Positions 1-64,000 of a stretch of DNA of 64,000 bases are shown here, one piece after another. Position 1 is the first letter of the stretch. Each line of letters opens with the position of its first letter. The stretch is taken from positions 1-64,000 of the forward strand of contig NZ_JADMKT010000081.1 of the NCBI RefSeq assembly GCF_016786255.1, written 5' to 3'. The translations under genes and the position numbers were made by a program. This stretch comes from Robertkochia sediminum (GTDB lineage Bacteria; Bacteroidota; Bacteroidia; Flavobacteriales; Flavobacteriaceae). The notes beneath the pieces were generated by a model. The model was not told the DNA's origin. It worked only from the letters and a program-made list of their open reading frames with translations, and ran no database searches.

Positions 1-363
1 CTTCTATGTTGTTTTCCAAGCAAAAAGCCTGTTTTTTACCATTATAGTCTTTCGGAAGCCCTTTTCAAAGCTTCCATTTCTGTTCATGATTCAAACACTC
101 TTTCTCTTTGATGGTACTACTTTTTTACTAAAAACCCTTTCAATTAATCTTCTATCAACAGTCTCAATGCTTAGGCATTAGCTGCAATTTATTGTTCACT
201 TTAAAAGGAAGGGGGACGTAAACTTCACCGAACAGTCTGCTTGCAGATCAGTGATCTTCAAGTGCTGCAATTGTAAACGAACGTTCGTTCCCCCTTTGTA
301 ATTTTCCCAGGTTTATAAATAGTACCATTAAAGTTAAAGCTTTCTGATTCACGCTATTTGTTT
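1..363. other. Non-coding flank downstream of the IS110 transposase
   Basis: No convincing coding frame is visible in these bases, which lie at the 3' side of the minus-strand transposase gene. The sequence contains a short hairpin (arms GGAAGC 54-59 and GCTTCC 70-75) and a larger structured block at about 207-297 listed separately. Part of it probably belongs to the insertion element, because IS110-family elements carry long non-coding ends, but I cannot place the element boundary: no flanking duplicate or clear terminal repeat is visible. Confidence 0.5.
205..300 (-). ncRNA. Candidate structured RNA in the IS110 end (possible bridge RNA)
   Basis: The block folds as nested inverted repeats. 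An outer stem pairs 209-218 with 286-296 (AAGGGGG-ACG against CGTTCCCCCTT, one bulge), an inner stem pairs TTGCAG 241-246 with CTGCAA 265-270, and the unpaired stretches between them would form internal loops. A perfect 12-bp palindrome, ACGAACGTTCGT, sits at 277-288. IS110-family transposases are known to use a bridge RNA encoded in a non-coding end of the element, with loops that pair with target and donor DNA. The position just past the transposase stop would fit the IS1111-type arrangement. Assignment as a bridge RNA is inference; strand is chosen only because the transposase is on the minus strand. Confidence 0.25.
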
Positions 364-1449
364 TTAACATACGACCCCATACTTATAAGGCTCTCGATGA
401 ATTAATACATAACGAATCCGGTTTAAAAGATTCTTGGCAATTCGAATGATAGCCTTATTCTTTTTCATCCGTTTACTCAAGTTGGTAAATCGTAAAGTCA
501 GTGCAGGATCGCTGCGAACTGCACTCCAGGCCGCTTCGATCAATGTGTTCTTTACATTAGTTCGACCTCTGGAGCTTATACCCGAGGAGCTCTCCCGATC
601 TCCTGAAGCATGTACCTTAGGCATTAATCCAAAATAACCGCAAAGACGGTCAAAGTTGGTAAAACGATGTATATCCCCAATTTGAGTCAGCAAAGTCATG
701 GCTGTCACAACACCTATACCAGGTATGCTTTGCAGCAATAGTACATTCTCACGGTAATTATTACTCTTTGCCAGAGCTCTTAAACGAGAACTCACCTCTT
801 TCTTCTTGACCTTTAAATATTGGCCGTAATCCAGATGAGCCTGAATAATGAATTTAAGATCCGGATACTTTACCATCTCACTTTCCAACCACGCAACATA
901 AGCCTTAGTCCAACTCTTGCTCCCCCGGTCAAGTTCCTCAGGAATAGAAATCCCATACTGAAACAAAAGCGACTTAATCCGATTCTTCACCCTGGAAAGA
1001 TCCTTCGTTAAACTATAACGCAAACGCAGTAAACTACGGTCTAACTCCAAATGCCGATCCGGAACATCGATCCCTTTAAGTAACTGGGATCGCAGTGTAT
1101 TGGCTAGTTTCCTACTATCGACCGTATCATTCTTTCGTTGGCGATCCTTCTGACTTGTAGGGATATCTGCTGCATGTACCACCTGAGCATCTATACCCAA
1201 TGAACGAAGTGTTCTGCAAGGAGTAAACCCATTGAAGCCCGCCTCGTAAACAGCCTTATAACAAGCTCCGGGATAATGCTTTTGAAGGTATTTTGCCAAC
1301 CCTTGAGCATCAGCATCCCTACTCATCGTCTTCAGTTCAAAATTATCACTTAAAAGCGTGACCTTCCAACTCTTCTTATGACAGTCAATTCCAATATAAA
1401 TTGTTTGCCCATCAAATCCTCTCGGCGTATCTTTAACTAATGTCGGCAT
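364..1449 (-). mobile_element. IS110-family transposase (DEDD recombinase)
   Basis: The 361-aa protein has the two halves of an IS110-family transposase. The N-terminal RuvC-like DEDD domain begins with YIGIDCHKKSWKV (about residues 18-30), whose Asp is the first catalytic acid. The C-terminal Transposase_20 domain contains a helix-hairpin-helix (LLLQSIPGIGVVTAMTLL, about 236-253) and a Ser-rich segment GDRESSSGISSRGR (about 284-297), where family members keep their catalytic serine. Length is normal for the family, so the gene looks intact. The ATG at 1449 is the only reasonable start and lies inside a strong hairpin (1446-1503). No neighbour is functionally related, and the element appears to be a simple insertion beside ppdK. 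Family identity is secure; IS110 versus IS1111 subgroup is not settled. Confidence 0.93.
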
Positions 1450-1503
1450 AAGTCAATGTTTTTTAGATTGTTATTACCTTAAAATAAAAAACTTGGCTTA
1501 TGC
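1446..1503 (-). repeat. Inverted repeat covering the transposase start codon
   Basis: GCATAAGTCAATGTTTTTT (1446-1464) and AAAAAACTTGGCTTATGC (1486-1503) are reverse complements except for one substitution and one missing base. They form an 18-19 bp stem with a loop of about 21 nt. The ATG of the transposase (complement of 1447-1449) lies within the distal arm, so in the mRNA the hairpin would bury the start codon. It could limit transposase translation or form part of the element's left end. Confidence 0.6.
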
Positions 1504-1590
1504 TTTTTTGTTTAATAATGCCCCAATTCTACCTTTGATTCTTTCCTCTTATTTCATTGGAACTGTGGCCTAAAACAAACATAGTAACTT

Positions 1591-1668
1591 TACCTCTTTA
1601 CCTGCTTACCTCTTTACCTGCTTACCTCTTTACCTGCTTACCTACTTACCCATCTACCCATCTACCCA
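1591..1668. repeat. Degenerate 8-bp tandem repeat (16-bp higher period)
   Basis: About ten copies of an 8-mer of the form (T/C)TTACC(T/C)N follow each other without gaps. Three nearly identical 16-mers TTTACCTGCTTACCTC start near 1598, then the array drifts to CTTACCTA, CTTACCCA and TCTACCCA. On the minus strand this is a purine-rich GGTA-containing array. It lies between the IS110 gene and the ppdK terminator. Period-8 repeats cannot encode a fixed-frame peptide, so a non-coding or simple slippage origin is likely. Confidence 0.85.
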
Positions 1669-1673
1669 AAATA

Positions 1674-1713
1674 AAAACACCCCGGGAACGAACGGGCGCT
1701 CCCAGGGTGTTTT
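1674..1713 (-). terminator. Rho-independent terminator of ppdK
   Basis: AAAACACCCCGGGAACG (1674-1690) pairs with CGCTCCCAGGGTGTTTT (1697-1713), leaving a 6-nt loop. The two mismatches become G-U pairs or a mild mismatch in RNA. On the minus strand the hairpin is followed by a T-rich tract (complement of 1668-1677), and it lies 18 nt past the ppdK stop codon. Confidence 0.8.
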
Positions 1714-1730
1714 CGGTTATCCAGGCTCTT

Positions 1731-4469
1731 TTATGAGTTTCTTGCCTGTGCCTTAATGGCTGCCTGTGCGGCTGAAATCCTTGCGATCGGCACGCGGAAA
1801 GGAGAACAACTTACGTAGTCCATTCCGAGCTGATTACAGAATTCGATCGAGGCCGGATCTCCTCCGTGCTCTCCACAGATTCCGATCTTAAGCCAAGGGT
1901 TCACCTCGCGTCCGCGGCCTACTCCGATACGCATCAGGGTACCTACACCTTTCTGATCGATGGTTTCGAACGGATCGGCTTTCAGGATATTCTTGTCGAG
2001 ATAGATCGGCATGAATTTACCGGCGTCATCTCTGGAGTATCCGTAGGTCATTTGCGTAAGGTCATTAGTACCGAAGGAGAAGAACTGTGCTTCATTTGCG
2101 ATCTGATCGGCAATAAGAGCAGCTCTTGGGATCTCGATCATGGTACCTACCTTGTATTCAACCTTGGTATTTCGTTCAGCGAATACCAGTTCGGCAGTTT
2201 TATCGATCACCTCTTTCTGAGCTCTGAACTCTTCGATCGTACCAACTAATGGTACCATGATCTCTGGTTTCATCTGCACGCCTTTTTCACTCACATTGAT
2301 GGCAGCTTCGATAATCGCTCTGGTCTGCATTTCTGTGATCTCCGGATAGGTGATCCCCAAACGGCATCCACGGTGACCTAACATCGGATTAAACTCTTCA
2401 AGGTCGGCTACCTTGGCTTTTACCATTTCAAGAGAAACGTGCAGGTCTTCTGCCAGCTCTTTTTGATGTGCCAACTGGTGAGGTACGAACTCGTGTAATG
2501 GTGGATCAAGCAATCTGATGGTTACTGCAGTTCCATCCATGGCTTCGAAAATTCCTTCGAAGTCCGATCGCTGCATTGGTAATAATTTATCGAGCGCTCG
2601 CTTACGTCCTTTGGTAGACGATGCCAGGATCATTTCTCTCATGGCTTTAATACGGTCTACTTCGAAGAACATATGCTCCGTTCTTGTTAGTCCGATACCT
2701 TGTGCACCGAAGTTTCTACCTACCAGTGCATCGGCTGGAGTATCGGCATTGGTGCGGATCTTCAGTGTACGATACTTATCACTGAGCTTCATGATCTCTG
2801 CAAACTCTCCGGTAAGTTCCGGTTCTTTTGTGGCTATCTTACCTTCGTAGATATTACCGGTACTACCGTTTAGTGAGATCCAGTCGCCTTCGTGGAATTC
2901 ACGACCATCTATCACCATGGTGCGGGTCTTGTAATTGATCTTAAGTGCACCAGCACCTGAGATACAGCATTTACCCATACCTCTTGCCACAACCGCGGCG
3001 TGAGAGGTCATACCCCCTCTTGCAGTAAGGATACCTTTTGCACGGTGCATCCCTTCGAGGTCTTCGGGGGAGGTTTCAACACGTACCAGAATGGCGTGCT
3101 TGAACTTCTCTACCTCATCAGAGTGGAATACGATCTGTCCGGTTGCCGCTCCCGGAGAGGCAGGAAGTCCCTGAGCAATGGCGGTGGCACTTTTTAATGC
3201 GGTGAGATCAAAGATCGGGTGTAGAAGTTCGTCAAGTTTAACAGGCTCTACGCGAAGCAAGGCCTCTTGCTCATTAATAAGTCGTTCCTTAAGCATGTCC
3301 ATGGCGATCTTCACCATAGCCGCCCCGGTACGCTTACCGTCCCTTGTCTGGAGGATCCACAATTTACCGTTCTGAATGGTAAATTCCATATCCTGCATAT
3401 TGCGGTAATGTATTTCCAGCCTGCGCTGAATTTCAAATAGTTCCTTATAGATGGAAGGCATGATCTCCTCGAGAGAAGGATAGGTTTCTCTTCTTACCTC
3501 TTCAGTAACCTGAGCCAGTTCTGCCCAGCGCTCTGATCCGAGTTTAGTGATCTGCTGTGGTGTACGTACCCCGGCAACCACATCTTCACCCTGGGCGTTA
3601 ATGAGGTACTCCCCGTTAAATACGTTCTCTCCCGTACCGGCATCACGTGTAAAGCACACTCCCGTACCGGAATTCTCTCCCATATTACCATAAACCATGG
3701 CCTGTACGTTCACAGCGGTTCCCCAATCTGCGGGATATCCGTTCATGGTACGGTAGTATACTGCTCTGTCACCATTCCAGCTATTAAATACAGCGATCAC
3801 AGCTCCCCAGAGTTGCTCCCATGGGTCTTGTGGTAATGTATTTCCTGTTCTTTTGGTGATCGCCTCCTTAAAGCGAAAAACAAGTGTTTTGAGATCTTCC
3901 GTGGTCAGATCGGTATCCAATTCGATCCCCTTATCTTCCTTGATCTCTTCCATAATGGCTTCGAAGGGATCGATCTCTTCTTTAGATTCCGGCTTCATAC
4001 CCATAACCACACCTCCGTACATCTGAACGAATCGGCGATATGAATCCCATGCGAAGCGGTCGTTTCCGGTAAGTTTGGCCAGCGCCTCTACGGTCACATC
4101 ATTGAGTCCTAGATTTAATACCGTATCCATCATCCCCGGCATTGATACGCGGGCCCCTGAACGAACAGAAATAAGCAGCGGATTGCTGGATGATCCGAAA
4201 TCGGCTCCCATGATCTCTCCAATACGTTTTACCGATTCCCTAACCTCTTCTCTGATCAGGTTCACCGTAGCTTCTTGTCCGAGTTTATTATACTCTGTAC
4301 ATACTTCAGTGGTAATAGTGAACCCCGGAGGTACCGGAATACCGATCTTGCTCATTTCGGCAAGGTTGGCGCCTTTTCCTCCAAGTAAGTTCTTCATAGT
4401 GGCATTTCCATCGGCTTCGCGGTCTCCAAAACTATAGACCCGTTTTTTAATTTCCTGAATAACTTCCAT
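1731..4469 (-). CDS. ppdK: Pyruvate, phosphate dikinase
   Basis: PPDK interconverts pyruvate + ATP + phosphate and phosphoenolpyruvate + AMP + pyrophosphate in the cytoplasm, linking glycolysis and gluconeogenesis. The N-terminal ATP-grasp domain opens with LLGGKGANLAEMSKIGIPVP. The central phosphohistidine domain has GGMTSHAAVVARGMGK, with the catalytic His. The C-terminal TIM barrel has CGEHGGDP with the catalytic Cys. The length, 912 aa from the chosen start, is normal. I start at the ATG at 4469; a longer frame opens at a TTG at 4487 but adds only six residues ahead of MEVIQEIKK, which matches where homologues begin. It is a single gene with its own terminator. No Bacteroidota promoter motif is clear upstream. 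Confidence 0.97.
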   Translation of the reverse strand: MEVIQEIKKRVYSFGDREADGNATMKNLLGGKGANLAEMSKIGIPVPPGFTITTEVCTEYNKLGQEATVNLIREEVRESVKRIGEIMGADFGSSSNPLLISVRSGARVSMPGMMDTVLNLGLNDVTVEALAKLTGNDRFAWDSYRRFVQMYGGVVMGMKPESKEEIDPFEAIMEEIKEDKGIELDTDLTTEDLKTLVFRFKEAITKRTGNTLPQDPWEQLWGAVIAVFNSWNGDRAVYYRTMNGYPADWGTAVNVQAMVYGNMGENSGTGVCFTRDAGTGENVFNGEYLINAQGEDVVAGVRTPQQITKLGSERWAELAQVTEEVRRETYPSLEEIMPSIYKELFEIQRRLEIHYRNMQDMEFTIQNGKLWILQTRDGKRTGAAMVKIAMDMLKERLINEQEALLRVEPVKLDELLHPIFDLTALKSATAIAQGLPASPGAATGQIVFHSDEVEKFKHAILVRVETSPEDLEGMHRAKGILTARGGMTSHAAVVARGMGKCCISGAGALKINYKTRTMVIDGREFHEGDWISLNGSTGNIYEGKIATKEPELTGEFAEIMKLSDKYRTLKIRTNADTPADALVGRNFGAQGIGLTRTEHMFFEVDRIKAMREMILASSTKGRKRALDKLLPMQRSDFEGIFEAMDGTAVTIRLLDPPLHEFVPHQLAHQKELAEDLHVSLEMVKAKVADLEEFNPMLGHRGCRLGITYPEITEMQTRAIIEAAINVSEKGVQMKPEIMVPLVGTIEEFRAQKEVIDKTAELVFAERNTKVEYKVGTMIEIPRAALIADQIANEAQFFSFGTNDLTQMTYGYSRDDAGKFMPIYLDKNILKADPFETIDQKGVGTLMRIGVGRGREVNPWLKIGICGEHGGDPASIEFCNQLGMDYVSCSPFRVPIARISAAQAAIKAQARNS

Positions 4470-4898
4470 GATTTCGATTTTATGCAATAATTGATTAGTT
4501 ATATGGTGTTTTTGTTTGTGTTTAACACTTTAAAGTTCGGTCAGTATTACAGGAGATTTTATGACTTAGGTCATGTACGAAGTTTGTTGTCAGAAAAAAG
4601 CATCCAGCCAGGATGGCTAAACCGGCATAAACTCACTGAATTCAAGCGATTTAGTCCTTTAAAAAAAATATTTGAAAAAATTTGGGATTTTATAATTCTT
4701 ACAGAGGCATTACCTTTTCAAACCCTAAAACAGTGTTGTTTAAGGCAACTCAAACGATAGAAATACCAAGTAGTGAATGGAATTATAACGGTTTTGTTCG
4801 CCTACTCAAAGTTGGCGATGAACAGAACGAAGTTAAGGCCAAGAGTTCAAGAGTTAAGGTCGGTAACAATTACAGGATTTGAATAATGAAACTCCGGC
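4470..4898. other. Intergenic region upstream of ppdK
   Basis: About 430 bases lie between ppdK and the end of the wzc operon, both on the minus strand. Open frames here are short, lack family features and look spurious. The only repeat I see is a tandem CAAGAGTT doublet near 4845-4860. The ppdK promoter should lie here, but no TAnnTTTG element stands out on the minus strand. Confidence 0.5.
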
Positions 4899-5051
4899 TT
4901 ATTGCTTTTTGGAACGTTTCCACAAATAGTAAAGGAATATAAAGAGGAGTGGCAACCCCACATAGAGAATGAGCTCAGTGGCAGAAGTGAAATCCAACGG
5001 ATCATTCTGATGGGGTTTGGGAACTTCTTCGGGGATCTGGATAAGCAACAT
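4899..5051 (-). CDS. Small single-pass membrane protein (50 aa)
   Basis: This short gene starts at ATG 5051, 17 nt after the wzc stop, and ends at TAA 4899-4901. The N-terminal half is polar and proline-rich (IPEEVPKPHQNDPLDF, residues 6-21). It is followed by one strongly hydrophobic segment, LILYVGLPLLFIFLYYLW (residues 27-44), and a basic tail RSKKQ, which predicts a single transmembrane helix with a cytoplasmic C terminus. The organised composition, tight spacing and co-direction with wzc argue for a real gene. Function is unknown; it could be an accessory subunit of the export machinery or unrelated. I recognise the general pattern from flavobacterial small proteins but cannot name it. 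Confidence 0.7.
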   Translation of the reverse strand: MLLIQIPEEVPKPHQNDPLDFTSATELILYVGLPLLFIFLYYLWKRSKKQ

Positions 5052-5068
5052 ATGTTTTCTTTGAAGAT

Positions 5069-7441
5069 CTAAGCTTTATTAAACTTTAATATATTTTTCA
5101 ATTTCTTACGCCAGGATTCTGGGCCTACCTCCCCGTATCTATATCCATATCGGAGTTGTCCTTTTTTAACATCATTAAATACGATGTTCATATTAGGCAA
5201 TCTCTTTTCTTCATGTAACCCGATGATATGCGGCATCATTTCCTTTTCGGTATATTCCGCACGTACCAAATAAAGTGTTTGATCGGCCTCTACTCCCAAT
5301 ACCATGGTATCGGACACCAATACAGTAGGAGCCGTATCGACAATGATCACCTCAAAATCCCTTCTTAAAGATCTAAATAGTCCAGAGACCTTTTTATCAT
5401 CTAAAAGAATTGATGGGTTCACAAAAGCCTGTCCGGCGGTGAGAACAAAAAGATTTTTGAATTCGGGATCCTGTAGGATCACATCCTTTAGGCTTCTTTT
5501 TCCACTCAGATATTCAGCTATACCTTCCTTCTTGCTATACTTAAAACTTTTGACTACATCGGGATTCCTAAAATCTGCCTCTACCAAAAGTACCCTGCGA
5601 TTGGATAAGGCATAGGTTTTAGCCAGATTGGTAGCCACAAAAGTTTTCCCTTCATCATTAATCGAAGAGGTGACAAAGATTACCCGACCAGTTTCGGTAA
5701 CAGACTTACCGTAAAAATCGAGATTTGTTCGTAAATGCCTAAAGGACTCTGTCGATAGATCGTTCTTCAATTTAAGGTCATTATTTCGATCTATTCCGGG
5801 AATCTCTGCAATGATATTGATATTGTTAACATCAGACTTCAGATCTGCCAGAGAACTGTACTTCGTATCAAAAATATTACTCACATATAAAATACCAAAA
5901 GGTAGGCCCATTCCCAGGATAATGAGCGCCAGGTATGTTTTTGTCTTATTTGGAGAAACCGGTTCATTTAAGTTTACATGAGCAGGATCAATAACCTCTG
6001 CGTTCGGAGATGCCGTTGCCATGGCTATAGCAGATTCCTCACGCTTTTGTAATAGATAGAGAAAAATTGCTTCTTTGATCTCCTGCTGCCTGCGAATATC
6101 TCTGCTTTTTCTTTCCTGCCCGGGTACCGAGGTAATGCGGGAGTCGAGTTTTTCATTATTGGCCTCCAGAGTATTTATCCTGATCTTAATTGAGTTTATA
6201 AAAGCATTCAAACTATTTAATAAGGATTGATCCAATGAAAACAACTGCTCATTGATCTGGAGAATCACCGGGTTATTTTCTCCGGAACTTCTTAATAAAC
6301 GCTTCCGTTGAAGCATAAGATCGTTATACTGATTAATAATGGTATTTATGTTGGAGTCTTCAACACCTATATTAGAAGGTAACAGTTCGAACTTTCCTTT
6401 GTTTTTTAGATAGATCAACATTTGCTGAGAAGTGTTCAACTGTGTCCTCAGATTAATGATCTGTTCCTGGTTCTTTTCTTCTGCCTGAAGTATTAATCCG
6501 GCTTCTGAAGAAATATCTGTTATTTGATTCCCTACCTTAAATTGCTCCTGTTGTTGATCCACATCCGATAACTCGGAAGAGATACGGGTAATACGTTCAT
6601 TAATGAAATCATAAGTGATATTAGTGATCTCATTCTTGCGCTCTATGGCCAGTAAATTATAATTCTCTACCAGTTTATCGACAAAGGCCTTAGCCTTTTG
6701 GGGCTGACTATCTACGAACAGAACCTCTAATAAATTGGTTGGGTCCATTCTATCATTGTCCGACATAACAGAGAGATTCTTCTTATACATATTAACAAAC
6801 TCCTTAACGGGAGACAGAACCACCTTCAATTTGGTTCCAAAATAATTATCTAAAATATGCTGCTCAGGGGTAACCACAAGATCCCCTATCGCGGTACGAA
6901 CAGATGAACCGAATTCATGAGTGGAGCTTACTTCATATTCATCAATATATTGAAATTCAGAGGTGCTTAACGGTATTATTTCGAAATAGAGATAAGAATT
7001 AAATAATACAGAATCCTTTACCAAAAAGTTAAGGTGTACCGGGGATGTCATGTACAGTTCTTTGTCTTTAAAGTTGCCCTCACTATAAACTTTAAGGTTG
7101 AACTTGAGATCCTTTAATGTTTTTTCGATCAATAATCTTGAGCTAATAACATTAACCTCGTCCTTAATCAATTTGGAATTTGTAGAAACAAGACCTGATG
7201 CACCAAGGAGGGCTGTTTCAGGTGTAGAACTATTTTCTTGCAATAGTCTTATCACAGATTTGGCTTCGTAAAGAGGTGTCTTATATCTCAAATACAGTTT
7301 ACCTAAGATCAAAAAGGCAAATAAGGACAGTGCGAACCACTTCCATCTGGATAAATAAAATTTAACAGTCTCCTTAATTTTTATTCTTTCATCCTTTGAA
7401 TGGTTTCCCTTGATATCTCTGTTTTTCAGAATCTGAGTCAT
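5069..7441 (-). CDS. wzc: Wzc-type polysaccharide co-polymerase / tyrosine autokinase
   Basis: This 790-aa inner-membrane protein controls chain length and export of capsule or exopolysaccharide together with a Wza-type channel. Order of parts: a first membrane helix (about residues 35-51, WFALSLFAFLILGKLYL), a Wzz domain and long periplasmic coiled coil (about 60-490), a second membrane helix (about 503-525), then a cytoplasmic BY-kinase domain. Visible kinase motifs are Walker A SSINDEGKTF (about 588), Walker A' RRVLLVEADFRNP (about 612), Walker B FEVIIVDTAP (about 699), and a C-terminal tyrosine cluster RYGYRYG for autophosphorylation. The Walker A lacks the usual Pro and the first Gly of the PxxGK loop. 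It lies 10 nt behind the Wza-type gene. No cognate low-molecular-weight phosphatase is visible in the window. Confidence 0.93.
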   Translation of the reverse strand: MTQILKNRDIKGNHSKDERIKIKETVKFYLSRWKWFALSLFAFLILGKLYLRYKTPLYEAKSVIRLLQENSSTPETALLGASGLVSTNSKLIKDEVNVISSRLLIEKTLKDLKFNLKVYSEGNFKDKELYMTSPVHLNFLVKDSVLFNSYLYFEIIPLSTSEFQYIDEYEVSSTHEFGSSVRTAIGDLVVTPEQHILDNYFGTKLKVVLSPVKEFVNMYKKNLSVMSDNDRMDPTNLLEVLFVDSQPQKAKAFVDKLVENYNLLAIERKNEITNITYDFINERITRISSELSDVDQQQEQFKVGNQITDISSEAGLILQAEEKNQEQIINLRTQLNTSQQMLIYLKNKGKFELLPSNIGVEDSNINTIINQYNDLMLQRKRLLRSSGENNPVILQINEQLFSLDQSLLNSLNAFINSIKIRINTLEANNEKLDSRITSVPGQERKSRDIRRQQEIKEAIFLYLLQKREESAIAMATASPNAEVIDPAHVNLNEPVSPNKTKTYLALIILGMGLPFGILYVSNIFDTKYSSLADLKSDVNNINIIAEIPGIDRNNDLKLKNDLSTESFRHLRTNLDFYGKSVTETGRVIFVTSSINDEGKTFVATNLAKTYALSNRRVLLVEADFRNPDVVKSFKYSKKEGIAEYLSGKRSLKDVILQDPEFKNLFVLTAGQAFVNPSILLDDKKVSGLFRSLRRDFEVIIVDTAPTVLVSDTMVLGVEADQTLYLVRAEYTEKEMMPHIIGLHEEKRLPNMNIVFNDVKKGQLRYGYRYGEVGPESWRKKLKNILKFNKA

Positions 7442-7451
7442 GGATGCAATT

Positions 7452-8234
7452 TTAATTTCTGGTTAGAATTAAAGCTGTAGATGTTATGAGAACAGAAAAT
7501 ATGGACACCATTATCGTCGCTCTGTTATCTAAGGAGGTAGTTTTTATTGCCGATTCATTAGGTTCTACATAGACCACATCATTCTGAGTAAGGTAATATA
7601 CCGGGGATTTGATAAATTCTTTTGTCGTTAAATTAATTCTGGTAAAGGTCTTCACCCCATCAAAATCTCTTATGACCAACACATTATCTCTTCTTGCTTT
7701 CATCTCTAGATCACCTGCCAGACCAAGTGCTTCTAGCAAGGTTATTCGTTCGGTTGGCACAGAATAAGTACCCGGTTTCTTAACATGCCCCAAAATAGTA
7801 ACTCTAAAATTTTTGATCCTTAAATTAACCACAGGATCCCTCAACAACTTCTTACCTATCAGCTGACTTTCTATGAGCTTTTTCGCTTCCTCTGTCGTTA
7901 ACCCCATAAGTTTGATCTTCCCTAAAACAGGAAAGTCTATAAAGCCCTCTTTATCGATAATGTAATCTACCTCCTCATAAGAAATTCCTTCTCCTTTCTT
8001 AAGATTGAACGCAGTAGTGCTTTCTATATTATTTGCAGATATGTAAATACTTAGAAGATCATCTACCTTCAATCTAGGCTCAAAATCCCTGGTTTCTACC
8101 ATAGTCTCGTATGCCCCCGCATTCTGAAAGTAAGCAACATCCTTACGACTTGCACATGAAGTAATCTGAAACAACAAGAATAATAAGAACAGTCTTGTTA
8201 AAATCTTTTTTAGAAAAAAAGGTAAGTAAGTCAT
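7452..8234 (-). CDS. Wza-type polysaccharide export lipoprotein
   Basis: The 260-aa protein belongs to the polysaccharide biosynthesis/export (Poly_export, SLBB) family, which forms the outer-membrane channel for capsule and exopolysaccharide. A signal peptide ends in a lipobox, FQITSC, with the lipidated Cys at about residue 27. The export domain follows (DVAYFQNAG onward, with LKVDDLLSIYIS at about 55-66), then a SLBB domain (VTILGHVKKPGTYSVP, about 148-163). A C-terminal hydrophobic stretch, TIMVSIFSVLITSTALIL, near 240-257 may insert in the membrane, as seen in Bacteroidota relatives. It sits 15 nt after the CapD-type gene and 10 nt ahead of wzc, consistent with one operon. Confidence 0.9.
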   Translation of the reverse strand: MTYLPFFLKKILTRLFLLFLLFQITSCASRKDVAYFQNAGAYETMVETRDFEPRLKVDDLLSIYISANNIESTTAFNLKKGEGISYEEVDYIIDKEGFIDFPVLGKIKLMGLTTEEAKKLIESQLIGKKLLRDPVVNLRIKNFRVTILGHVKKPGTYSVPTERITLLEALGLAGDLEMKARRDNVLVIRDFDGVKTFTRINLTTKEFIKSPVYYLTQNDVVYVEPNESAIKTTSLDNRATIMVSIFSVLITSTALILTRN

Positions 8235-8249
8235 AGCCTAAAGTTCGTT

Positions 8250-10208
8250 TTACAGCTTTTTATATGGATTAAAATTTAAGGATTGGAGGATGGAGTAATT
8301 CCCAGTTCTATCTTCATCGGATTTATCCAAACAGGTGAAATCTGAATTTTTTGAAATGTATTCCGGAACGATCTGTTTCAATTTTGAAACGATCATATTT
8401 CTGTCATTATATAGATTGAAAATACATAAGGCCTCGATCTTTGCTTTCAAATGTTCGTAATCGAGGTCTTTCACCTTACTAATAAGGATCTTGTCATGAT
8501 AAGTTGGCATGGTGTTCTCCCCATTAGCTAATAACTCTTCATACAACTTCTCTCCTGGCCTGAGTCCGGTGATCTGAATATCAATATCATCGGGATAATT
8601 CAAGCCGGATAGTTTGATCATATTTTTCGCAAGATCGAATATCTTCACCCTTTCACCCATATCAAATATGAATATCTCTCCCCCCTTACCCATACTACCG
8701 GCCTGTAAAACAAGTTGCGAGGCTTCCGGTATGGTCATAAAATAACGGGTGACTTCTTCATGGGTTACGGTTAGAGGTCCTCCTTGCTCTAATTGTTTAC
8801 GAAACAATGGGATCACCGATCCATTAGATCCCAGAACATTTCCAAAGCGAGTGGTGATGAATCTCGTGGCTTTAGTTTCTCTTTGCAATGCACCGATGTA
8901 GATCTCTGCAGTGCGTTTGGTCGCCCCCATAACATTGGTAGGGTTTACGGCTTTATCGGTAGACACAAGTACAAACTTACCTACCTTATGTTTTACGGCA
9001 GCATTCGCTAAAATCCTGGTCCCTACGACATTGATCTTAACGGCCTCATACGGATTTTCCTCCATGAGGGGCACATGCTTATAGGCTGCAGCGTGAAAAA
9101 TAATATCCGGCTCATAATTCGTAAGAATTGCATCTATTCCATGAGCATCTCTTACATCACTAACAATTACGGTAAAATCTTTTCTGCCTTCCCTTATAAA
9201 TTCTTGCTGCAGATCGTAAAGAGCCGACTCTGCAATGTCCAGGCATATCAGTTTTTTTATGGGGAAGTGATTAACCTGTCTGGCGATCTCACTACCTATA
9301 GAACCTGCAGCCCCGGTAACTAAAATGGTCTTGCCGGTAAATTCTTTCGCAAGTTCCCTGTTCTCTATATTTATAGGATTCCTTTGTAAAAGGTCTTCCA
9401 ACTGAACCTGCTTGATCTGGTTAAGTTGGATCTCCCCATTGATCCATTGACTAACAGGAGGAATGATCTTTACTCGTGGCACTAACTCGACCATTTCATT
9501 TATACTGCCCTGTAAATATCTCCCACTGGTATTAGGGATCGCAATAATGACCTCGTTAATGCCATAACGCTCAACAAAATTCTTATTGAATGCTGCTCTG
9601 GAGAGAATAGGTGCTCCATTGATACTACTACCCACCTTTGCCTTATTATCATCTATAAACGCAACTACACGAATGTTTTGTTTTAGGGAGTTCGCTAAGG
9701 CATTGTAGGTCATGATACCGGCATCACCTGCTCCATAGATCACAATGCGCTCTGTTAAGTGAAAATCACTCATTATGTATTTATAGGCCAGTTTAAAAAG
9801 CAAACGCGATGCTGCCAATGCCACCAGATTAAGTAATGCGTGCAAGATGATGGTTAGTTTAGGAATAGTAAACCCCGGGATAACATCAAAGGTGTTATTC
9901 ACCAGCAAAAGCAATACCGTAAGAAAGCTAATGACCCCAACCGCCAAAGTCACCTTAAACATATCCCGAACCCCGGTATATCGCAGAATTCCGCGGTATG
10001 AACCTGTGATTCCGAAACTGAACAACGAGATAAGACCAATGGCAATAATTCCTGTCATGAACCATTTAAACTCAAAGTTTAAAGTAAAATCAGACGAGAG
10101 GAAATAGGCTACAAAAAAGGTGAGCATGACCAAACCGGTGTCCATGGCCAATACCAGCCATTTGGAGCCATATTTTGGGATAAACAGGGGGAGTAAATTA
10201 TTTATCAT
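8250..10208 (-). CDS. CapD/PglF/WbpM-type membrane UDP-sugar 4,6-dehydratase
   Basis: The 652-aa protein has four N-terminal membrane helices (about residues 15-115), a first Rossmann-like domain (VIYGAGDAGIMTYNAL, about 153-168), and a catalytic short-chain dehydrogenase domain (ILVTGAAGSIGSEIARQV, about 294-311). This is the layout of WbpM, PglF and CapD. Family members convert UDP-GlcNAc to UDP-4-keto-6-deoxy-GlcNAc, the first step to bacillosamine or QuiNAc. The usual active-site Tyr of SDR enzymes is replaced by the family's STDKAVNPTNVMGATK segment (about 414-429). It starts within the last codon of the aminotransferase gene (4-nt overlap), so the two are translationally coupled, which supports a dehydratase-aminotransferase pathway. 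Confidence 0.92.
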   Translation of the reverse strand: MINNLLPLFIPKYGSKWLVLAMDTGLVMLTFFVAYFLSSDFTLNFEFKWFMTGIIAIGLISLFSFGITGSYRGILRYTGVRDMFKVTLAVGVISFLTVLLLLVNNTFDVIPGFTIPKLTIILHALLNLVALAASRLLFKLAYKYIMSDFHLTERIVIYGAGDAGIMTYNALANSLKQNIRVVAFIDDNKAKVGSSINGAPILSRAAFNKNFVERYGINEVIIAIPNTSGRYLQGSINEMVELVPRVKIIPPVSQWINGEIQLNQIKQVQLEDLLQRNPINIENRELAKEFTGKTILVTGAAGSIGSEIARQVNHFPIKKLICLDIAESALYDLQQEFIREGRKDFTVIVSDVRDAHGIDAILTNYEPDIIFHAAAYKHVPLMEENPYEAVKINVVGTRILANAAVKHKVGKFVLVSTDKAVNPTNVMGATKRTAEIYIGALQRETKATRFITTRFGNVLGSNGSVIPLFRKQLEQGGPLTVTHEEVTRYFMTIPEASQLVLQAGSMGKGGEIFIFDMGERVKIFDLAKNMIKLSGLNYPDDIDIQITGLRPGEKLYEELLANGENTMPTYHDKILISKVKDLDYEHLKAKIEALCIFNLYNDRNMIVSKLKQIVPEYISKNSDFTCLDKSDEDRTGNYSILQSLNFNPYKKL

Positions 10209-11338
10209 AATTCAAATGCTTTAAAGATCAGGTTGGTAATACGATTAAGGTCGTCTTCCGATAAATTAGAGCCACTGGGAAGGCAGAGACCCTTATCGAA
10301 CAGCTTCTCCGAAACACCATTAACATAGGCCGTTTTTTCCCGGAACACGGGCTGCAAATGCATGGGCTTCCACAAAGGACGAGATTCAATATTATGTTCG
10401 TCCAGATATAAACGAATGCGCTCGCGCATTTCAGTATTTTCCAATAGGATACAGGTAAGCCATCGATTCGAATAATACCCTTCAGGTTCTTGACAAAAGC
10501 TTACTCCTTCTAAGACATTTAGTCTGTCATAGTAAAACATGTAATTTCTTCTTCGTACTTCTACCCTGTCATCGAGTACTTCCATCTGCCCCCTTCCTAT
10601 GCCTGCCGTCACATTGCTCATACGGTAGTTATAACCAATATTGGAATGCTCATAGTGTGGCGCATGATCTCTTGCCTGCGTTGCTAGAAAAACTGCTTTT
10701 TCTTTAAGGCTTAAAGAAGGCGACACTAATGCTCCACCGCCCGAAGTGGTAATGATCTTATTGCCATTAAATGAAAGAGTAGCAAGATCACCGAAGGTAC
10801 CGCAGTTTTGATCGTTGAAACGACTTCCAAGCGCTTCAGCACTATCTTCAATTACAGGAATATTATATTTTTCAGAAAGCTGGTGTATTTCATTAACCTT
10901 ATAAGGCATACCATATAGATGGACTGCAATGATCGCCTTAGGCTTAATACCCTTTTCTAAATGGTCAAGAATTGAACGTTCTAATAATTCGGGTGAAAGG
11001 TTCCAGGTGTCTTCCTCACTATCTATAAAGACAGGGGTTGCACCTAAATATGTTATGGGATTAGCACTGGCCGCAAAAGTAAAGCTCTGGCAAAGTACAA
11101 TATCACCAGGACCAACGCCACACAAAATCAAGGCTAGATGAAGTGATGCGGTTCCTGAAGAAAGTGCCGCAACGTGGTGTGAGCCTCCAAGAAAATTCTC
11201 GAGATCTGATTCAAATCCCTGGACATTAGGACCCAAAGGAGCTATCCAGTTCGTACGGAAAGCTTCATTCACATAAAATTGCTCCCTGCCCCCCATATGA
11301 GGTGAAGAAAGCCAGATTTTGGTATTAGTTGCGATCAT
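10205..11338 (-). CDS. DegT/DnrJ/EryC1-family PLP aminotransferase (PglE-like)
   Basis: The 377-aa sugar aminotransferase probably converts the 4-keto sugar made by the neighbouring dehydratase to a 4-amino sugar using PLP and glutamate. Motifs are ALSSGTASLHLALILCGVGP (about residues 58-77), EDSAEALGSRF (about 166-176) and SFNGNKIITTSGGGALVS (about 188-205), whose Lys should carry PLP. Length matches the family. It is the first gene of the minus-strand operon, so the promoter should lie in 11339-11728. Exact sugar specificity cannot be read from sequence. PglE-like activity is inferred from the linked CapD/PglF and PglD-like genes. Confidence 0.9.
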   Translation of the reverse strand: MIATNTKIWLSSPHMGGREQFYVNEAFRTNWIAPLGPNVQGFESDLENFLGGSHHVAALSSGTASLHLALILCGVGPGDIVLCQSFTFAASANPITYLGATPVFIDSEEDTWNLSPELLERSILDHLEKGIKPKAIIAVHLYGMPYKVNEIHQLSEKYNIPVIEDSAEALGSRFNDQNCGTFGDLATLSFNGNKIITTSGGGALVSPSLSLKEKAVFLATQARDHAPHYEHSNIGYNYRMSNVTAGIGRGQMEVLDDRVEVRRRNYMFYYDRLNVLEGVSFCQEPEGYYSNRWLTCILLENTEMRERIRLYLDEHNIESRPLWKPMHLQPVFREKTAYVNGVSEKLFDKGLCLPSGSNLSEDDLNRITNLIFKAFEL

Positions 11339-11728
11339 AACGGTTCATCGTTAAAGCCGCAGGAAGTCCATTAGTAAATTGGTAAGCAGGGGTTTAATAA
11401 TTTACCTTAAACAATGAATACCTTCGATCAAAGCTCCAGGTTAATTCAAGTCAGGCATTATAAATTTATTAAACCAGAGAGCGTTAGAGTCCTTGTCTCG
11501 TCAAAAAGGAATAATATTCGGCTAAATACGGATGAAGAAATGAAGCTAAATTATTGTAAATGAGAGAAAAACACTACTTCGGGAAAAGTGTGCTATTCTT
11601 CGAAAAATATAGGTTATTGAAATTGCGTCATTTAACGATTTAACTTTGATTTTTCGCGAAGAATCCATGCCTAAAGCTTCCGTAACCATTATCTTTGAGC
11701 CTGTAATTTACCTAAAGAACACTACGTA
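11339..11728. other. Divergent intergenic promoter region
   Basis: The region lies between the minus-strand export operon and the plus-strand ugd gene and must hold both promoters. A good plus-strand promoter candidate is at 11617-11648. A second TAnnTTTG-like element, TATCTTTG, is at 11690-11697 without a matching TTG upstream. I see no convincing minus-strand counterpart close to 11338 and no open frame worth calling. Confidence 0.5.
11617..11648 (+). promoter_or_regulatory. Candidate Bacteroidota-type promoter for ugd
   Basis: TTG at 11617-11619 (-33 box) is followed after 21 nt by TAACTTTG at 11641-11648, an exact match to the TAnnTTTG -7 consensus. The predicted start near 11655 gives a leader of about 75 nt before the ugd ATG. 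Confidence 0.5.
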
Positions 11729-13129
11729 ATGAAAGAAGTAAAAAAGATCTGTTGTATAGGAGCAGGATACGTAGGCGGACCTACCATGTCCGTTATCGCC
11801 AATAAATGCCCGGAAATTCAGGTTACTGTGGTCGATATTAACGAGAAGCGCATTGCTGCTTGGAATGATGAAGACCTCGATAAGCTCCCGGTATACGAAC
11901 CCGGTTTGAAGGAAGTCGTTGCCGAATCAAGAAACAAGAATTTATTCTTCTCTACAGAAGTCGACAAGGCCATTGATGAAGCCGATATGATCTTTATTTC
12001 GGTTAATACCCCTACAAAAACTTACGGTAAAGGTAAAGGAGAAGCCGCTGACCTCAAATACATTGAGTTGTGTGCCCGAAACATCGCCAGAGTCGCTAAG
12101 GATGATAAGATCGTCGTAGAAAAATCGACCCTACCGGTGCGAACCGCTCAGGCCATTAAAGATATCCTTCACAATACAGGAAACGGCGTGAAATACGAGA
12201 TCCTGTCTAACCCGGAATTTCTGGCCGAAGGTACCGCTATAGATGACCTGCTTAATGCCGACCGTGTATTAATAGGAGGTGATGATACTCCTTCCGGGAA
12301 AGAGGCTAAGAATATTCTTAGCAGTATTTATGAACACTGGTTACCCAAAGAAAGAGTACTTCAAACCAACCTATGGTCTTCAGAACTTTCTAAACTGGTT
12401 GCCAATGCATTCCTTGCACAAAGGATCTCTTCTATTAATTCCATCTCTGCCCTTTGTGAAAAAACAGATGCCAATGTAGCAGAAGTGAGCAGAGCTATTG
12501 GAAAGGATTCCCGAATAGGGCCAAAGTTCCTGAATGCTTCAGTAGGTTTTGGTGGCTCCTGTTTCCAAAAAGATATTTTGAACCTGGTATACATCTGTAA
12601 AACTTACGGACTAAGCGAAGTGGCAGAGTATTGGGATCAGGTGATCAAAATAAATGACTACCAAAAAAGACGTTTTGCAGAAAACATCATTTCAACCTTA
12701 TATAATACGGTATCGGGTAAAAAGATCGCCTTCTATGGTTGGGCCTTTAAAAAAGATACCAACGATACAAGGGAATCTGCCGCCATCTATGTAGCCGACA
12801 CCTTACTGGAAGAACAAGCAGAGATCGTCGTATATGATCCAAAGGTTAGTGCAGAACAGGTATATGCAGATCTGGATTATCTCAATACCCGCTCTGAAGC
12901 AGAAAACCGACGTCTGGTTAAAGTGGTCAATAACCCTGAAGAAGCCGCTAAAGAAGCGCATGCTATTGCTATCTTGACGGAATGGGACGAGTTTAAAGAA
13001 CTACCGTGGGAGTCACTTTACGAAATGATGCTGAAACCGGCTTTCGTTTTTGATGGAAGAAGAATTCTCGACAAACACTACATGAAGTCTATCGGATTCG
13101 ATTATTACCGAATTGGAGAAGGAAAGTAA
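11729..13129 (+). CDS. ugd: UDP-glucose 6-dehydrogenase
   Basis: This 466-aa enzyme oxidises UDP-glucose twice with NAD+ to UDP-glucuronate, a donor for acidic exopolysaccharide. The Rossmann motif is [17 protein letters not shown] (residues 7-23); the substrate loop is [20 protein letters not shown] (about 158-177); the catalytic Cys is in [18 protein letters not shown] (about 272-289). The GPTMSVIA segment and the longer C-terminal domain resemble the animal-type enzyme that Bacteroidota commonly carry, rather than the shorter enterobacterial form. It opens the plus-strand locus, with a promoter candidate upstream and a strong terminator downstream, so it is probably transcribed alone. Confidence 0.95.
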
Positions 13130-13154
13130 TCTGAATTTTAAATAATACCTCATG

Positions 13155-13185
13155 AAAGCCCGGTTCTGAATACCGGGCTTTTTTT
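13155..13185 (+). terminator. Rho-independent terminator of ugd
   Basis: AAAGCCCGGT (13155-13164) and ACCGGGCTTT (13172-13181) form a perfect 10-bp stem with a 7-nt loop, followed by a T run to 13185. It lies 25 nt after the ugd stop codon. Confidence 0.9.
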
Positions 13186-13500
13186 ATGGACTATCCCTAA
13201 AGTACTTCCTGCTTAAAATGGATTCAAGCACTCCCCTCTTCTCATAGCATATAAACGTTATTTAGCAAGTATATTATGTCAAAATGTACTTTTAAATCTT
13301 AAAAACTGTTAAATAACGACCATTCAACGTCTAAACCACGCATTTGAGCGTATAACTATCTTGGAAACCACAATGAATGAAGTGCATAATCGACATCAAA
13401 TGTTAAATGGTGCATTTCATCGAAAAAAACAAACAGTTCATTGCAAGGTTCTTGATTTTAAATAGTTTAGCGAGAGCCAAATCTTAAACCCAAAGTTACC
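13186..13500. other. Intergenic leader of the lipoprotein gene
   Basis: About 315 A+T-rich bases separate the ugd terminator from the next gene. No open frame or repeat is convincing. A near-consensus -7 element TACTTTTA lies near 13284, without a clear TTG partner, so the promoter of the gene at 13501 is not resolved. Confidence 0.4.
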
Positions 13501-14982
13501 ATGAAGAGACTGAAAAAATTTCAGCCAGTGATGATTATTGCGCTTATTTTAAATTTTCTTATCGCCTGTTCTAGCGACCAGGAAGAACTTTTCCTAGAGG
13601 ATCAGAATACAAATACCGAGGAGGTTGATGAATATATAGCAGCTACCATTTATTACGAGGAGGAGAATGGAGACAAACATGCTATCGTCTATACCACTGA
13701 AGGAGATAAAAAGGTATTTACCAATGGTAAAAAAGTAGAGGAAACTAAGGAGCGTGCTCCTAAGCCTGTAAGACTTCCTGATCATGTTGATAATCCAAAA
13801 CACTCAGAGATCATTGAAGACGAATCCTGGACAGATGAAGAGGCCATGGATCAGACTACTCCAGATGCTGAAGAAGAAGAACAAGCCACTACTCCTCCTG
13901 ACACAACCGAACCGGATGCAGGAACAGTTGGATCCCAAGATCTTACAGGACTCTATAATATTGATCACTGGATTAGTGAATTTGACAATGCATGGAATGC
14001 AGAATACTCCTATTATTTGCCAAAGGCAGATAGTGGTTCTCCGTTTGACATCTATATGTTAGCATATGCTATTGATGCCAATACTACTATGTTCAAGGTA
14101 ACCGGTGACAGAAAGTATCTTGATCGTGCATTGGAATATGTGGAGGCTAAAATTGCCAATGCCCAAGTTTCAAGTTCTTTACCAAACAGTTCTTATAAGG
14201 ACTCCTATTTAGGTTGGTGCAACACTGACAAGGCCAGCTGGCCCGAAGACGAAGTTTCTCTTGGTGAAGCTCACGGATTTAGAATGGTTTCGAGCTTAGT
14301 TAGAACGTTACATGATGCTACTGACATTCGTGCAGAACAAAGTTATCAGCAGAGATATGAAGATCTCCTTCAGTTTATGGAAGTTCATATCTGGGAAAAG
14401 TGGGAAAGCAGAGGAATGGCTAATATTTACAGAAGCAGAACACACATGGCTAGCCACTGGGCAAGAATGGGAATGGACCTGTATTATATTACCGGAAATT
14501 CTAAATATCAAAAAGTTTATCAGGATTTCTTCTATGCAAATTCAGACAGCTATGTGTCTATCAAACCGCTGATTGAAGCCGGATCTACAGACACTCACCT
14601 ACTTTGGAAGTCTCATTCAAGCAATCCTAACTTCAATGATATTTCACATGCGAATGCAGAAGTTGCACTTTTCTTTGAAAGCCGTGAAATTGGACTAAAC
14701 GATTTTACAGAAACCGAACTGAACAAACTTATCAGAACTTTCGAAGATAAAATGTATAAGACCGCTGGACCATACCCTTTCTATCTTGATGGATCAGGTT
14801 CACAGGACGACAACAGTTTTAATGAAGGATGGTTCAGACTTGGAGGTCACAGCACAAGTGTTCAAAAAAAATTACAGGATTATTACGACGTAAGAAGAAA
14901 CACAACATTTAACAAAACGCTTCAGATCGCGATCATGGCAAGAAACTATGCTTTACTAAGCAATCAGCCTCTGAAATACTAA
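13501..14982 (+). CDS. Predicted lipoprotein with acidic linker and alpha-helical toroid-like domain
   Basis: I do not recognise a named family. The 493-aa protein has a signal peptide with lipobox (LIAC, Cys23), so it should be lipid-anchored in the periplasm or at the cell surface. A linker very rich in Glu, Asp, Thr and Pro spans about residues 75-150. The rest (about 155-490) is helical with aromatic-rich repeats such as DIYMLAYAIDANTTMFKVTG, HMASHWARMGMDLYYITGNS (about 318-337) and DISHANAEVALFFESREIG. This pattern resembles (alpha/alpha)6 toroid polysaccharide lyases or glycosidases. Conserved-looking His, Trp and Tyr residues (HMASHW, DISHAN) could form an active site. Position between ugd and the Wzy-like gene, with its own terminator, suggests an enzyme that trims or modifies the glycan. 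Function is inferred only from fold-like features and context. Confidence 0.75.
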   Translation: MKRLKKFQPVMIIALILNFLIACSSDQEELFLEDQNTNTEEVDEYIAATIYYEEENGDKHAIVYTTEGDKKVFTNGKKVEETKERAPKPVRLPDHVDNPKHSEIIEDESWTDEEAMDQTTPDAEEEEQATTPPDTTEPDAGTVGSQDLTGLYNIDHWISEFDNAWNAEYSYYLPKADSGSPFDIYMLAYAIDANTTMFKVTGDRKYLDRALEYVEAKIANAQVSSSLPNSSYKDSYLGWCNTDKASWPEDEVSLGEAHGFRMVSSLVRTLHDATDIRAEQSYQQRYEDLLQFMEVHIWEKWESRGMANIYRSRTHMASHWARMGMDLYYITGNSKYQKVYQDFFYANSDSYVSIKPLIEAGSTDTHLLWKSHSSNPNFNDISHANAEVALFFESREIGLNDFTETELNKLIRTFEDKMYKTAGPYPFYLDGSGSQDDNSFNEGWFRLGGHSTSVQKKLQDYYDVRRNTTFNKTLQIAIMARNYALLSNQPLKY

Positions 14983-15000
14983 ATTAGTACCTATCTATTT

Positions 15001-15044
15001 AAAAAAGGTCACCTGGAACTATGGTTCCAAGTGGCCTTTTTTTT
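15001..15044 (+). terminator. Rho-independent terminator after the lipoprotein gene
   Basis: AAGGTCACCTGGAAC (15005-15019) pairs with GTTCCAAGTGGCCTT (15024-15038) around a TATG loop, with two wobble pairs. It is followed by a T8 run. The flanking A6 and T8 tracts extend the stem. It lies 19 nt after the stop codon. Confidence 0.9.
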
Positions 15045-15427
15045 ATTGGAGCATGCCACTCTCCAACATCTACCCTTTTGCTGAAATAAGTGCAACATCG
15101 ATAACACTATAGCCTAAACTCCTATGAAGTTATAAAGAACCATTACTCTTATCCATTCCTGTATGTGTACATATGTGCACACCCCATTATGTAAAAAAAA
15201 ACGTGTCGGTCCTGTACCGTAAATGCTCCTTCTAATTTGGTTATACATCTAATGATCTCGCCTATTGACCGTAATTTTCATCTAGCCTATTTTAATTCAA
15301 TATATTCTATGGCCGTTAAGTAATTTCCTAAATGATTTGATTAATATTTTGTTCTACCTATAGCTGTCGGGGGTGAACGAATTGAACACGATTCTGGAAC
15401 GCCTCCAAAATTTAAAAAAGTAGCATT
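15045..15427. other. Intergenic region before the Wzy-like gene
   Basis: About 380 bases without a supportable open frame. The sequence is A+T-rich. I see no repeat, and no promoter motif good enough to call, although transcription of the glycan assembly genes should restart here because a strong terminator precedes it. Confidence 0.4.
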
Positions 15428-16621
15428 ATGCAACGGTTTATAAGTTCCCTCCGTAAGACTGATCTTGTTGCCTTGGCGATACTGTCCATGTTTTTGATCA
15501 ATCCTTTTGGGTTTGGTTTTGTATTTGGCTATTTACTTGTTTTATGGGTGGTATTACAACCAAATCTAATCGCAGCTATAACAGGAGATACCATGTTCTG
15601 GACGCTTTTACTCTTTTCTGTGGTATATGGTGCATTCTATGCCTTGAATCCCGAACAAGGCATACAATATATCATCATTTATCTTACGTTTCCATGGACC
15701 TTTTATCTTCTGGGTAAGAACATGGGAGCCGGAGTATTTGATCGCGATGCTTTCTACATCCTGTTCTTTCTAATTGCTACCTTTTATTCGATCACTCCGA
15801 TCCTATCGATAGGTAAGAATATTCTAAATGGAGGGTTTGTCCAGTTCTCCCGTGATATTCCCAATTTTTGGAATGGAAAGATTGAGAAGGCAACACTTAT
15901 AGCGATTCCATTTGCTTTTCAGATGCTTATACTCGCTTTCTTATATACAAAAAAGCAGTATTCGAAGTATCTCTTCAACATAGCTGCTCTGCTCATTTTT
16001 GTGCTTGCTATGCTATGTACATTCAGAATAGGTAGTCGTACCTTACTTATGGTTTTTTTTATCACTTCACTACTGGCATTCTTCCTGTTCTTCAATAAAT
16101 CAAGTATTGGTGTTAAAACTCTAAGTCTGATACTAATGCTCATCGCGGCGGTATATATGATTGATTATATATACATAGACCTGAACTCAGATTATTTATC
16201 GGTATTGGGGCAAAGATTACAGGATAGTGATAATGCCCAAAGTGCCGGGGGCAGAACGGAACGCTGGATGAGTTCGGTCGAAAACCTTATTGAGCATCCT
16301 CTGGGATGGAAGCTTTCTGAATTTGGTTTTGCACATAACTTCTGGTTGGATGTTGCCAGAGAAAACGGACTGCTTCCTTTAGGGATCCTTATTTTGTTTA
16401 CCATTCAATCTCTGAAATTATGGGCCAATTTCATTACTAATAATCTTCATGATAACCGAGTGATCTATTTAAGCCTTGGTTTTTTTGTAACATCATACAG
16501 CATATTATTTCTTGAGCCTATCATGAATGGCGCCTTTGATTTCTTTTGTGTTTTCTGTCTTGTACATGGTTGGTTGAAGGGGCTTAAAATTATGGAGAAC
16601 CATGAAATTGCAGTCCGATGA
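15428..16621 (+). CDS. Wzy / O-antigen ligase-like polytopic membrane protein
   Basis: The 397-aa protein is almost wholly hydrophobic, with about ten to twelve membrane helices. A large periplasmic loop near residues 255-305 reads GGRTERWMSSVENLIEHPLG and AHNFWLDVARENGLLPLGIL. The R..RW...hP.G and H(N)xxL pattern is that of the Wzy_C/O-antigen ligase family, which includes repeat-unit polymerases and WaaL ligases. In a locus with Wzc and Wza a role as repeat polymerase is most likely. Sequence alone does not separate polymerase from ligase. It is separated by 228 nt from the next gene. Confidence 0.83.
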   Translation: MQRFISSLRKTDLVALAILSMFLINPFGFGFVFGYLLVLWVVLQPNLIAAITGDTMFWTLLLFSVVYGAFYALNPEQGIQYIIIYLTFPWTFYLLGKNMGAGVFDRDAFYILFFLIATFYSITPILSIGKNILNGGFVQFSRDIPNFWNGKIEKATLIAIPFAFQMLILAFLYTKKQYSKYLFNIAALLIFVLAMLCTFRIGSRTLLMVFFITSLLAFFLFFNKSSIGVKTLSLILMLIAAVYMIDYIYIDLNSDYLSVLGQRLQDSDNAQSAGGRTERWMSSVENLIEHPLGWKLSEFGFAHNFWLDVARENGLLPLGILILFTIQSLKLWANFITNNLHDNRVIYLSLGFFVTSYSILFLEPIMNGAFDFFCVFCLVHGWLKGLKIMENHEIAVR

Positions 16622-16849
16622 TCCGATACGGCCTTCGGCTAATTTGGACATTCACAGCTTTTAAAAACTCATCTGCACATCACTCAAAAGTGTCAGAATC
16701 TCTTTGTAAAATATTGAATGTCATCACAGTAAACAGAACATTCATCTAATACTTAATTCAAATCAATTATTAATGTAAGTTTTTCCTGTATTTTAGAATT
16801 AGCCTATAAAAATCCTTTTCATCCCATAACGAATGTAAAAGCAAAAATA

Positions 16850-17560
16850 ATGAACCTAAAGCTGCTCGTTCTCCGTATTGGCCCTTTACGCTTCTTAATG
16901 CAAGAGCTCTATAAGGTCATGGTCAGGTTCAAAAAAAAGGTGATCCTTGAAAAAAATACATATATCGGATTTTCTTCAACATTTGAAGGAAAGAACAGGT
17001 TGAAGAAGAACGTATATTTCTCTAATTCTCAATTAGGTTTAGGCAGTTATATCTCTGAAAATTCAAGACTTTCGAATACCAGGATCGGCAAGTATTGCTC
17101 TCTTGGCCCGGATATAAAATGTATCTTTGGCCAACATCCTACACGTGATTTTGTATCTACTCACCCTGCCTTTTTTTCTACACTAAAACAAGCAGGATTT
17201 ACCTATACAAAAACACAAACTTTCAAAGATTTTGCTCCTCTCCCTGAACCTGAAGAAAAGTTCAGTATCATTATCGGAAACGATGTCTGGATAGGAGCAG
17301 AGGTTTCGATCATCGAAGGCGTAAAAATTGGTGATGGTGCAATCATAGCAGCCCGTTCTCTGGTTACAAAAGATATTCCTCCCTATTCGGTCTATGGAGG
17401 CATCCCTGCTAAGTTTATAAAATCCAGGTTCACAAGTGAAGAAATAGAATTTCTTACAAAGTTAAAATGGTGGGATAAACCTGAGGATTGGTTGATCGAG
17501 AATCAACCCAATTTTGAAAATATCAGTCTTCTCATGAACAAGTATCAGTCTAAAATATGA
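16850..17560 (+). CDS. Left-handed beta-helix (CatB-like) acyltransferase
   Basis: The 236-aa protein has hexapeptide repeats typical of the LbetaH acetyltransferases (NDVWIGAEVSIIEGVKIGDG, about residues 144-163, and AIIAARSLVTKDIPPYSVYG, about 164-183). A loop insert, FGQHPTRDFVSTHPAFF (about 95-111), carries His residues in the position of the catalytic His of xenobiotic/CatB-type enzymes. It probably O-acetylates a sugar of the repeat unit, using acetyl-CoA on the cytoplasmic side. The following glycosyltransferase starts within its stop codon (ATGA overlap), so the two are translationally coupled. Confidence 0.85.
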   Translation: MNLKLLVLRIGPLRFLMQELYKVMVRFKKKVILEKNTYIGFSSTFEGKNRLKKNVYFSNSQLGLGSYISENSRLSNTRIGKYCSLGPDIKCIFGQHPTRDFVSTHPAFFSTLKQAGFTYTKTQTFKDFAPLPEPEEKFSIIIGNDVWIGAEVSIIEGVKIGDGAIIAARSLVTKDIPPYSVYGGIPAKFIKSRFTSEEIEFLTKLKWWDKPEDWLIENQPNFENISLLMNKYQSKI

Positions 17561-18735
17561 ATGTACCCGCAATCATTGTTGTCACCTACAACAGACCTGC
17601 ATCTCTACAGCGACTGTTAAATAGTATTGAAAAGGCTTTTTATCCGGATACTGAAGTGAGTCTGGTCATCAGTATTGACTTTAAAGAAGATAATCAGAGA
17701 ACCGTTCAGATCGCCGATGATTACCAATGGGCCTTCGGTACAAAAAAGGTGGTTACCAGAGATCGCAATCTGGGTTTAAAAGAACATATCCTGCAGTGTG
17801 GAGACCTAAGTGAGAAATTCGGCAGCGTGGTCATTTTGGAAGACGACTTATATGTCTCTCCCCTATTCTATTCGTATGCCTGCCAGGCCCTTGATTTTAG
17901 CCGAGCTAAGGAAGCATTGTCCGGTATCTCCTTATACAACCATCAATTACATATTCATGCCAGAGTACCCTTCACCTTAATAGAAGATGGTTTTGATAAT
18001 TGGTTTCTTCAATTTCCCAGCTCATGGGGTCAGGCCTGGACATTCGATCAATGGTCATCTTTCAGAAATTGGTTAAACAGTAATGATCCGGAAAAGTTTT
18101 TTGACCGGCTTCCGGAAAATGTAAGTAGGTGGTCTGAAAAATCCTGGTTAAAGATTTTCCTGTGCTATATGCTCGATCAAAACAAATACTTTCTGTATCC
18201 CAAGATCTCACTTTCCACTAATTTTAATGAAGCCGGGACGCACATTAGTGCATCCAGTAATAAATTTCAGGTTCCTTTATTAATGGCATCTAAAAAAGAG
18301 TTCAAGTTTGTAAACCTGGATCAATCTAAATCGATTTATGACAGTTTTTTTGAGAACACCTATACTTCTCATTTCCTTCAACCAAACTTCCCTGATCTGG
18401 AACCAGATCTGTATGCCACAAAATCGTTGTCCCAGGTAAAAAGTAAATACTTACTATCATCAGCGAAATATCCTTTCAAGATCGTCAAATCATATGGCCT
18501 TCAATTAAGACCACCGGAAATGAATATCATGCTGGAAAATACTGGTAATGACATCTACCTATACGATACAACCATAAAAGTCGATAGTAAATTCAAGACC
18601 AACAAGGTCAATAAGATCCTTTATTTTCTGCGATACATAGAATTAAAAGACGCTATTACCATAGCAACGAATATGAGTCTGGACCGTTTAAAGCATAGAA
18701 CACTGAAGGTATGGAGACTCTTAATTAAGGCATAA
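17557..18735 (+). CDS. Glycosyltransferase, GT-A fold (GNT-I-like)
   Basis: The 392-aa protein opens with PAIIVVTYNRPASLQRLLNS (residues 4-23), the nucleotide-binding start of GT-A enzymes. It has an acidic metal site, VVILEDDLYVSPLFYSYA (about 90-107), whose EDD resembles the GNT-I/POMGnT group more than classical GT2 enzymes. The middle (GQAWTFDQWSSFRNWL, about 165-180) resembles other bacterial members of that group found in glycan loci. It should add one sugar to the lipid-linked repeat. It overlaps the upstream acyltransferase by 4 nt. A 199-nt A+T-rich gap follows. Confidence 0.82.
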   Translation: MNVPAIIVVTYNRPASLQRLLNSIEKAFYPDTEVSLVISIDFKEDNQRTVQIADDYQWAFGTKKVVTRDRNLGLKEHILQCGDLSEKFGSVVILEDDLYVSPLFYSYACQALDFSRAKEALSGISLYNHQLHIHARVPFTLIEDGFDNWFLQFPSSWGQAWTFDQWSSFRNWLNSNDPEKFFDRLPENVSRWSEKSWLKIFLCYMLDQNKYFLYPKISLSTNFNEAGTHISASSNKFQVPLLMASKKEFKFVNLDQSKSIYDSFFENTYTSHFLQPNFPDLEPDLYATKSLSQVKSKYLLSSAKYPFKIVKSYGLQLRPPEMNIMLENTGNDIYLYDTTIKVDSKFKTNKVNKILYFLRYIELKDAITIATNMSLDRLKHRTLKVWRLLIKA

Positions 18736-18934
18736 CATACACTCCTTTATAACATCAAGAACTTCACAGTATTAAATAAAGTCCTCGGTGAATAGATCAT
18801 AATATTTTTTTTTCTAAACCCCATTACAACACCTTTTAATATTATACAAAATGTCTAGTATTAGAACAGTTAAACGAAACTAAAAACATGTTTAAGTGCA
18901 AAACATTTAAATTTCTGGAAGGATTCACCCAAGA

Positions 18935-19834
18935 ATGACTATGCCTATGTACAAGGTTGCCGCTTTACTTACCATTCACAATAGGAAAGAAAAAACCCTG
19001 TCCTGTCTTGAAGCGCTTTATCACAGCGCTGCAACAACCGATCTTCCTCATGAACTTTCTGTTTTCGTAACAGATGATGGCTGTACCGATGGTAGTGTCG
19101 AGGCAATACGAGCCAGATTTCCTGATGTGAAGATCATCCAGGGTAATGGAGAGCTCTTTTGGGCAGAGGGTATGCGAATGGCCTGGAAAGAAGCCATGAA
19201 GTGTAAATTTGATCTCTACCTTTTACTTAACGACGATACCCTTTTGGATTCTCAAGCATTAAATCTGCTTTTGCAGGGGCATAAAGATTGTCTTAAGATC
19301 GAGAAAAGACCAGGTATTTATGTAGGAGCGACAAAAAGTGCAATTCATAATAAATTAACCTATAGCGGTTCTAAGATCCTAAATCGATTTCTATACACCC
19401 AAAGGCGCTTAGCGCCCAATGGAAGCTACCAGTCATGTGAACTTGCTAATGCAAACATTATGATGGTTCCACATGATGTAACCAAAACCATAGGTATACT
19501 TAGAAGTGGTTATGCCCATGGGGTTGCAGATTATGATTATTCCCTTACGGCAATAGAACATAACGTACCGGTTTTGGTGATGCCCGAATATTGCGGCATA
19601 TGCGAAAATGACCACAAAGATAAATACGCGATCTTCGTGACCAAGGATCTGGAAGGCAGGAAAGAATACCTTTATTCCCCCTTAGGATTCGATTTCAGAT
19701 CCCGTCTGAAATTCGTAAAAAGATTCTTTCCTTACAGGTACCCATTTGTTTTGATCATAGGTAAAATGAAAGTATTATTTCCTGAGCTTTACCTCAAGCT
19801 ATTTTCAGGACGATTTAATAAGGCGATTAAATGA
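18935..19834 (+). CDS. GT2-family glycosyltransferase
   Basis: The 299-aa protein has the GT2 GT-A start VAALLTIHNRKEKTLSCLEA (about residues 8-27), VTDDGCTDGSVEAIR (about 46-60), GNGELFWAEGMRMAW (about 72-86) and the DxD-like site LLLNDDTLLDS (about 97-107). The layout resembles the rhamnosyltransferase-like GT2 branch, though the donor sugar cannot be assigned. Three in-frame ATGs occur within the first five codons, and the first at 18935 is used here. The next gene begins inside its stop codon (ATGA), so the two glycosyltransferases are coupled. Confidence 0.87.
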   Translation: MTMPMYKVAALLTIHNRKEKTLSCLEALYHSAATTDLPHELSVFVTDDGCTDGSVEAIRARFPDVKIIQGNGELFWAEGMRMAWKEAMKCKFDLYLLLNDDTLLDSQALNLLLQGHKDCLKIEKRPGIYVGATKSAIHNKLTYSGSKILNRFLYTQRRLAPNGSYQSCELANANIMMVPHDVTKTIGILRSGYAHGVADYDYSLTAIEHNVPVLVMPEYCGICENDHKDKYAIFVTKDLEGRKEYLYSPLGFDFRSRLKFVKRFFPYRYPFVLIIGKMKVLFPELYLKLFSGRFNKAIK

Positions 19835-20982
19835 AGATCCACTGCCTGCACCTCTGTAACGATTTCTCCGGCAGTATGGTACACAGTAACCTATACCGTT
19901 CGCTTGCCTGTGAAATAGATCAAACTGTTTTCTTCCCTATAAGGCGAGAACAACAGGTAAAAAAAGCAAAAGATCTCGCATCAAGTTCGTCATTGGAACT
20001 CGTCTGCTCAAGAAAACTTTCTCCTCTGCATAGAGTCTTTTTTAGGCGTAAGGTAAGTTATTTACTCAAAGACCTAACTCCATTACTCCACCAGGAACAA
20101 TTTGATCTGGTTCATGCCACTACCTTGTTTAGCGATGGAGCACTCGCCTTCAAAATCTTTAAAGCGTATAAAATACCCTATATCATTACGGTTAGAGCAA
20201 CAGATATGAACTTGTTTCTCAAATACCGAAAGGACCTTTATGGTCTCGCCAGGGAAATTATTAAGAATGCACAACAACTGGTTTTCATAAGTGAAGCCCT
20301 TAAATCTTCATTTATAAGACATCTTCCAAAACTAAAGCTAGGACAGGAAGTTCAGGATAAAGGAATAGTAGTACCTAATGGTATAGACCCTTTCTGGCTG
20401 GATAACATCGTATTAAAAAAAACTCTTGATCCCGAGAGGTTCAATTTAGTATATATCGGAAAATTCAATGAAAATAAGAATGTACTTAGCCTTATCAAAG
20501 CTGTTTCAGATCTACGGGATAAGATACCCAACCTCAGGCTTGACCTGATCGGTGGGGGTGGCTCTGAAGAAAAAGAAGTACTAAAATTGGTTCAACAACT
20601 GGATTACCTTTCTTACCAAGGCGCCATTTACGAAAAAGATCACCTAAAAGATCGCCTTCGCAGTGCAGATGTGTTTATCATGGTTAGTAAGAGTGAAACC
20701 TTTGGTCTGGTCTATATAGAAGCGTTGACACAAGGTTTACCTGTTATTTACACTAAAAATGAGGGAGTCGATGGAATGTTTGACTTTGATATAGGAGCAC
20801 ATGCAAATGCCTTCTCGGTAGCTTCTATTGCCCAAGCTATACATCAAGTTAACAAGAACTATAATGACCTTGATCTTACAAAGATCAACTTTAAGCGATT
20901 TGACTGGAAAGAGATTAGAAAGGTTTATCTCGAAATCTATCAAAAAGCAGTTGGGTCACATACAAGTGTATCAAAACAATAG
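19831..20982 (+). CDS. GT4-family glycosyltransferase
   Basis: The 383-aa protein has the GT-B fold of retaining GT4 enzymes. The C-terminal half contains FNLVYIGKFNENKNVLSLIK (about residues 207-226), LDLIGGGGSEEKEVLKLV (about 235-252) and the E-x7-E region SETFGLVYIEALTQGLPVIY (about 289-308), which binds the nucleotide-sugar. The N terminus IHCLHLCNDFSGSMVHSNLY is an acceptor-side variant. It overlaps the GT2 gene by 4 nt. It is followed by nearly 390 non-coding bases, so it may end a transcription unit. Confidence 0.88.
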   Translation: MKIHCLHLCNDFSGSMVHSNLYRSLACEIDQTVFFPIRREQQVKKAKDLASSSSLELVCSRKLSPLHRVFFRRKVSYLLKDLTPLLHQEQFDLVHATTLFSDGALAFKIFKAYKIPYIITVRATDMNLFLKYRKDLYGLAREIIKNAQQLVFISEALKSSFIRHLPKLKLGQEVQDKGIVVPNGIDPFWLDNIVLKKTLDPERFNLVYIGKFNENKNVLSLIKAVSDLRDKIPNLRLDLIGGGGSEEKEVLKLVQQLDYLSYQGAIYEKDHLKDRLRSADVFIMVSKSETFGLVYIEALTQGLPVIYTKNEGVDGMFDFDIGAHANAFSVASIAQAIHQVNKNYNDLDLTKINFKRFDWKEIRKVYLEIYQKAVGSHTSVSKQ

Positions 20983-21371
20983 CAACTAATTGAATCCCGT
21001 TAGATAGGCCGGTGATATCCATTCTCCATTGACCATTTTTTTTGCTAATCAAGACATCATATTAGCTACTACTATATTTCAACTCCAGGACCTAAGAGTT
21101 ATCTCCTGAATAATTTTACAATCATTATGAAACGAATAAGATATTCATCCATAATTTACTCTAATACAGCTAAATAATTACTTACAGAATTTACTTTCAT
21201 ATACCTTGCTCTTGTGGAATTTTATTTAATGAGGTGATTAGCAAAATTTAAGTTTCCTATTGATATATAATTAAGAAATACCGTTCTAATATCATGAAGA
21301 CCTAATTTCTATTTTTTTATAAAAATAGCACGGCTTTCACCCCCCCAACCCGATAAAACAAGATTGCCCTA
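20983..21371. other. A+T-rich intergenic region
   Basis: The 389 bases between two plus-strand glycosyltransferase genes are strongly A+T-rich and have stop codons in every frame. A TATATTTC element at 21073-21080 resembles a -7 box, but its nearest TTTG upstream is 28 nt away, which is too far. I see no hairpin terminator after the upstream gene. Confidence 0.4.
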
Positions 21372-22595
21372 ATGAGAATTCTTTACATCCACCAATACTT
21401 CATCACCCCTAAAGAACCGGGTGGCACACGATCTTACTGGATAAGCAGAAAATTAATCGAACATGGTCATGAGGTTACTATGCTCACATCAAGTGCCACT
21501 GTACCCAAGAATGCAAGCAAGGGCAAGGTAAACATTGACGGGATCGACGTTATATACCTGAATATTCCTTACCATGGATCCATGCCAATTAAACAACGTT
21601 TTATCGCTTTTATAAAATTTGCATTGATCACAACAAAGCATGTGCTAACTTCTGGTAAGTTCGATCTTATCATTGCCACCTCTACGCCACTTACGGTGGG
21701 CATACCCGCGTTGGCAGGCAGTATTTTTAAAGGCATACCCTATTTATTCGAAGTGAGGGATCTATGGCCGGAAGTACCAATACAAATGGGAGGACTCCAA
21801 AACAAACAGGCCATAAAACTTGCGCAGTGGTTGGAATATAAGATCTATAAAAGAGCAAAACATATCATAGCACTTTCCCCAGGAATGAAAGATGGTGTGC
21901 TATCTACAGGAATACCTGAAGACAAGGTAACCATGATCCCAAATATGTCAAAACCAGATGCCTTCTGGCCAAGGGAAAAAGATAGCGGGCTCATTGAACG
22001 TTTGGGACTGCAGAAAAATAGCTTTAAAGTAACCTATTTCGGAGCTCTTGGCTTGGCTAATGGCCTCGATTACATTCTGGATGCGGCAGAAATATTAAAG
22101 GATGAGAGAGATATCGAGTTCCTATTTTCCGGTGGTGGTGGTGCTGAACAGGAATTCAAGGACCAATGTGAGGAACGGAAGTTAACCAACGTACATTTCC
22201 TGGGCAATTTTCCCATGAACATCTTGTCTGAGATCGTGAACCTGGCAGACGTTACGCTGGTAACGTTCATGAACCTGCCTATTTTAGCGACTAATAGTCC
22301 AAACAAACTTTTTGATTCGCTATCTGCTGGAAAACCGATCATAGTAAACTCTAACGGTTGGACAAAATCTCTGGTAGAGGAAAATAAATGTGGACTATAT
22401 GCCGATCCATTAGATCCGTCCGATCTCGCCAACAAGATCCATTATCTAAAGGATCGACCTCAACTTTGCATAGAAATGGGTATAAATTCAAGAAGACTGG
22501 CCCTGGAAGAGTATGACCAGGATATCTTGTGTACAAAATTCGCTAAGGTGGTTGATAGCCTCGATATGACAGATATGACTGCGGTTACCCCCTGA
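21372..22595 (+). CDS. GT4-family glycosyltransferase (WbuB-like)
   Basis: The 407-aa protein begins MRILYIHQYFITPKEPGGTR, the glycine-rich N terminus of the WbuB-like GT4 group, some of which transfer N-acetylfucosamine-type amino sugars. Other features are LFEVRDLWPEVPIQMGGL (about residues 125-142), VTYFGALGLANGLDYILDA (about 220-238), FLFSGGGGAEQEFKDQ (about 251-266) and NKLFDSLSAGKPIIVNSNGW (about 313-332). It sits just before a PglC-type gene, a common arrangement in which this enzyme adds the second sugar. Donor identity is inference. Confidence 0.88.
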   Translation: MRILYIHQYFITPKEPGGTRSYWISRKLIEHGHEVTMLTSSATVPKNASKGKVNIDGIDVIYLNIPYHGSMPIKQRFIAFIKFALITTKHVLTSGKFDLIIATSTPLTVGIPALAGSIFKGIPYLFEVRDLWPEVPIQMGGLQNKQAIKLAQWLEYKIYKRAKHIIALSPGMKDGVLSTGIPEDKVTMIPNMSKPDAFWPREKDSGLIERLGLQKNSFKVTYFGALGLANGLDYILDAAEILKDERDIEFLFSGGGGAEQEFKDQCEERKLTNVHFLGNFPMNILSEIVNLADVTLVTFMNLPILATNSPNKLFDSLSAGKPIIVNSNGWTKSLVEENKCGLYADPLDPSDLANKIHYLKDRPQLCIEMGINSRRLALEEYDQDILCTKFAKVVDSLDMTDMTAVTP

Positions 22596-22764
22596 TTTAC
22601 CGGTCATACGCATTGTTATCACCTGATAAATTAAATTAAGATTACCCCTCTTATCAAAAGAAGCCTATAAATCCTGATAATCAGAATTTTAGGCGCTTCA
22701 TCTATTTTAGTGAAACCACTTTTATAATGCTTCTATTTTAGCAATGATTCTTATACCGAACTCC

Positions 22765-22778
22765 AGTCGCTATGTACA
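22765..22778 (+). repeat. 14-nt start context shared with the second PglC gene
   Basis: AGTCGCTATGTACA spans the start codon of the first PglC-type gene and recurs exactly at 34241-34254 over the start of the second. The preceding base differs (C or T), but the one before that is again C. It may mark a duplication or a conserved initiation context. Confidence 0.6.
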
Positions 22779-23389
22779 AGAACTACGGAAAAAGATTTTT
22801 TGACCTTATCCTTGCGACCATGATCATGATCCCCCTTATTCCTATTTTTATGATCGTGTATATCTTTTTGAGTTTGTTTTCTAATGAACCTGCACTCTTT
22901 TCCCAATCCCGTCCCGGGAAAAACGGAAAGATCTTTCGGATAAAAAAATTCAGGACAATGAACAACAAAAAGGATAAAAATGGTGAGTTGTTAAGTGATG
23001 CAGAACGAATAACCCCAATTGGAAATTTACTAAGGAAGTATTCTCTTGATGAGATCCCACAACTTCTTAATGTACTCAAAGGAGAAATGAGTCTTGTAGG
23101 GCCCAGACCTTTATTACCAGAATATTTGCCCTTATACAATAATCATCAAAAGAAAAGACACGATGTTAAACCTGGAATTACCGGATGGGCCCAGGTAAAC
23201 GGACGAAATGCTATTGACTGGGACACCAAATTGGATATGGATGTTTGGTATGTTGACCATATTTCATTCAAACTGGATCTTAAGATCTTTATGATGACCC
23301 TCAAGAAATTGGTAAAAACCAGTGATGTTTCTTCACCGACTCATGCAACAATGGAAAAATTTACAGGTAGTAAAAAAGTAGATATATGA
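22772..23389 (+). CDS. PglC-type phosphoglycosyl transferase (first copy)
   Basis: The 205-aa monotopic membrane enzyme transfers a phosphosugar from UDP-sugar to undecaprenyl phosphate, starting repeat-unit synthesis. It has a re-entrant hydrophobic helix (ILATMIMIPLIPIFMIVYIF, about residues 13-32), the basic KIFRIKKFRTMN (about 52-63), an Asp-Glu catalytic pair in YSLDEIPQLLNVLKGEMSLV (about 90-109), GPRPLLPEYL (about 110-119) and KPGITGWAQVNGRN (about 133-146). The short length is the PglC type, not the long WbaP/WcaJ type. With the linked dehydratase, aminotransferase and PglD-like domain, a diNAc-bacillosamine-type phosphate is a reasonable substrate. It overlaps the next GT2 gene by 4 nt. 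Confidence 0.92.
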   Translation: MYKNYGKRFFDLILATMIMIPLIPIFMIVYIFLSLFSNEPALFSQSRPGKNGKIFRIKKFRTMNNKKDKNGELLSDAERITPIGNLLRKYSLDEIPQLLNVLKGEMSLVGPRPLLPEYLPLYNNHQKKRHDVKPGITGWAQVNGRNAIDWDTKLDMDVWYVDHISFKLDLKIFMMTLKKLVKTSDVSSPTHATMEKFTGSKKVDI

Positions 23390-24429
23390 TGAAGTTAAGT
23401 ATTGTACTGCCCACCTATAATCAGGAAAAATTATTGGGAAGATGCCTTGATAGTCTGTTAGATCAGGAACTGTCTGAAGACGAGTATGAGATCATTATTG
23501 TTAACGACTCCTCTACAGACAACACGCTTGACATAGCCAATACATATGCCGGTAAATACAAACATATTAAAGTGATCACCCGTGAAAACGGGGGTGCGGG
23601 AGCTGCTCGTAATACTGGAATGGATATAGCTGCGGGTGAATATATACACTTTGTTGATCCCGACGATTATGTTACCCGTAATTGCTATAAATACCTTTTA
23701 AAACTCGCTACAGACCTAAACCCGGAGATCCTATGCTTTCAACATGAGAAAACAAGATCGGGTAACGAAGTAACGCCTGTTAAAGACCATCAAGAAGGAA
23801 TTAATAATCCGGAAATGTATTCGGGAAAAGAGTTCATCGCAAAATTTAAGTACCACAATGAGGTCTGGTGGTATCTCATAAATCGTAAATTCCTTGTAGA
23901 AAGTGGTATACGATTCATTGAAGGTAAATGGATGGAAGATGTTATTCTAACCCCTACCATTTTTCTTGAATGTCGTAAACTTTGCTATTGTTCCATAGAC
24001 GTTTACCGACATGTGATCATGCCTAACTCGGCGATGACCAGTAAAGAGCCTTCACATTACAACAAGCTCATTCAGGATATTGAAGATGCCACCTATGTAT
24101 TCGATAAATTACTTCAGAAGATCTCTGGAAACGATCCTGAGACAAAAGCCTGCAGAGATCGTATAAAATCCAAACAAGAGTCAATGGTCTTTTTCATGCT
24201 CGTACGTCTCATGAAATCAAATCTTCCGGTTAATTCCTTTAAAACCAAACTAAATGGATTCAAGGCCATCAATGCCTATCCATTGAATAATTTTATTGGA
24301 AAAGACTACAATGGTTTTGGTTTTAAATTTTTAACCTATGTATTCAATAAAGAGCAACTCATAGCACCATTCATGAATACCTTCCGATTTCTTTACCGCC
24401 CTGCAATGCAGATCTATTCCCTTTTTTAA
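23386..24429 (+). CDS. GT2-family glycosyltransferase
   Basis: The 347-aa protein starts KLSIVLPTYNQEKLLGRCLD (about residues 3-22), with IIVNDSSTDNTLDIANTY (about 37-54), ENGGAGAARNTGMDIAAGEY (about 66-85) and the metal site HFVDPDDYV (about 87-95). All are standard GT2 (WcaA-type) motifs. A downstream acidic site GKWMEDVILTPTIFLE (about 178-193) is typical of the family's catalytic region. It is coupled to the PglC gene by an ATGA overlap, so it may add an early sugar. Thirteen bases separate it from the ATP-grasp gene, consistent with one operon running from 22772 to 26057. Confidence 0.9.
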   Translation: MMKLSIVLPTYNQEKLLGRCLDSLLDQELSEDEYEIIIVNDSSTDNTLDIANTYAGKYKHIKVITRENGGAGAARNTGMDIAAGEYIHFVDPDDYVTRNCYKYLLKLATDLNPEILCFQHEKTRSGNEVTPVKDHQEGINNPEMYSGKEFIAKFKYHNEVWWYLINRKFLVESGIRFIEGKWMEDVILTPTIFLECRKLCYCSIDVYRHVIMPNSAMTSKEPSHYNKLIQDIEDATYVFDKLLQKISGNDPETKACRDRIKSKQESMVFFMLVRLMKSNLPVNSFKTKLNGFKAINAYPLNNFIGKDYNGFGFKFLTYVFNKEQLIAPFMNTFRFLYRPAMQIYSLF

Positions 24430-24442
24430 ATCTATATAGCAC

Positions 24443-25414
24443 ATGAAGAACATACTCATTACATCGGCTGGAAAGCGGGTATCTTTGGTCAGGGCTTTTC
24501 AAAAGGAGGCAGCAAAAATGCCTTTCCCTGTAAAGATATATTGCTGTGATGCAGCTCCTGAGTTATCAGCTGCATGCCAAATCGCAGATGACTATTTCAA
24601 GGTTCCGCGTTTAGATTCGCCTGATTACTGTAAAGTACTTGTTCGAAATTGTATGGAAGCCCATATTAAATTGATCATACCTACTATTGATACCGAACTG
24701 CTGCTATTAGCCAAACACTGTAAAGATTTTATTTCCAATAATATTATTCCCCTGGTCTCAGATGCTCAACTGGTCGATATTACAAGGGATAAGAGAAAGA
24801 TACATCAATTCTTTAGCGATCATTGGATTGACACTGCTGAGACCTATGCCAAGGATAACCTTAAATTTCCTTTGTTCATCAAGCCATATGATGGTAGCAG
24901 AAGCGTTGGCACCTACCTTATTCGCAAGCCATCTGAACTTTTACCAAAACATCTCAACAATGAAAAGAACATGTTTTTAGAGTATGTTGACCACGATACC
25001 CATGATGAATTCACCTGCGACCTGTATTATGATAAAACTCACAGGTTACGGTGTGCGATCCCTAGAAAGCGAATCGCGGTAAGGGATGGGGAGGTGAATA
25101 AGGGAGTTACAGAAAGGAACCATCTGGAAAAAGAAATCCGCAATAAACTGGAGGTGATCCCAGGAGCCAAAGGTTGTCTTACCGCTCAATTCTTCGTAAA
25201 CAAAAATACCGGAAGAATTATAGGAAATGAGATCAATGCCCGGTTTGGGGGTGGCTTCCCCCTCTCCTATTTAGCCGGGGGCAATTTTCCGGGTTGGATC
25301 CTGCATGAGTACTTGTTAAATGAAGAGATTTCAGATCAGTTCAATTCGTGGGAGTCCGGACTACTGATGCTTCGCTATGATCATGAAGTTCTTGTACATG
25401 ACTATAAAGATTAA
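24443..25414 (+). CDS. ATP-grasp enzyme (carboxylate-amine ligase-like)
   Basis: The 323-aa protein begins MKNILITSAGKRVSLVRAFQ, the Rossmann-like pre-ATP-grasp domain. The ATP-grasp fold follows, with IKPYDGSRSVGTYLIRKPSE (about residues 148-167), the acidic FLEYVDHDTHDEFTCDLYYD (about 176-195) and the Mg-binding IIGNEINARFGGGFPLSYLA (about 259-278). Such enzymes form amide or ester bonds through an acyl-phosphate. Similar proteins occur in polysaccharide loci, but the substrate is unknown. It could attach an amino acid to a uronic acid or to an amino sugar. It overlaps the next gene and is probably made with it. Confidence 0.85.
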   Translation: MKNILITSAGKRVSLVRAFQKEAAKMPFPVKIYCCDAAPELSAACQIADDYFKVPRLDSPDYCKVLVRNCMEAHIKLIIPTIDTELLLLAKHCKDFISNNIIPLVSDAQLVDITRDKRKIHQFFSDHWIDTAETYAKDNLKFPLFIKPYDGSRSVGTYLIRKPSELLPKHLNNEKNMFLEYVDHDTHDEFTCDLYYDKTHRLRCAIPRKRIAVRDGEVNKGVTERNHLEKEIRNKLEVIPGAKGCLTAQFFVNKNTGRIIGNEINARFGGGFPLSYLAGGNFPGWILHEYLLNEEISDQFNSWESGLLMLRYDHEVLVHDYKD

Positions 25415-26057
25415 CCATAATTCTGTGATAGCCTTTGATCTGGATGATACCTTATATAAGGAGGTTAACTTTGTACGGTCTGCATTTACTGAAATTGCTA
25501 AAGAAATTCAACCGGAAAACTGGGAGAACCTGTATCTCAACATGTTTCAAAAGTTTAAAGAACAACGGGATGTCTTCGGCTTTTTAGAGGAAACCCATGG
25601 GAGGTACAAAAATGATCTCCTCTCAAAATATCGCCAACATAAACCTTCAGTAGGAATTACTAAAATTCCGCAGGAACTGGTTATTTCGATACAGGCAGCA
25701 GGTGGTAAGGCCGGGGTGATCACCGATGGCAGAGTAATCACACAGACTAACAAGATCAAGGCCTTAGGACTTAACGACCTGTTGGATTTCATAATTATTT
25801 CTGAGGCCACAGGACATGATAAAAAGGACGTTCACAACTTCAATGTACTACAGGAAAAGTTTCCCGGTCATGCATTCACCTATATTGCCGATAATCCCAG
25901 AAAAGACTTCTATCACCCCAATGATCTTGGTTGGCAAACCATAGGCATTTTAGATAACGGGAGCCACATTCACCCACAATACATTCCTCTACAAAGTGAG
26001 AATTATATGCCTAAATTCTGGGTCACTGATCTCTCCGTGTTCAAAATCAGTTCTTGA
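25398..26057 (+). CDS. HAD-superfamily hydrolase
   Basis: The 219-aa protein carries the HAD motif I VIAFDLDDTLYKEVNF, with the two catalytic Asp residues, motif II/III-like GKAGVITDGRVITQTNKIKA, and motif IV YIADNPRKDFYHPNDLGWQT. It is probably a phosphatase of a small sugar or acyl phosphate. An in-frame ATG at 25377 would lengthen the overlap with the ATP-grasp gene to 38 nt. I use the ATG at 25398, just ahead of the conserved core, giving a 17-nt overlap. Close coupling suggests it acts with the ATP-grasp enzyme. Confidence 0.87.
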   Translation: MTIKINHNSVIAFDLDDTLYKEVNFVRSAFTEIAKEIQPENWENLYLNMFQKFKEQRDVFGFLEETHGRYKNDLLSKYRQHKPSVGITKIPQELVISIQAAGGKAGVITDGRVITQTNKIKALGLNDLLDFIIISEATGHDKKDVHNFNVLQEKFPGHAFTYIADNPRKDFYHPNDLGWQTIGILDNGSHIHPQYIPLQSENYMPKFWVTDLSVFKISS

Positions 26058-26231
26058 ACAAAATCCTGTGAACAGGGGATTATTGGCATCTCTTTGCCGA
26101 TGTTCCAACATCTGCTTCAATTAATCGAATTTCCCCTGTATTAGTCGGCTATTAACATTTTGTTTGTCAATATTTTACGAAATTTTGCTTGCAAACAAAA
26201 TTGATTAGTAGCGTAATTCAATTTTAAAAAG

Positions 26232-29200
26232 ATGGCTATGGTACTACTACTACTCTCCGCAATCTCGTTAAAATTCAGATCATTAAAGTTTTTAAGCCTT
26301 CGAAATGCCCTGATGTTACTATTCCTGGCTTTTGGTTTTCAAAATCAATATGCCCAGGCGCCTTCATGGGGTTCTGCAGGACTAGAAAACGAGAATCTTA
26401 TCAACCCAACATCCCTGGACTTTGGTCCGAACGAGAAATTATATGTGTCACAACAGGATGGTTTAATTTGGGAGTTTACCATAGAAAGAGATCAGGCTCC
26501 TGCCGGGGAAGGTAGTTATACCGTAACGCAGGCCAATACGATCACCCTGATCAAAAACAACACGCCCAACCACCAGGATGACGGTAACCAGAATAGTACC
26601 AAGAAACGGCAGATCACAGGTATTCTAGCTACTGGAACAGCTGCAAATCCCATCTTATACGTTAGTTCTTCAGACTGGCGAATTGGGGGTAAGAACGAGC
26701 CTGGAAACGATGTAAATCTCGACACGAATTCAGGGATACTTTCCAGATTGACCTGGACAGGTAATGCATGGGAAAAAGTAGATCTCGTGCGTGGTCTTCC
26801 AAGGTGTGAAGAAAACCACTCTAATAATGGAATGGAACTTTTCACAAAGAATGGTAAGGAATATTTGTTACTGCAGCAAGGAGGAAATACGAACCAAGGT
26901 GCTCCAAGTAACAATTTTGCGGGATCTTCGGAATACTATCTCGCAGGAGCGATTCTAATTATCGATCTCACACAACTTCAACAGATCGAAGACGCCAACG
27001 GTGGACCTTTTACAGATCTTCGCGATAACAACACCAAATTCATATATGACCTTCCAACCATTAACGATCCCGAACGTCAGGACATCACGAACGCCCATCC
27101 CGAATTCCCATACGGACCAGGGCATCCGCTCTTTAATGCTACCATTGACATCGGTGATCCCTTCGGAGGAAACAACGGATTGAACCAATCGTTTCCGGAG
27201 GCTGGCGGACCGGTTCAGATCTTTTCTCCCGGATATAGAAACGCCTATGACATTGTGATCACAGAGCAGGGTGATATTTACACCTTTGACAATGGACCGA
27301 ATGGTGGATGGGGTGGACCTCCATTCATTCGCACCGCTAACGGGGGTGTAAAAGGAGATCACTATAATACCACGGTAAACCTCGCTGCAGGCGACTATAT
27401 TACCAATGAATTTAATTATTCTAATGGTGTTACCCACGGTGACCAGTTACACTATGTGGGAACCATTAACGACCCTAACAACACCTATTATGCAGGACAC
27501 CCTGTACCCATAAGAGCATTTCCTTCGAAGGCACAGGTCATAGAATACGAGTATAATGGTAATGATTGGGTTGTCTCCGGAAAATACGACTGGGAGAATC
27601 TGATTCAAGGAGTTAGCGGATATTTTCAGAACAATTTTACCATGAATGATTTTCCTGATGATGGCAGACAAGCCTTATACACCACAGACGATCCCGGAAA
27701 TCCTGATCTCAATATTCTCGACATTGTGAATTCTTCAACCAATGGGATGTGTGTGTACACCGCTAGTAATTTCAACAACCAGCTAAAGGGAAATATCTTT
27801 GCAGCCTCCTTTAACGGGAATATCAATCGTTACGAGCTTGACGTAAACACCAACCAATTAACTGCCAAGAACAACACTTACCTCAGCGGATTTGGTAGTA
27901 TTCCTTTGGATGTTATCGCCCAGGGGGATGATGAAGTTTTTCCAGGCACCATCTGGGCTGCAACCTATGGTGCAGACAATATCACAGTATTCGAACCTGC
28001 CGATTTCGGAATATGTTACCAACCCGGAGATGCGCAATTCGATCCCGAGGCCGACTACGATAAGGACGGATTTACCAATGCCGATGAAATAGCTAACGGA
28101 AGTGATCACTGTTCGGCCGGATCCAAACCTTCTGATGCCGATAATGACTTTATTTCTGATCTCACCGATCCCGATGATGATAATGATGGGATTCCGGACC
28201 TCCAGGATAATTTCGCACTTGATCCCTTCAATGGAACCAATACGGACCTTCCTGTAACCTATCCTTTCTGGAATAACGATCCGGGAACCGGTATGTTCGG
28301 GTTGGGATTCACCGGATTGATGCTTGATCCCACGGGACAAACCAATTACCTTGACATGTACGATGAAGAAAATATGTCATTCGGAGGTGCAGGTGGAAAG
28401 GCTACCATCGATTTCACAACATCGGGAGATGCTCTTGAAACACAGAATACACAGGAGTACGCCTTTCAATTCGGGGTGAATATAGACGAGAATTCGGAGC
28501 CATTTACAGTACATGGAAAGATCGAAACACCTTTTAATGGAGTAAGCCCCCTAGAAGGCCAATCGTATGGAATATATGTAGGTAAGGGTGACCAGGACAA
28601 TTATGTGAAAGTTGCCTTGATGAATGGCACACTTCCCGGTGATGAACTTGATGGAATAGAGATCCTTTTGGAGTCTGAAGGCGTGGTAGAATCTCAGATC
28701 ATTAATGTACCAGGGTTGGTAGATGCTATTGGAGTTGATCTCTACCTAGGCATTGATCCGAAGACCAGAACGCTAGACGTAGCATATTCCCTCGATAATG
28801 GGAAAAGCGTTTCAGGGATCGGCAATCAAACATTTCTCCCTGCAGACTTTTTTGACCCGGGCGATGATCAGGGCCTTGCCGTGGGTATTATTAGTACTGC
28901 AGGCGCTGCAGAGGAAGGATATACTGCTACCTGGGATTTCCTGAACGTTACAGAAGATCAACCCGGAAGGATCACAGCAAGACCGGATGCTATAGATTTC
29001 GGTTTCCTTACGGTGAATAGCAGCCCGGCAGAAGTGATTTTAGAGGTCATTAACCTTGGCGGAAGTGACGACCCGCCGGTAACAATCACATCAATTAATA
29101 TTATAAACGACCCGGAAGGTCTTTTCGAAGTCAATTCTGATCTACTTTATGAAATAGGTTCCGGAGTGATTCAAAAAATTCCGGTCCGGATCAATCCAGG

Positions 29201-32200
29201 AGATGCCCCAGGAAAAAAATCTGCCGACCTGCAGATCATTCACGATGGGATAAACAGTCCTTTGAACATTCCTCTTACGGCAGAGCTGGAACAAGCTAAG
29301 ATCGAGGAACCCCTGGTTAGGATCAATGCCGGAGGAACCGCAAATTTCCTGGCTACCGACGGAGGCCCTGTTTGGGAGGCAAACCCTGAAAATGGCATGT
29401 ATACGGGAGATAGCTATGTAGTCAATACAGGAAATAATTTTGAATCGGAATTTGATTTCGAACTCAGGGATACTGCAAGTATGCCCAATTATATAGACCG
29501 ACCAACCTTCGATGCGATCTTTGGAGCAGAGCGTTATGATCTGCCCGATGGTGAAGAGATGCAATATTCCATTCCTCTTGATAACAACACGTATTTGGTT
29601 CGCTTGTATTTGGGGACCAACTTCCAGGGTACAAGTTCGGTAGGGAGTAGGGTTTTCGACATTCTCATCGAAGGACAAGAGGTCCTAAACGAATTCGATC
29701 CGGTCGCAGCCTTTGGTTTTGGAAGTGCCGGAGTAGTTGAATTCCCTATAACACTGCAAGATGGTGTGCTTGACATTAGCTTTAATCATATTGTAGAGAA
29801 TCCCAACCTTTATGGTATAGAAATACTCGGGTATTCGTTTTATAACGGGATCAAGGCCCGGGCCCTTGCATTCCCGTTGGAAGGCCCTGCCCCATTAGAA
29901 ACACAATTTAACGGAAGTAGTTCCAGCGCGGTTAATAATATTAATTCCTATCTATGGAATTTTGACGATGGTACTACCTCCGACGAAATTAATCCATTGC
30001 ATACTTTTACTACCCCCGGCACCTATAATGTCACCTTAACAATATCTGATGATGCCAACGAGGATACCGACACGCTTGTAGTATCGGTAGAAGAACCTCT
30101 GGCACCGGAAGACTTTTCGATCCTGATCAATGCAGGAGGAGAAGAAGCTACATATAATGCTAAGGTCTTCGGTAAAGACGCCTACTACGATTCGGGAAGA
30201 GAATATGTTAATAAACAAGCTAAAGTTCCTAACATTTACAGAAGTGAACGAAATGGAAGTTCTAATGAACTAAACTATGAGGTCGCGCTCTCCAATGGTA
30301 ATTACGAGGTATCCCTGCATTTTGCTGAGATCTATTTTGGTGCAACAGGAGGGTCAGCAAGTTCGGAACCGGGACAACGAATTTTTGATGTTTACATTGA
30401 AGATAGTCTGGTACTCGATAATTACGATATCCTTGCTGAGGTAGGCTCCGAGGCTACAGACGTGAAAACATTCAATACAGTTATCACAGACAGGAAGCTT
30501 AATATTCGCTTCGATTCAGGTGCACAAACAGGTGGCGTAAACTACCCTAAGGTATCAGCCATCGAGATCAAAGGTTTTAATCCGAATAGCAAGTTCTTAC
30601 CCCTGGCCATAGCCGATATTCCCGACCAGTTTAATGATGTTGGAGAAACTCCCGACCTGGCTATAAACGCTTCAGGTGGCGATCCTGAAAAAAACTTCAC
30701 CTATGGGATATCCGGACAACCACCGGGGTTAGACATCGAACCCACGAACGGAATGATCATAGGGTCCATTGCCGAAGGAGCCAGAACGGGAGGCCCTAAT
30801 AACGACGGAGTTTATGAAGTTACGGTGACCGTTGGTAAATCATTAACCGATACCCTGAGCACAAAATTCAACTGGACCATTGCCGAAGCCTTAAATGCAT
30901 GGTTCGACAAGGATGAAAGCGAAAACTATACAGCACGACACGAATGTTCTTTTGTTCAGGCCGGTGATCATTTTTTCCTGATGGGAGGAAGAGAAAATGC
31001 TAAAAGCATTGACATCTATGATTACAATTCCAATACCTGGACTACTTTAGAAAATAATGCACCCTTCGAGTTCAACCATTTTCAGGCAGTAAGCTATCAG
31101 GGCCTCATATGGGTGATCGGGGCTTTCAACACCAATGATTTTCCGAATGAAACTCCCGCTTCAAATATTTGGATCTTCAATCCGCTCACAGAGGAATGGA
31201 AACAAGGACCTGAGATCCCTGAATCGCGACGCAGAGGTTCCACCGGTTTGGTAGTACATAACGATATCTTCTACATACTTGGAGGTAATAACGACGGTCA
31301 CGACGGGGGGTATGTCCCCTATTTCGACAGTTTTAACCCGGCAACAGGGGAATGGACCGTTCTGGCCGATGCTCCCCATGCCAGAGACCACTTTCACGCA
31401 GTGGTAGCTCAAAATAAACTCTATGCTATTGGAGGAAGATTATCAGGTGGGCCTGGTGGTGTATTCGCACCAACCATTCCGGAGGTCGATGTATTCGATT
31501 TCTCCAATAATACCTGGAGTACCCTTAGCGAATCCCGTAATCTTCCTACACCAAGGGCCGGTGCTGTTACCGTAAAGTTCAAAAATAAGATCTATGTGGC
31601 CGGAGGTGAGGCCAATAATCAGGAAGAAGCATTTAAACTAACAGAGATCTTTGATCCATTAACCCAGGTATGGTCCCAGGGTGATGACCTTAATCACGCT
31701 CGTCATGGCACCCAGGGAATTGCTTCCGGAAACGGGATCTTTGTAGTCGGAGGTTCACCCAGAAGAGGTGGCGGACAGCAAAAGAATATGGAATATTACA
31801 ATTATGATAATCCTTCAGGTATCGAACTTAACAAAAGTGAAATTCAACTTCCGGAGGAGCTCATTTTCAGTGCCGGTGAATCTATCGAAGTACAGGCTTT
31901 GATCACTGGGGGTAATATGGCCATATTCCCGGATTCTTTATCGGTTAAAGGTCCCAACGCAGACCTTTTTCAACTTGAGATCACGGGTCTGCCATTTCTA
32001 CTATCGCCAAACAGCACGTATGCCTTCAACATCAACTACCTGGGAACCGGACAATATGATTCGGCAACATTACATGTGTATTATAACGGTGGTCAGGAAA
32101 CTACCGCTGCCCTGACCACAGACCATATTCCTGTTATGACCGATCTGTTACCGGTATTTCGTATCAATACAGGAGGAAACCTGGTCAATGCCCTTGATGA

Positions 32201-34142
32201 GGGGCCTGACTGGCTTGGAGACATCAGTAATGGCGCACAGCAATATGAAGACTTCTCGGTAACTACCGGAAATGTATTTGGGGGAACAGAACTCAACTAT
32301 TTTGACCGTCACCCTTCTATTCCGGACTATATAGATCAGGATATTTTTGAAAAGCTCTTCTCAACAGAACGATATGATACCTCCTCTCCTCCTGAGATGG
32401 CGTACAGTATACCCCTTCCTAACGGAAACTACACGGTTCATCTATACTTTGGAACCTCCTACGAACCAACAAAAGATCTTGATAGCAGGATATTTACTAT
32501 CTCACTGGAAGGCCAGGAGGTAAATCCTTCCTTTGATGTCATTAGAAACTTTGGCTTTAAGGTTGCCGGAATGCTTTCTTACAGCACTACCGTCGAAGAT
32601 GGAGTGCTCGATATCGCATTTGGTAATGTTGTGCAAAATCCTTTTATAAATGCGATCGAGGTGATGGTAAATGCCAGAGAAATAAACGAGGATCCATTGG
32701 CTGTGATCACTTCCAGTGCAACTACCGGTTATACCCCTTTAACTATTAATTTTAGTGGGACTTCATCCCAGGATGACTTTGGTATTGAAAGTTATCAATG
32801 GGAGCTGGGCGAAGGTACTACAGCCGAAGGCGCAGAAGTTTCAAAAACATATGCCGAAGCCGGGATTTATCCGGTGGTATTGACCGTTACAGATATTTAC
32901 GGTCTTTCCGATACAGACACCACTTATATCGAGGTACTTAGACGACCTGATCCGGAACTTACTGTTAGCAATGACACTCTGGACTTTGGAACACAGATCA
33001 TCAATGGAGAGATCGCTTCCCTTAACCTATCCCTAGGGAATCTCCCTCAAACATTTAATGATCGTATTAGCATTATTGCCGTTACGGTGATGGGAGAGAA
33101 TGCTGCTATGTTTGCCAGCGACCTTGAATCTCCTCAGGATATCGACACCGGAGCACTGGCTGAAGGAGAGATCACATTTGATCCCCGTACAGTAATTCCG
33201 GGAGGAAAAAATGCATTGATCCAGATCGTACACAGCGGGGAGAATTCGCCCTCTGAAGTTATGCTTAGGGCCAACGTGATTAATGACCCGGAGTTAGATC
33301 CGTTGTATCGCATTAATATCGGTGGGGCTACTGCCGTAAAAGCTTCCGATGATGGACCGGACTGGGAAAAGAATCCGGAAGATGGATTCTACAAGGGAAC
33401 CTATTACAACCTTAATGGTGGGACGAACAGTCCAGGGGTATTAGACTATACTCAAAAAGGAACGTCTATTCCCTCCTATTTGAATGAAACTACATTTAAT
33501 GCACTTTATGCATCTCAACGAAGCAATTCGGAAACCGGTGAAGCAATGAATTTTGAACTCATTCTTCCCAATGGAGACTACATACTAAATTTGTTTAGCA
33601 GCAAATCAGAGCTACTGAATCATTCACCTCATTTGACCATTCAAGGGCAGGTCTATAGTGATATTCTCACTCAGCGATCGGTTCAAGAAGATGAAGCTTT
33701 GATGATGAGCTTCCCGGTGACAGTAACAAATGAGCAATTATTGATTGATATCCAATCAAATACCGGTGTATTTGCTTTGAACGCATTAGAAATACTTTCG
33801 CCCTCAGGAATAGCTCTGGAAGATCTTATTGCCTTTGAAGACGGTCCCGGTGAAAAAGAGCTTAACATCTTCCCTAATCCTTCAGATGGAGAGGTGAACT
33901 TTATTTATGGTAATGGAGGCTTGGAGCTTCAAAAAGTGCTGCTATTTGATATGGATGGAAGAATGATAAGAAATATTGATCCCTCTGCCATACCGAGAAC
34001 AGACGCCCTTACCAACAAAGATGGCTCAAGAATTTATACCCTTGAGTTAACCGGGTTGAGCCGGGGAGTTTATATTCTCGTTACGGAAGATGAGAACGGA
34101 GACCAGAAAAAAGCCAAATTGGTTATTGGAAGTACCCAATAA
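26232..34142 (+). CDS. Giant T9SS-secreted multidomain protein (propeller, malectin, PKD, Kelch)
   Basis: The 2636-aa protein has an N-terminal signal region ending near AQA (about residue 43) and a C-terminal type A sorting domain (LNIFPNPSDGEVNF, about 2541, to the end), so it should cross the outer membrane by the type IX system. Domains in order: a six-bladed sugar-dehydrogenase-like beta-propeller (about 50-590), Asp-rich thrombospondin-3 type calcium repeats (about 600-663), a beta-sandwich of unknown type (about 673-907), an HYDIN-like Ig domain (about 914-1020), malectin 1 (about 1026-1202), PKD 1 (about 1205-1287), malectin 2 (about 1295-1450), a putative Ig domain (about 1457-1550), Kelch repeats (about 1555-1856), an HYDIN-like domain (about 1863-1963), malectin 3 (about 1973-2147), PKD 2 (about 2155-2235), another HYDIN-like domain (about 2239-2350), and a degenerate malectin 4 (about 2358-2527). 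Malectin domains bind sugars, so a glycan-binding surface role is likely. Function of the propeller is unknown. Confidence 0.92.
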   Translation: MAMVLLLLSAISLKFRSLKFLSLRNALMLLFLAFGFQNQYAQAPSWGSAGLENENLINPTSLDFGPNEKLYVSQQDGLIWEFTIERDQAPAGEGSYTVTQANTITLIKNNTPNHQDDGNQNSTKKRQITGILATGTAANPILYVSSSDWRIGGKNEPGNDVNLDTNSGILSRLTWTGNAWEKVDLVRGLPRCEENHSNNGMELFTKNGKEYLLLQQGGNTNQGAPSNNFAGSSEYYLAGAILIIDLTQLQQIEDANGGPFTDLRDNNTKFIYDLPTINDPERQDITNAHPEFPYGPGHPLFNATIDIGDPFGGNNGLNQSFPEAGGPVQIFSPGYRNAYDIVITEQGDIYTFDNGPNGGWGGPPFIRTANGGVKGDHYNTTVNLAAGDYITNEFNYSNGVTHGDQLHYVGTINDPNNTYYAGHPVPIRAFPSKAQVIEYEYNGNDWVVSGKYDWENLIQGVSGYFQNNFTMNDFPDDGRQALYTTDDPGNPDLNILDIVNSSTNGMCVYTASNFNNQLKGNIFAASFNGNINRYELDVNTNQLTAKNNTYLSGFGSIPLDVIAQGDDEVFPGTIWAATYGADNITVFEPADFGICYQPGDAQFDPEADYDKDGFTNADEIANGSDHCSAGSKPSDADNDFISDLTDPDDDNDGIPDLQDNFALDPFNGTNTDLPVTYPFWNNDPGTGMFGLGFTGLMLDPTGQTNYLDMYDEENMSFGGAGGKATIDFTTSGDALETQNTQEYAFQFGVNIDENSEPFTVHGKIETPFNGVSPLEGQSYGIYVGKGDQDNYVKVALMNGTLPGDELDGIEILLESEGVVESQIINVPGLVDAIGVDLYLGIDPKTRTLDVAYSLDNGKSVSGIGNQTFLPADFFDPGDDQGLAVGIISTAGAAEEGYTATWDFLNVTEDQPGRITARPDAIDFGFLTVNSSPAEVILEVINLGGSDDPPVTITSINIINDPEGLFEVNSDLLYEIGSGVIQKIPVRINPGDAPGKKSADLQIIHDGINSPLNIPLTAELEQAKIEEPLVRINAGGTANFLATDGGPVWEANPENGMYTGDSYVVNTGNNFESEFDFELRDTASMPNYIDRPTFDAIFGAERYDLPDGEEMQYSIPLDNNTYLVRLYLGTNFQGTSSVGSRVFDILIEGQEVLNEFDPVAAFGFGSAGVVEFPITLQDGVLDISFNHIVENPNLYGIEILGYSFYNGIKARALAFPLEGPAPLETQFNGSSSSAVNNINSYLWNFDDGTTSDEINPLHTFTTPGTYNVTLTISDDANEDTDTLVVSVEEPLAPEDFSILINAGGEEATYNAKVFGKDAYYDSGREYVNKQAKVPNIYRSERNGSSNELNYEVALSNGNYEVSLHFAEIYFGATGGSASSEPGQRIFDVYIEDSLVLDNYDILAEVGSEATDVKTFNTVITDRKLNIRFDSGAQTGGVNYPKVSAIEIKGFNPNSKFLPLAIADIPDQFNDVGETPDLAINASGGDPEKNFTYGISGQPPGLDIEPTNGMIIGSIAEGARTGGPNNDGVYEVTVTVGKSLTDTLSTKFNWTIAEALNAWFDKDESENYTARHECSFVQAGDHFFLMGGRENAKSIDIYDYNSNTWTTLENNAPFEFNHFQAVSYQGLIWVIGAFNTNDFPNETPASNIWIFNPLTEEWKQGPEIPESRRRGSTGLVVHNDIFYILGGNNDGHDGGYVPYFDSFNPATGEWTVLADAPHARDHFHAVVAQNKLYAIGGRLSGGPGGVFAPTIPEVDVFDFSNNTWSTLSESRNLPTPRAGAVTVKFKNKIYVAGGEANNQEEAFKLTEIFDPLTQVWSQGDDLNHARHGTQGIASGNGIFVVGGSPRRGGGQQKNMEYYNYDNPSGIELNKSEIQLPEELIFSAGESIEVQALITGGNMAIFPDSLSVKGPNADLFQLEITGLPFLLSPNSTYAFNINYLGTGQYDSATLHVYYNGGQETTAALTTDHIPVMTDLLPVFRINTGGNLVNALDEGPDWLGDISNGAQQYEDFSVTTGNVFGGTELNYFDRHPSIPDYIDQDIFEKLFSTERYDTSSPPEMAYSIPLPNGNYTVHLYFGTSYEPTKDLDSRIFTISLEGQEVNPSFDVIRNFGFKVAGMLSYSTTVEDGVLDIAFGNVVQNPFINAIEVMVNAREINEDPLAVITSSATTGYTPLTINFSGTSSQDDFGIESYQWELGEGTTAEGAEVSKTYAEAGIYPVVLTVTDIYGLSDTDTTYIEVLRRPDPELTVSNDTLDFGTQIINGEIASLNLSLGNLPQTFNDRISIIAVTVMGENAAMFASDLESPQDIDTGALAEGEITFDPRTVIPGGKNALIQIVHSGENSPSEVMLRANVINDPELDPLYRINIGGATAVKASDDGPDWEKNPEDGFYKGTYYNLNGGTNSPGVLDYTQKGTSIPSYLNETTFNALYASQRSNSETGEAMNFELILPNGDYILNLFSSKSELLNHSPHLTIQGQVYSDILTQRSVQEDEALMMSFPVTVTNEQLLIDIQSNTGVFALNALEILSPSGIALEDLIAFEDGPGEKELNIFPNPSDGEVNFIYGNGGLELQKVLLFDMDGRMIRNIDPSAIPRTDALTNKDGSRIYTLELTGLSRGVYILVTEDENGDQKKAKLVIGSTQ

Positions 34143-34240
34143 TAAAGGAGCTTTTTATTGCAGCATCTGCAATACGATTGATCACGAGAGAAAACCACTT
34201 TAACATCGGCTTGTCCTGATCAAAAAGAAAATATAACCCT

Positions 34241-34254
34241 AGTCGCTATGTACA
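34241..34254 (+). repeat. Second copy of the 14-nt PglC start context
   Basis: AGTCGCTATGTACA is identical to 22765-22778 and likewise spans the start codon of a PglC-type gene. The genes diverge soon after the start codon at DNA level while keeping protein motifs. Confidence 0.6.
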
Positions 34255-34883
34255 GATCATTTTTCAAGCGAAGTTTTGACCTTTTATTGGCTGTTTCACT
34301 TATTATTTTGTTTAGCCCTGTAATTATTACAGTAACCCTGATCTTATGGAAAACAGCTCATAAGAAACCTTTCTTTTTCCAGGAACGTCCTGGTAGATAT
34401 GAAAAAATATTTCGCATCGTTAAGTTCAAGACCATGAATGACCAAACCGATGTTGATGGTAATTTACTACCGGATGCTGAGCGATTAACCTCGGTTGGGG
34501 CTTTTCTCAGAAAGACCTCGCTTGACGAATTGCCTCAGCTATTTAATGTAGTTAAAGGGGAAATGAGTTTTATTGGGCCCAGGCCATTGCTTAAAAGATA
34601 CCTCCCCTACTACACGGCTCAGGAGCGCCTAAGACACAGTGTAAGGCCGGGAATAACCGGGTTGGCACAGGTTTCCGGCCGTAACTTCCTGCCATGGAAT
34701 GAACGACTTCAAATGGATGTAGATTATGTTCAAAGCATGAGTCTTGTGAATGACCTCCGCATAATCCTTCTCACCGTAAAAAATGTGGTAAGTAGAAAAG
34801 ATATAGAAGTGGTCCCTGATTCGAAGATGCTGGATCTGGAAACATATAGAAAACAAGGCAGCAGAAATTATTTTGTAGGTTAA
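34248..34883 (+). CDS. PglC-type phosphoglycosyl transferase (second copy)
   Basis: The 211-aa protein is a clear paralogue or analogue of the enzyme at 22772. It has a re-entrant hydrophobic helix (LAVSLIILFSPVIITVTLIL, about residues 14-33), KIFRIVKFKTMN (about 52-63), TSLDELPQLFNVVKGEMSFI (about 90-109) with the Asp-Glu pair, GPRPLLKRYL (about 110-119) and RPGITGLAQVSGRN (about 133-146). It should also start a lipid-linked glycan by transferring a phosphosugar to undecaprenyl phosphate. It lies ahead of the three-part fusion whose first domain is PglD-like, a gene order that recalls pglC-pglD pairs. Two such enzymes in one locus suggest two repeat units or alternative starter sugars. Confidence 0.91.
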   Translation: MYRSFFKRSFDLLLAVSLIILFSPVIITVTLILWKTAHKKPFFFQERPGRYEKIFRIVKFKTMNDQTDVDGNLLPDAERLTSVGAFLRKTSLDELPQLFNVVKGEMSFIGPRPLLKRYLPYYTAQERLRHSVRPGITGLAQVSGRNFLPWNERLQMDVDYVQSMSLVNDLRIILLTVKNVVSRKDIEVVPDSKMLDLETYRKQGSRNYFVG

Positions 34884-35119
34884 TATTTTACATAACTCTT
34901 CAAACTCAGATCAACTTACCCCTGCCCCTGTTATTATAGCGGTAAGATCAAGGAGAAGAAGTTATCCATCAACCTAATAATCAGTTTAATGAACGAAATT
35001 CCTCTTTAATAAGAAATTTCCTCATTACATTTTACCTATCGTTCTAATGAACGAGTATATCCCTCATACCTAAACAACCAAGACCCGATTAAAGCAGATT
35101 GACAAAAATTACCCATGTA

Positions 35120-38100
35120 ATGAAAAAACAGCAAGTCAAGATCTATGGTGATGGAGGTCATGCCCGAGTAGTCAGGCAAGTCCTGGAAGAAAACGGGATT
35201 AATATTCAGGTAGTTATTAATGACTTTCCGATAAAAGGAAAAAAAAATCTACTTTCAGGAATTGCCGAAAATAATATCACCACACTTAATTCCCATATTC
35301 AGGACAGTACTTTAGTGATAGCAATTGGGAACAATGAAATACGTAAACGCATAAGCAAACAATTACGTAATGCTACATTTCAGATCGTTAAGCACCGGTC
35401 GGCAGTGGTCGCTCCAGACGTAACTATTGGAGAGGGTTCCGTGATCTTTGCGGGTGCAATTATCCAAACCAATACCACGATCGGAAAGCATGTGATCATC
35501 AATACAGCCGCCAGTATTGATCACGATAATCATATAGGTGATTATGTACATATCTCACCCAATGCCACCCTTACCGGTCATGTAACTATTGGTGAAGGGA
35601 GTCATATTGGCGCCGGGGCCGTGATCATACCCGGTGTAAAAATTGGTAAATGGTGTACCATTGGTGCTGGAGCTGTGATCATCAAAGATATCCCTGACCA
35701 TTCAACCGTAGTTGGCAACCCAGGTAGAATAATCAAACGAAAAGTTCCGGAGATAAAGGCTTCCCAACGTTTAATCGAAACCGGTTTCGACCTAGCCTTT
35801 ATCGGAGCAGGAATATCGACTGCTTTCACCCTACTCAATTATCTGCAGCGCAATCCAATCGATAAAACACCTGTAAAAATAGCTGTGATCGATAAGAACG
35901 ACGAATTTTTTACTGGCATACCCTATGGAAAGCGATCGGGCGAATCGACCCTGCTATTGAGTCCGCTTTCCGACTTCTTACCGGAAAAAGAATTAAACAG
36001 GTTCGTTGAATGGCTAAAGGTCAATAAAGATTGGTTGTTAAAAAGGCTTCAAGATCACGGGGGTATCCGCACACACGAATGGATGGTCAATAACCAGAAG
36101 AAACTGGATGCAGGAAAGTGGAAATCACTACACATCCCAAGGGTCTTTTTTGGCTATTATATTCAGGAGCGTCTTCAAAACGCCATTAGAGAGGCGGAAA
36201 ACCATCGTAGAGCAGAAATTGTACTGCTTAAAGAAAACATTACCCGACTTGAAAAGATTGGGTCAAATTTTGTACTCACCGGTGAATCAGGAATACTACA
36301 CTCCAAAAGAGTGATCTTGGGCATTGGAGCTCCAAGAAAGATCAGATTGAATACTGTTTTTGAATCTTCACAGCTCAGCACACAAAGCCTGGTGATCTCC
36401 AATCCCTATGAAAAAGGAATGGATCACACCATAAAAAGCATTCTCAGGTTCGCCAGTAAAACCAGAAAAAGCAAGCCCCGTGTCGTACTATTAGGGGCTA
36501 ATGCCAGTGCCCTGGAACTACTCTATAAAATGACCGACCTGCAGGGTATTGATAGTAGGATCGAAAAATACTACCTTCTTTCAACACATGGGATAACCCC
36601 TAATACCCTCGAAAATAATCACAGGTACATAACCTTCACTCCAAAACATACGCTGGCCCTGAAGTCTGTAAAACAGCTTACTGCAAAGATCATAGCTCAA
36701 GCTGTAAATAAAGACCTCACCGATGCAGAAGCATTGGATATCGATCACGCAATTTCAGGTGAACCCATATCCAGGGCCTTCAAACCGCTGATCCAAAAGC
36801 TTACCCCGGAAGAAAAAGAAAAGTTCGCTTGTTATTATGGCGATGAGATCGGTCGAAGGCAACGTATTGCGGGATGTCACTACAACAATGCCCTCGAAAA
36901 CCTAAAAAAGGAAGGACGATTAGAGCACATTCGCGGTAATTTCGAAACACTTCTAAATACAGGGTATCATCCTGTTAGCGTGCAATACACGACTTCCATA
37001 GATGATAGATCTGAAAGTGAATCGATATCAGCCGATATCGTGATCAATTGCCTGGGAGCTATCAAGTTGACAGATCCGCAGGTTCCGGAGATCATTCAGA
37101 ATATGGTTGCCTCTGGTAAGGCTTCGATCAATCCATCACAACGCGGTATCAGAGTTAATCAAAACCTTGAATCAGCACCCGGAATCCATATTATTGGTCC
37201 GTTGCTCACGGGGAATGTGATCGACGGAAATCCGATCTGGCACGCTGAACATTGCGGAAGGGTGATCGAACTAACCGAAGTTTTGGCTAACAGACTGGCA
37301 TCTTTACCTGCTGATCAAAGAGATACCAGGTTACGATTAACAGTCCATGAAATAAGTAGTCAACACGACATAACAGCCTACAAAAACCTTCTAAACGATT
37401 ATGAGGATCATCCTTACTACCGTTATGAATACTTTGCACATCACAGTAAAGATGAAGGCGAGTTGATCGTGCTGGAACTTCGGGATCCTCACAGGAGCTT
37501 GTGTATTATGCCGCTCTTAAAACGTCCGATCAAAACCCTGGGCAAAACGAAACTTTACGATGTGATCTCCCCTTATGGATACAGCGGTCCCTTGTTCCGA
37601 AAAGGCATCAACTCACAGACCAAAAAACGATTCTGGGAACTAGTGGATTCATGGTACCAAAAACAACATATAATCAGTGAATTTATACGGTTTAATCACC
37701 TCAACAATCACGAAGGATACAACGGTATATTACTACCAACCTTACATAATGTCAAGGGGAAGATCCTGAAAGATGCAGATGAGCAATGGAAGGGATTCAG
37801 GTCTAAGGTGCGTAATAACTACCGAAAAGCGGTAAACGATAAGTTATATTTCAGGGCCTATACAGGAAATGAGATCACCATGGAGCATATTAGGTCCTTC
37901 CGGGATATCTACATTGAAACCATGGACCGCAATCACGCCTCCAGTAATTATTTCTTCGATCTGGAATACTTCACCCAACTCATTGGCTCCGATCCGCAGA
38001 GTTTTATGCTGGCCTTCGCTTTAAAAGAAGAGACCATCATATCTGCCGAACTCATTATTCTCCATAACGATACCATGTTCGCTTTTCTGGGAGGCACTAA

Positions 38101-38401
38101 AAAGGCCTATTTCTCCAGCAGACCAAATGATTTTCTCAGGGTGGAGATCACCAAAAAGGGAAGAGCAAAAGGAATGCTATGGTACATACTTGGGGGTGGG
38201 ATCAAAGACTTGGATGGATTGTACAAAAGCAAGAAATATCTTTTTCCGAAAGATACTGACTTCACCTTCTATACCGGAAGGAAGATCGTAAATAAAGAGG
38301 TTTACGTAACCCTTTGCAAGGAATTAGACCTGGATACACAACGTACCAATGCATTTTTTCCATTGTACAGAAGTGTAAAGGATCTGCAGCGCGTACGATA
38401 A
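35120..38401 (+). CDS. Three-part fusion: PglD-like acetyltransferase + FAD/NAD(P)-binding + FemAB/GNAT-like domain
   Basis: The 1093-aa protein joins three parts. (1) Residues about 1-207 are a PglD/NeuD-type sugar acetyltransferase: VKIYGDGGHARVVRQVL at the N terminus, then left-handed beta-helix repeats, with the catalytic-His type segment NTAASIDHDNHIGDYVHI (about 132-149). PglD acetylates the 4-amino group of UDP-amino sugars. (2) Residues about 220-730 are a FAD/NAD(P)-binding domain of the NAD_binding_9 type: LAFIGAGISTAFTLLNYL (about 222-239), IPYGKRSGESTLLLSPLSDF (about 265-284), and a C-terminal GIHIIGPLLTGNVIDG (about 691-706). (3) Residues about 745-1090 resemble BioF2/FemAB-like GNAT transferases, with IMPLLKRPIKTLGKTKLYDV and KVRNNYRKAVNDKLYFRAY. 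The start is the ATG at 35120; a longer frame opens at a TTG at 35099 but adds only seven residues. The combination is unfamiliar to me, and its joint reaction is unknown. Confidence 0.88.
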   Translation: MKKQQVKIYGDGGHARVVRQVLEENGINIQVVINDFPIKGKKNLLSGIAENNITTLNSHIQDSTLVIAIGNNEIRKRISKQLRNATFQIVKHRSAVVAPDVTIGEGSVIFAGAIIQTNTTIGKHVIINTAASIDHDNHIGDYVHISPNATLTGHVTIGEGSHIGAGAVIIPGVKIGKWCTIGAGAVIIKDIPDHSTVVGNPGRIIKRKVPEIKASQRLIETGFDLAFIGAGISTAFTLLNYLQRNPIDKTPVKIAVIDKNDEFFTGIPYGKRSGESTLLLSPLSDFLPEKELNRFVEWLKVNKDWLLKRLQDHGGIRTHEWMVNNQKKLDAGKWKSLHIPRVFFGYYIQERLQNAIREAENHRRAEIVLLKENITRLEKIGSNFVLTGESGILHSKRVILGIGAPRKIRLNTVFESSQLSTQSLVISNPYEKGMDHTIKSILRFASKTRKSKPRVVLLGANASALELLYKMTDLQGIDSRIEKYYLLSTHGITPNTLENNHRYITFTPKHTLALKSVKQLTAKIIAQAVNKDLTDAEALDIDHAISGEPISRAFKPLIQKLTPEEKEKFACYYGDEIGRRQRIAGCHYNNALENLKKEGRLEHIRGNFETLLNTGYHPVSVQYTTSIDDRSESESISADIVINCLGAIKLTDPQVPEIIQNMVASGKASINPSQRGIRVNQNLESAPGIHIIGPLLTGNVIDGNPIWHAEHCGRVIELTEVLANRLASLPADQRDTRLRLTVHEISSQHDITAYKNLLNDYEDHPYYRYEYFAHHSKDEGELIVLELRDPHRSLCIMPLLKRPIKTLGKTKLYDVISPYGYSGPLFRKGINSQTKKRFWELVDSWYQKQHIISEFIRFNHLNNHEGYNGILLPTLHNVKGKILKDADEQWKGFRSKVRNNYRKAVNDKLYFRAYTGNEITMEHIRSFRDIYIETMDRNHASSNYFFDLEYFTQLIGSDPQSFMLAFALKEETIISAELIILHNDTMFAFLGGTKKAYFSSRPNDFLRVEITKKGRAKGMLWYILGGGIKDLDGLYKSKKYLFPKDTDFTFYTGRKIVNKEVYVTLCKELDLDTQRTNAFFPLYRSVKDLQRVR

Positions 38402-38442
38402 AACACACCTTTTTTGACACTGCCGGATGTACACGCTTCCAC

Positions 38443-39447
38443 CTACTGATACTCCTCGTGTAAATTCAAAGGGATCTGTTTTTGAACTATAGGTGGTTTT
38501 TGTTCATTAACAAGATATGCTGCGATCGCTTTAGCAACCAGTTCGCGTCCAAGATCATTCCAATGCTGATCGTAGATGAGGGTTACCGGAGCCTTTTCTT
38601 GCCTTAACACCTTCCCGTAATCGATATAAGGAATTCCTGCAGTTAGGAGATAATTTTTTAAATCTTCAGAAAGCAATTGTTCATCCACCAGAAATACGAT
38701 CTTTTCATGGTTTAATCCCGGCTGACCGACCAGATCCTTAAAATTCTCCAATGTTTTATGTTCCAGACCCTGATCTTTATTCCCTTCAGACTTCTCTTTA
38801 CCTCCACTACTTCCTGAGATAGCATGCTTCCAGGATACCAATTGTTTGGTCATACTATTAAGGAACCCAATATTTTGAAGATACACCAGAAGCTTGCTAT
38901 GCTGAAGTAAACCATACATACCCTTCTGTAGTTTGAGTCGTTCTTCAGAAACCCAATAGCGATTCCTTAACAGGTCGTCAGGATAATGCAGATAGACTAC
39001 AACCATATCGATCTTTTCGAAGAGTTCATCATAGGCTTGTACCAAATGCAGTTCATCGGCCAGATCGTAGCCAGCATATCCAAATTCATAGACTGCGAGC
39101 TCAGGCATTCGGCGTTCGATCTTCTTCCCTATTGAATTGTAATAGTCCTGATGAAAACCTTCAATAAAGGAATCGCCTATTAGTGCTACTTCATAGGTCT
39201 CTGTTTGCGGGTCGAATTCTCGGTATGAGTTAAATCCGAGGTCATTGATGCGGTATTCTGAAAAATTTTGCCGTCTGTTTCCGGTAGTCACGAATCCCGA
39301 TTGCCCGGGAACCCACTTCTCTACACCTTTCTCATCGATCATTCGCTCGGGTGTTCCCTTATGGAGGTGTAAACCCCTGACCAATGCTTCTACCAGCAGA
39401 AGGATCAGAAAACCATAGGCTAATATTTTAAAAAATAATCGCTTCAT
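38443..39447 (-). CDS. SGNH/GDSL-like hydrolase-fold protein (MBOAT partner)
   Basis: The 334-aa protein has one N-terminal membrane helix (ILAYGFLILLLVEALV, about residues 8-23) and a periplasmic SGNH domain. Block I is VALIGDSFIEGFHQ (about 87-100), with the Ser nucleophile. The distal Asp-His block is IYDQHWNDLGRELVAKAI (about 293-310). Such proteins, like AlgJ/AlgX-type partners, work with MBOAT acyltransferases to transfer acyl groups onto exported glycans. The gene overlaps the MBOAT stop by one base, so the two are surely co-translated. It converges with the fusion gene at 35120, with a 41-nt gap and no clear shared terminator. Confidence 0.85.
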   Translation of the reverse strand: MKRLFFKILAYGFLILLLVEALVRGLHLHKGTPERMIDEKGVEKWVPGQSGFVTTGNRRQNFSEYRINDLGFNSYREFDPQTETYEVALIGDSFIEGFHQDYYNSIGKKIERRMPELAVYEFGYAGYDLADELHLVQAYDELFEKIDMVVVYLHYPDDLLRNRYWVSEERLKLQKGMYGLLQHSKLLVYLQNIGFLNSMTKQLVSWKHAISGSSGGKEKSEGNKDQGLEHKTLENFKDLVGQPGLNHEKIVFLVDEQLLSEDLKNYLLTAGIPYIDYGKVLRQEKAPVTLIYDQHWNDLGRELVAKAIAAYLVNEQKPPIVQKQIPLNLHEEYQ

Positions 39448-40898
39448 TAAAATTGAAAATAGATAAAGGAACGATCTGATCCACTATCGTAGAACAGCAA
39501 TAAGGCAAAAACAATAAGCGTATAGGTCACCAAACGAACAGCTCCGGTTTTGATAGGAACAGGGTTTCTTTCATCTGCCCTTATATAATATTCATAAGCT
39601 ATAAAGCATAGCAGCATTAAAAAATAATCGATCATGCGATACCCTTGCGGATGCATATAAAGCGGTAAGGACCACTGCCCTATTAAGCCCTTAAAATAGC
39701 CTATGGCATGTCCGAGGTCTTCTGCCCGGAAAAATATCCAGCTTAGGGTTACCATAAAAAATGTGTTGAGCACAGCAAGGATCTCTTTAGCACCCGGAAA
39801 TTCGTGTTCCCCAAGGAAAGAGCCTTTATACTTTCGGTTCTCTCCTAATAAGAACAGGGGTATGAATAGCAAGGCGTGAAATCCGCCCCACACCACGAAG
39901 GTCCAATTGGCTCCATGCCAGAGACCACTCACCAGAAAAATGATAAAAATATTCCTGATGGCCTTCCACTTCCCTTCCCGGGATCCCCCCAAGGGAATAT
40001 AGAGGTAATCGCGGAACCAGGATGAAAGCGATATATGCCATCGTCTCCAGAACTCTCCGATATTTCTGGAAAAATAAGGGAACCTGAAATTAGACCTCAA
40101 CTCGATACCAAAGAGCTTGGCCGTACCAATGGCCATATCAGAATACCCGGAAAAATCGCCATAGATCTGAAAACCAAAAAATACAGCTCCCATAAAAAGT
40201 ACAGGGGCAGCATGCAATTCGTAATGGTTAAAAATATCATCTACTATGGGCGCGAGGGCATCGGCAATGACTACCTTTTTCAACATCCCGTAAAGAAAAA
40301 GCCGTAGACCAGCTACCGACTGTTCGTAATTAAATTTTCGTTTACCCGAGATCTGCGGTAGTAAATGAGATGATCGTTCAATTGGCCCTGCCACCAACTG
40401 CGGAAAAAAGCTCACAAAAGCTGCAAAATCTACAAAATTATTGGTAGGCTGTACCTTACCGCGATAAATGTCAAAACAATACGACATGGTCTGGAAGGTA
40501 TAGAAGGAGATCCCAACCGGAAGTATGATTTTTAAGGTCCACACACTGTTCATCTCAAGCCCAAGAGTATGTAACCCATCGACCATAGATCCAACAAAAA
40601 AGTTGTAGTATTTGAAGAATCCAAGCACACCGAGATTAAATACCACACTTACCCAAAGCCAAAGCCTTGCCCTACGTTTATCGGGTAATGCCTTTGCCAC
40701 CATTTTCCCGACATAAAAATCGACAATGGTACTAGCCAGGATCAAAAAAAGAAATCGCCAATCCCACCAGCCATAAAAGATATAGCTACCAACAAGCAGG
40801 AGGATGTTCTGCCAAAGATGTCTGCGCCTGAAGGCCACCCAATACAGGAAAAAGATCAGGGGCAGGAATAAAAAGTATGCTAACGAATTAAAAAGCAC
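39447..40898 (-). CDS. MBOAT-family O-acyltransferase (AlgI-like)
   Basis: The 483-aa polytopic membrane protein belongs to the MBOAT family that passes acyl groups across the inner membrane to glycans or peptidoglycan. It starts FNSLAYFLFLPLIFFLYWVA, like AlgI and PatA. It carries QIYGDFSGYSDMAIGTAKLF (about residues 249-268), FRRWHISLSSWFRDYLYIPL (about 289-308) and the catalytic-His segment SGLWHGANWTFVVWGGFHAL (about 332-351). The length is typical. It follows the carbamoyltransferase by 30 nt and precedes the SGNH partner, making a decoration module. Whether the acceptor is the exopolysaccharide encoded next door is inference. Confidence 0.92.
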   Translation of the reverse strand: MLFNSLAYFLFLPLIFFLYWVAFRRRHLWQNILLLVGSYIFYGWWDWRFLFLILASTIVDFYVGKMVAKALPDKRRARLWLWVSVVFNLGVLGFFKYYNFFVGSMVDGLHTLGLEMNSVWTLKIILPVGISFYTFQTMSYCFDIYRGKVQPTNNFVDFAAFVSFFPQLVAGPIERSSHLLPQISGKRKFNYEQSVAGLRLFLYGMLKKVVIADALAPIVDDIFNHYELHAAPVLFMGAVFFGFQIYGDFSGYSDMAIGTAKLFGIELRSNFRFPYFSRNIGEFWRRWHISLSSWFRDYLYIPLGGSREGKWKAIRNIFIIFLVSGLWHGANWTFVVWGGFHALLFIPLFLLGENRKYKGSFLGEHEFPGAKEILAVLNTFFMVTLSWIFFRAEDLGHAIGYFKGLIGQWSLPLYMHPQGYRMIDYFLMLLCFIAYEYYIRADERNPVPIKTGAVRLVTYTLIVFALLLFYDSGSDRSFIYFQF

Positions 40899-40928
40899 GT
40901 GGCAGGTTCTCTTTTAAATGGTTTATGT

Positions 40929-42674
40929 TTATCCGGCTACTGCCGTTCTTTCTGAATCAATCATAAGATCTCTGATATCTTTTTGTCCTTTATGTAATAG
41001 AAAATCTCCTATTACCAGAGCATCCAGACCTGTAGAGAAGAAACACCGTATGGCATCCTGGGGAGATTCAACCACCGGTTCTCCCTGAATGTTAAAACTA
41101 GTATTCAGAACCACGGGAACCCCTGTTCGCTCTCCCAGCTTTTTAATTAGATCATAATACCTGGGGTGCAATTCCTCCCTTACCGTTTGCAGTCGGGCAC
41201 TTCCATCTACATGGGTCACGGCCGGGATCACGGCTTGCTTCTCTGGTCTTACCTGACACACTTTGAGCATAAATGGTGCTTCCACCTCAAGATCGAAAAA
41301 TTCATCTTTCGCTTCGATGATGGCAGAAGGAGCAAATGGACGGTAAGCCTCTCTGAACTTCACCTCGGCATTGATCTTGTCCTTCATTTGCGGAAAGGCC
41401 GGATTGGCAAGAATACTTCTGCTCCCCAAAGCCCTTGGTCCGATCTCCATCTTACCCTGGAACCATCCTATGATCTTTCCTTTTTCAAGTAAGGCAGAAG
41501 CCGCCTCGCAAACATCGTCAAGTCGTTCATAACGCAACTTAGCACCTTTTAGTACCCTTTCGATCTCATTGTTGGTATACGAAGTCCCTACATATGGATC
41601 TAAATGCACATAAGACCGGGACTGTTTCAGTATGCCGTTATAGAGGTAATAGGCCGCACCGATCGCTGTACCATTATCCCCGGCGGCAGGCATTACATAT
41701 ACATCTTTAAATTTGCTATCGCGAACAATGCGACCGTTCATAACGCTATTTAATGCAACCCCTCCCGAGAGCACCAGGTAGTCGGCCTTTGTTCTTTCAT
41801 AAAGTATATCGCAGATCTCCAATACCCTATCTTCCAAAACTGCCTGAAAAGCCGCTGCCATATTCTTATGGCGGTCTTCAAAAGGTTCCCCGTGATTTCG
41901 TCCCGGACCAAAGGTCTTATAGAATTTATCAGAGAGGCGGCGCCAGTGCATGTTTTGAAAATTAAACCAGCTTAGGTCAAAATGCAGTTGTCCGTTGCTG
42001 TCGACCTTCACCATGGATTCAACCTCCTTGCGATACACCTCCGGATCGCCCATGGGGGCCAGACCCATCGTTTTACCTTCATCATAAGAGGTTCTGAATC
42101 CACAATACTGGGTTACTGCCTCGTAGAACGAACCTAAACTATGTGGAAAAAAGCTCTCGCCGAGACATGAAACATCTTCATCCTTACCATATCCCATCCA
42201 GGTAGTTGCCCATTCTCCGGAACCATCGATCCCCAGCAATGCTGCCTCGCGATAGGGTGACACGTAGAATGAACCGGGAGCATGACTAAAATGGTGCGGA
42301 ATAAAATGAACTTCAGGTCCATCACTTTTTTTGTCCCAATGGTAATGAAACCAATTCCAGAAACTCTTTTGCTTATTATAGGCATGAACGAATTCATGAT
42401 TTACGAACGGCTTAAAGGTCCTTAGATTAGACAAACAGTACCTCGATTTTTTTCCGAGGTTATGGGTGGGTTGTATAGACACTGCAATATGGTCAATATC
42501 ATGATACGATAATCCCGCGATCTGTAAACAACGATCGATTGCTTTCATGGGGAATACCCTGGTATGTTTATCCCTGTTGAGCCGCTCTTCTTCTATAGCC
42601 GCCAACAGCTCACCATCAACGACCAAGCAAGCGGTCGAGTCGTGAAAATAGTAGTTGAGTCCTAATATTACCAT
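40929..42674 (-). CDS. Carbamoyltransferase (NodU/CmcH family)
   Basis: The 581-aa enzyme should transfer a carbamoyl group from carbamoyl phosphate, through carbamoyl-AMP, to a hydroxyl of a sugar or other metabolite. The N-terminal ASKHA-like domain has LGLNYYFHDSTACLVVDGEL (about residues 4-23), FIPHHFSHAPGSFYVSPYRE (about 126-145, metal-binding His residues) and LGIDGSGEWAT. The C-terminal TobZ/YrdC-like part has GWFQGKMEIGPRALGSRSIL (about 405-424). The length matches NodU and TobZ. It is followed by MBOAT and SGNH genes. Members next to MBOAT genes are common in Bacteroidota glycan loci; the natural acceptor is unknown. Confidence 0.92.
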   Translation of the reverse strand: MVILGLNYYFHDSTACLVVDGELLAAIEEERLNRDKHTRVFPMKAIDRCLQIAGLSYHDIDHIAVSIQPTHNLGKKSRYCLSNLRTFKPFVNHEFVHAYNKQKSFWNWFHYHWDKKSDGPEVHFIPHHFSHAPGSFYVSPYREAALLGIDGSGEWATTWMGYGKDEDVSCLGESFFPHSLGSFYEAVTQYCGFRTSYDEGKTMGLAPMGDPEVYRKEVESMVKVDSNGQLHFDLSWFNFQNMHWRRLSDKFYKTFGPGRNHGEPFEDRHKNMAAAFQAVLEDRVLEICDILYERTKADYLVLSGGVALNSVMNGRIVRDSKFKDVYVMPAAGDNGTAIGAAYYLYNGILKQSRSYVHLDPYVGTSYTNNEIERVLKGAKLRYERLDDVCEAASALLEKGKIIGWFQGKMEIGPRALGSRSILANPAFPQMKDKINAEVKFREAYRPFAPSAIIEAKDEFFDLEVEAPFMLKVCQVRPEKQAVIPAVTHVDGSARLQTVREELHPRYYDLIKKLGERTGVPVVLNTSFNIQGEPVVESPQDAIRCFFSTGLDALVIGDFLLHKGQKDIRDLMIDSERTAVAG

Positions 42675-42710
42675 AAGTTCGTTTTATTTAAAGGGTCTGT
42701 ATCACATATA

Positions 42711-43835
42711 TTATTCTCCAGCGGAGTTCGTTACCGGGCTTATCAGCACGTAGTTGGTCCTACGGTTAGTTCTATGTTCGCTTTCTGAACAAGAAACCCC
42801 ATTGATGCAGCGATTAAGGATCTTTTTCTCTCCAAATCCTTCGGCTTTTATGCGATCGGTTGAAATACCTCCTGCCTGCGCGTAGTCTGCAATGCGCTTA
42901 GCTCTTCGCTGTGCGAGCCAATCGTTGTATTCATCTGTCCCCCTGGCATCTGCATGCGCGTGAACCTCTATTACTGCTTCCGGATATGCATTCATAAAGG
43001 CTATCAATTGATCTAGGATCACTTTATCTTCGGGAGTGAGGTAAGACGAATTGAATGCAAAATACACCACCGGAAGCTCCTCAAGATCCCTTTTCATAGC
43101 CTCCATTCTCAACTCCCCGGGCGATCTTTCCGGTAATGCAGCAACAACAATTGGCGAGGGATCTTGCATCTTAGTCATATCCGAAACGCTATCCTCTTCT
43201 ACTGGAACTATCGAACTTTCCGGTTGAGCCATTTCTTCGAATTCCTCATCAATTTTAGTGACCTCTTTTTTCCCAAGCTTAAATATTAACCCCAGTGAAT
43301 GCTGTAAATGGTTGGTCCCCTTATCAGTGAACAATCCCCATTTTGCCATCGAATTGAGGTTAAAACCAATCGTGGGAGTAAACCAGATATTAAATCCGCC
43401 ACCGGCATTAAACGTTGCTCTGTCTGCCGCACCGATCCAGGTATAACCCGCACCTGTCATGAGATAAGGATCAAACCATCCGGTCTGACCAAAAATTTTA
43501 TTAAGATCATAACTGATCTTTCCGTCAAGAGCCACATAGGTCTGATCTTCCGGCAAAACATCGCCATCTACGATCTTTCCGGCATCGTATTCATTATAGC
43601 TTCCTATGGCTTCAAATCCGAAACCATTTATAAGGTAATAGCCTACTGTTAGTCGCGATGGATAGGGAACGGCATGCCAGATCTCCTTAAAATTAAAGTA
43701 GTCGTTAAGACGGGGGCCGGAATCATCTACGAAGTTGTATCCAATACCCAATTGCCAAAAATTAGTCTCTTCTTGTGCATTTACCGTGCAAACACCTAAA
43801 AACAGTGCAAACACAATGGTTTTCAGTGTATCCAT
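42711..43835 (-). CDS. OmpA-family outer-membrane protein
   Basis: The 374-aa protein has a signal peptide (cleavage after VNAQ, about residue 21), an N-terminal beta-barrel of the outer-membrane type (about 25-190, with FWQLGIGYNFVDDSGPRLND at the start), an acidic linker (about 195-245), and a C-terminal OmpA peptidoglycan-binding domain (about 258-372). That domain is recognisable by VYFAFNSSYLTPEDKVILDQ, VIEVHAHADARGTDEYNDWL and RRAKRIADY. It anchors the outer membrane to the wall. The short gap (36 nt) to the carbamoyltransferase gene could allow read-through, but the functions look separate. Confidence 0.92.
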   Translation of the reverse strand: MDTLKTIVFALFLGVCTVNAQEETNFWQLGIGYNFVDDSGPRLNDYFNFKEIWHAVPYPSRLTVGYYLINGFGFEAIGSYNEYDAGKIVDGDVLPEDQTYVALDGKISYDLNKIFGQTGWFDPYLMTGAGYTWIGAADRATFNAGGGFNIWFTPTIGFNLNSMAKWGLFTDKGTNHLQHSLGLIFKLGKKEVTKIDEEFEEMAQPESSIVPVEEDSVSDMTKMQDPSPIVVAALPERSPGELRMEAMKRDLEELPVVYFAFNSSYLTPEDKVILDQLIAFMNAYPEAVIEVHAHADARGTDEYNDWLAQRRAKRIADYAQAGGISTDRIKAEGFGEKKILNRCINGVSCSESEHRTNRRTNYVLISPVTNSAGE

Positions 43836-43865
43836 AAACGAGGGGGATTTAGGATACCTAAATTA

Positions 43866-43884
43866 TTATCTGACAGACAGATAA
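43866..43884. repeat. Short perfect inverted repeat upstream of the ompA-like gene
   Basis: TTATCTG (43866-43872) and CAGATAA (43878-43884) are perfect reverse complements around a 5-nt ACAGA spacer. It lies 31 nt upstream of the ompA-like start and 125 nt past the bshA stop. It could be an operator or leader hairpin; no T run supports a terminator. Confidence 0.35.
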
Positions 43885-44008
43885 GGAAAAATTCCCTATA
43901 AAAAGTCGTAAACTATCGATGGTTCACTTCAGTAAGAAACACAGGTGATCACCATCATCAATGAAATGCGATATAAAGGGCATTAACGGCCAATGAAACC
44001 CTGTATCA

Positions 44009-45148
44009 TTAGGATTGAGGACAAACTTTATCGAAGGCTTTTTGGTAGAGGTTCTCGTAAATGGTAACGATCTTTTCAATGGCAAATTTACCGGCTTGTT
44101 CCAGAGCCTGCTCTTTAAACCGACTTAAGGTCTCATCATTTTCGAGAATATGTATGCCGTTACTTGCCATTTCATCGCAATCGCCAACATCACTTAAGAA
44201 TCCGCTAAAGCCCTGTTCATTTACTTCGGGGATCCCGCCGGTATTGCTGGAAATAACAGGTGTACCGCTGGCCATAGCTTCCAGGGCTGCAAGTCCGAAA
44301 CTCTCCGTTTCTGAAGGAAGGATAAAAAGATCGGAATACCCAAGGATCTTATCGACCTCATTACTGTTTCCCACAAAAAGTACCTTTTCGGCTATCCCAA
44401 GATCTTCACAAAGCTGCTCAGCGTTCTCCTTCTCCGGCCCCTCACCCACCATGATAAGTTTTGAAGGCACCTTTTTCTGTATGCGGTAAAAGACCTTGAT
44501 CACATCGGGAATACGCTTCACCTTGCGGAAATTACTAATATGAGTTACTATTCGCTCATTCTCATCGGCCATACGCAATCGCCCCTTGGCATGCGTTGCG
44601 ATCTCATGACGTGAAAAATCAATAAAATTGGGAACTACATAGATTTCTTGCTTTATATCAAAATGGGTATAGGTATCCTGCTTAAGACTTTCTGAAACAG
44701 AGGTAACAATATCCGATTTATTGATACTGAAGGCTACTGCAGGTTTGTAAAAAGGGTGATTTCCTACCAAAGTGATGTCGGTACCGTGAAGGGTGGTCAC
44801 CATGGGAAGTTTGATCCCTTCTTCTTCCAGCATCTTCTTTGCCATATAACCGGCATAGGCATGCGGAATAGCATAGTGCACATGCAACAGCTCGATACCG
44901 TGCATTTTCACCATATCCACTAATTTACTCGATAGGGCCAATTCATACGGCTGGTAGTGAAACAGGGGATACTCAGGAACAAATACCTCGTGAAAATGGA
45001 TGTTCTTGTGCAATAACTCCAGGCGAACCGGCTGGCTGTAAGTAATAAAGTGAATCTCATGGCCTCGTGCAGCCAGTGACATTCCCAATTCTGTAGCTAC
45101 TACACCACTCCCCCCAAAGGTCGGATAACAAACAATACCAATTTTCAT
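44009..45148 (-). CDS. bshA: N-acetyl-alpha-D-glucosaminyl L-malate synthase
   Basis: BshA joins UDP-GlcNAc and L-malate in the first step of bacillithiol synthesis. The 379-aa GT4 protein opens MKIGIVCYPTFGGSGVVATE, the diagnostic BshA N terminus. It keeps HFITYSQPVRL (about residues 34-44), LHVHYAIPHAYAGYMAKKML (about 93-112) and TTLHGTDITLVGNHPFYKPA (about 122-141). The GT-B C-terminal E-x7-E site is SETESFGLAALEAMASGTPV (about 279-298). Length and motifs leave little doubt. A possible -7 box is 57 nt upstream. BshB and BshC are not in the window. Confidence 0.95.
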   Translation of the reverse strand: MKIGIVCYPTFGGSGVVATELGMSLAARGHEIHFITYSQPVRLELLHKNIHFHEVFVPEYPLFHYQPYELALSSKLVDMVKMHGIELLHVHYAIPHAYAGYMAKKMLEEEGIKLPMVTTLHGTDITLVGNHPFYKPAVAFSINKSDIVTSVSESLKQDTYTHFDIKQEIYVVPNFIDFSRHEIATHAKGRLRMADENERIVTHISNFRKVKRIPDVIKVFYRIQKKVPSKLIMVGEGPEKENAEQLCEDLGIAEKVLFVGNSNEVDKILGYSDLFILPSETESFGLAALEAMASGTPVISSNTGGIPEVNEQGFSGFLSDVGDCDEMASNGIHILENDETLSRFKEQALEQAGKFAIEKIVTIYENLYQKAFDKVCPQS

Positions 45149-45204
45149 AATGAACGCATTTGATCTTTTTGCCCTGTTTTGTCAAGCTTTTCGGGCCGAA
45201 AGAA

Positions 45205-45212
45205 CAAATTTA
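45205..45212 (-). promoter_or_regulatory. Possible -7 promoter element for bshA
   Basis: The minus strand reads TAAATTTG, an exact TAnnTTTG match, which would place a start near 45198 and a leader of about 50 nt. No TTG is found at the expected distance upstream, so support is partial. Confidence 0.3.
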
Positions 45213-45231
45213 AGTATTCTCAATGGTATAT

Positions 45232-48156
45232 CTAATTAAATATGGCGTCGTATATGATCTCCTGGATAACGGTACGGGTTCCTTCGGTAATAAGCTTTCT
45301 GTTCTCCATACTCGGGAAGGTCCTGTTCGACAGGAACACATACACCAGTTCTTCTTCCGGATCTGCCCAGGCGTACGTTCCCGTAAATCCGCTATGCCCA
45401 AAACTGGTCATGGAAACACACCCACAGGTAGGGCCTGTCTCACCCAGTTGGGGTTTATCAAAGCCTACCCCACGGCGATTATCTTCTTCACAGAAATAGC
45501 AGGTGTTAAACTTGCTAAGGGTGGCAGCACTCATAAAACGATCACCACCATAGTAACCTTTTTGCAGGTACATTTGCATGATCTTGGCCACATCATCGGC
45601 ATTACTGAACAATCCCGCATGACCACCTACGCCACCAAGCATAGCTGCTCCCATATCGTGAACATAGCCCTGCAGGGTCTGATAACGGTAATAATCATCG
45701 ATCTCTGATGGTACGATCTCGCCTTTTCTGAATTTTTCCAGGGGTCTATAGGTGGTATAGCTCATCCCCAGCGGAGCATAAAAGTTTTCCTGAACGACCT
45801 CGTTAAGGGGCTTTTTGAGCTTTGCCTCAATAAAACGCTGCAGGAAATAATAAGGCAGGTCGCTATAGCGATACCTTTTGAACTTAAGGAGATCACTCTC
45901 TGCTATGGTTTGCAGGATAGAATCCTGGTAATCCTCCCTCATATAGAGTCCGTCGGCGATCTTCACCTTGAACTTGCCCTCCTTTTTCGGGCGGTAATAC
46001 AGGTCACTCGGCTTTTTTGTTCCGTCGTCGAGCGTGTACATATAAAAAGGGATCCAGGGTTTCAGGCGTGCATAATGCGAAAGCACTTCGATAAGTCGAA
46101 GGCGTTCCTTATTGGTGCCCTTGAGTTCCGGAAGCAGTTCACCAAGTCTCGATTCTAAGGAGATCTCTCCCCTCTCGGTAAGTTGCATGATCACCGGTAA
46201 GGTAGAGAGGATCTTGGTTAGGGATGCGAGGTCGTAGATATTGCTATCTCTAACCCTTTCGGCATCCTGAGCATAATCAAAACGTCCGAAGCTCTTGTTG
46301 TAGATCACCTTGCCCCTCCTGGCGATCAGGATCTGTGCGCTTGGAGTAACCCCGGTCTTAATGGCCCTGTTGATCACCGAATCGATCTTTTTCAGGGTAT
46401 CAGAAGCCATTCCTACCGCCTCGGGGTAATGATAACCCAACCTGGATAGGTCATGGGTGCTAAGCCCCGTATTCTGAGCAAGCCATTCCCCGGCTGTTAC
46501 CGGTAGTTTTCCGCGGGCCCTGATGGCGCCAAAGATAAGTTCGGCAGAAACAGTTTGAGTGATCGCATCGTTCTGGTAACTCACGATCAAAGATTCAATA
46601 TTCCCGATACTTTGAAGATCCTTCAGGGCATATGGTTTTACAAATACATCGAGGATCACATCCTTAACCCTTGCGATCTCATAGAGCCATGTTTTTTCTT
46701 TATCGTTGAATTCTGAAGCCTTCCAGGGGGTATCGGTGTTGCGATGAAATCCTATGATCACCGTCTCATAGGGTTTTAATTTATCCATTAGATCGGCGAG
46801 ATTCCCGGCAGAAACCCTGTCGACCCTGTTATATTTTTTCAGTGTTCGGAGAAAGGGCAAATAATCGCCATCGCCCATGTTCACATAGGCGATCCTGCGG
46901 TCTTCGAGGTCTCTTACCGGTACGAGCTCGCGGTTGTTGCGAACCAAAGTAACCGCTTGCTCCATGATCCTTTTATAAAGTACTTCATCTTCCCGGGTGT
47001 TCAGATCTTCCACCAGCCCTTCTTCAACTACAGGAGTGTATGCGTGCAGTCCCACCTTGTATTTGGCCGCAAGGATCTTTTTTACACTGTGAGCCAGACG
47101 CGCTTCAGATAGCTTCCCCCGGTCAAGGGCCTTTTTAAATTCGGCCACTGCTGCGGGAACGTCTTCCGACATCAACATCACATCATTTCCGGCAATAAAG
47201 GCTTTAAGATCGGTCTCTCCGGGCTTATCGTATTCGGAAACTCCTTTCATTCCAAGCGCATCGGTAAAGATGAGGCCCTCGAATTGCATTTTTTCCTTTA
47301 GCAGGTCATTAACGATATGCTCCGATAACGAAGAAGGTAGATTTTTTCTACGCTCCAGGGCAGGCACATTGAGGTGAGCCACCATCACACTTGCCAGCCC
47401 CTCATTGAACAAGCGCTTGTATGGGTACAATTCGATGCTGTCCAGCCTTTCCTTGTCGAATGCTACGGTGGGCAGTGTCTTGTGCGAATCCTGATCGGTA
47501 TCGCCATGCCCCGGAAAATGCTTGGCATTGGCCAGTACTCCTGCATCCTGCATTCCTCTCATAAATGCTAAGCTCTTTTCTGTTACCCTTTCCCTGTTCT
47601 CTCCAAAAGAACGGTTCCCGATAATCGGATTATCGGGATTGGTATTGACGTCTACTACCGGTGCAAAGTTCACATGCACCCCTAGACGCTTACAGTGCTC
47701 TGCAATGCGCTTACCTGCTGCCTCGATAAGCGCATCATCGGCAACGGCCCCCATGGCCATATTATACGGATAGGCAAAGGTGGAATCAAGACGCATGGAC
47801 AGTCCCCACTCTGCATCCATGGCAATAAGCAAAGGGGTCTTTGAGCGTTCCTGCCATTTATTCGTGAGTCGTGCCTGTTGTACCGGGCCTCCTTTAGTGA
47901 AGATCAGGCCTCCGATCTGAAAACTGTCTATAAGGGTTGTGATCTCTTGTTCGTAGGCCTCTCCTTTATTCGAATACGCCTGCACCATGAACAGTTGCCC
48001 GATTCGTTGTTCGGTAGACAAGCTGTTATATACGCTATCTACCCAATGCATTTGTTGCTCAGGGTCTGATGCAATTAAGGGGTTTGGAGACGTTTGACCG
48101 GCAAGGTTAAAAACCGACATCACAATACACAATACAGCAAGGGTTGCAGTTCTCAT
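45232..48156 (-). CDS. GH3 beta-N-acetylhexosaminidase fused to a beta-lactamase-like serine hydrolase
   Basis: The 974-aa protein has a signal peptide (to about LAGQ, residue 21) and an N-terminal glycoside hydrolase 3 domain (about 40-370). That domain carries the NagZ-type KHFPGHGDTDQDSHKTLP (about 208-225) and LIFTDALGMKGV, with the likely nucleophile Asp near 298. A GH3 C-terminal-like region follows (about 400-590). The C-terminal beta-lactamase/class C penicillin-binding domain (about 605-970) has the SxxK motif in LASLTKIL (about 642-649), RYSDLPYY (about 765) and FGHSGFTGT (about 918-926). It probably acts in the periplasm on peptidoglycan, removing GlcNAc and cleaving or editing peptides or esters. 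This fusion is widespread in Bacteroidota. Confidence 0.93.
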   Translation of the reverse strand: MRTATLAVLCIVMSVFNLAGQTSPNPLIASDPEQQMHWVDSVYNSLSTEQRIGQLFMVQAYSNKGEAYEQEITTLIDSFQIGGLIFTKGGPVQQARLTNKWQERSKTPLLIAMDAEWGLSMRLDSTFAYPYNMAMGAVADDALIEAAGKRIAEHCKRLGVHVNFAPVVDVNTNPDNPIIGNRSFGENRERVTEKSLAFMRGMQDAGVLANAKHFPGHGDTDQDSHKTLPTVAFDKERLDSIELYPYKRLFNEGLASVMVAHLNVPALERRKNLPSSLSEHIVNDLLKEKMQFEGLIFTDALGMKGVSEYDKPGETDLKAFIAGNDVMLMSEDVPAAVAEFKKALDRGKLSEARLAHSVKKILAAKYKVGLHAYTPVVEEGLVEDLNTREDEVLYKRIMEQAVTLVRNNRELVPVRDLEDRRIAYVNMGDGDYLPFLRTLKKYNRVDRVSAGNLADLMDKLKPYETVIIGFHRNTDTPWKASEFNDKEKTWLYEIARVKDVILDVFVKPYALKDLQSIGNIESLIVSYQNDAITQTVSAELIFGAIRARGKLPVTAGEWLAQNTGLSTHDLSRLGYHYPEAVGMASDTLKKIDSVINRAIKTGVTPSAQILIARRGKVIYNKSFGRFDYAQDAERVRDSNIYDLASLTKILSTLPVIMQLTERGEISLESRLGELLPELKGTNKERLRLIEVLSHYARLKPWIPFYMYTLDDGTKKPSDLYYRPKKEGKFKVKIADGLYMREDYQDSILQTIAESDLLKFKRYRYSDLPYYFLQRFIEAKLKKPLNEVVQENFYAPLGMSYTTYRPLEKFRKGEIVPSEIDDYYRYQTLQGYVHDMGAAMLGGVGGHAGLFSNADDVAKIMQMYLQKGYYGGDRFMSAATLSKFNTCYFCEEDNRRGVGFDKPQLGETGPTCGCVSMTSFGHSGFTGTYAWADPEEELVYVFLSNRTFPSMENRKLITEGTRTVIQEIIYDAIFN

Positions 48157-48201
48157 TCAGCAATCAGTTTTTTTGGGGTTTTAGAAGATCATATGAGCAA
48201 A

Positions 48202-48223
48202 ACTGCCCTCATCAGAGGGCAGT
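48202..48223 (-). terminator. Hairpin after the 161-aa gene
   Basis: ACTGCCCTC (48202-48210) and GAGGGCAGT (48215-48223) form a perfect 9-bp stem with an ATCA loop, just 7 nt past the stop codon on the minus strand. Only a short T run follows, so termination may be partial. Confidence 0.55.
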
Positions 48224-48229
48224 GGTATT

Positions 48230-48715
48230 TTAATGCATAAAACGCACGTGCCAGCTGTCTCTTGCAGGCACTTCCCAGTAATTCTGGTATTCTTCCTTGG
48301 TATTTACCAGGTTGTTGAATACGATCGTATTCTGAGATACCGCACGATCCTTGGCCATCTTCTTGAAATCGGCAAGTGGCTTGTAAGCGATAAAATCACC
48401 CTGACGGTAAGATACGTTCATTTTGTCAAGAAGGGTGATGTTGTATTCTTGCTCCAGTCCCTGAATAAAGTGCACCGAAGCATCAATAGAACAACCCGAA
48501 GCACTGTTCATAGACTGATCGAGTCCGATCACCAGAAAACGCTTGTAGCGTATCTCATAACCCGCTTTCAGATTACTTCCGTGAACGGTCCATTGTTCAA
48601 GGAAAGCATCTAATCGGGCTTTGATCCCTGTTAGTTCTTCTTCAGTTAGCGATCTGTTTGCCTGATAGATCCAGATCCTCGCATCTTCGGGTAATTGTTC
48701 AAATGGTACCAACAT
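48230..48715 (-). CDS. Conserved flavobacterial protein of unknown function (161 aa)
   Basis: The protein lacks a signal peptide and membrane helices, so it is cytoplasmic. It starts MLVPFEQLPEDARIWIYQAN. The middle has a Cys in SGCSIDASVHFIQGLEQEY (about residues 88-106), and the end is PARDSWHVRFMH. Proteins like this are often labelled ABC transporter ATPase in flavobacterial genomes, but no Walker A, signature or Walker B motif is present, so I do not use that name. The alpha/beta pattern with a central Cys and Asp is suggestive of a small enzyme or fold-only protein. It follows the iron-sulfur gene by 25 nt in a conserved-looking operon. Confidence 0.75.
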   Translation of the reverse strand: MLVPFEQLPEDARIWIYQANRSLTEEELTGIKARLDAFLEQWTVHGSNLKAGYEIRYKRFLVIGLDQSMNSASGCSIDASVHFIQGLEQEYNITLLDKMNVSYRQGDFIAYKPLADFKKMAKDRAVSQNTIVFNNLVNTKEEYQNYWEVPARDSWHVRFMH

Positions 48716-48740
48716 AGTCTTTTACATTTATATCCTTTCC

Positions 48741-49532
48741 TTAGAGGTCTTGTGCATTGGCGATCAATTCTGCCACATCGAGCACTTCAACCTCTCCCTC
48801 TTTTTCCTTTCCTTTCACACCGTCGGTAAGCATGGTATTACAAAACGGACACCCGGCTGCAACAACATCTGGTTTGGTATCTAATGCCTGCTCGGTACGT
48901 TCAATGTTTACTTCCTTCTTACCTTCTTCCGCTTCTTTGAACATCTGAGCACCTCCGGCACCGCAACAAAGTCCTTTCTTGCGACAGTTCTTCATCTCTA
49001 CCAGTTCGGCGTCGAGTTTTTTAATAAGCTCTCTGGGGGCCTCATAAACATCGTTCGCTCTCCCGAGGTAGCAAGGGTCGTGAAAGGTGATACGCTTCCC
49101 TTTGAACTTACCTCCTTCGATCGTTAAACGGCCATCGTCTAATAGCGATTTAAGAAATTGTGTATGGTGCACCACCTCGTAGCTACCACCCAGGGAAGGA
49201 TACTCGTTCTTGATGGTATTAAAGCAGTGCGGACAAGCCGTTACGATCTTTTTTACCTCATAGGCATTGAGTACCTCAATATTGGTCATAGCCTGCATCT
49301 GGAAAAGAAACTCGTTACCGGCACGCTTTGCAGGATCTCCGGTACAACTTTCTTCTGTTCCTAAAACAGCAAATTCTACTCCCGCCTTATTGAGAATGCG
49401 AACAAATGCTTTGGTGATCTTCTTGGCCCGATCGTCAAAACTTCCGGAACATCCTACCCAAAATAACACTTCGGGAGTTTTTCCAGCCGCCATCATCTCT
49501 GCCATGGTGGGCACTTTTAAGGTTTCGCTCAT
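48741..49532 (-). CDS. (Fe-S)-binding protein with two CCG domains (HdrB/LutA/GlpC-like)
   Basis: The 263-aa protein carries two cysteine-rich CCG domains. The first includes WVGCSGSFDDRAKK (about residues 22-35), EESCTGDPAKR (about 60-70) and VTACPHCFNTIKNEYP (about 97-112). The second includes FHDPCYLGRANDVYEAP (about 150-166), KGLCCGAGGAQMF (about 186-198) and AAGCPFCNTML (about 226-236). Such modules bind iron-sulfur clusters in heterodisulfide reductase B and related electron-transfer enzymes. The separate ferredoxin-like membrane protein at 50058 supplies the matching HdrC/HdrE-like part. Together they may pass electrons to or from the quinone pool. The substrate is unknown. Confidence 0.88.
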   Translation of the reverse strand: MSETLKVPTMAEMMAAGKTPEVLFWVGCSGSFDDRAKKITKAFVRILNKAGVEFAVLGTEESCTGDPAKRAGNEFLFQMQAMTNIEVLNAYEVKKIVTACPHCFNTIKNEYPSLGGSYEVVHHTQFLKSLLDDGRLTIEGGKFKGKRITFHDPCYLGRANDVYEAPRELIKKLDAELVEMKNCRKKGLCCGAGGAQMFKEAEEGKKEVNIERTEQALDTKPDVVAAGCPFCNTMLTDGVKGKEKEGEVEVLDVAELIANAQDL

Positions 49533-49552
49533 GGTTATATTATGTTTTTATG

Positions 49553-49575
49553 ATCCCCCCGGGTTACGGGGGGAT
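49553..49575. repeat. Intercistronic GC hairpin
   Basis: ATCCCCCC (49553-49560) and GGGGGGAT (49568-49575) form a perfect 8-bp stem with a 7-nt loop between the HAD-like gene and the (Fe-S) gene. No T run follows on either strand, so it is more likely an mRNA-stabilising or processing element than a terminator. Confidence 0.5.
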
Positions 49576-49582
49576 ATGATGA

Positions 49583-50029
49583 TCAATCGTGTTTCCCGTC
49601 GTCAAATACCTGAATGGTCACCTGCTTGTCTACGAGGTCGGTGAAGTGACCGTTGTAGCGTGTTGCCTTTACCAGGTGATTATCGATCCAGTGGTAATTA
49701 CCTCCTCGCGGTTTCCCCATCACCATACCGTGATATTTAAATCCGTGACGGTTAAGCCAATCTTCGGTAACAGCGCGGTGCTCCTCGGTACGTGAGGTAA
49801 AGAAGCAGATGATGTGCCCTTCGTCATACCATTTGTTCAACGTCTTCAAAGCATCAGGGTAGACCTCTGCGGTCGCCATACGCTCAGGCTCCTCGTTGGG
49901 AATGTCATCACAGATCGTACCGTCGATATCGATCAGGTAGTTCTTGATACCTTCCGGTAATACCGGACTCACATGAGCTCCTTCTTCCAGTTTTTCTTTT
50001 AAGATGCTATCAATCTCTTCTTTTTTCAT
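49583..50029 (-). CDS. HAD-like phosphatase (BT0820-type)
   Basis: The 148-aa protein has HAD motif I in NYLIDIDGTICDDIP (about residues 30-44) and motif II with CFFTSRTEEHRAVTEDWL (about 75-92), where Thr/Ser and the following segment are typical. The C-terminal HWIDNHLVKATRYNGHFTDL is conserved in the small Bacteroidota family. Homologues are often called phosphoheptose isomerase, which the sequence does not support. It sits between the two iron-sulfur genes, in one run of minus-strand genes with short gaps. Confidence 0.8.
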   Translation of the reverse strand: MKKEEIDSILKEKLEEGAHVSPVLPEGIKNYLIDIDGTICDDIPNEEPERMATAEVYPDALKTLNKWYDEGHIICFFTSRTEEHRAVTEDWLNRHGFKYHGMVMGKPRGGNYHWIDNHLVKATRYNGHFTDLVDKQVTIQVFDDGKHD

Positions 50030-50057
50030 AATAAAATATTGGTGGGTTTCGGTTAAA

Positions 50058-51386
50058 TTATTCGTCTTTCCAGTTTAATCGGTCCATCTGATTAAACGGC
50101 CAGGGTGCGCCGTTATTCTCAATATTAGACATCATATTATTCAATTCTACAGGCGCAGCAGACTGCTCCATAACGAGGTATCTGCGCATATCCATGATGA
50201 TCGATAATGGGTCGATACTCACGGGACAAGCTTCTACACAGGCATTACACGAAGTACATGCCCAAAGCTCTTCCCTGGTGATATAATCATCCAGAAGCTG
50301 CTTTCCATCTTCCTTAAAGACCCCGTTATTGGCATCTATATTCTTACCAACCTCTTCCAGTCTGTCGCGGGTATCCATCATGATCTTACGCGGACTCAGT
50401 TTTTTTCCGGTCTGGTTTGCCGGACATTCACTGGTACAGCGTCCACATTCGGTACACGTATAGGCATTGAGTAATTGAACCCTGTTTAGATCCATAACGT
50501 CTGAGGCTCCAAATTTCCCGGGTTCTCCTTCCACCTCATCTTCTGCCGGTGCTGCAAATGGATCGGCATTGGGATCCATCATCAGTTGTACCTCTTTGGT
50601 AACCGCCTCCAGATTATCCAGTTGTCCTTTAGGCTGTAATTTGGCAAACCAGGTATTCGGGAAAGCCAGTAATATATGCAGGTGCTTGGAATAATAAAGG
50701 TAATTCAGAAAGATGAGTATCCCTACGATATGCAACCACCATGCGGTGCGTTCAACCAAGAACAGTGCACTCTGGCTCATGCCATCAACCAAAGGCAATA
50801 AATACTGACTTACCGGAAAGGCTCCGGCCTCGGTATAATGAGCTGCTCCTAATGACTGTAGCTGCAGGTCGGTGGCATTCATCAATAAGAAGAGGAACAT
50901 AAGTACCACTTCGAAATAGAGAATGATATTGGCATCGTTCTTTGGCCAGCCCTTCATCTCCGGCTTAATAAACCGCTGAAGTCTTATGATATTTCTTCGT
51001 ATCCAGAAAATTACGACCGATACCACCACAAGAAACGCCAGGATCTCGAAAGAACCAATGAGCACATCGTAGAGTCCGCCCATAAAGGCAAATACCCTGT
51101 GGGTACCGAATAAACCGTCAATAACGATCTCTAACACCTCGATATTGATGATCACAAAACCGATATACACAATAATGTGAAGGAGTCCGGCAATGGGTCT
51201 GACGACCATTTTTTGTTGCCCCAAGGCGATCAAGGCCATGTTCCTCCAACGTTCTCCCGGCCGGTCTGTGCGGTTGATCTCTTTACCCAGCTTAATATTT
51301 CGGCTGAGTTTTTTAACGTTACGTACAAAGAACCCGATCCCGAAGGCGAGTATAAGAGCAAAGATCAATTGAGGTATAAGTGTCAT
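50058..51386 (-). CDS. Membrane (Fe-S)-binding protein, HdrE/HdrC-like fusion
   Basis: The 442-aa protein joins about five membrane helices in its first half (LIPQLIFALILAFGIGFFV at the start, IAGLLHIIVYIGFVIINIEV at about 63-82), of the NarI/HdrE cytochrome b type, with a two-cluster ferredoxin domain. The 4Fe-4S motifs are CTECGRCTSECP (about residues 308-319) and CTSCNACVEACP (about 379-390). The arrangement is that of quinone-linked heterodisulfide reductase-like modules. Together with the CCG protein two genes downstream it makes an electron-transfer unit whose acceptor cannot be read from the sequence. Confidence 0.88.
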   Translation of the reverse strand: MTLIPQLIFALILAFGIGFFVRNVKKLSRNIKLGKEINRTDRPGERWRNMALIALGQQKMVVRPIAGLLHIIVYIGFVIINIEVLEIVIDGLFGTHRVFAFMGGLYDVLIGSFEILAFLVVVSVVIFWIRRNIIRLQRFIKPEMKGWPKNDANIILYFEVVLMFLFLLMNATDLQLQSLGAAHYTEAGAFPVSQYLLPLVDGMSQSALFLVERTAWWLHIVGILIFLNYLYYSKHLHILLAFPNTWFAKLQPKGQLDNLEAVTKEVQLMMDPNADPFAAPAEDEVEGEPGKFGASDVMDLNRVQLLNAYTCTECGRCTSECPANQTGKKLSPRKIMMDTRDRLEEVGKNIDANNGVFKEDGKQLLDDYITREELWACTSCNACVEACPVSIDPLSIIMDMRRYLVMEQSAAPVELNNMMSNIENNGAPWPFNQMDRLNWKDE

Positions 51387-51411
51387 TGGTGGTATAATTT
51401 AAAGGCAATTT

Positions 51412-52365
51412 CTATTCCGGAATACTGTCGGCAGGGGTCTCGTAAGGCTGATTCTTTTTGCCGAAAACAGAGAAATGAACGTAGCGTTTAGGATTGTTCT
51501 TCACATCCTCAAGCAATAACTTCAGTTCTTCTGAAGCGTTGTTCAAATTGGTATATAATGCATCATCATTAATGAGCTTAGCCATACTACCATCTCCGGA
51601 TTCCAGTTTTGCGATCATCGCATTAAGATGCGCTGCTGTGCTTTCGAGAGAACGTATAGTATTACCCAGATTGGCATTAACCAGGGTATCGCTTACCTGT
51701 GCGAGATTAGCACTGATCTTTTTCACGTTCTTCAGCGACCCGTCAAGGTCTGCAGTATTCTTATCGAGAAAGGCATCGAGCTTGGCAGAGATCCTGTTCA
51801 CATTTTGTAGTACGTTATCCAGATTAGCGATCCCGGATCGCAAATGCCCTCTTGATTCTTCATTCATTACCTTATCCATACCGATCAATACGGTATCGGC
51901 ACTGTTAAGCAATTCTTCCAGTTTCTCCTGAAGCGGATTCAAACGCTGGGTTACCAGTTCGGTGATCCCGGGCTTTACACCCGAAACTAATGTATCTCCG
52001 TTCTTTGCCAGCGCACTACCATCGAAAACGGGCTTTATGCGCAGGGCACGCCCCCCAATAATTCCGGTATCGTAGATCTCAACCTCACTGTTGCTGGAAA
52101 ACTGAAAATCATTATTCACCGTAAAGGTCACCAAAAGCAATCCCTTATCGTCGAGAAAACGAATGTCTTTGATCGTACCTACACCAAGGCCGTTAATATC
52201 TACCGGTGTTCCGGGCGTGATCCCGTTCACATTATTGTAAACGGCATAAAAAGTCTTGTTATCATCAAAGAGTGAAGACGACTTCAAATAGGTGAATCCA
52301 AGAATGAACAAAAGGATTCCCCCGATAATGATGATGGCTGTTTTTATTTCTCTGGACAACTTCAA
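51412..52365 (-). CDS. MlaD/MCE-domain protein
   Basis: The 317-aa protein has one N-terminal membrane helix (AIIIIGGILLFILGFTYL, about residues 10-27) and an MCE domain (about 38-118, with VNGITPGTPVDINGLGVGTI and IYDTGIIGGRALRIKP). A long helical coiled-coil tail follows (about 130-295). MCE proteins form hexameric rings that carry phospholipids between the two membranes. No MlaE permease or MlaF ATPase is next to it, but Bacteroidota often keep those elsewhere. It lies between the amidase and the iron-sulfur operon with short gaps (56 and 25 nt). Confidence 0.9.
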   Translation of the reverse strand: MKLSREIKTAIIIIGGILLFILGFTYLKSSSLFDDNKTFYAVYNNVNGITPGTPVDINGLGVGTIKDIRFLDDKGLLLVTFTVNNDFQFSSNSEVEIYDTGIIGGRALRIKPVFDGSALAKNGDTLVSGVKPGITELVTQRLNPLQEKLEELLNSADTVLIGMDKVMNEESRGHLRSGIANLDNVLQNVNRISAKLDAFLDKNTADLDGSLKNVKKISANLAQVSDTLVNANLGNTIRSLESTAAHLNAMIAKLESGDGSMAKLINDDALYTNLNNASEELKLLLEDVKNNPKRYVHFSVFGKKNQPYETPADSIPE

Positions 52366-52421
52366 AAGGCTGCTAATTTTGGGTAAGTAACAAAATTAGA
52401 AATATTTTCAATAGAAGAAGA

Positions 52422-53576
52422 TTAATTGGCTAAGGATTTCACTGCAGTTGCAAGGTCCATTTTCTGACCATTTTTGTAGGCTACGATAAAACAGGAAGGA
52501 AATCCTTTATCGATCGCTGTTTTTTGCAAGGCCTGCACTTCTTGCCAGCTGTGGGTAGCCCCGTAAAAATAACGGTAGATAGCTCCCGATCGTTCCCTGC
52601 TCAGGTCATCGAGTCCGTTAAAATTAAAGGGAGCCAGTTCCAGGTCCTTTGAGCTTGCTGCGATCTGCACCTTAAAGACCACATCGTGATCGGGATCGTT
52701 TTGTAGTGCCTGCTTCGCCAGTGCCGGAGGGGTTGAAACTGCTGTGCCTTCGCCTGCTTCATTACTCACCTCGAAGGAGAAATCGTCTCCAACAAAGGCC
52801 TCTACCATTTTTCTATAGGTAAAAACGGCATCGGCTACAGAACGAGCCATGGCCTGCTGACCAGCCGGGGAATTCAGGTATCTTCCTTCGGGACGGTAGG
52901 TCAAAAATCCCGTCTCTATAAGTACACTGGGCATATAGGTTTGAAGTAAAACCACGAAAATATTCTGCTTTACGCCTCTGTTCTTGCGCTTGAGCTTCTT
53001 TTCAAAATTCTCCTGTATCGCATTGGCCAGAAGAATACTTTGATCCAGGTACTCCTCCTGCATCATGGTGAGTCCGATAAGTGACTCCGGACTATTAATA
53101 TCGTAACCCGCATAGTTGATCTCGTAATCTTCCTCAAGGTAGATCACCGAGTTCTCCTTCTTGGCCACTTCCATATTGTATTTATTCCCATTAAGACCAA
53201 GCACCCAGGTTTCTGTTCCATGAGCACTGGAGCCATGAGAATTACAGTGTACCGAAATAAACAGGTCGGCCTTGGCCTTATTGGCAATGTTCCCTCTTTC
53301 CTTAAGATCTACAAACACATCGGTCTTACGGGTATACACTACCTTGAAGGCAGGATTCTTTTCCAGCATCTTCCCGATCTCTAACACGATATTCAGAGCG
53401 ATCTCCTTCTCCCTGAACCCATTCCCGAGGTTACCGGGATCATGACCTCCATGACCGGCATCGAGAACTACGGTAAATACCTTTGCAGGGGGTGAAGGAT
53501 CACCTGCCTTTACCGTTAAAGAACTCGCCATTAAAAGACTGAAGAAAAAGATGGAAAAAAAATTGATTTGCTTCAT
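52422..53576 (-). CDS. N-acetylmuramoyl-L-alanine amidase (AmiC-type)
   Basis: The 384-aa periplasmic amidase cleaves the bond between N-acetylmuramate and L-Ala in peptidoglycan. A signal peptide (ends near LTVKAG) precedes the Amidase_3 domain, with VVLDAGHGGHDPGNLGNG (zinc His, about residues 37-54), EKEIALNIVLEIG (zinc Glu, about 59-71), ADLFISVHCNSHG (second His, about 104-116) and VLIETGFLTYRPEG (catalytic Glu, about 217-230). A C-terminal SPOR-like region (about 300-380) may bind septal peptidoglycan. I start at the ATG at 53576; a longer frame begins at TTG 53585. The minus strand reads TACGTTTG immediately upstream (53583-53590), but it would leave no leader. Confidence 0.92.
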   Translation of the reverse strand: MKQINFFSIFFFSLLMASSLTVKAGDPSPPAKVFTVVLDAGHGGHDPGNLGNGFREKEIALNIVLEIGKMLEKNPAFKVVYTRKTDVFVDLKERGNIANKAKADLFISVHCNSHGSSAHGTETWVLGLNGNKYNMEVAKKENSVIYLEEDYEINYAGYDINSPESLIGLTMMQEEYLDQSILLANAIQENFEKKLKRKNRGVKQNIFVVLLQTYMPSVLIETGFLTYRPEGRYLNSPAGQQAMARSVADAVFTYRKMVEAFVGDDFSFEVSNEAGEGTAVSTPPALAKQALQNDPDHDVVFKVQIAASSKDLELAPFNFNGLDDLSRERSGAIYRYFYGATHSWQEVQALQKTAIDKGFPSCFIVAYKNGQKMDLATAVKSLAN

Positions 53577-53652
53577 AGAATTCAAACGTAAATCAGGGCT
53601 CCTTTATTGGTTAAAAATGGTCATAAATAATTAACAGACCAAAAAATATACG

Positions 53653-53660
53653 TAAGTTTG
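53653..53660 (+). promoter_or_regulatory. Possible -7 promoter element for lptD-ridA
   Basis: TAAGTTTG is an exact TAnnTTTG match and would start transcription near 53667, giving a leader of about 43 nt. No TTG lies at the expected distance upstream. Confidence 0.35.
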
Positions 53661-53709
53661 GCACGGCTAAAACCTCACCACTTTTTGTACAAAAATAGGA
53701 TTTAAAGCA

Positions 53710-56385
53710 TTGCTAACAAACAAACCTTACATACTTTTAAGTCTTATCCTTCTGTTTTACAGCAGCATCTTTTTTGCACAGGAAACTCCTCTTCAGGAAA
53801 AGTTGCCGGCAGGGAACGCTGCAGACTCGATCACGATAGGAAAGAACGCTGAACAAACACTTCCGCAAACCGTTCAGGACAGCACCGAACAAGACAGCAT
53901 AAAACCACAAGGCTTTATCGCCGGTGATATTACGTATCACGCTGTGGACTATATGCGTATGAACCGTAAGGAAAATCGTTTATACCTGTACAACGAGGCC
54001 GAAGTATATTACCAGGAATACGAGCTCAAGGCCGGGATCATCGTTATAGACTACAACACCAACGAGGTCTATGCCGGACGTATCAAGGACAGCCTGGGTA
54101 ATTACACCCAGATCCCTTATTTCAAACAAGGAAACAATATTGTAGAACCCGATTCCATTCGTTTTAATTTCGACACAAAGCGGGCCCTTATCTTCAATTC
54201 GCGTTCGGAGCAATCTATGGGCGAAAGTATGAACCTGTATGCCAATACGGTAAAAAAGGAGAACGACTCGGTGTACTTCCTCAGAAACGGTAAGCTCACT
54301 ACGGCCGAAGATGTTGAGAATCCCGACTACTACATATTGGTGAGAAAGGGTAAGTTCGTCCCAAAGAAAAAGGTGATCGCAGGCTTCAGTAATATGTACA
54401 TCGCCGATGTACCCACCCCTATAGCCGTTCCTTTTGCGTATTTCCCGCTAAACCAGGAAAAGAGCGCCTCAGGGATCATTCTCCCTACCCCGGGACAGAC
54501 TAACCTTAGGGGATACTCCCTGCAGAACGGGGGATACTATTTTGCCCTAAGCGATTATTTTGACCTGGCGCTACTGGGTGACTACTACACGAACGGAAGT
54601 TATGGAGCACGGGTAGAAAGCAGCTACGCCAAACGATACAAGTTTCGTGGAGGCCTGAGGTTTCGCTACGAAAACCTGGTGAACAGCCAGCGTGGATTCC
54701 CGGACTACAGCCGAAGTACTATTTACAATATTCAGTGGAACCACAACCAGGACCCCAAAGCCAATCCGAATTCCCGACTCTCGGCCTCGGTAAACTTTGG
54801 TAGCAGCCAGTATTACCAACAATCGGTAAACCAGCTCAACACCCCGAACTTCCTGAACAACACCCTGCAATCGTCGGTTTCCTATAACAAGACCTTCCCC
54901 AACTACCCTATGGTCAACCTGGGGATCAACGCCAATATCAGTCAGAACACCCAAACGCAATCGGTTAACCTTTCCCTGCCTACCATTCAGGCGAGTATGG
55001 AACGTATTTTCCCTTTTGCAAAACGTTCGGGCACCAAGAAAGGGATCATTCAAAACATCAACTTCCAGTATACCGGTAGAGGAGAAAACCGCATCAACAC
55101 CATCGATAGCCTGCTCTTTAAACCCGAGATGTTCGATGACGCAAAAACAGGATTCAGACATACCATCCCGGTATCGACCAACTTCAAGCTCTTCAAGCAC
55201 TTTAGTACCTCGATGAGCATGAATTACAATGAGGTTTGGCAGCTCAAGACCATTCAAATAAACGACTACGATCAGGACCTCATGATACAACCCCGCGATA
55301 CCATTAGCGGATTTGACAGGTTTGCCACTTACAACTTCAATGCAAGCATCGGAACCACTCTGTACGGAACCTTCAACTTTAATCCTGAAGGAAAGATACA
55401 GGCCATTCGACACACCTTAAGACCATCGGTGAGCTACGGATACACTCCGGCATTCGAGGAATATTATGACGAGTACCTGGACGAAAATGGCGTACAACGC
55501 ATGTATACACGCTTTGAAGGCGGACTCTTTGGTACGCCGGGACTTAACGAATCGAACAACCTGAGCTTCGCCCTGAGCAATGTGGTAGAGGCCAAAGTTC
55601 GCGATAAGGACACCACAGCCACCAAACCCAAAAAGATCAAGCTCCTGAACAACCTCAACTTCTCTGCGGCCTATAACCTGGAAGCCGATTCCCTGAACTG
55701 GAGTCCGCTGCGAATGACCGGAAACACACAGTTGCTGGACAACAAAATGAGCATTAACTTTGGGGCAACCCTTGATCCTTATGCTTTAGACAATTCCGGA
55801 AGGCGTATCGACGTGTTCAACATGGAAAATGGAGGTAGTATTTTCAGGCTTACCCAGGCCAATGTGAATGTGAGTTACAGCATTGACAACAACACCTTCA
55901 GGAGAGACGGCGAAGACGAAACTGCCGACAACAGCGAGAGCGGTGGCCGGCCTGACGACCTCTTTGGAGATGGCCAGGATATGAGCAGACGCCAGGGAAT
56001 GGATAGCAGACAAAACAAGAACCAAGGGCAAACCCAGGAATACTACCAGGCCAAGGTGCCGTGGAATTTCAGGATGGCCTACGCCCTGACCTACTCCAAC
56101 GCCAGGAGGCAGAATGAGATCACGAACAACTCGCTCATGGCTTCCGGTAATGTAGACCTGACCCCAAAATGGAGCGTTGGCATCTCCTCAGGTTACGATT
56201 TCAAGCAAAAGGGATTCACCTACACCCAATTCCGTTTTGCACGTCAAATGGACAGCTGGCAGATGAACTTCCAGTGGGTTCCATTCAGTACCAGAGCGTC
56301 GTGGTTCTTTACCATAGGTATTCGCTCTTCTATGCTTAGCGACATTAAGTGGGAACAACGTCGCGAGCCGGATAGACGACTATAG
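53710..56385 (+). CDS. lptD: LPS-assembly protein LptD (OstA)
   Basis: LptD is the outer-membrane beta-barrel that inserts lipopolysaccharide into the outer leaflet. The 891-aa protein has a signal peptide (ILLSLILLFYSSIFFAQ, about residues 8-24), an N-terminal OstA-like beta-jellyroll (about 75-250; AEVYYQEYELKAGIIVIDYN, then the plug region GFSNMYIADVPTPIAVPFAY), and a long barrel rich in alternating Asn, Tyr and Thr (about 270-890). The start is TTG at 53710; no ATG fits before the signal peptide, and the next Met lies past it. RidA follows 22 nt downstream, a pairing often seen in Bacteroidota. The gene is divergent from the amidase. Confidence 0.92.
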   Translation: MLTNKPYILLSLILLFYSSIFFAQETPLQEKLPAGNAADSITIGKNAEQTLPQTVQDSTEQDSIKPQGFIAGDITYHAVDYMRMNRKENRLYLYNEAEVYYQEYELKAGIIVIDYNTNEVYAGRIKDSLGNYTQIPYFKQGNNIVEPDSIRFNFDTKRALIFNSRSEQSMGESMNLYANTVKKENDSVYFLRNGKLTTAEDVENPDYYILVRKGKFVPKKKVIAGFSNMYIADVPTPIAVPFAYFPLNQEKSASGIILPTPGQTNLRGYSLQNGGYYFALSDYFDLALLGDYYTNGSYGARVESSYAKRYKFRGGLRFRYENLVNSQRGFPDYSRSTIYNIQWNHNQDPKANPNSRLSASVNFGSSQYYQQSVNQLNTPNFLNNTLQSSVSYNKTFPNYPMVNLGINANISQNTQTQSVNLSLPTIQASMERIFPFAKRSGTKKGIIQNINFQYTGRGENRINTIDSLLFKPEMFDDAKTGFRHTIPVSTNFKLFKHFSTSMSMNYNEVWQLKTIQINDYDQDLMIQPRDTISGFDRFATYNFNASIGTTLYGTFNFNPEGKIQAIRHTLRPSVSYGYTPAFEEYYDEYLDENGVQRMYTRFEGGLFGTPGLNESNNLSFALSNVVEAKVRDKDTTATKPKKIKLLNNLNFSAAYNLEADSLNWSPLRMTGNTQLLDNKMSINFGATLDPYALDNSGRRIDVFNMENGGSIFRLTQANVNVSYSIDNNTFRRDGEDETADNSESGGRPDDLFGDGQDMSRRQGMDSRQNKNQGQTQEYYQAKVPWNFRMAYALTYSNARRQNEITNNSLMASGNVDLTPKWSVGISSGYDFKQKGFTYTQFRFARQMDSWQMNFQWVPFSTRASWFFTIGIRSSMLSDIKWEQRREPDRRL

Positions 56386-56407
56386 AAACATTTAAGACCA
56401 CCATAAT

Positions 56408-56791
56408 ATGAAAACTATCATCCAAACAGATAAGGCTCCAGCACCGATCGGACCTTACAATCAGGCTGTGCTCGCCAACGACACTCTTTATATCTCGGGG
56501 CAGATAGGGATAGACCCTGCCACCGGTGAATTGGTAGAAGGGGGCGTAGACGAAGAGACCAAACAGGCCATGAAAAACCTGGAAGCCATTCTTAAAGAGG
56601 CAGATATGACCTTCGAAAACGTCGTGAAAACATCGATATTCCTAAGCGACATGAACGACTATCGCTCTGTGAATGGGATCTATTCGGCATACCTCGCCAA
56701 TAACCAAACAGCACCGGCAAGAGAGGCTATAGAGGCCGCTAACCTACCCAAGTTCGTGAAGGTAGAGATCTCGATGATCGCTGTAAAATAA
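56408..56791 (+). CDS. ridA: RidA family enamine/imine deaminase
   Basis: The 127-aa protein removes reactive 2-aminoacrylate by hydrolysing the enamine or imine to a ketoacid and ammonia. Family motifs are APAPIGPYNQAVLANDTLYI (about residues 10-29), SGQIGIDPATGELV (about 30-43), VVKTSIFLSDMNDY (about 71-84) and the Arg of APAREAIEAANLPKFVKVEI (about 101-120), which binds the substrate carboxylate. Length is exactly that of RidA trimers. It is co-transcribed with lptD (22-nt gap). Confidence 0.95.
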   Translation: MKTIIQTDKAPAPIGPYNQAVLANDTLYISGQIGIDPATGELVEGGVDEETKQAMKNLEAILKEADMTFENVVKTSIFLSDMNDYRSVNGIYSAYLANNQTAPAREAIEAANLPKFVKVEISMIAVK

Positions 56792-56795
56792 AAAA

Positions 56796-56828
56796 GGTTG
56801 CAGCCCCATCTAACAAAAGGCTGCAACC
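56796..56828 (-). terminator. Terminator of the GlcNAc-kinase-like gene
   Basis: GGTTGCAGCC (56796-56805) and GGCTGCAACC (56819-56828) form a perfect 10-bp stem with a 13-nt loop. On the minus strand the stem is followed by T6 and ATTTT, so it terminates transcripts from 57716. It begins 4 nt past the ridA stop, so it may also slow the convergent plus-strand transcript. Confidence 0.8.
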
Positions 56829-56861
56829 CGATTAAACCAACTTAATTAAAATCGCTTTTTT

Positions 56862-57716
56862 CTACTCGAATAAAGACTTGTGGTATTCTACCAGTCCATC
56901 GATAGGACGGCGCAGTACTTTTCCAAGCATCAGGCCATTCTCTTCCATCACCTGCTTAAGTTCATCCTGCAGGTAAAAGGCGATACTTCCAACGAAGTGT
57001 ACCGGCACATGTTTGGATTGTTCGTACTGTTTTACAGCGTTATCAATAAACAACTGCATCCCCTTCTTGATCAGTCTTTGCGAATATTCCTCATCCTTGT
57101 TCTGGATCAGGAATCGGGCAAAGGTCGCCAGATAGGTATTGGGATTAGGCTGCTTATAAAGGTTGTTCTTTATAGTGTCTTCATCCAGGTCGTATTCTCT
57201 GGCAAACTTGGTAGCAAGTTTTGAAGGTGTTTTGCGATAGTAATAATCCCTTAATAATTGTCGTCCAAAATAATTTCCACTACAATCATCCATCAGGATA
57301 TACCCCAGTGAGGTAACTTTTTGTACCAGCTGCTTCCCATCCCAGTAACTACAATTAGAACCGGTGCCGAGAATACACACAATCGCGCTCTCATCGGGAG
57401 TAATAGTGGCATAAATGGCGGCGTAGGTATCTTCTTTTACCGAGATATTGGCATTTACGAAATACCCCTTAAAAATATCTTTAAGGAAATCGCGCATACG
57501 TTGAGTTCCGCAACCTGCGCCATAAAAATAAAGCTGGGTAACATCTTTACGATGTCTGTACAACTCGAAATTATTTGCCAGCCGCTCATCGATGATCTCT
57601 TTGGTAAGCACTTCAGGACTCAATCCCAGGGTCTGGGTCATGAACATCTTATTCCCGTCGTCATCCAGTGCTATCCAGTCGGCTTTTGTGGCTCCGCTGT
57701 CTACTATTAATATCAT
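56862..57716 (-). CDS. BadF/BadG-family ATPase, N-acetylglucosamine kinase-like
   Basis: The 284-aa ASKHA-fold protein has the phosphate-1 motif ILIVDSGATKADWIALDDDG (residues 2-21), AIVCILGTGSNCSYWDGKQL (about 112-131) with the phosphate-2/metal region, YILMDDCSGNYFGRQLLRDY (about 138-157) and HVPVHFVGSIAFYLQDELKQ (about 239-258). This pattern matches bacterial relatives of N-acetylglucosamine kinase. It may recycle amino sugars from cell-wall turnover, which fits the GH3/beta-lactamase and amidase genes nearby. The substrate is not proven by sequence. Confidence 0.87.
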   Translation of the reverse strand: MILIVDSGATKADWIALDDDGNKMFMTQTLGLSPEVLTKEIIDERLANNFELYRHRKDVTQLYFYGAGCGTQRMRDFLKDIFKGYFVNANISVKEDTYAAIYATITPDESAIVCILGTGSNCSYWDGKQLVQKVTSLGYILMDDCSGNYFGRQLLRDYYYRKTPSKLATKFAREYDLDEDTIKNNLYKQPNPNTYLATFARFLIQNKDEEYSQRLIKKGMQLFIDNAVKQYEQSKHVPVHFVGSIAFYLQDELKQVMEENGLMLGKVLRRPIDGLVEYHKSLFE

Positions 57717-57733
57717 AATCTAAAAGATACAAG

Positions 57734-57763
57734 AATCCCCTCCCCTGCTCAGAGGAGAGGATT
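57734..57763 (-). terminator. Probable terminator of gap
   Basis: AATCCCCTCCCCT (57734-57746) and AGAGGAGAGGATT (57751-57763) form a 13-bp stem with a GCTC loop. Its two mismatches become G-U pairs on the minus strand. A T-rich tail (TTCTTGTATCTTTT) follows, 27 nt past the gap stop codon. Confidence 0.65.
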
Positions 57764-57789
57764 TATATTAGCAACTAAGCTTGTAGTAA

Positions 57790-58803
<1,014 letters not shown>

Positions 58804-58822
58804 TTATTCTACTTTATTAAAA

Positions 58823-59809
58823 TTATATGGACATGATCTCAGATACTCTGATGAGTTCTTTATCGATCTCCGATTTTCCTTTTACTGCTCTGTCAAGGGG
58901 AGTAAGGGACAATTCATCGTTATTGATCCCAACCATAAAGTTGGATTTACCCTCCAACAAGGTTTCCACGGCTTTAACTCCCATTCTGCTGGCAAGCACA
59001 CGGTCTGCACAACTCGGAGTTCCTCCTCTTTGCATATGTCCGAGAACAGAAACCCTGATATCATAACCCGGCATGTTCTCCTCCACATATTCTGCTAACT
59101 GAAATACATTCTTTCCGATCTTATCACCTTCAGCCACCACAACGATAGACGAGGTCTTTCCGCTCACGCGACTGGTTTTTAAAGATTCGAGCAAACGATC
59201 AAGTCCCATATCCTCTTCCGGGATAAGGATCTCCTCTGCACCTGCACCAACCCCTACGTTAAGTGCAATATGCCCGGCATCACGCCCCATCACCTCGATA
59301 AAGAAGAGTCGGTCGTGCGAGCTGGCAGTATCCCTGATCCTATCGATCGCCTCTACAGCGGTATTTAATGCTGTATCGTAACCCAGTGTACTTTTGGTTC
59401 CGAAGATATCATTGTCAATGGTTCCCGGAATTCCGATCACCGGATAGCCAAACTCTTCGTTAAAGACCATACCTCCGGTAAAGCTACCATCACCACCAAT
59501 AACCACAAGGGCATCCACTTCATTTGCCACCAAAGTCTCATGGGCCTTCTTACGACCTTCTTTGGTGCGGAAATCCTGCGAACGAGCCGATTTAAGGATC
59601 GTTCCTCCACGGTTAATGATATTTCTTACACTACGGGCGTCCATCTCTTCCAGGTCGCCTTCAATGAGTCCTTGATAACCTCTGTAGATCCCCATACATT
59701 TTATGTTGTGAAATGCACAGGTTCTTACCACTGAACGAATAGCTGCATTCATTCCCGGAGCATCTCCTCCGGAGGTCATAACTCCTATTTTCTTAATACT
59801 TGAAGCCAT
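58823..59809 (-). CDS. pfkA: ATP-dependent 6-phosphofructokinase
   Basis: The 328-aa enzyme phosphorylates fructose-6-phosphate with ATP. It has GVMTSGGDAPGMNAAIRSVV (residues 9-28, ATP-binding loop), VIGGDGSFTGGMVFNEEFG (about 102-120), GIPGTIDNDIFGTKSTLGYD (about 125-144, catalytic Asp-Asp pair) and EVMGRDAGHIALNVGVGAGA (about 171-190). The Gly following GGDGS, as opposed to Lys in the pyrophosphate enzymes, supports ATP use. It is first in a two-gene operon with gap. Confidence 0.97.
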   Translation of the reverse strand: MASSIKKIGVMTSGGDAPGMNAAIRSVVRTCAFHNIKCMGIYRGYQGLIEGDLEEMDARSVRNIINRGGTILKSARSQDFRTKEGRKKAHETLVANEVDALVVIGGDGSFTGGMVFNEEFGYPVIGIPGTIDNDIFGTKSTLGYDTALNTAVEAIDRIRDTASSHDRLFFIEVMGRDAGHIALNVGVGAGAEEILIPEEDMGLDRLLESLKTSRVSGKTSSIVVVAEGDKIGKNVFQLAEYVEENMPGYDIRVSVLGHMQRGGTPSCADRVLASRMGVKAVETLLEGKSNFMVGINNDELSLTPLDRAVKGKSEIDKELIRVSEIMSI

Positions 59810-59944
59810 TTAATTTTTTTTGAACAATGTAAAACTATTAAACAATTTTCTATAAATAGGTAACGAAATACATTGTATTATTAAATATGAAAATTTCAAA
59901 CGATTTCGTTGATAATTTCTTATTTATCAAGCTGTTTGACCTAA

Positions 59945-59976
59945 CAAAAGTAAATGATTTATATAAAATGACGCAA
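59945..59976 (-). promoter_or_regulatory. Candidate Bacteroidota promoter of pfkA-gap
   Basis: On the minus strand a TTG (59976-59974) is followed after 21 nt by TACTTTTG (59952-59945), matching the -33/-7 consensus with correct spacing. The predicted start near 59938 gives a leader of about 130 nt before the pfkA ATG at 59809. Confidence 0.55.
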
Positions 59977-60088
59977 GGCAGGATGCCTGAAATTCACCGG
60001 AAATAAGGTGTTTTCGTTTAACCTTTCGCCGCCCATTTTCTGGTAAAATCGGGGTAGAATGGGTTAAGTGTTTAACGAATGGGGATGG

Positions 60089-63000
60089 TTAATTTTTTTC
60101 CTTGGCACTAATGGTCACCATGCCATTACCAAGAGATCTTACTTGCTTAGAAGTGACCTCCGGAGGGGTTGATCTCGTCTGTTTGACTACTTCTTCCTCC
60201 TGTTTACCCAGAAGCTTTCTAAAAAGTTCCCTAAAGGTATCAAATTCTACCTGATATGACAAACCTACTCCTTGTGTATATCCCTGTTCCTGAGCGAAAA
60301 ACTGCCGGATCTCATTCTCACGGTTAAATATAGTAGCACTCAGGGTGCCGTCGTCGTTCAAAAGGATCTGTACTTCGACATCACCGGCAACGACACTTTC
60401 ACTCACCCCGCCAATAGGCATACCGATCTTTCCATTCACCAGAATGCGATCGTTGATCTGGGTAGAAACGGTCACGCCCAAACGATCGTCGGTCACAAAA
60501 TCCTGGTTCGGATTACGCTCTCCGATCTCGTAAGATACCCCCACATCAAAAACCCCGTCTCCTGAATTCAGGATCTGGTTAAACATACTCGAGGCACTTT
60601 GCACCAGGTTTCCGGCAAGGGCCTGGTTGGTTAAACTAAGGTCGTTAATGAATGCCCCCTGCGAGAGCAATGAAAACACCTGCATTTCTCTTTTGGTGTT
60701 GTCATCCAGACGGTATTGAAGTTCAGAATTGGTAACTGCACTGGCGGTTGGGAACCTGATCTCATAATCAAAGGTAGGCTGCACCAGTTCTCCTAACATA
60801 TTGATCACCACCTCTGTTTCGATCTTTCGGGTGTATTGGGCATTATCCAAAAGTACCGCCGGATTGGCATAAAGGCTATAGGTTGCCGTAATATTAACAT
60901 CGGCCTGCAGCGGATCTCCATTCCATACAATGGTTCCGTTAGGCTGCACCGTAAAGCGCTTATCGATAAATCCGCCATACTTAAAGTTGTACTCCCCGCG
61001 AGAGGTAATAAAGTCACCCCACATATTGAACTTACCGTTGGTGTTGATCTCAATAAGCATATTCCCGGCCCCGCTTCCTTTTAAAGAGCTTCCGGTTTTT
61101 TCATCGATCACGATCTCTACTTCGGCATCGGGAGTTACATCCAGGTCAAAGAAAAGTTCTAGCCCCTTATACTCCTGTAGCTCCCTCCTCGAAGGATCGT
61201 CCAAACCTTTCCCCTTCTCTATAAAATTAATGAACGAGAGGTCACCGATCTCGGTCTCATCGCTGATCGGGATCTTAAATACCGTACCTCGTTCTGTTTG
61301 GGCCGCTACATCGATACTCAAAAGCTCATCGGTAAGTCCGGAGATCCTCGAACTCCCCGAAATAAATGCCGTACCGTAATACAACTCATCGTTACCTGCC
61401 TGGGTATCGAGCACCAGAAAACGCTCTCCCCTGGTCTCCAGGGCAAGGTCTAAATACCAATTGGCGAACTTATTGTGATTTATGGTTCCATCGAGTATGG
61501 CTTGTGTCTTGTATTTGGTATCGGTAAGCTCCATATCGTCAAAGATGAACGACTGACGCTCCAACCTGACTCGTGCCAGCTTATTAAAATCAAGATCTAC
61601 ATTGAGGTAAGGAATCTTTAAGCCGCCATCGATCACATCGATATACCCATTCATATCTGGGTTACCTAAAGGCCCGGTAATGCTTACCTCTCCATTGGCG
61701 GTCCCACGAAGGTCTGAAAGCACGATGCCTCCAAGCGGACTAAATGCATCGAGCAGGAAGCCATTTAACCTCGCATCCAGATCGAGCAGGGCCTGCTTGT
61801 TTCTGTATTGTATACGTCCAAGAATGTTCATACTCTCAACGTAGTCTTCCACCACCTTCACATTAACGTCATAGCTCGACAAATCCCTGTTACCAAGCAT
61901 GGAAACAAAAAGATTCCCCATTCTAAAATCATTAATGCTAAAATCGGCGATCTTCACATTAGAGGTAGGCACATAGTTATTATCCCGTTGCAGGATATTA
62001 AGTGAACCATCTACCTTACCGCTGAGGCTCAGGCTGTCGATATCGGGTATAATATCTTCCAGGTTCACATCGGTAAATTCCAGATCGATGTCCTTATAGG
62101 TTGTATCCCTGAGCACACCTTCCAGACGAATTCGTTCGTCCTTATAGTTCATCACCAGCTGATCGATGTTGATCGAGTCAAGGTCCCTGTTAAAGGTTAC
62201 TTTGTTCAAATGGTTGTTCTGTTCATTGATCACCCAGGTCTTCCCTTTTAGTCCAAGCTCAGAACGTTTAAGCCCGATCACCGAACGCTGCTCTTCATTA
62301 AAAGTATGATAGAAGTTCAGACTGTAGGTGTCATTGTACTCCTTGCTCCCTTTAAATTCGGTTTGAAAGAATAGCGTATCCTGGATCTTGGTGTTTATAA
62401 GGCTCAGTTCAGAAACATCGTAAAAATTAGACTGAATGGTCCCTACTTCCACATAGGTATTAAAAAGGGGGTTTTTGTTGTCTACGTTCACATTGATATT
62501 GTCGAAGACATTTCCGAACACATCGATATGCGGCGACCGGAAGGTAAGTTTAAAATCACCGTCATCTGCAGCCATACTTCCTTTGATGAAGGTATTTGGT
62601 CCAAATTCCATTTCCGGAAGGAACACCTCAACGATCTTGTTGTAGATCTCCAGGTTAAAATCAACATATTGGCCGGGAGTGATCTCGTAAGGCTCGTAAT
62701 TGGTATAGATACTACCTACCGAGTTACTCACCAGTTTCCCAAACTCATCTATCCGGAACAGGCCTTCTACCGTCCCGGTAATAATGTCAGGCGAATTGAT
62801 CTTTAACACACGCCTGTTCTCCAGGAATTCTGACGTGATCTTAAAGTCGGCAAAGTAATAGTTATCGTTCTGATTGATGAATTCTGTTTTGGAAAACCGT
62901 ACTTCCCCCTCAAAATCATCGAGGTTGTTCCCCACGACATTCATATTGATCTTCCCCTTAAAAACGGCCATGCTGTCTCGCTTCAGAAAATTCAGCCTGC

Positions 63001-64000
63001 GCAGATCGGCATGAGCAACGGTAGCCACGAAGTTAAAAGCATTCGAAGTACCTGAAAGATCGGCCAGCCCCTTAAAGTTCATGTCAAAATTCGGATCCCT
63101 CGAGATCAGGTTACCGTCGAACAGCAGGTCTTTCACCAGACCGGAAACGCGTATGTCGTTGTATGCGTAATCATTATAGGTAAACTTAAATATTTGCCCG
63201 ATCACCTCGGTATTGAGCAACTCCTTTTTGAAGCCCATCCCATCGACATTGAGGTCGAGAGATGCGGGACCGAGATTCGGATTTTCCAGGAAGCTTCCCA
63301 GATCGAAATCGGTTAGTGATAAGAATCCTTTATAAGAAGCCTGTTCGATATTATCGATATTGGTTATCGTAAGGTCGGTAAATCCTTTTCCAACTTCGGT
63401 ATCAAGTGCAATTCTGGAATAAACCTCTTCTTCGGTAAGTGCCACCTTTCCGGTAACATTAAACTGCCCCACCCTGCCAATGATCTCGGGCAACGCCTTT
63501 CCCAGGATATTGGGCATAAGCGAACGCAATTGGAAATAATTGGACGAAGCCCTTGCCAGATCGGCATCCATTTTGAACTCCCTGCTACTCTCAAAGAGAT
63601 TGTGAAAAACAAAATCGCCCCTGATATTCGTATTACCGGAGCGCAGGCTCATATCTTCAAGTCGTAATTTATTCAAGGTACCCGAGAAGCCGCCATTAAA
63701 ACTCACTCTTTTTCGTTTGCCGAATTCATCGTAATACAGGTCGATCTCATCCAGAGCGATATTTGAGTCTTCAAAGTTTCCTTTGAATTGCACTTTATCG
63801 AAAAACTCCGAAAAATCTTCACGGTTATAGGTAAGGTAAATAGCGCCGCGAATATCCGATTCGGCGGTTTGGATCTCCATCCCCTCCAGTTGCATACCTT
63901 CTTTGGTATAGGTATAATCTCCTTTTAATTGCTCGACCACCAATCCTTTTTCAGAAACAAAACTCAGCCGATCTATCGGAACATAGACCTTGGGGCCAAG
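60089..64000 (-). CDS. TamB-domain translocation and assembly protein (partial, 5' end outside the window)
   Basis: About 1,303 residues of the C-terminal part of a TamB homologue are visible. The frame stays open to position 64000 with coding-like sequence (LGPKVYVPIDRLSFVSEKG) ahead of the TTG at 63943, so the true start lies outside the window. TamB spans the periplasm as a long beta-taco and helps outer-membrane assembly or lipid transport. Long runs of alternating hydrophobic and polar strands, an inserted LEDIIPDIDSLSLSGKVDGS type repeat, and a C-terminal DUF490 region (WGDFITSRGEYNFKYGGFID; ILNSGDGVFDVGVSYEIGE; EIRQFFAQEQGYTQGVGLSY) support this. The tail ends with a basic, Glu-rich extension (KQEEEVVKQTRSTPPEVTSK). 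Confidence 0.9.
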   Translation of the reverse strand, partial: LGPKVYVPIDRLSFVSEKGLVVEQLKGDYTYTKEGMQLEGMEIQTAESDIRGAIYLTYNREDFSEFFDKVQFKGNFEDSNIALDEIDLYYDEFGKRKRVSFNGGFSGTLNKLRLEDMSLRSGNTNIRGDFVFHNLFESSREFKMDADLARASSNYFQLRSLMPNILGKALPEIIGRVGQFNVTGKVALTEEEVYSRIALDTEVGKGFTDLTITNIDNIEQASYKGFLSLTDFDLGSFLENPNLGPASLDLNVDGMGFKKELLNTEVIGQIFKFTYNDYAYNDIRVSGLVKDLLFDGNLISRDPNFDMNFKGLADLSGTSNAFNFVATVAHADLRRLNFLKRDSMAVFKGKINMNVVGNNLDDFEGEVRFSKTEFINQNDNYYFADFKITSEFLENRRVLKINSPDIITGTVEGLFRIDEFGKLVSNSVGSIYTNYEPYEITPGQYVDFNLEIYNKIVEVFLPEMEFGPNTFIKGSMAADDGDFKLTFRSPHIDVFGNVFDNINVNVDNKNPLFNTYVEVGTIQSNFYDVSELSLINTKIQDTLFFQTEFKGSKEYNDTYSLNFYHTFNEEQRSVIGLKRSELGLKGKTWVINEQNNHLNKVTFNRDLDSINIDQLVMNYKDERIRLEGVLRDTTYKDIDLEFTDVNLEDIIPDIDSLSLSGKVDGSLNILQRDNNYVPTSNVKIADFSINDFRMGNLFVSMLGNRDLSSYDVNVKVVEDYVESMNILGRIQYRNKQALLDLDARLNGFLLDAFSPLGGIVLSDLRGTANGEVSITGPLGNPDMNGYIDVIDGGLKIPYLNVDLDFNKLARVRLERQSFIFDDMELTDTKYKTQAILDGTINHNKFANWYLDLALETRGERFLVLDTQAGNDELYYGTAFISGSSRISGLTDELLSIDVAAQTERGTVFKIPISDETEIGDLSFINFIEKGKGLDDPSRRELQEYKGLELFFDLDVTPDAEVEIVIDEKTGSSLKGSGAGNMLIEINTNGKFNMWGDFITSRGEYNFKYGGFIDKRFTVQPNGTIVWNGDPLQADVNITATYSLYANPAVLLDNAQYTRKIETEVVINMLGELVQPTFDYEIRFPTASAVTNSELQYRLDDNTKREMQVFSLLSQGAFINDLSLTNQALAGNLVQSASSMFNQILNSGDGVFDVGVSYEIGERNPNQDFVTDDRLGVTVSTQINDRILVNGKIGMPIGGVSESVVAGDVEVQILLNDDGTLSATIFNRENEIRQFFAQEQGYTQGVGLSYQVEFDTFRELFRKLLGKQEEEVVKQTRSTPPEVTSKQVRSLGNGMVTISAKEKN

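Follow-up and report, generated by a model that had tools for sequence, protein, structure and literature searches.

Nucleotide-amino-sugar acetyltransferases of the PglD/NeuD/PerB type (TIGR03570) share with the protein described here its whole N-terminal domain, that is, PglD_N plus beta-helix with the catalytic-type His134, the difference being that here the PglD part forms one polypeptide with an FAD domain and a FemX-like domain. Class B N-hydroxylating monooxygenases (NMOs; FzmM/CreE, PvdA, SidA, DesB and KtzI) are built from two dinucleotide domains and an inserted helical substrate domain, as predicted here for the FAD domain, and have the GxxxSA NADPH motif and a basic substrate-domain helix in common with it; however, the FAD domain belongs to PF13454 and not to PF13434, has no significant sequence match to them, and is accompanied by nucleotide amino-sugar enzymes, whereas the partners of class B NMOs are siderophore or phosphonate genes. 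The antibiotic amino-sugar N-oxygenases (nitrososynthases) N-oxidise a nucleotide amino sugar, the same kind of chemistry as proposed below, but they do so with an acyl-CoA-dehydrogenase fold, while the FAD domain has a two-dinucleotide-domain fold. Of the aminoacyl-tRNA-dependent transferases FemX, VlmA and Orf11, FemX is matched by the C-terminal half of our third domain, with the position of the catalytic Lys305 kept; the third domain differs from these enzymes in its location in an extracellular polysaccharide cluster and for which tRNA dependence is putative. Among the FemX-like natural-product enzymes, the substrate of VlmA is a hydroxylamine and that of Orf11 an amino-sugar antibiotic (PMC12945691), and the valanimycin pathway also has a flavin N-hydroxylase, VlmH (PMC7347517), so that the pairing of an N-hydroxylase with a FemX-like enzyme has a precedent in logic.

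Domain architecture and cluster genes

The window, by which we mean the whole stretch of 64,000 nucleotides of Robertkochia sediminum contig NZ_JADMKT010000081.1 that was analysed, contains the following fusion gene:

35120 to 38401, plus strand: three-domain fusion protein, 1093 aa from the first ATG (alternative TTG start at 35099)
35120 to 35764, plus strand: domain 1, predicted PglD/NeuD-type left-handed beta-helix N-acetyltransferase (TIGR03570; PDB 4m98, 4ea7, 3bss)
35786 to 37324, plus strand: domain 2, FAD/NAD(P)H domain (PF13454) with GAGIST at residues 229-234 and GANASA at 459-464, without CxxC
36644 to 36910, plus strand: helical insert in the NADPH part of domain 2 (model residues 291-379, full-length residues 509-597)
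37331 to 38398, plus strand: domain 3, FemAB/FemX-like transferase (profile match to FemX; Lys1038)

The frame is uninterrupted from either start. Pfam identified PglD_N at residues 6-82 (E 4.6e-13) together with Hexapep (E 6.9e-17) in domain 1, NAD_binding_9 (PF13454) at 226-403 (E 8.7e-14) in domain 2, and FemAB_like at 894-988 (E 4.4e-8) together with Acetyltransf_6 at 893-1029 (E 4.7e-6) in domain 3, all of them exceeding the curated gathering cut-offs. Together with the TIGR03570 match, this bears out the original prediction of three parts with intact motifs in one frame of 1093 residues at these coordinates. Most relatives carry the genes separately or fused in pairs, which would suit an artefact in which a frameshift or an assembly error merged separate genes. 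However, the independently assembled genome of Robertkochia marina keeps an unbroken three-part frame without internal stop (L031:10384-13647, 1087 aa, 54% identity over the full length), placing the fusion in a second genome of the genus; a sequencing frameshift, which had been named as a possible refutation, is therefore excluded, and we regard an artefact of either kind as practically inconceivable. In the other three Robertkochia genomes examined only weak, partial matches were found, and the FAD domain is present in a single copy in the genome carrying the window. Overall, the three-domain architecture is genuine, and the trio, which is rare, represents one variant of a common operon.

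Domain 1 scored 208.1 bits against the NCBIfam model NeuD_NnaD (TIGR03570, NeuD/PglB/VioB sugar acetyltransferase; cut-off 160.8) and aligned with Neisseria PglB, PerB and Campylobacter PglD. Its catalytic-type His134 (codon 35519-35521) corresponds in the alignment to the histidine of the DHD in 4m98 and to the PerB histidine that is changed in 4eaa and 4eab. By family, domain 1 is thus predicted to be an acetyl-CoA-dependent nucleotide-amino-sugar N-acetyltransferase. Three further genes in the window are relevant here:

34248 to 34883, plus strand: PglC-like phosphoglycosyl transferase (Bac_transf; PF02397, E 2.3e-58), the usual upstream neighbour of pglD-FAD
8250 to 10208, minus strand: PglF-like UDP-GlcNAc 4,6-dehydratase (Polysacc_synt_2 and CoA_binding_3), the likely substrate source
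10205 to 11338, minus strand: PglE/LegC-like aminotransferase (DegT family; PF01041), the likely maker of a UDP-4-amino sugar

The link to UDP-4-amino sugar chemistry that had been drawn from the sequence is supported. The aminotransferase reached 373.6 bits with the LegC model TIGR04181, below its cut-off of 420, and the PglF/PglE genes belong to the same polysaccharide cluster as the fusion, at a distance of 24 kb and on the opposite strand, which counts against the reaction proposed below. This cluster also contains Wzz, export and Wzy-type genes.

The middle domain resembles N-hydroxylating monooxygenases

The FAD motif GAGIST (GxGxx) and the NAD(P)H motif GANASA (GxxxSA) lie in one chain and are kept across 59 FAD-domain sequences. 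An AlphaFold2 model of the domain, based on these sequences, reached a mean pLDDT of 88 and a pTM of 0.88 and shows a helical insert of approximately 90 residues interrupting the NADPH domain, in which the alignment of the 59 sequences reveals a conserved basic GRRQR segment and an invariant Arg582. FzmM likewise has a helical substrate domain inserted in its NADPH domain, with an arginine-rich substrate site (PMC10404684). Searching the PDB with Foldseek, we found that the first nineteen matches were all N-hydroxylating monooxygenases (E 3e-15 down), among them SsDesB and FzmM as well as lysine, ornithine, putrescine and cadaverine hydroxylases. VIA-align superposed 452 residues of the model on FzmM (Z 20.8, rmsd 4.9) and 372 residues on PvdA (Z 20.8, rmsd 3.7). 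YpdA and thioredoxin reductases scored slightly above the N-hydroxylases (Z 22-23 as against 20-21) over approximately 310 residues, because the two dinucleotide domains are shared, and much of the gap in coverage between these alignments falls in the helical insert.

These scores, and the fact that folds with two dinucleotide-binding domains are common to reductases and monooxygenases, leave some room for the alternative that the FAD domain is a reductase, a dehydrogenase or another oxidoreductase that does not hydroxylate nitrogen and has the nucleotide sugar or the sugar's acyl group as its target, for instance oxidising a ring carbon or reducing a keto group. We consider this somewhat unlikely, since CxxC occurs in none of the 59 sequences (CxxxxC being outside the scan), thioredoxin reductases, to which this motif belongs, are devoid of the helical insert, N-hydroxylases come first in Foldseek, and the constant partner genes encode aminotransferases and N-acyltransferases. 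The FMO/Baeyer-Villiger fingerprint FxGxxxHxxx[WYF] was likewise found in 0 of the 59 sequences. At the level of sequence, the FAD profile had no significant match among the solved structures of the PDB, N-hydroxylases included, and a Pfam search of the fusion protein gave no match to PF13434, the known NMO family; HHalign showed a weak preference for Lys/Orn N-hydroxylase (probability 39.5) over thioredoxin reductase (9.1). Fold and gene context taken together thus make N-hydroxylase the best-supported, if unproven, class for the middle domain. Designer pentatricopeptide repeat proteins in the PDB also seemed to match residues 586-633, which we put down to chance, profile searches giving no support.

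A FemX-like C-terminal domain

The profile of domain 3 matched FemX over 193 positions of the C-terminal half (E 5.7e-14), and Lys1038 (codon 38231-38233), which aligns with the catalytic Lys305 of FemX, is kept in all nine close relatives and missing in the paralogues FemAB3, FemAB4 and FemAB5. By its sequence profile, domain 3 resembles the FemX aminoacyl-tRNA transferases more closely than it does BioF2 or a generic GNAT dependent on acyl-CoA, the use of tRNA being putative. The earlier description of the C terminus as FemAB/GNAT-like therefore fits best for its FemAB part, specifically as FemX, and less well for BioF2 and the acyl-CoA GNAT.

Gene fusion and operon order

An FAD-domain alignment, scanned against approximately 85,000 species genomes, yielded at least 79 loci, in a survey biased to close relatives. 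Relatives were found with this alignment as query, whereas a single FAD-FemAB protein used against the species-genome contigs retrieved none; full FAD-FemAB matches were few among 60 related genomes and a further 395 from the class. Architectures were counted for the 77 loci with a recognisable FAD frame among the matches listed, comprising 30 with FAD alone, 23 with PglD-FAD, 21 with FAD-FemAB, two with FAD-FemAB-FemAB and one with PglD-FAD-FemAB (R. marina), so that among these matches the three-part form is confined to Robertkochia. PglD-FemAB fusions without FAD are also present (L037 and L107). The usual flavobacterial order is pglC-pglD-FAD-femAB, often with a second FemAB gene next and then convergent SGNH and MBOAT genes. 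Of the 77 listed loci, 66 have PglD in frame or at most three same-strand genes away; the figures for PglC and FemAB are 65 and 58. Loci that depart from this pattern mostly have amino-sugar genes all the same.

In a tree of the FAD domain the three-part form makes up one clade (100/100), and its starred branches require at least three changes each for FAD-FemAB and PglD-FAD, the placement of long branches being unsure. From the pairwise fusions, the operon order and the tree it follows that the three-part protein is a further step in a repeated fusing of neighbour genes and no isolated oddity. The unusual architecture originally claimed thus holds for the trio, which is rare; the pairwise fusions are ordinary and follow the gene order.

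Fusion might nevertheless be a mere convenience of co-expression, with three ordinary enzymes working uncoupled on different sugars or positions. The parts are unfused in many Aquimarina, and the full-length model (pTM 0.56) has neither confident contacts nor a confident arrangement of the three domains, giving no evidence of the shared active-site channel that had been suggested. Yet every neighbouring pair is fused in different lineages, as expected if proximity helps, and the tree demands the repeated changes described above, which makes such convenience very unlikely in our judgement. As 'Rosetta stone' fusions, these repeated joinings tie an uncharacterised flavoprotein family (PF13454) to amino-sugar enzymes and offer a concrete, testable reaction.

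The FAD family beside amino-sugar genes in other lineages

Across phyla, the constant partners of the FAD gene are an aminotransferase and usually an N-acyl or N-formyl transferase, with FemAB inconstant: no FemAB was found nearby in the mycobacterial, Mucilaginibacter and Galbibacter loci, where the FAD gene is still accompanied by amino-sugar genes. The association that survives is thus with amino-sugar genes and not with FemAB. PF13454 occurs in three amino-sugar contexts, namely flavobacterial PglF/PglE/PglD, Mucilaginibacter FdtA-FdtB, and a mycobacterial aminotransferase/N-formyltransferase operon. In flavobacteria, PglE and PglF lie next to the FAD gene at one locus (L106), and PglD-FAD, FemAB, PglE and PglF stand in a row at another (L084). 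In Mucilaginibacter it directly follows FdtA and FdtB (3,4-ketoisomerase and aminotransferase), in the place at which an FdtC-type acetyltransferase is expected.

The mycobacterial FAD protein belongs to the same family as the middle domain, being approximately 26-28% identical, and also has aminotransferase and N-formyltransferase neighbours; unlike the fusion, it is unfused, and PglD and FemAB are absent. Its gene follows a sugar N-formyltransferase gene whose product matches the solved M. tuberculosis Rv3404c structure (E 3e-127), and is adjoined by a DegT aminotransferase and a glycosyltransferase; the flavoprotein is flanked by a sugar aminotransferase and by a sugar N-formyltransferase of a type with solved structure. 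In another mycobacterium, a DegT gene lies 2 kb from the gene of a 30%-identical relative. The operon is syntenic with Rv3404c-Rv3403c-Rv3402c of M. tuberculosis, and Rv3403c, a hypothetical protein of 533 residues (PMC6116745), should therefore belong to the FAD family, an expectation by synteny. Of wider interest than the fusion itself is the function proposed for a flavoprotein family that marine flavobacteria and mycobacteria share. Two candidates in these genomes were rejected. The genome carrying the operon (G892) is that of a relative and not of M. tuberculosis itself, its formyltransferase being close to 4pzu/5vyq but with many differences, and the apparent further fusion at L137, a distant FAD gene of mycobacteria, is a frame of 936 residues produced by frame extension at high GC.

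Proposed reaction and alternatives

Considering fold, fusions and gene context, we infer that N-hydroxylation of a nucleotide-linked 4-amino sugar may be coupled to its N-acylation, with the FemAB domain adding an aminoacyl or acyl group, a proposal we see as about evenly poised between right and wrong. PglF and the PglE/LegC-type enzyme of the same polysaccharide cluster would make the UDP-4-amino sugar. The FAD domain would act as a single-component, NADPH-dependent N-hydroxylating monooxygenase, its reduced FAD binding O2 and hydroxylating the free sugar amine, which would sit in the helical substrate domain. The PglD domain could then N-acylate the hydroxylated nitrogen with acetyl-CoA to give an N-hydroxy-N-acyl (hydroxamate-type) sugar, an order modelled on IucD/IucB-type pairs acting on lysine. 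The FemX-like domain might transfer a tRNA-borne aminoacyl group, or else an acyl group, onto the sugar or onto its hydroxylamine; the PglC-like neighbour would load the sugar onto the lipid carrier. The identities of the domains, their intact motifs, the linkage in an operon and the repeated fusions are observed, while the substrate, the acyl donors and the reaction steps are proposed. N-hydroxylation, acylation by PglD, the FemX-like transfer and the order of these are the least certain steps. The original prediction had the protein acetylate, oxidise and acylate in turn, an order that found no support. In known pathways N-hydroxylases oxidise the free amine before acylation, so that, for an N-hydroxylase-like middle domain, oxidation of the nitrogen followed by acylation is the likelier sequence.

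To our knowledge, no N-hydroxylated sugar occurs in flavobacterial or mycobacterial glycans, and literature searches on sugar N-hydroxylation and on bacillosamine with FemAB turned up no such enzyme. Should the flavoprotein N-hydroxylate nucleotide sugars, marine Flavobacteriaceae would commonly have surface polysaccharides with N-O chemistry, and the product of the Rv3404c-Rv3403c-Rv3402c-type operon would be directly testable with purified enzymes. A bolder version, rather unlikely as we see it, follows the logic of valanimycin, although VlmH itself belongs to another flavin class: the sugar amine would be N-hydroxylated and an amino acid from tRNA placed on the hydroxylamine, giving an N-O or N-N bonded sugar (hydroxamate, hydrazine or azoxy) in the surface polysaccharide, and the FAD family with Rv3403c-type proteins would form a new class of nucleotide-amino-sugar N-oxygenases.

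Alternatively, the FAD domain might N-hydroxylate a small donor, e.g., aspartate as in FzmM, and FemAB or an acyl carrier protein system would transfer the product to the sugar, which itself stays unoxidised. FzmM is among the closest folds, and genes for an AMP-binding enzyme and an acyl carrier protein flank the operon in Aquimarina and others. Against this stand the loci of mycobacteria, Mucilaginibacter and Galbibacter described above, with amino-sugar genes and no nearby FemAB, and the genome carrying the window, which has no close relative of the cluster's AMP-ligase (best 26%); we therefore hold a small donor to be quite unlikely. In relatives, genes for such an enzyme and carrier protein and for a GNAT lie upstream of the operon, so that the source of the acyl group may differ between lineages.

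Genes adjoining the operon and FemAB variants

The polysaccharide cluster of the window encodes two PglC-like sugar transferases, and further genes adjoin its pglC-pglD-FAD-femAB operon:

22772-23389, + strand, PglC-like sugar transferase, one of two in the cluster
34248-34883, + strand, PglC-like sugar transferase, the other of the two
38443-42674, - strand, SGNH (AlgX-like), MBOAT and NodU-type carbamoyltransferase genes

The SGNH, MBOAT and carbamoyltransferase genes are conserved beside the operon even in flavobacteria that are only distantly related (L049, L117 and L044, loci of relatives from the genome scan), and paired PglC-like sugar transferases per cluster were likewise found in many Aquimarina loci. 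Because a single cluster holds two such transferases, two different initiating sugars are suggested for the window cluster. Directly upstream of the operon, an acyl carrier protein (80 residues), an AMP-binding ligase and a GNAT were observed in L054, L056, L096 and other Aquimarina/Flavobacteriaceae loci, and this proximity suggests that the acyl donor in these loci is carrier-bound.

A further three-part variant, a 1236-residue FAD-FemAB-FemAB fusion, occurs in Wocania (L080 and L100). L034, L071, L083 and L085 carry several consecutive FemAB-like genes downstream of FAD-FemAB. The FemX catalytic lysine (Lys305) was missing in all three FemAB-like paralogues compared (two from L034, one from L033).

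Mycobacterial loci

The mycobacterial operon of the FAD family (PF13454) in L126, L138 and other loci is syntenic with M. tuberculosis Rv3404c-Rv3403c-Rv3402c, and by this synteny the hypothetical protein Rv3403c (533 aa) is probably a family member. Within the mycobacterial genus, the family is present in only 9 of 148 genomes.

Other genes of the window

26232-34142, + strand, 2636-residue protein within the polysaccharide cluster
45232-48156, - strand, single frame in which a glycoside hydrolase family 3 domain is fused to a beta-lactamase-type domain
364-1449, - strand, IS110-type transposase bordering the polysaccharide cluster

By eye, parts of the 2636-residue protein look kelch-like and PKD-like; it ends in a T9SS-like C terminus and is possibly a glycosylated or secreted cargo.
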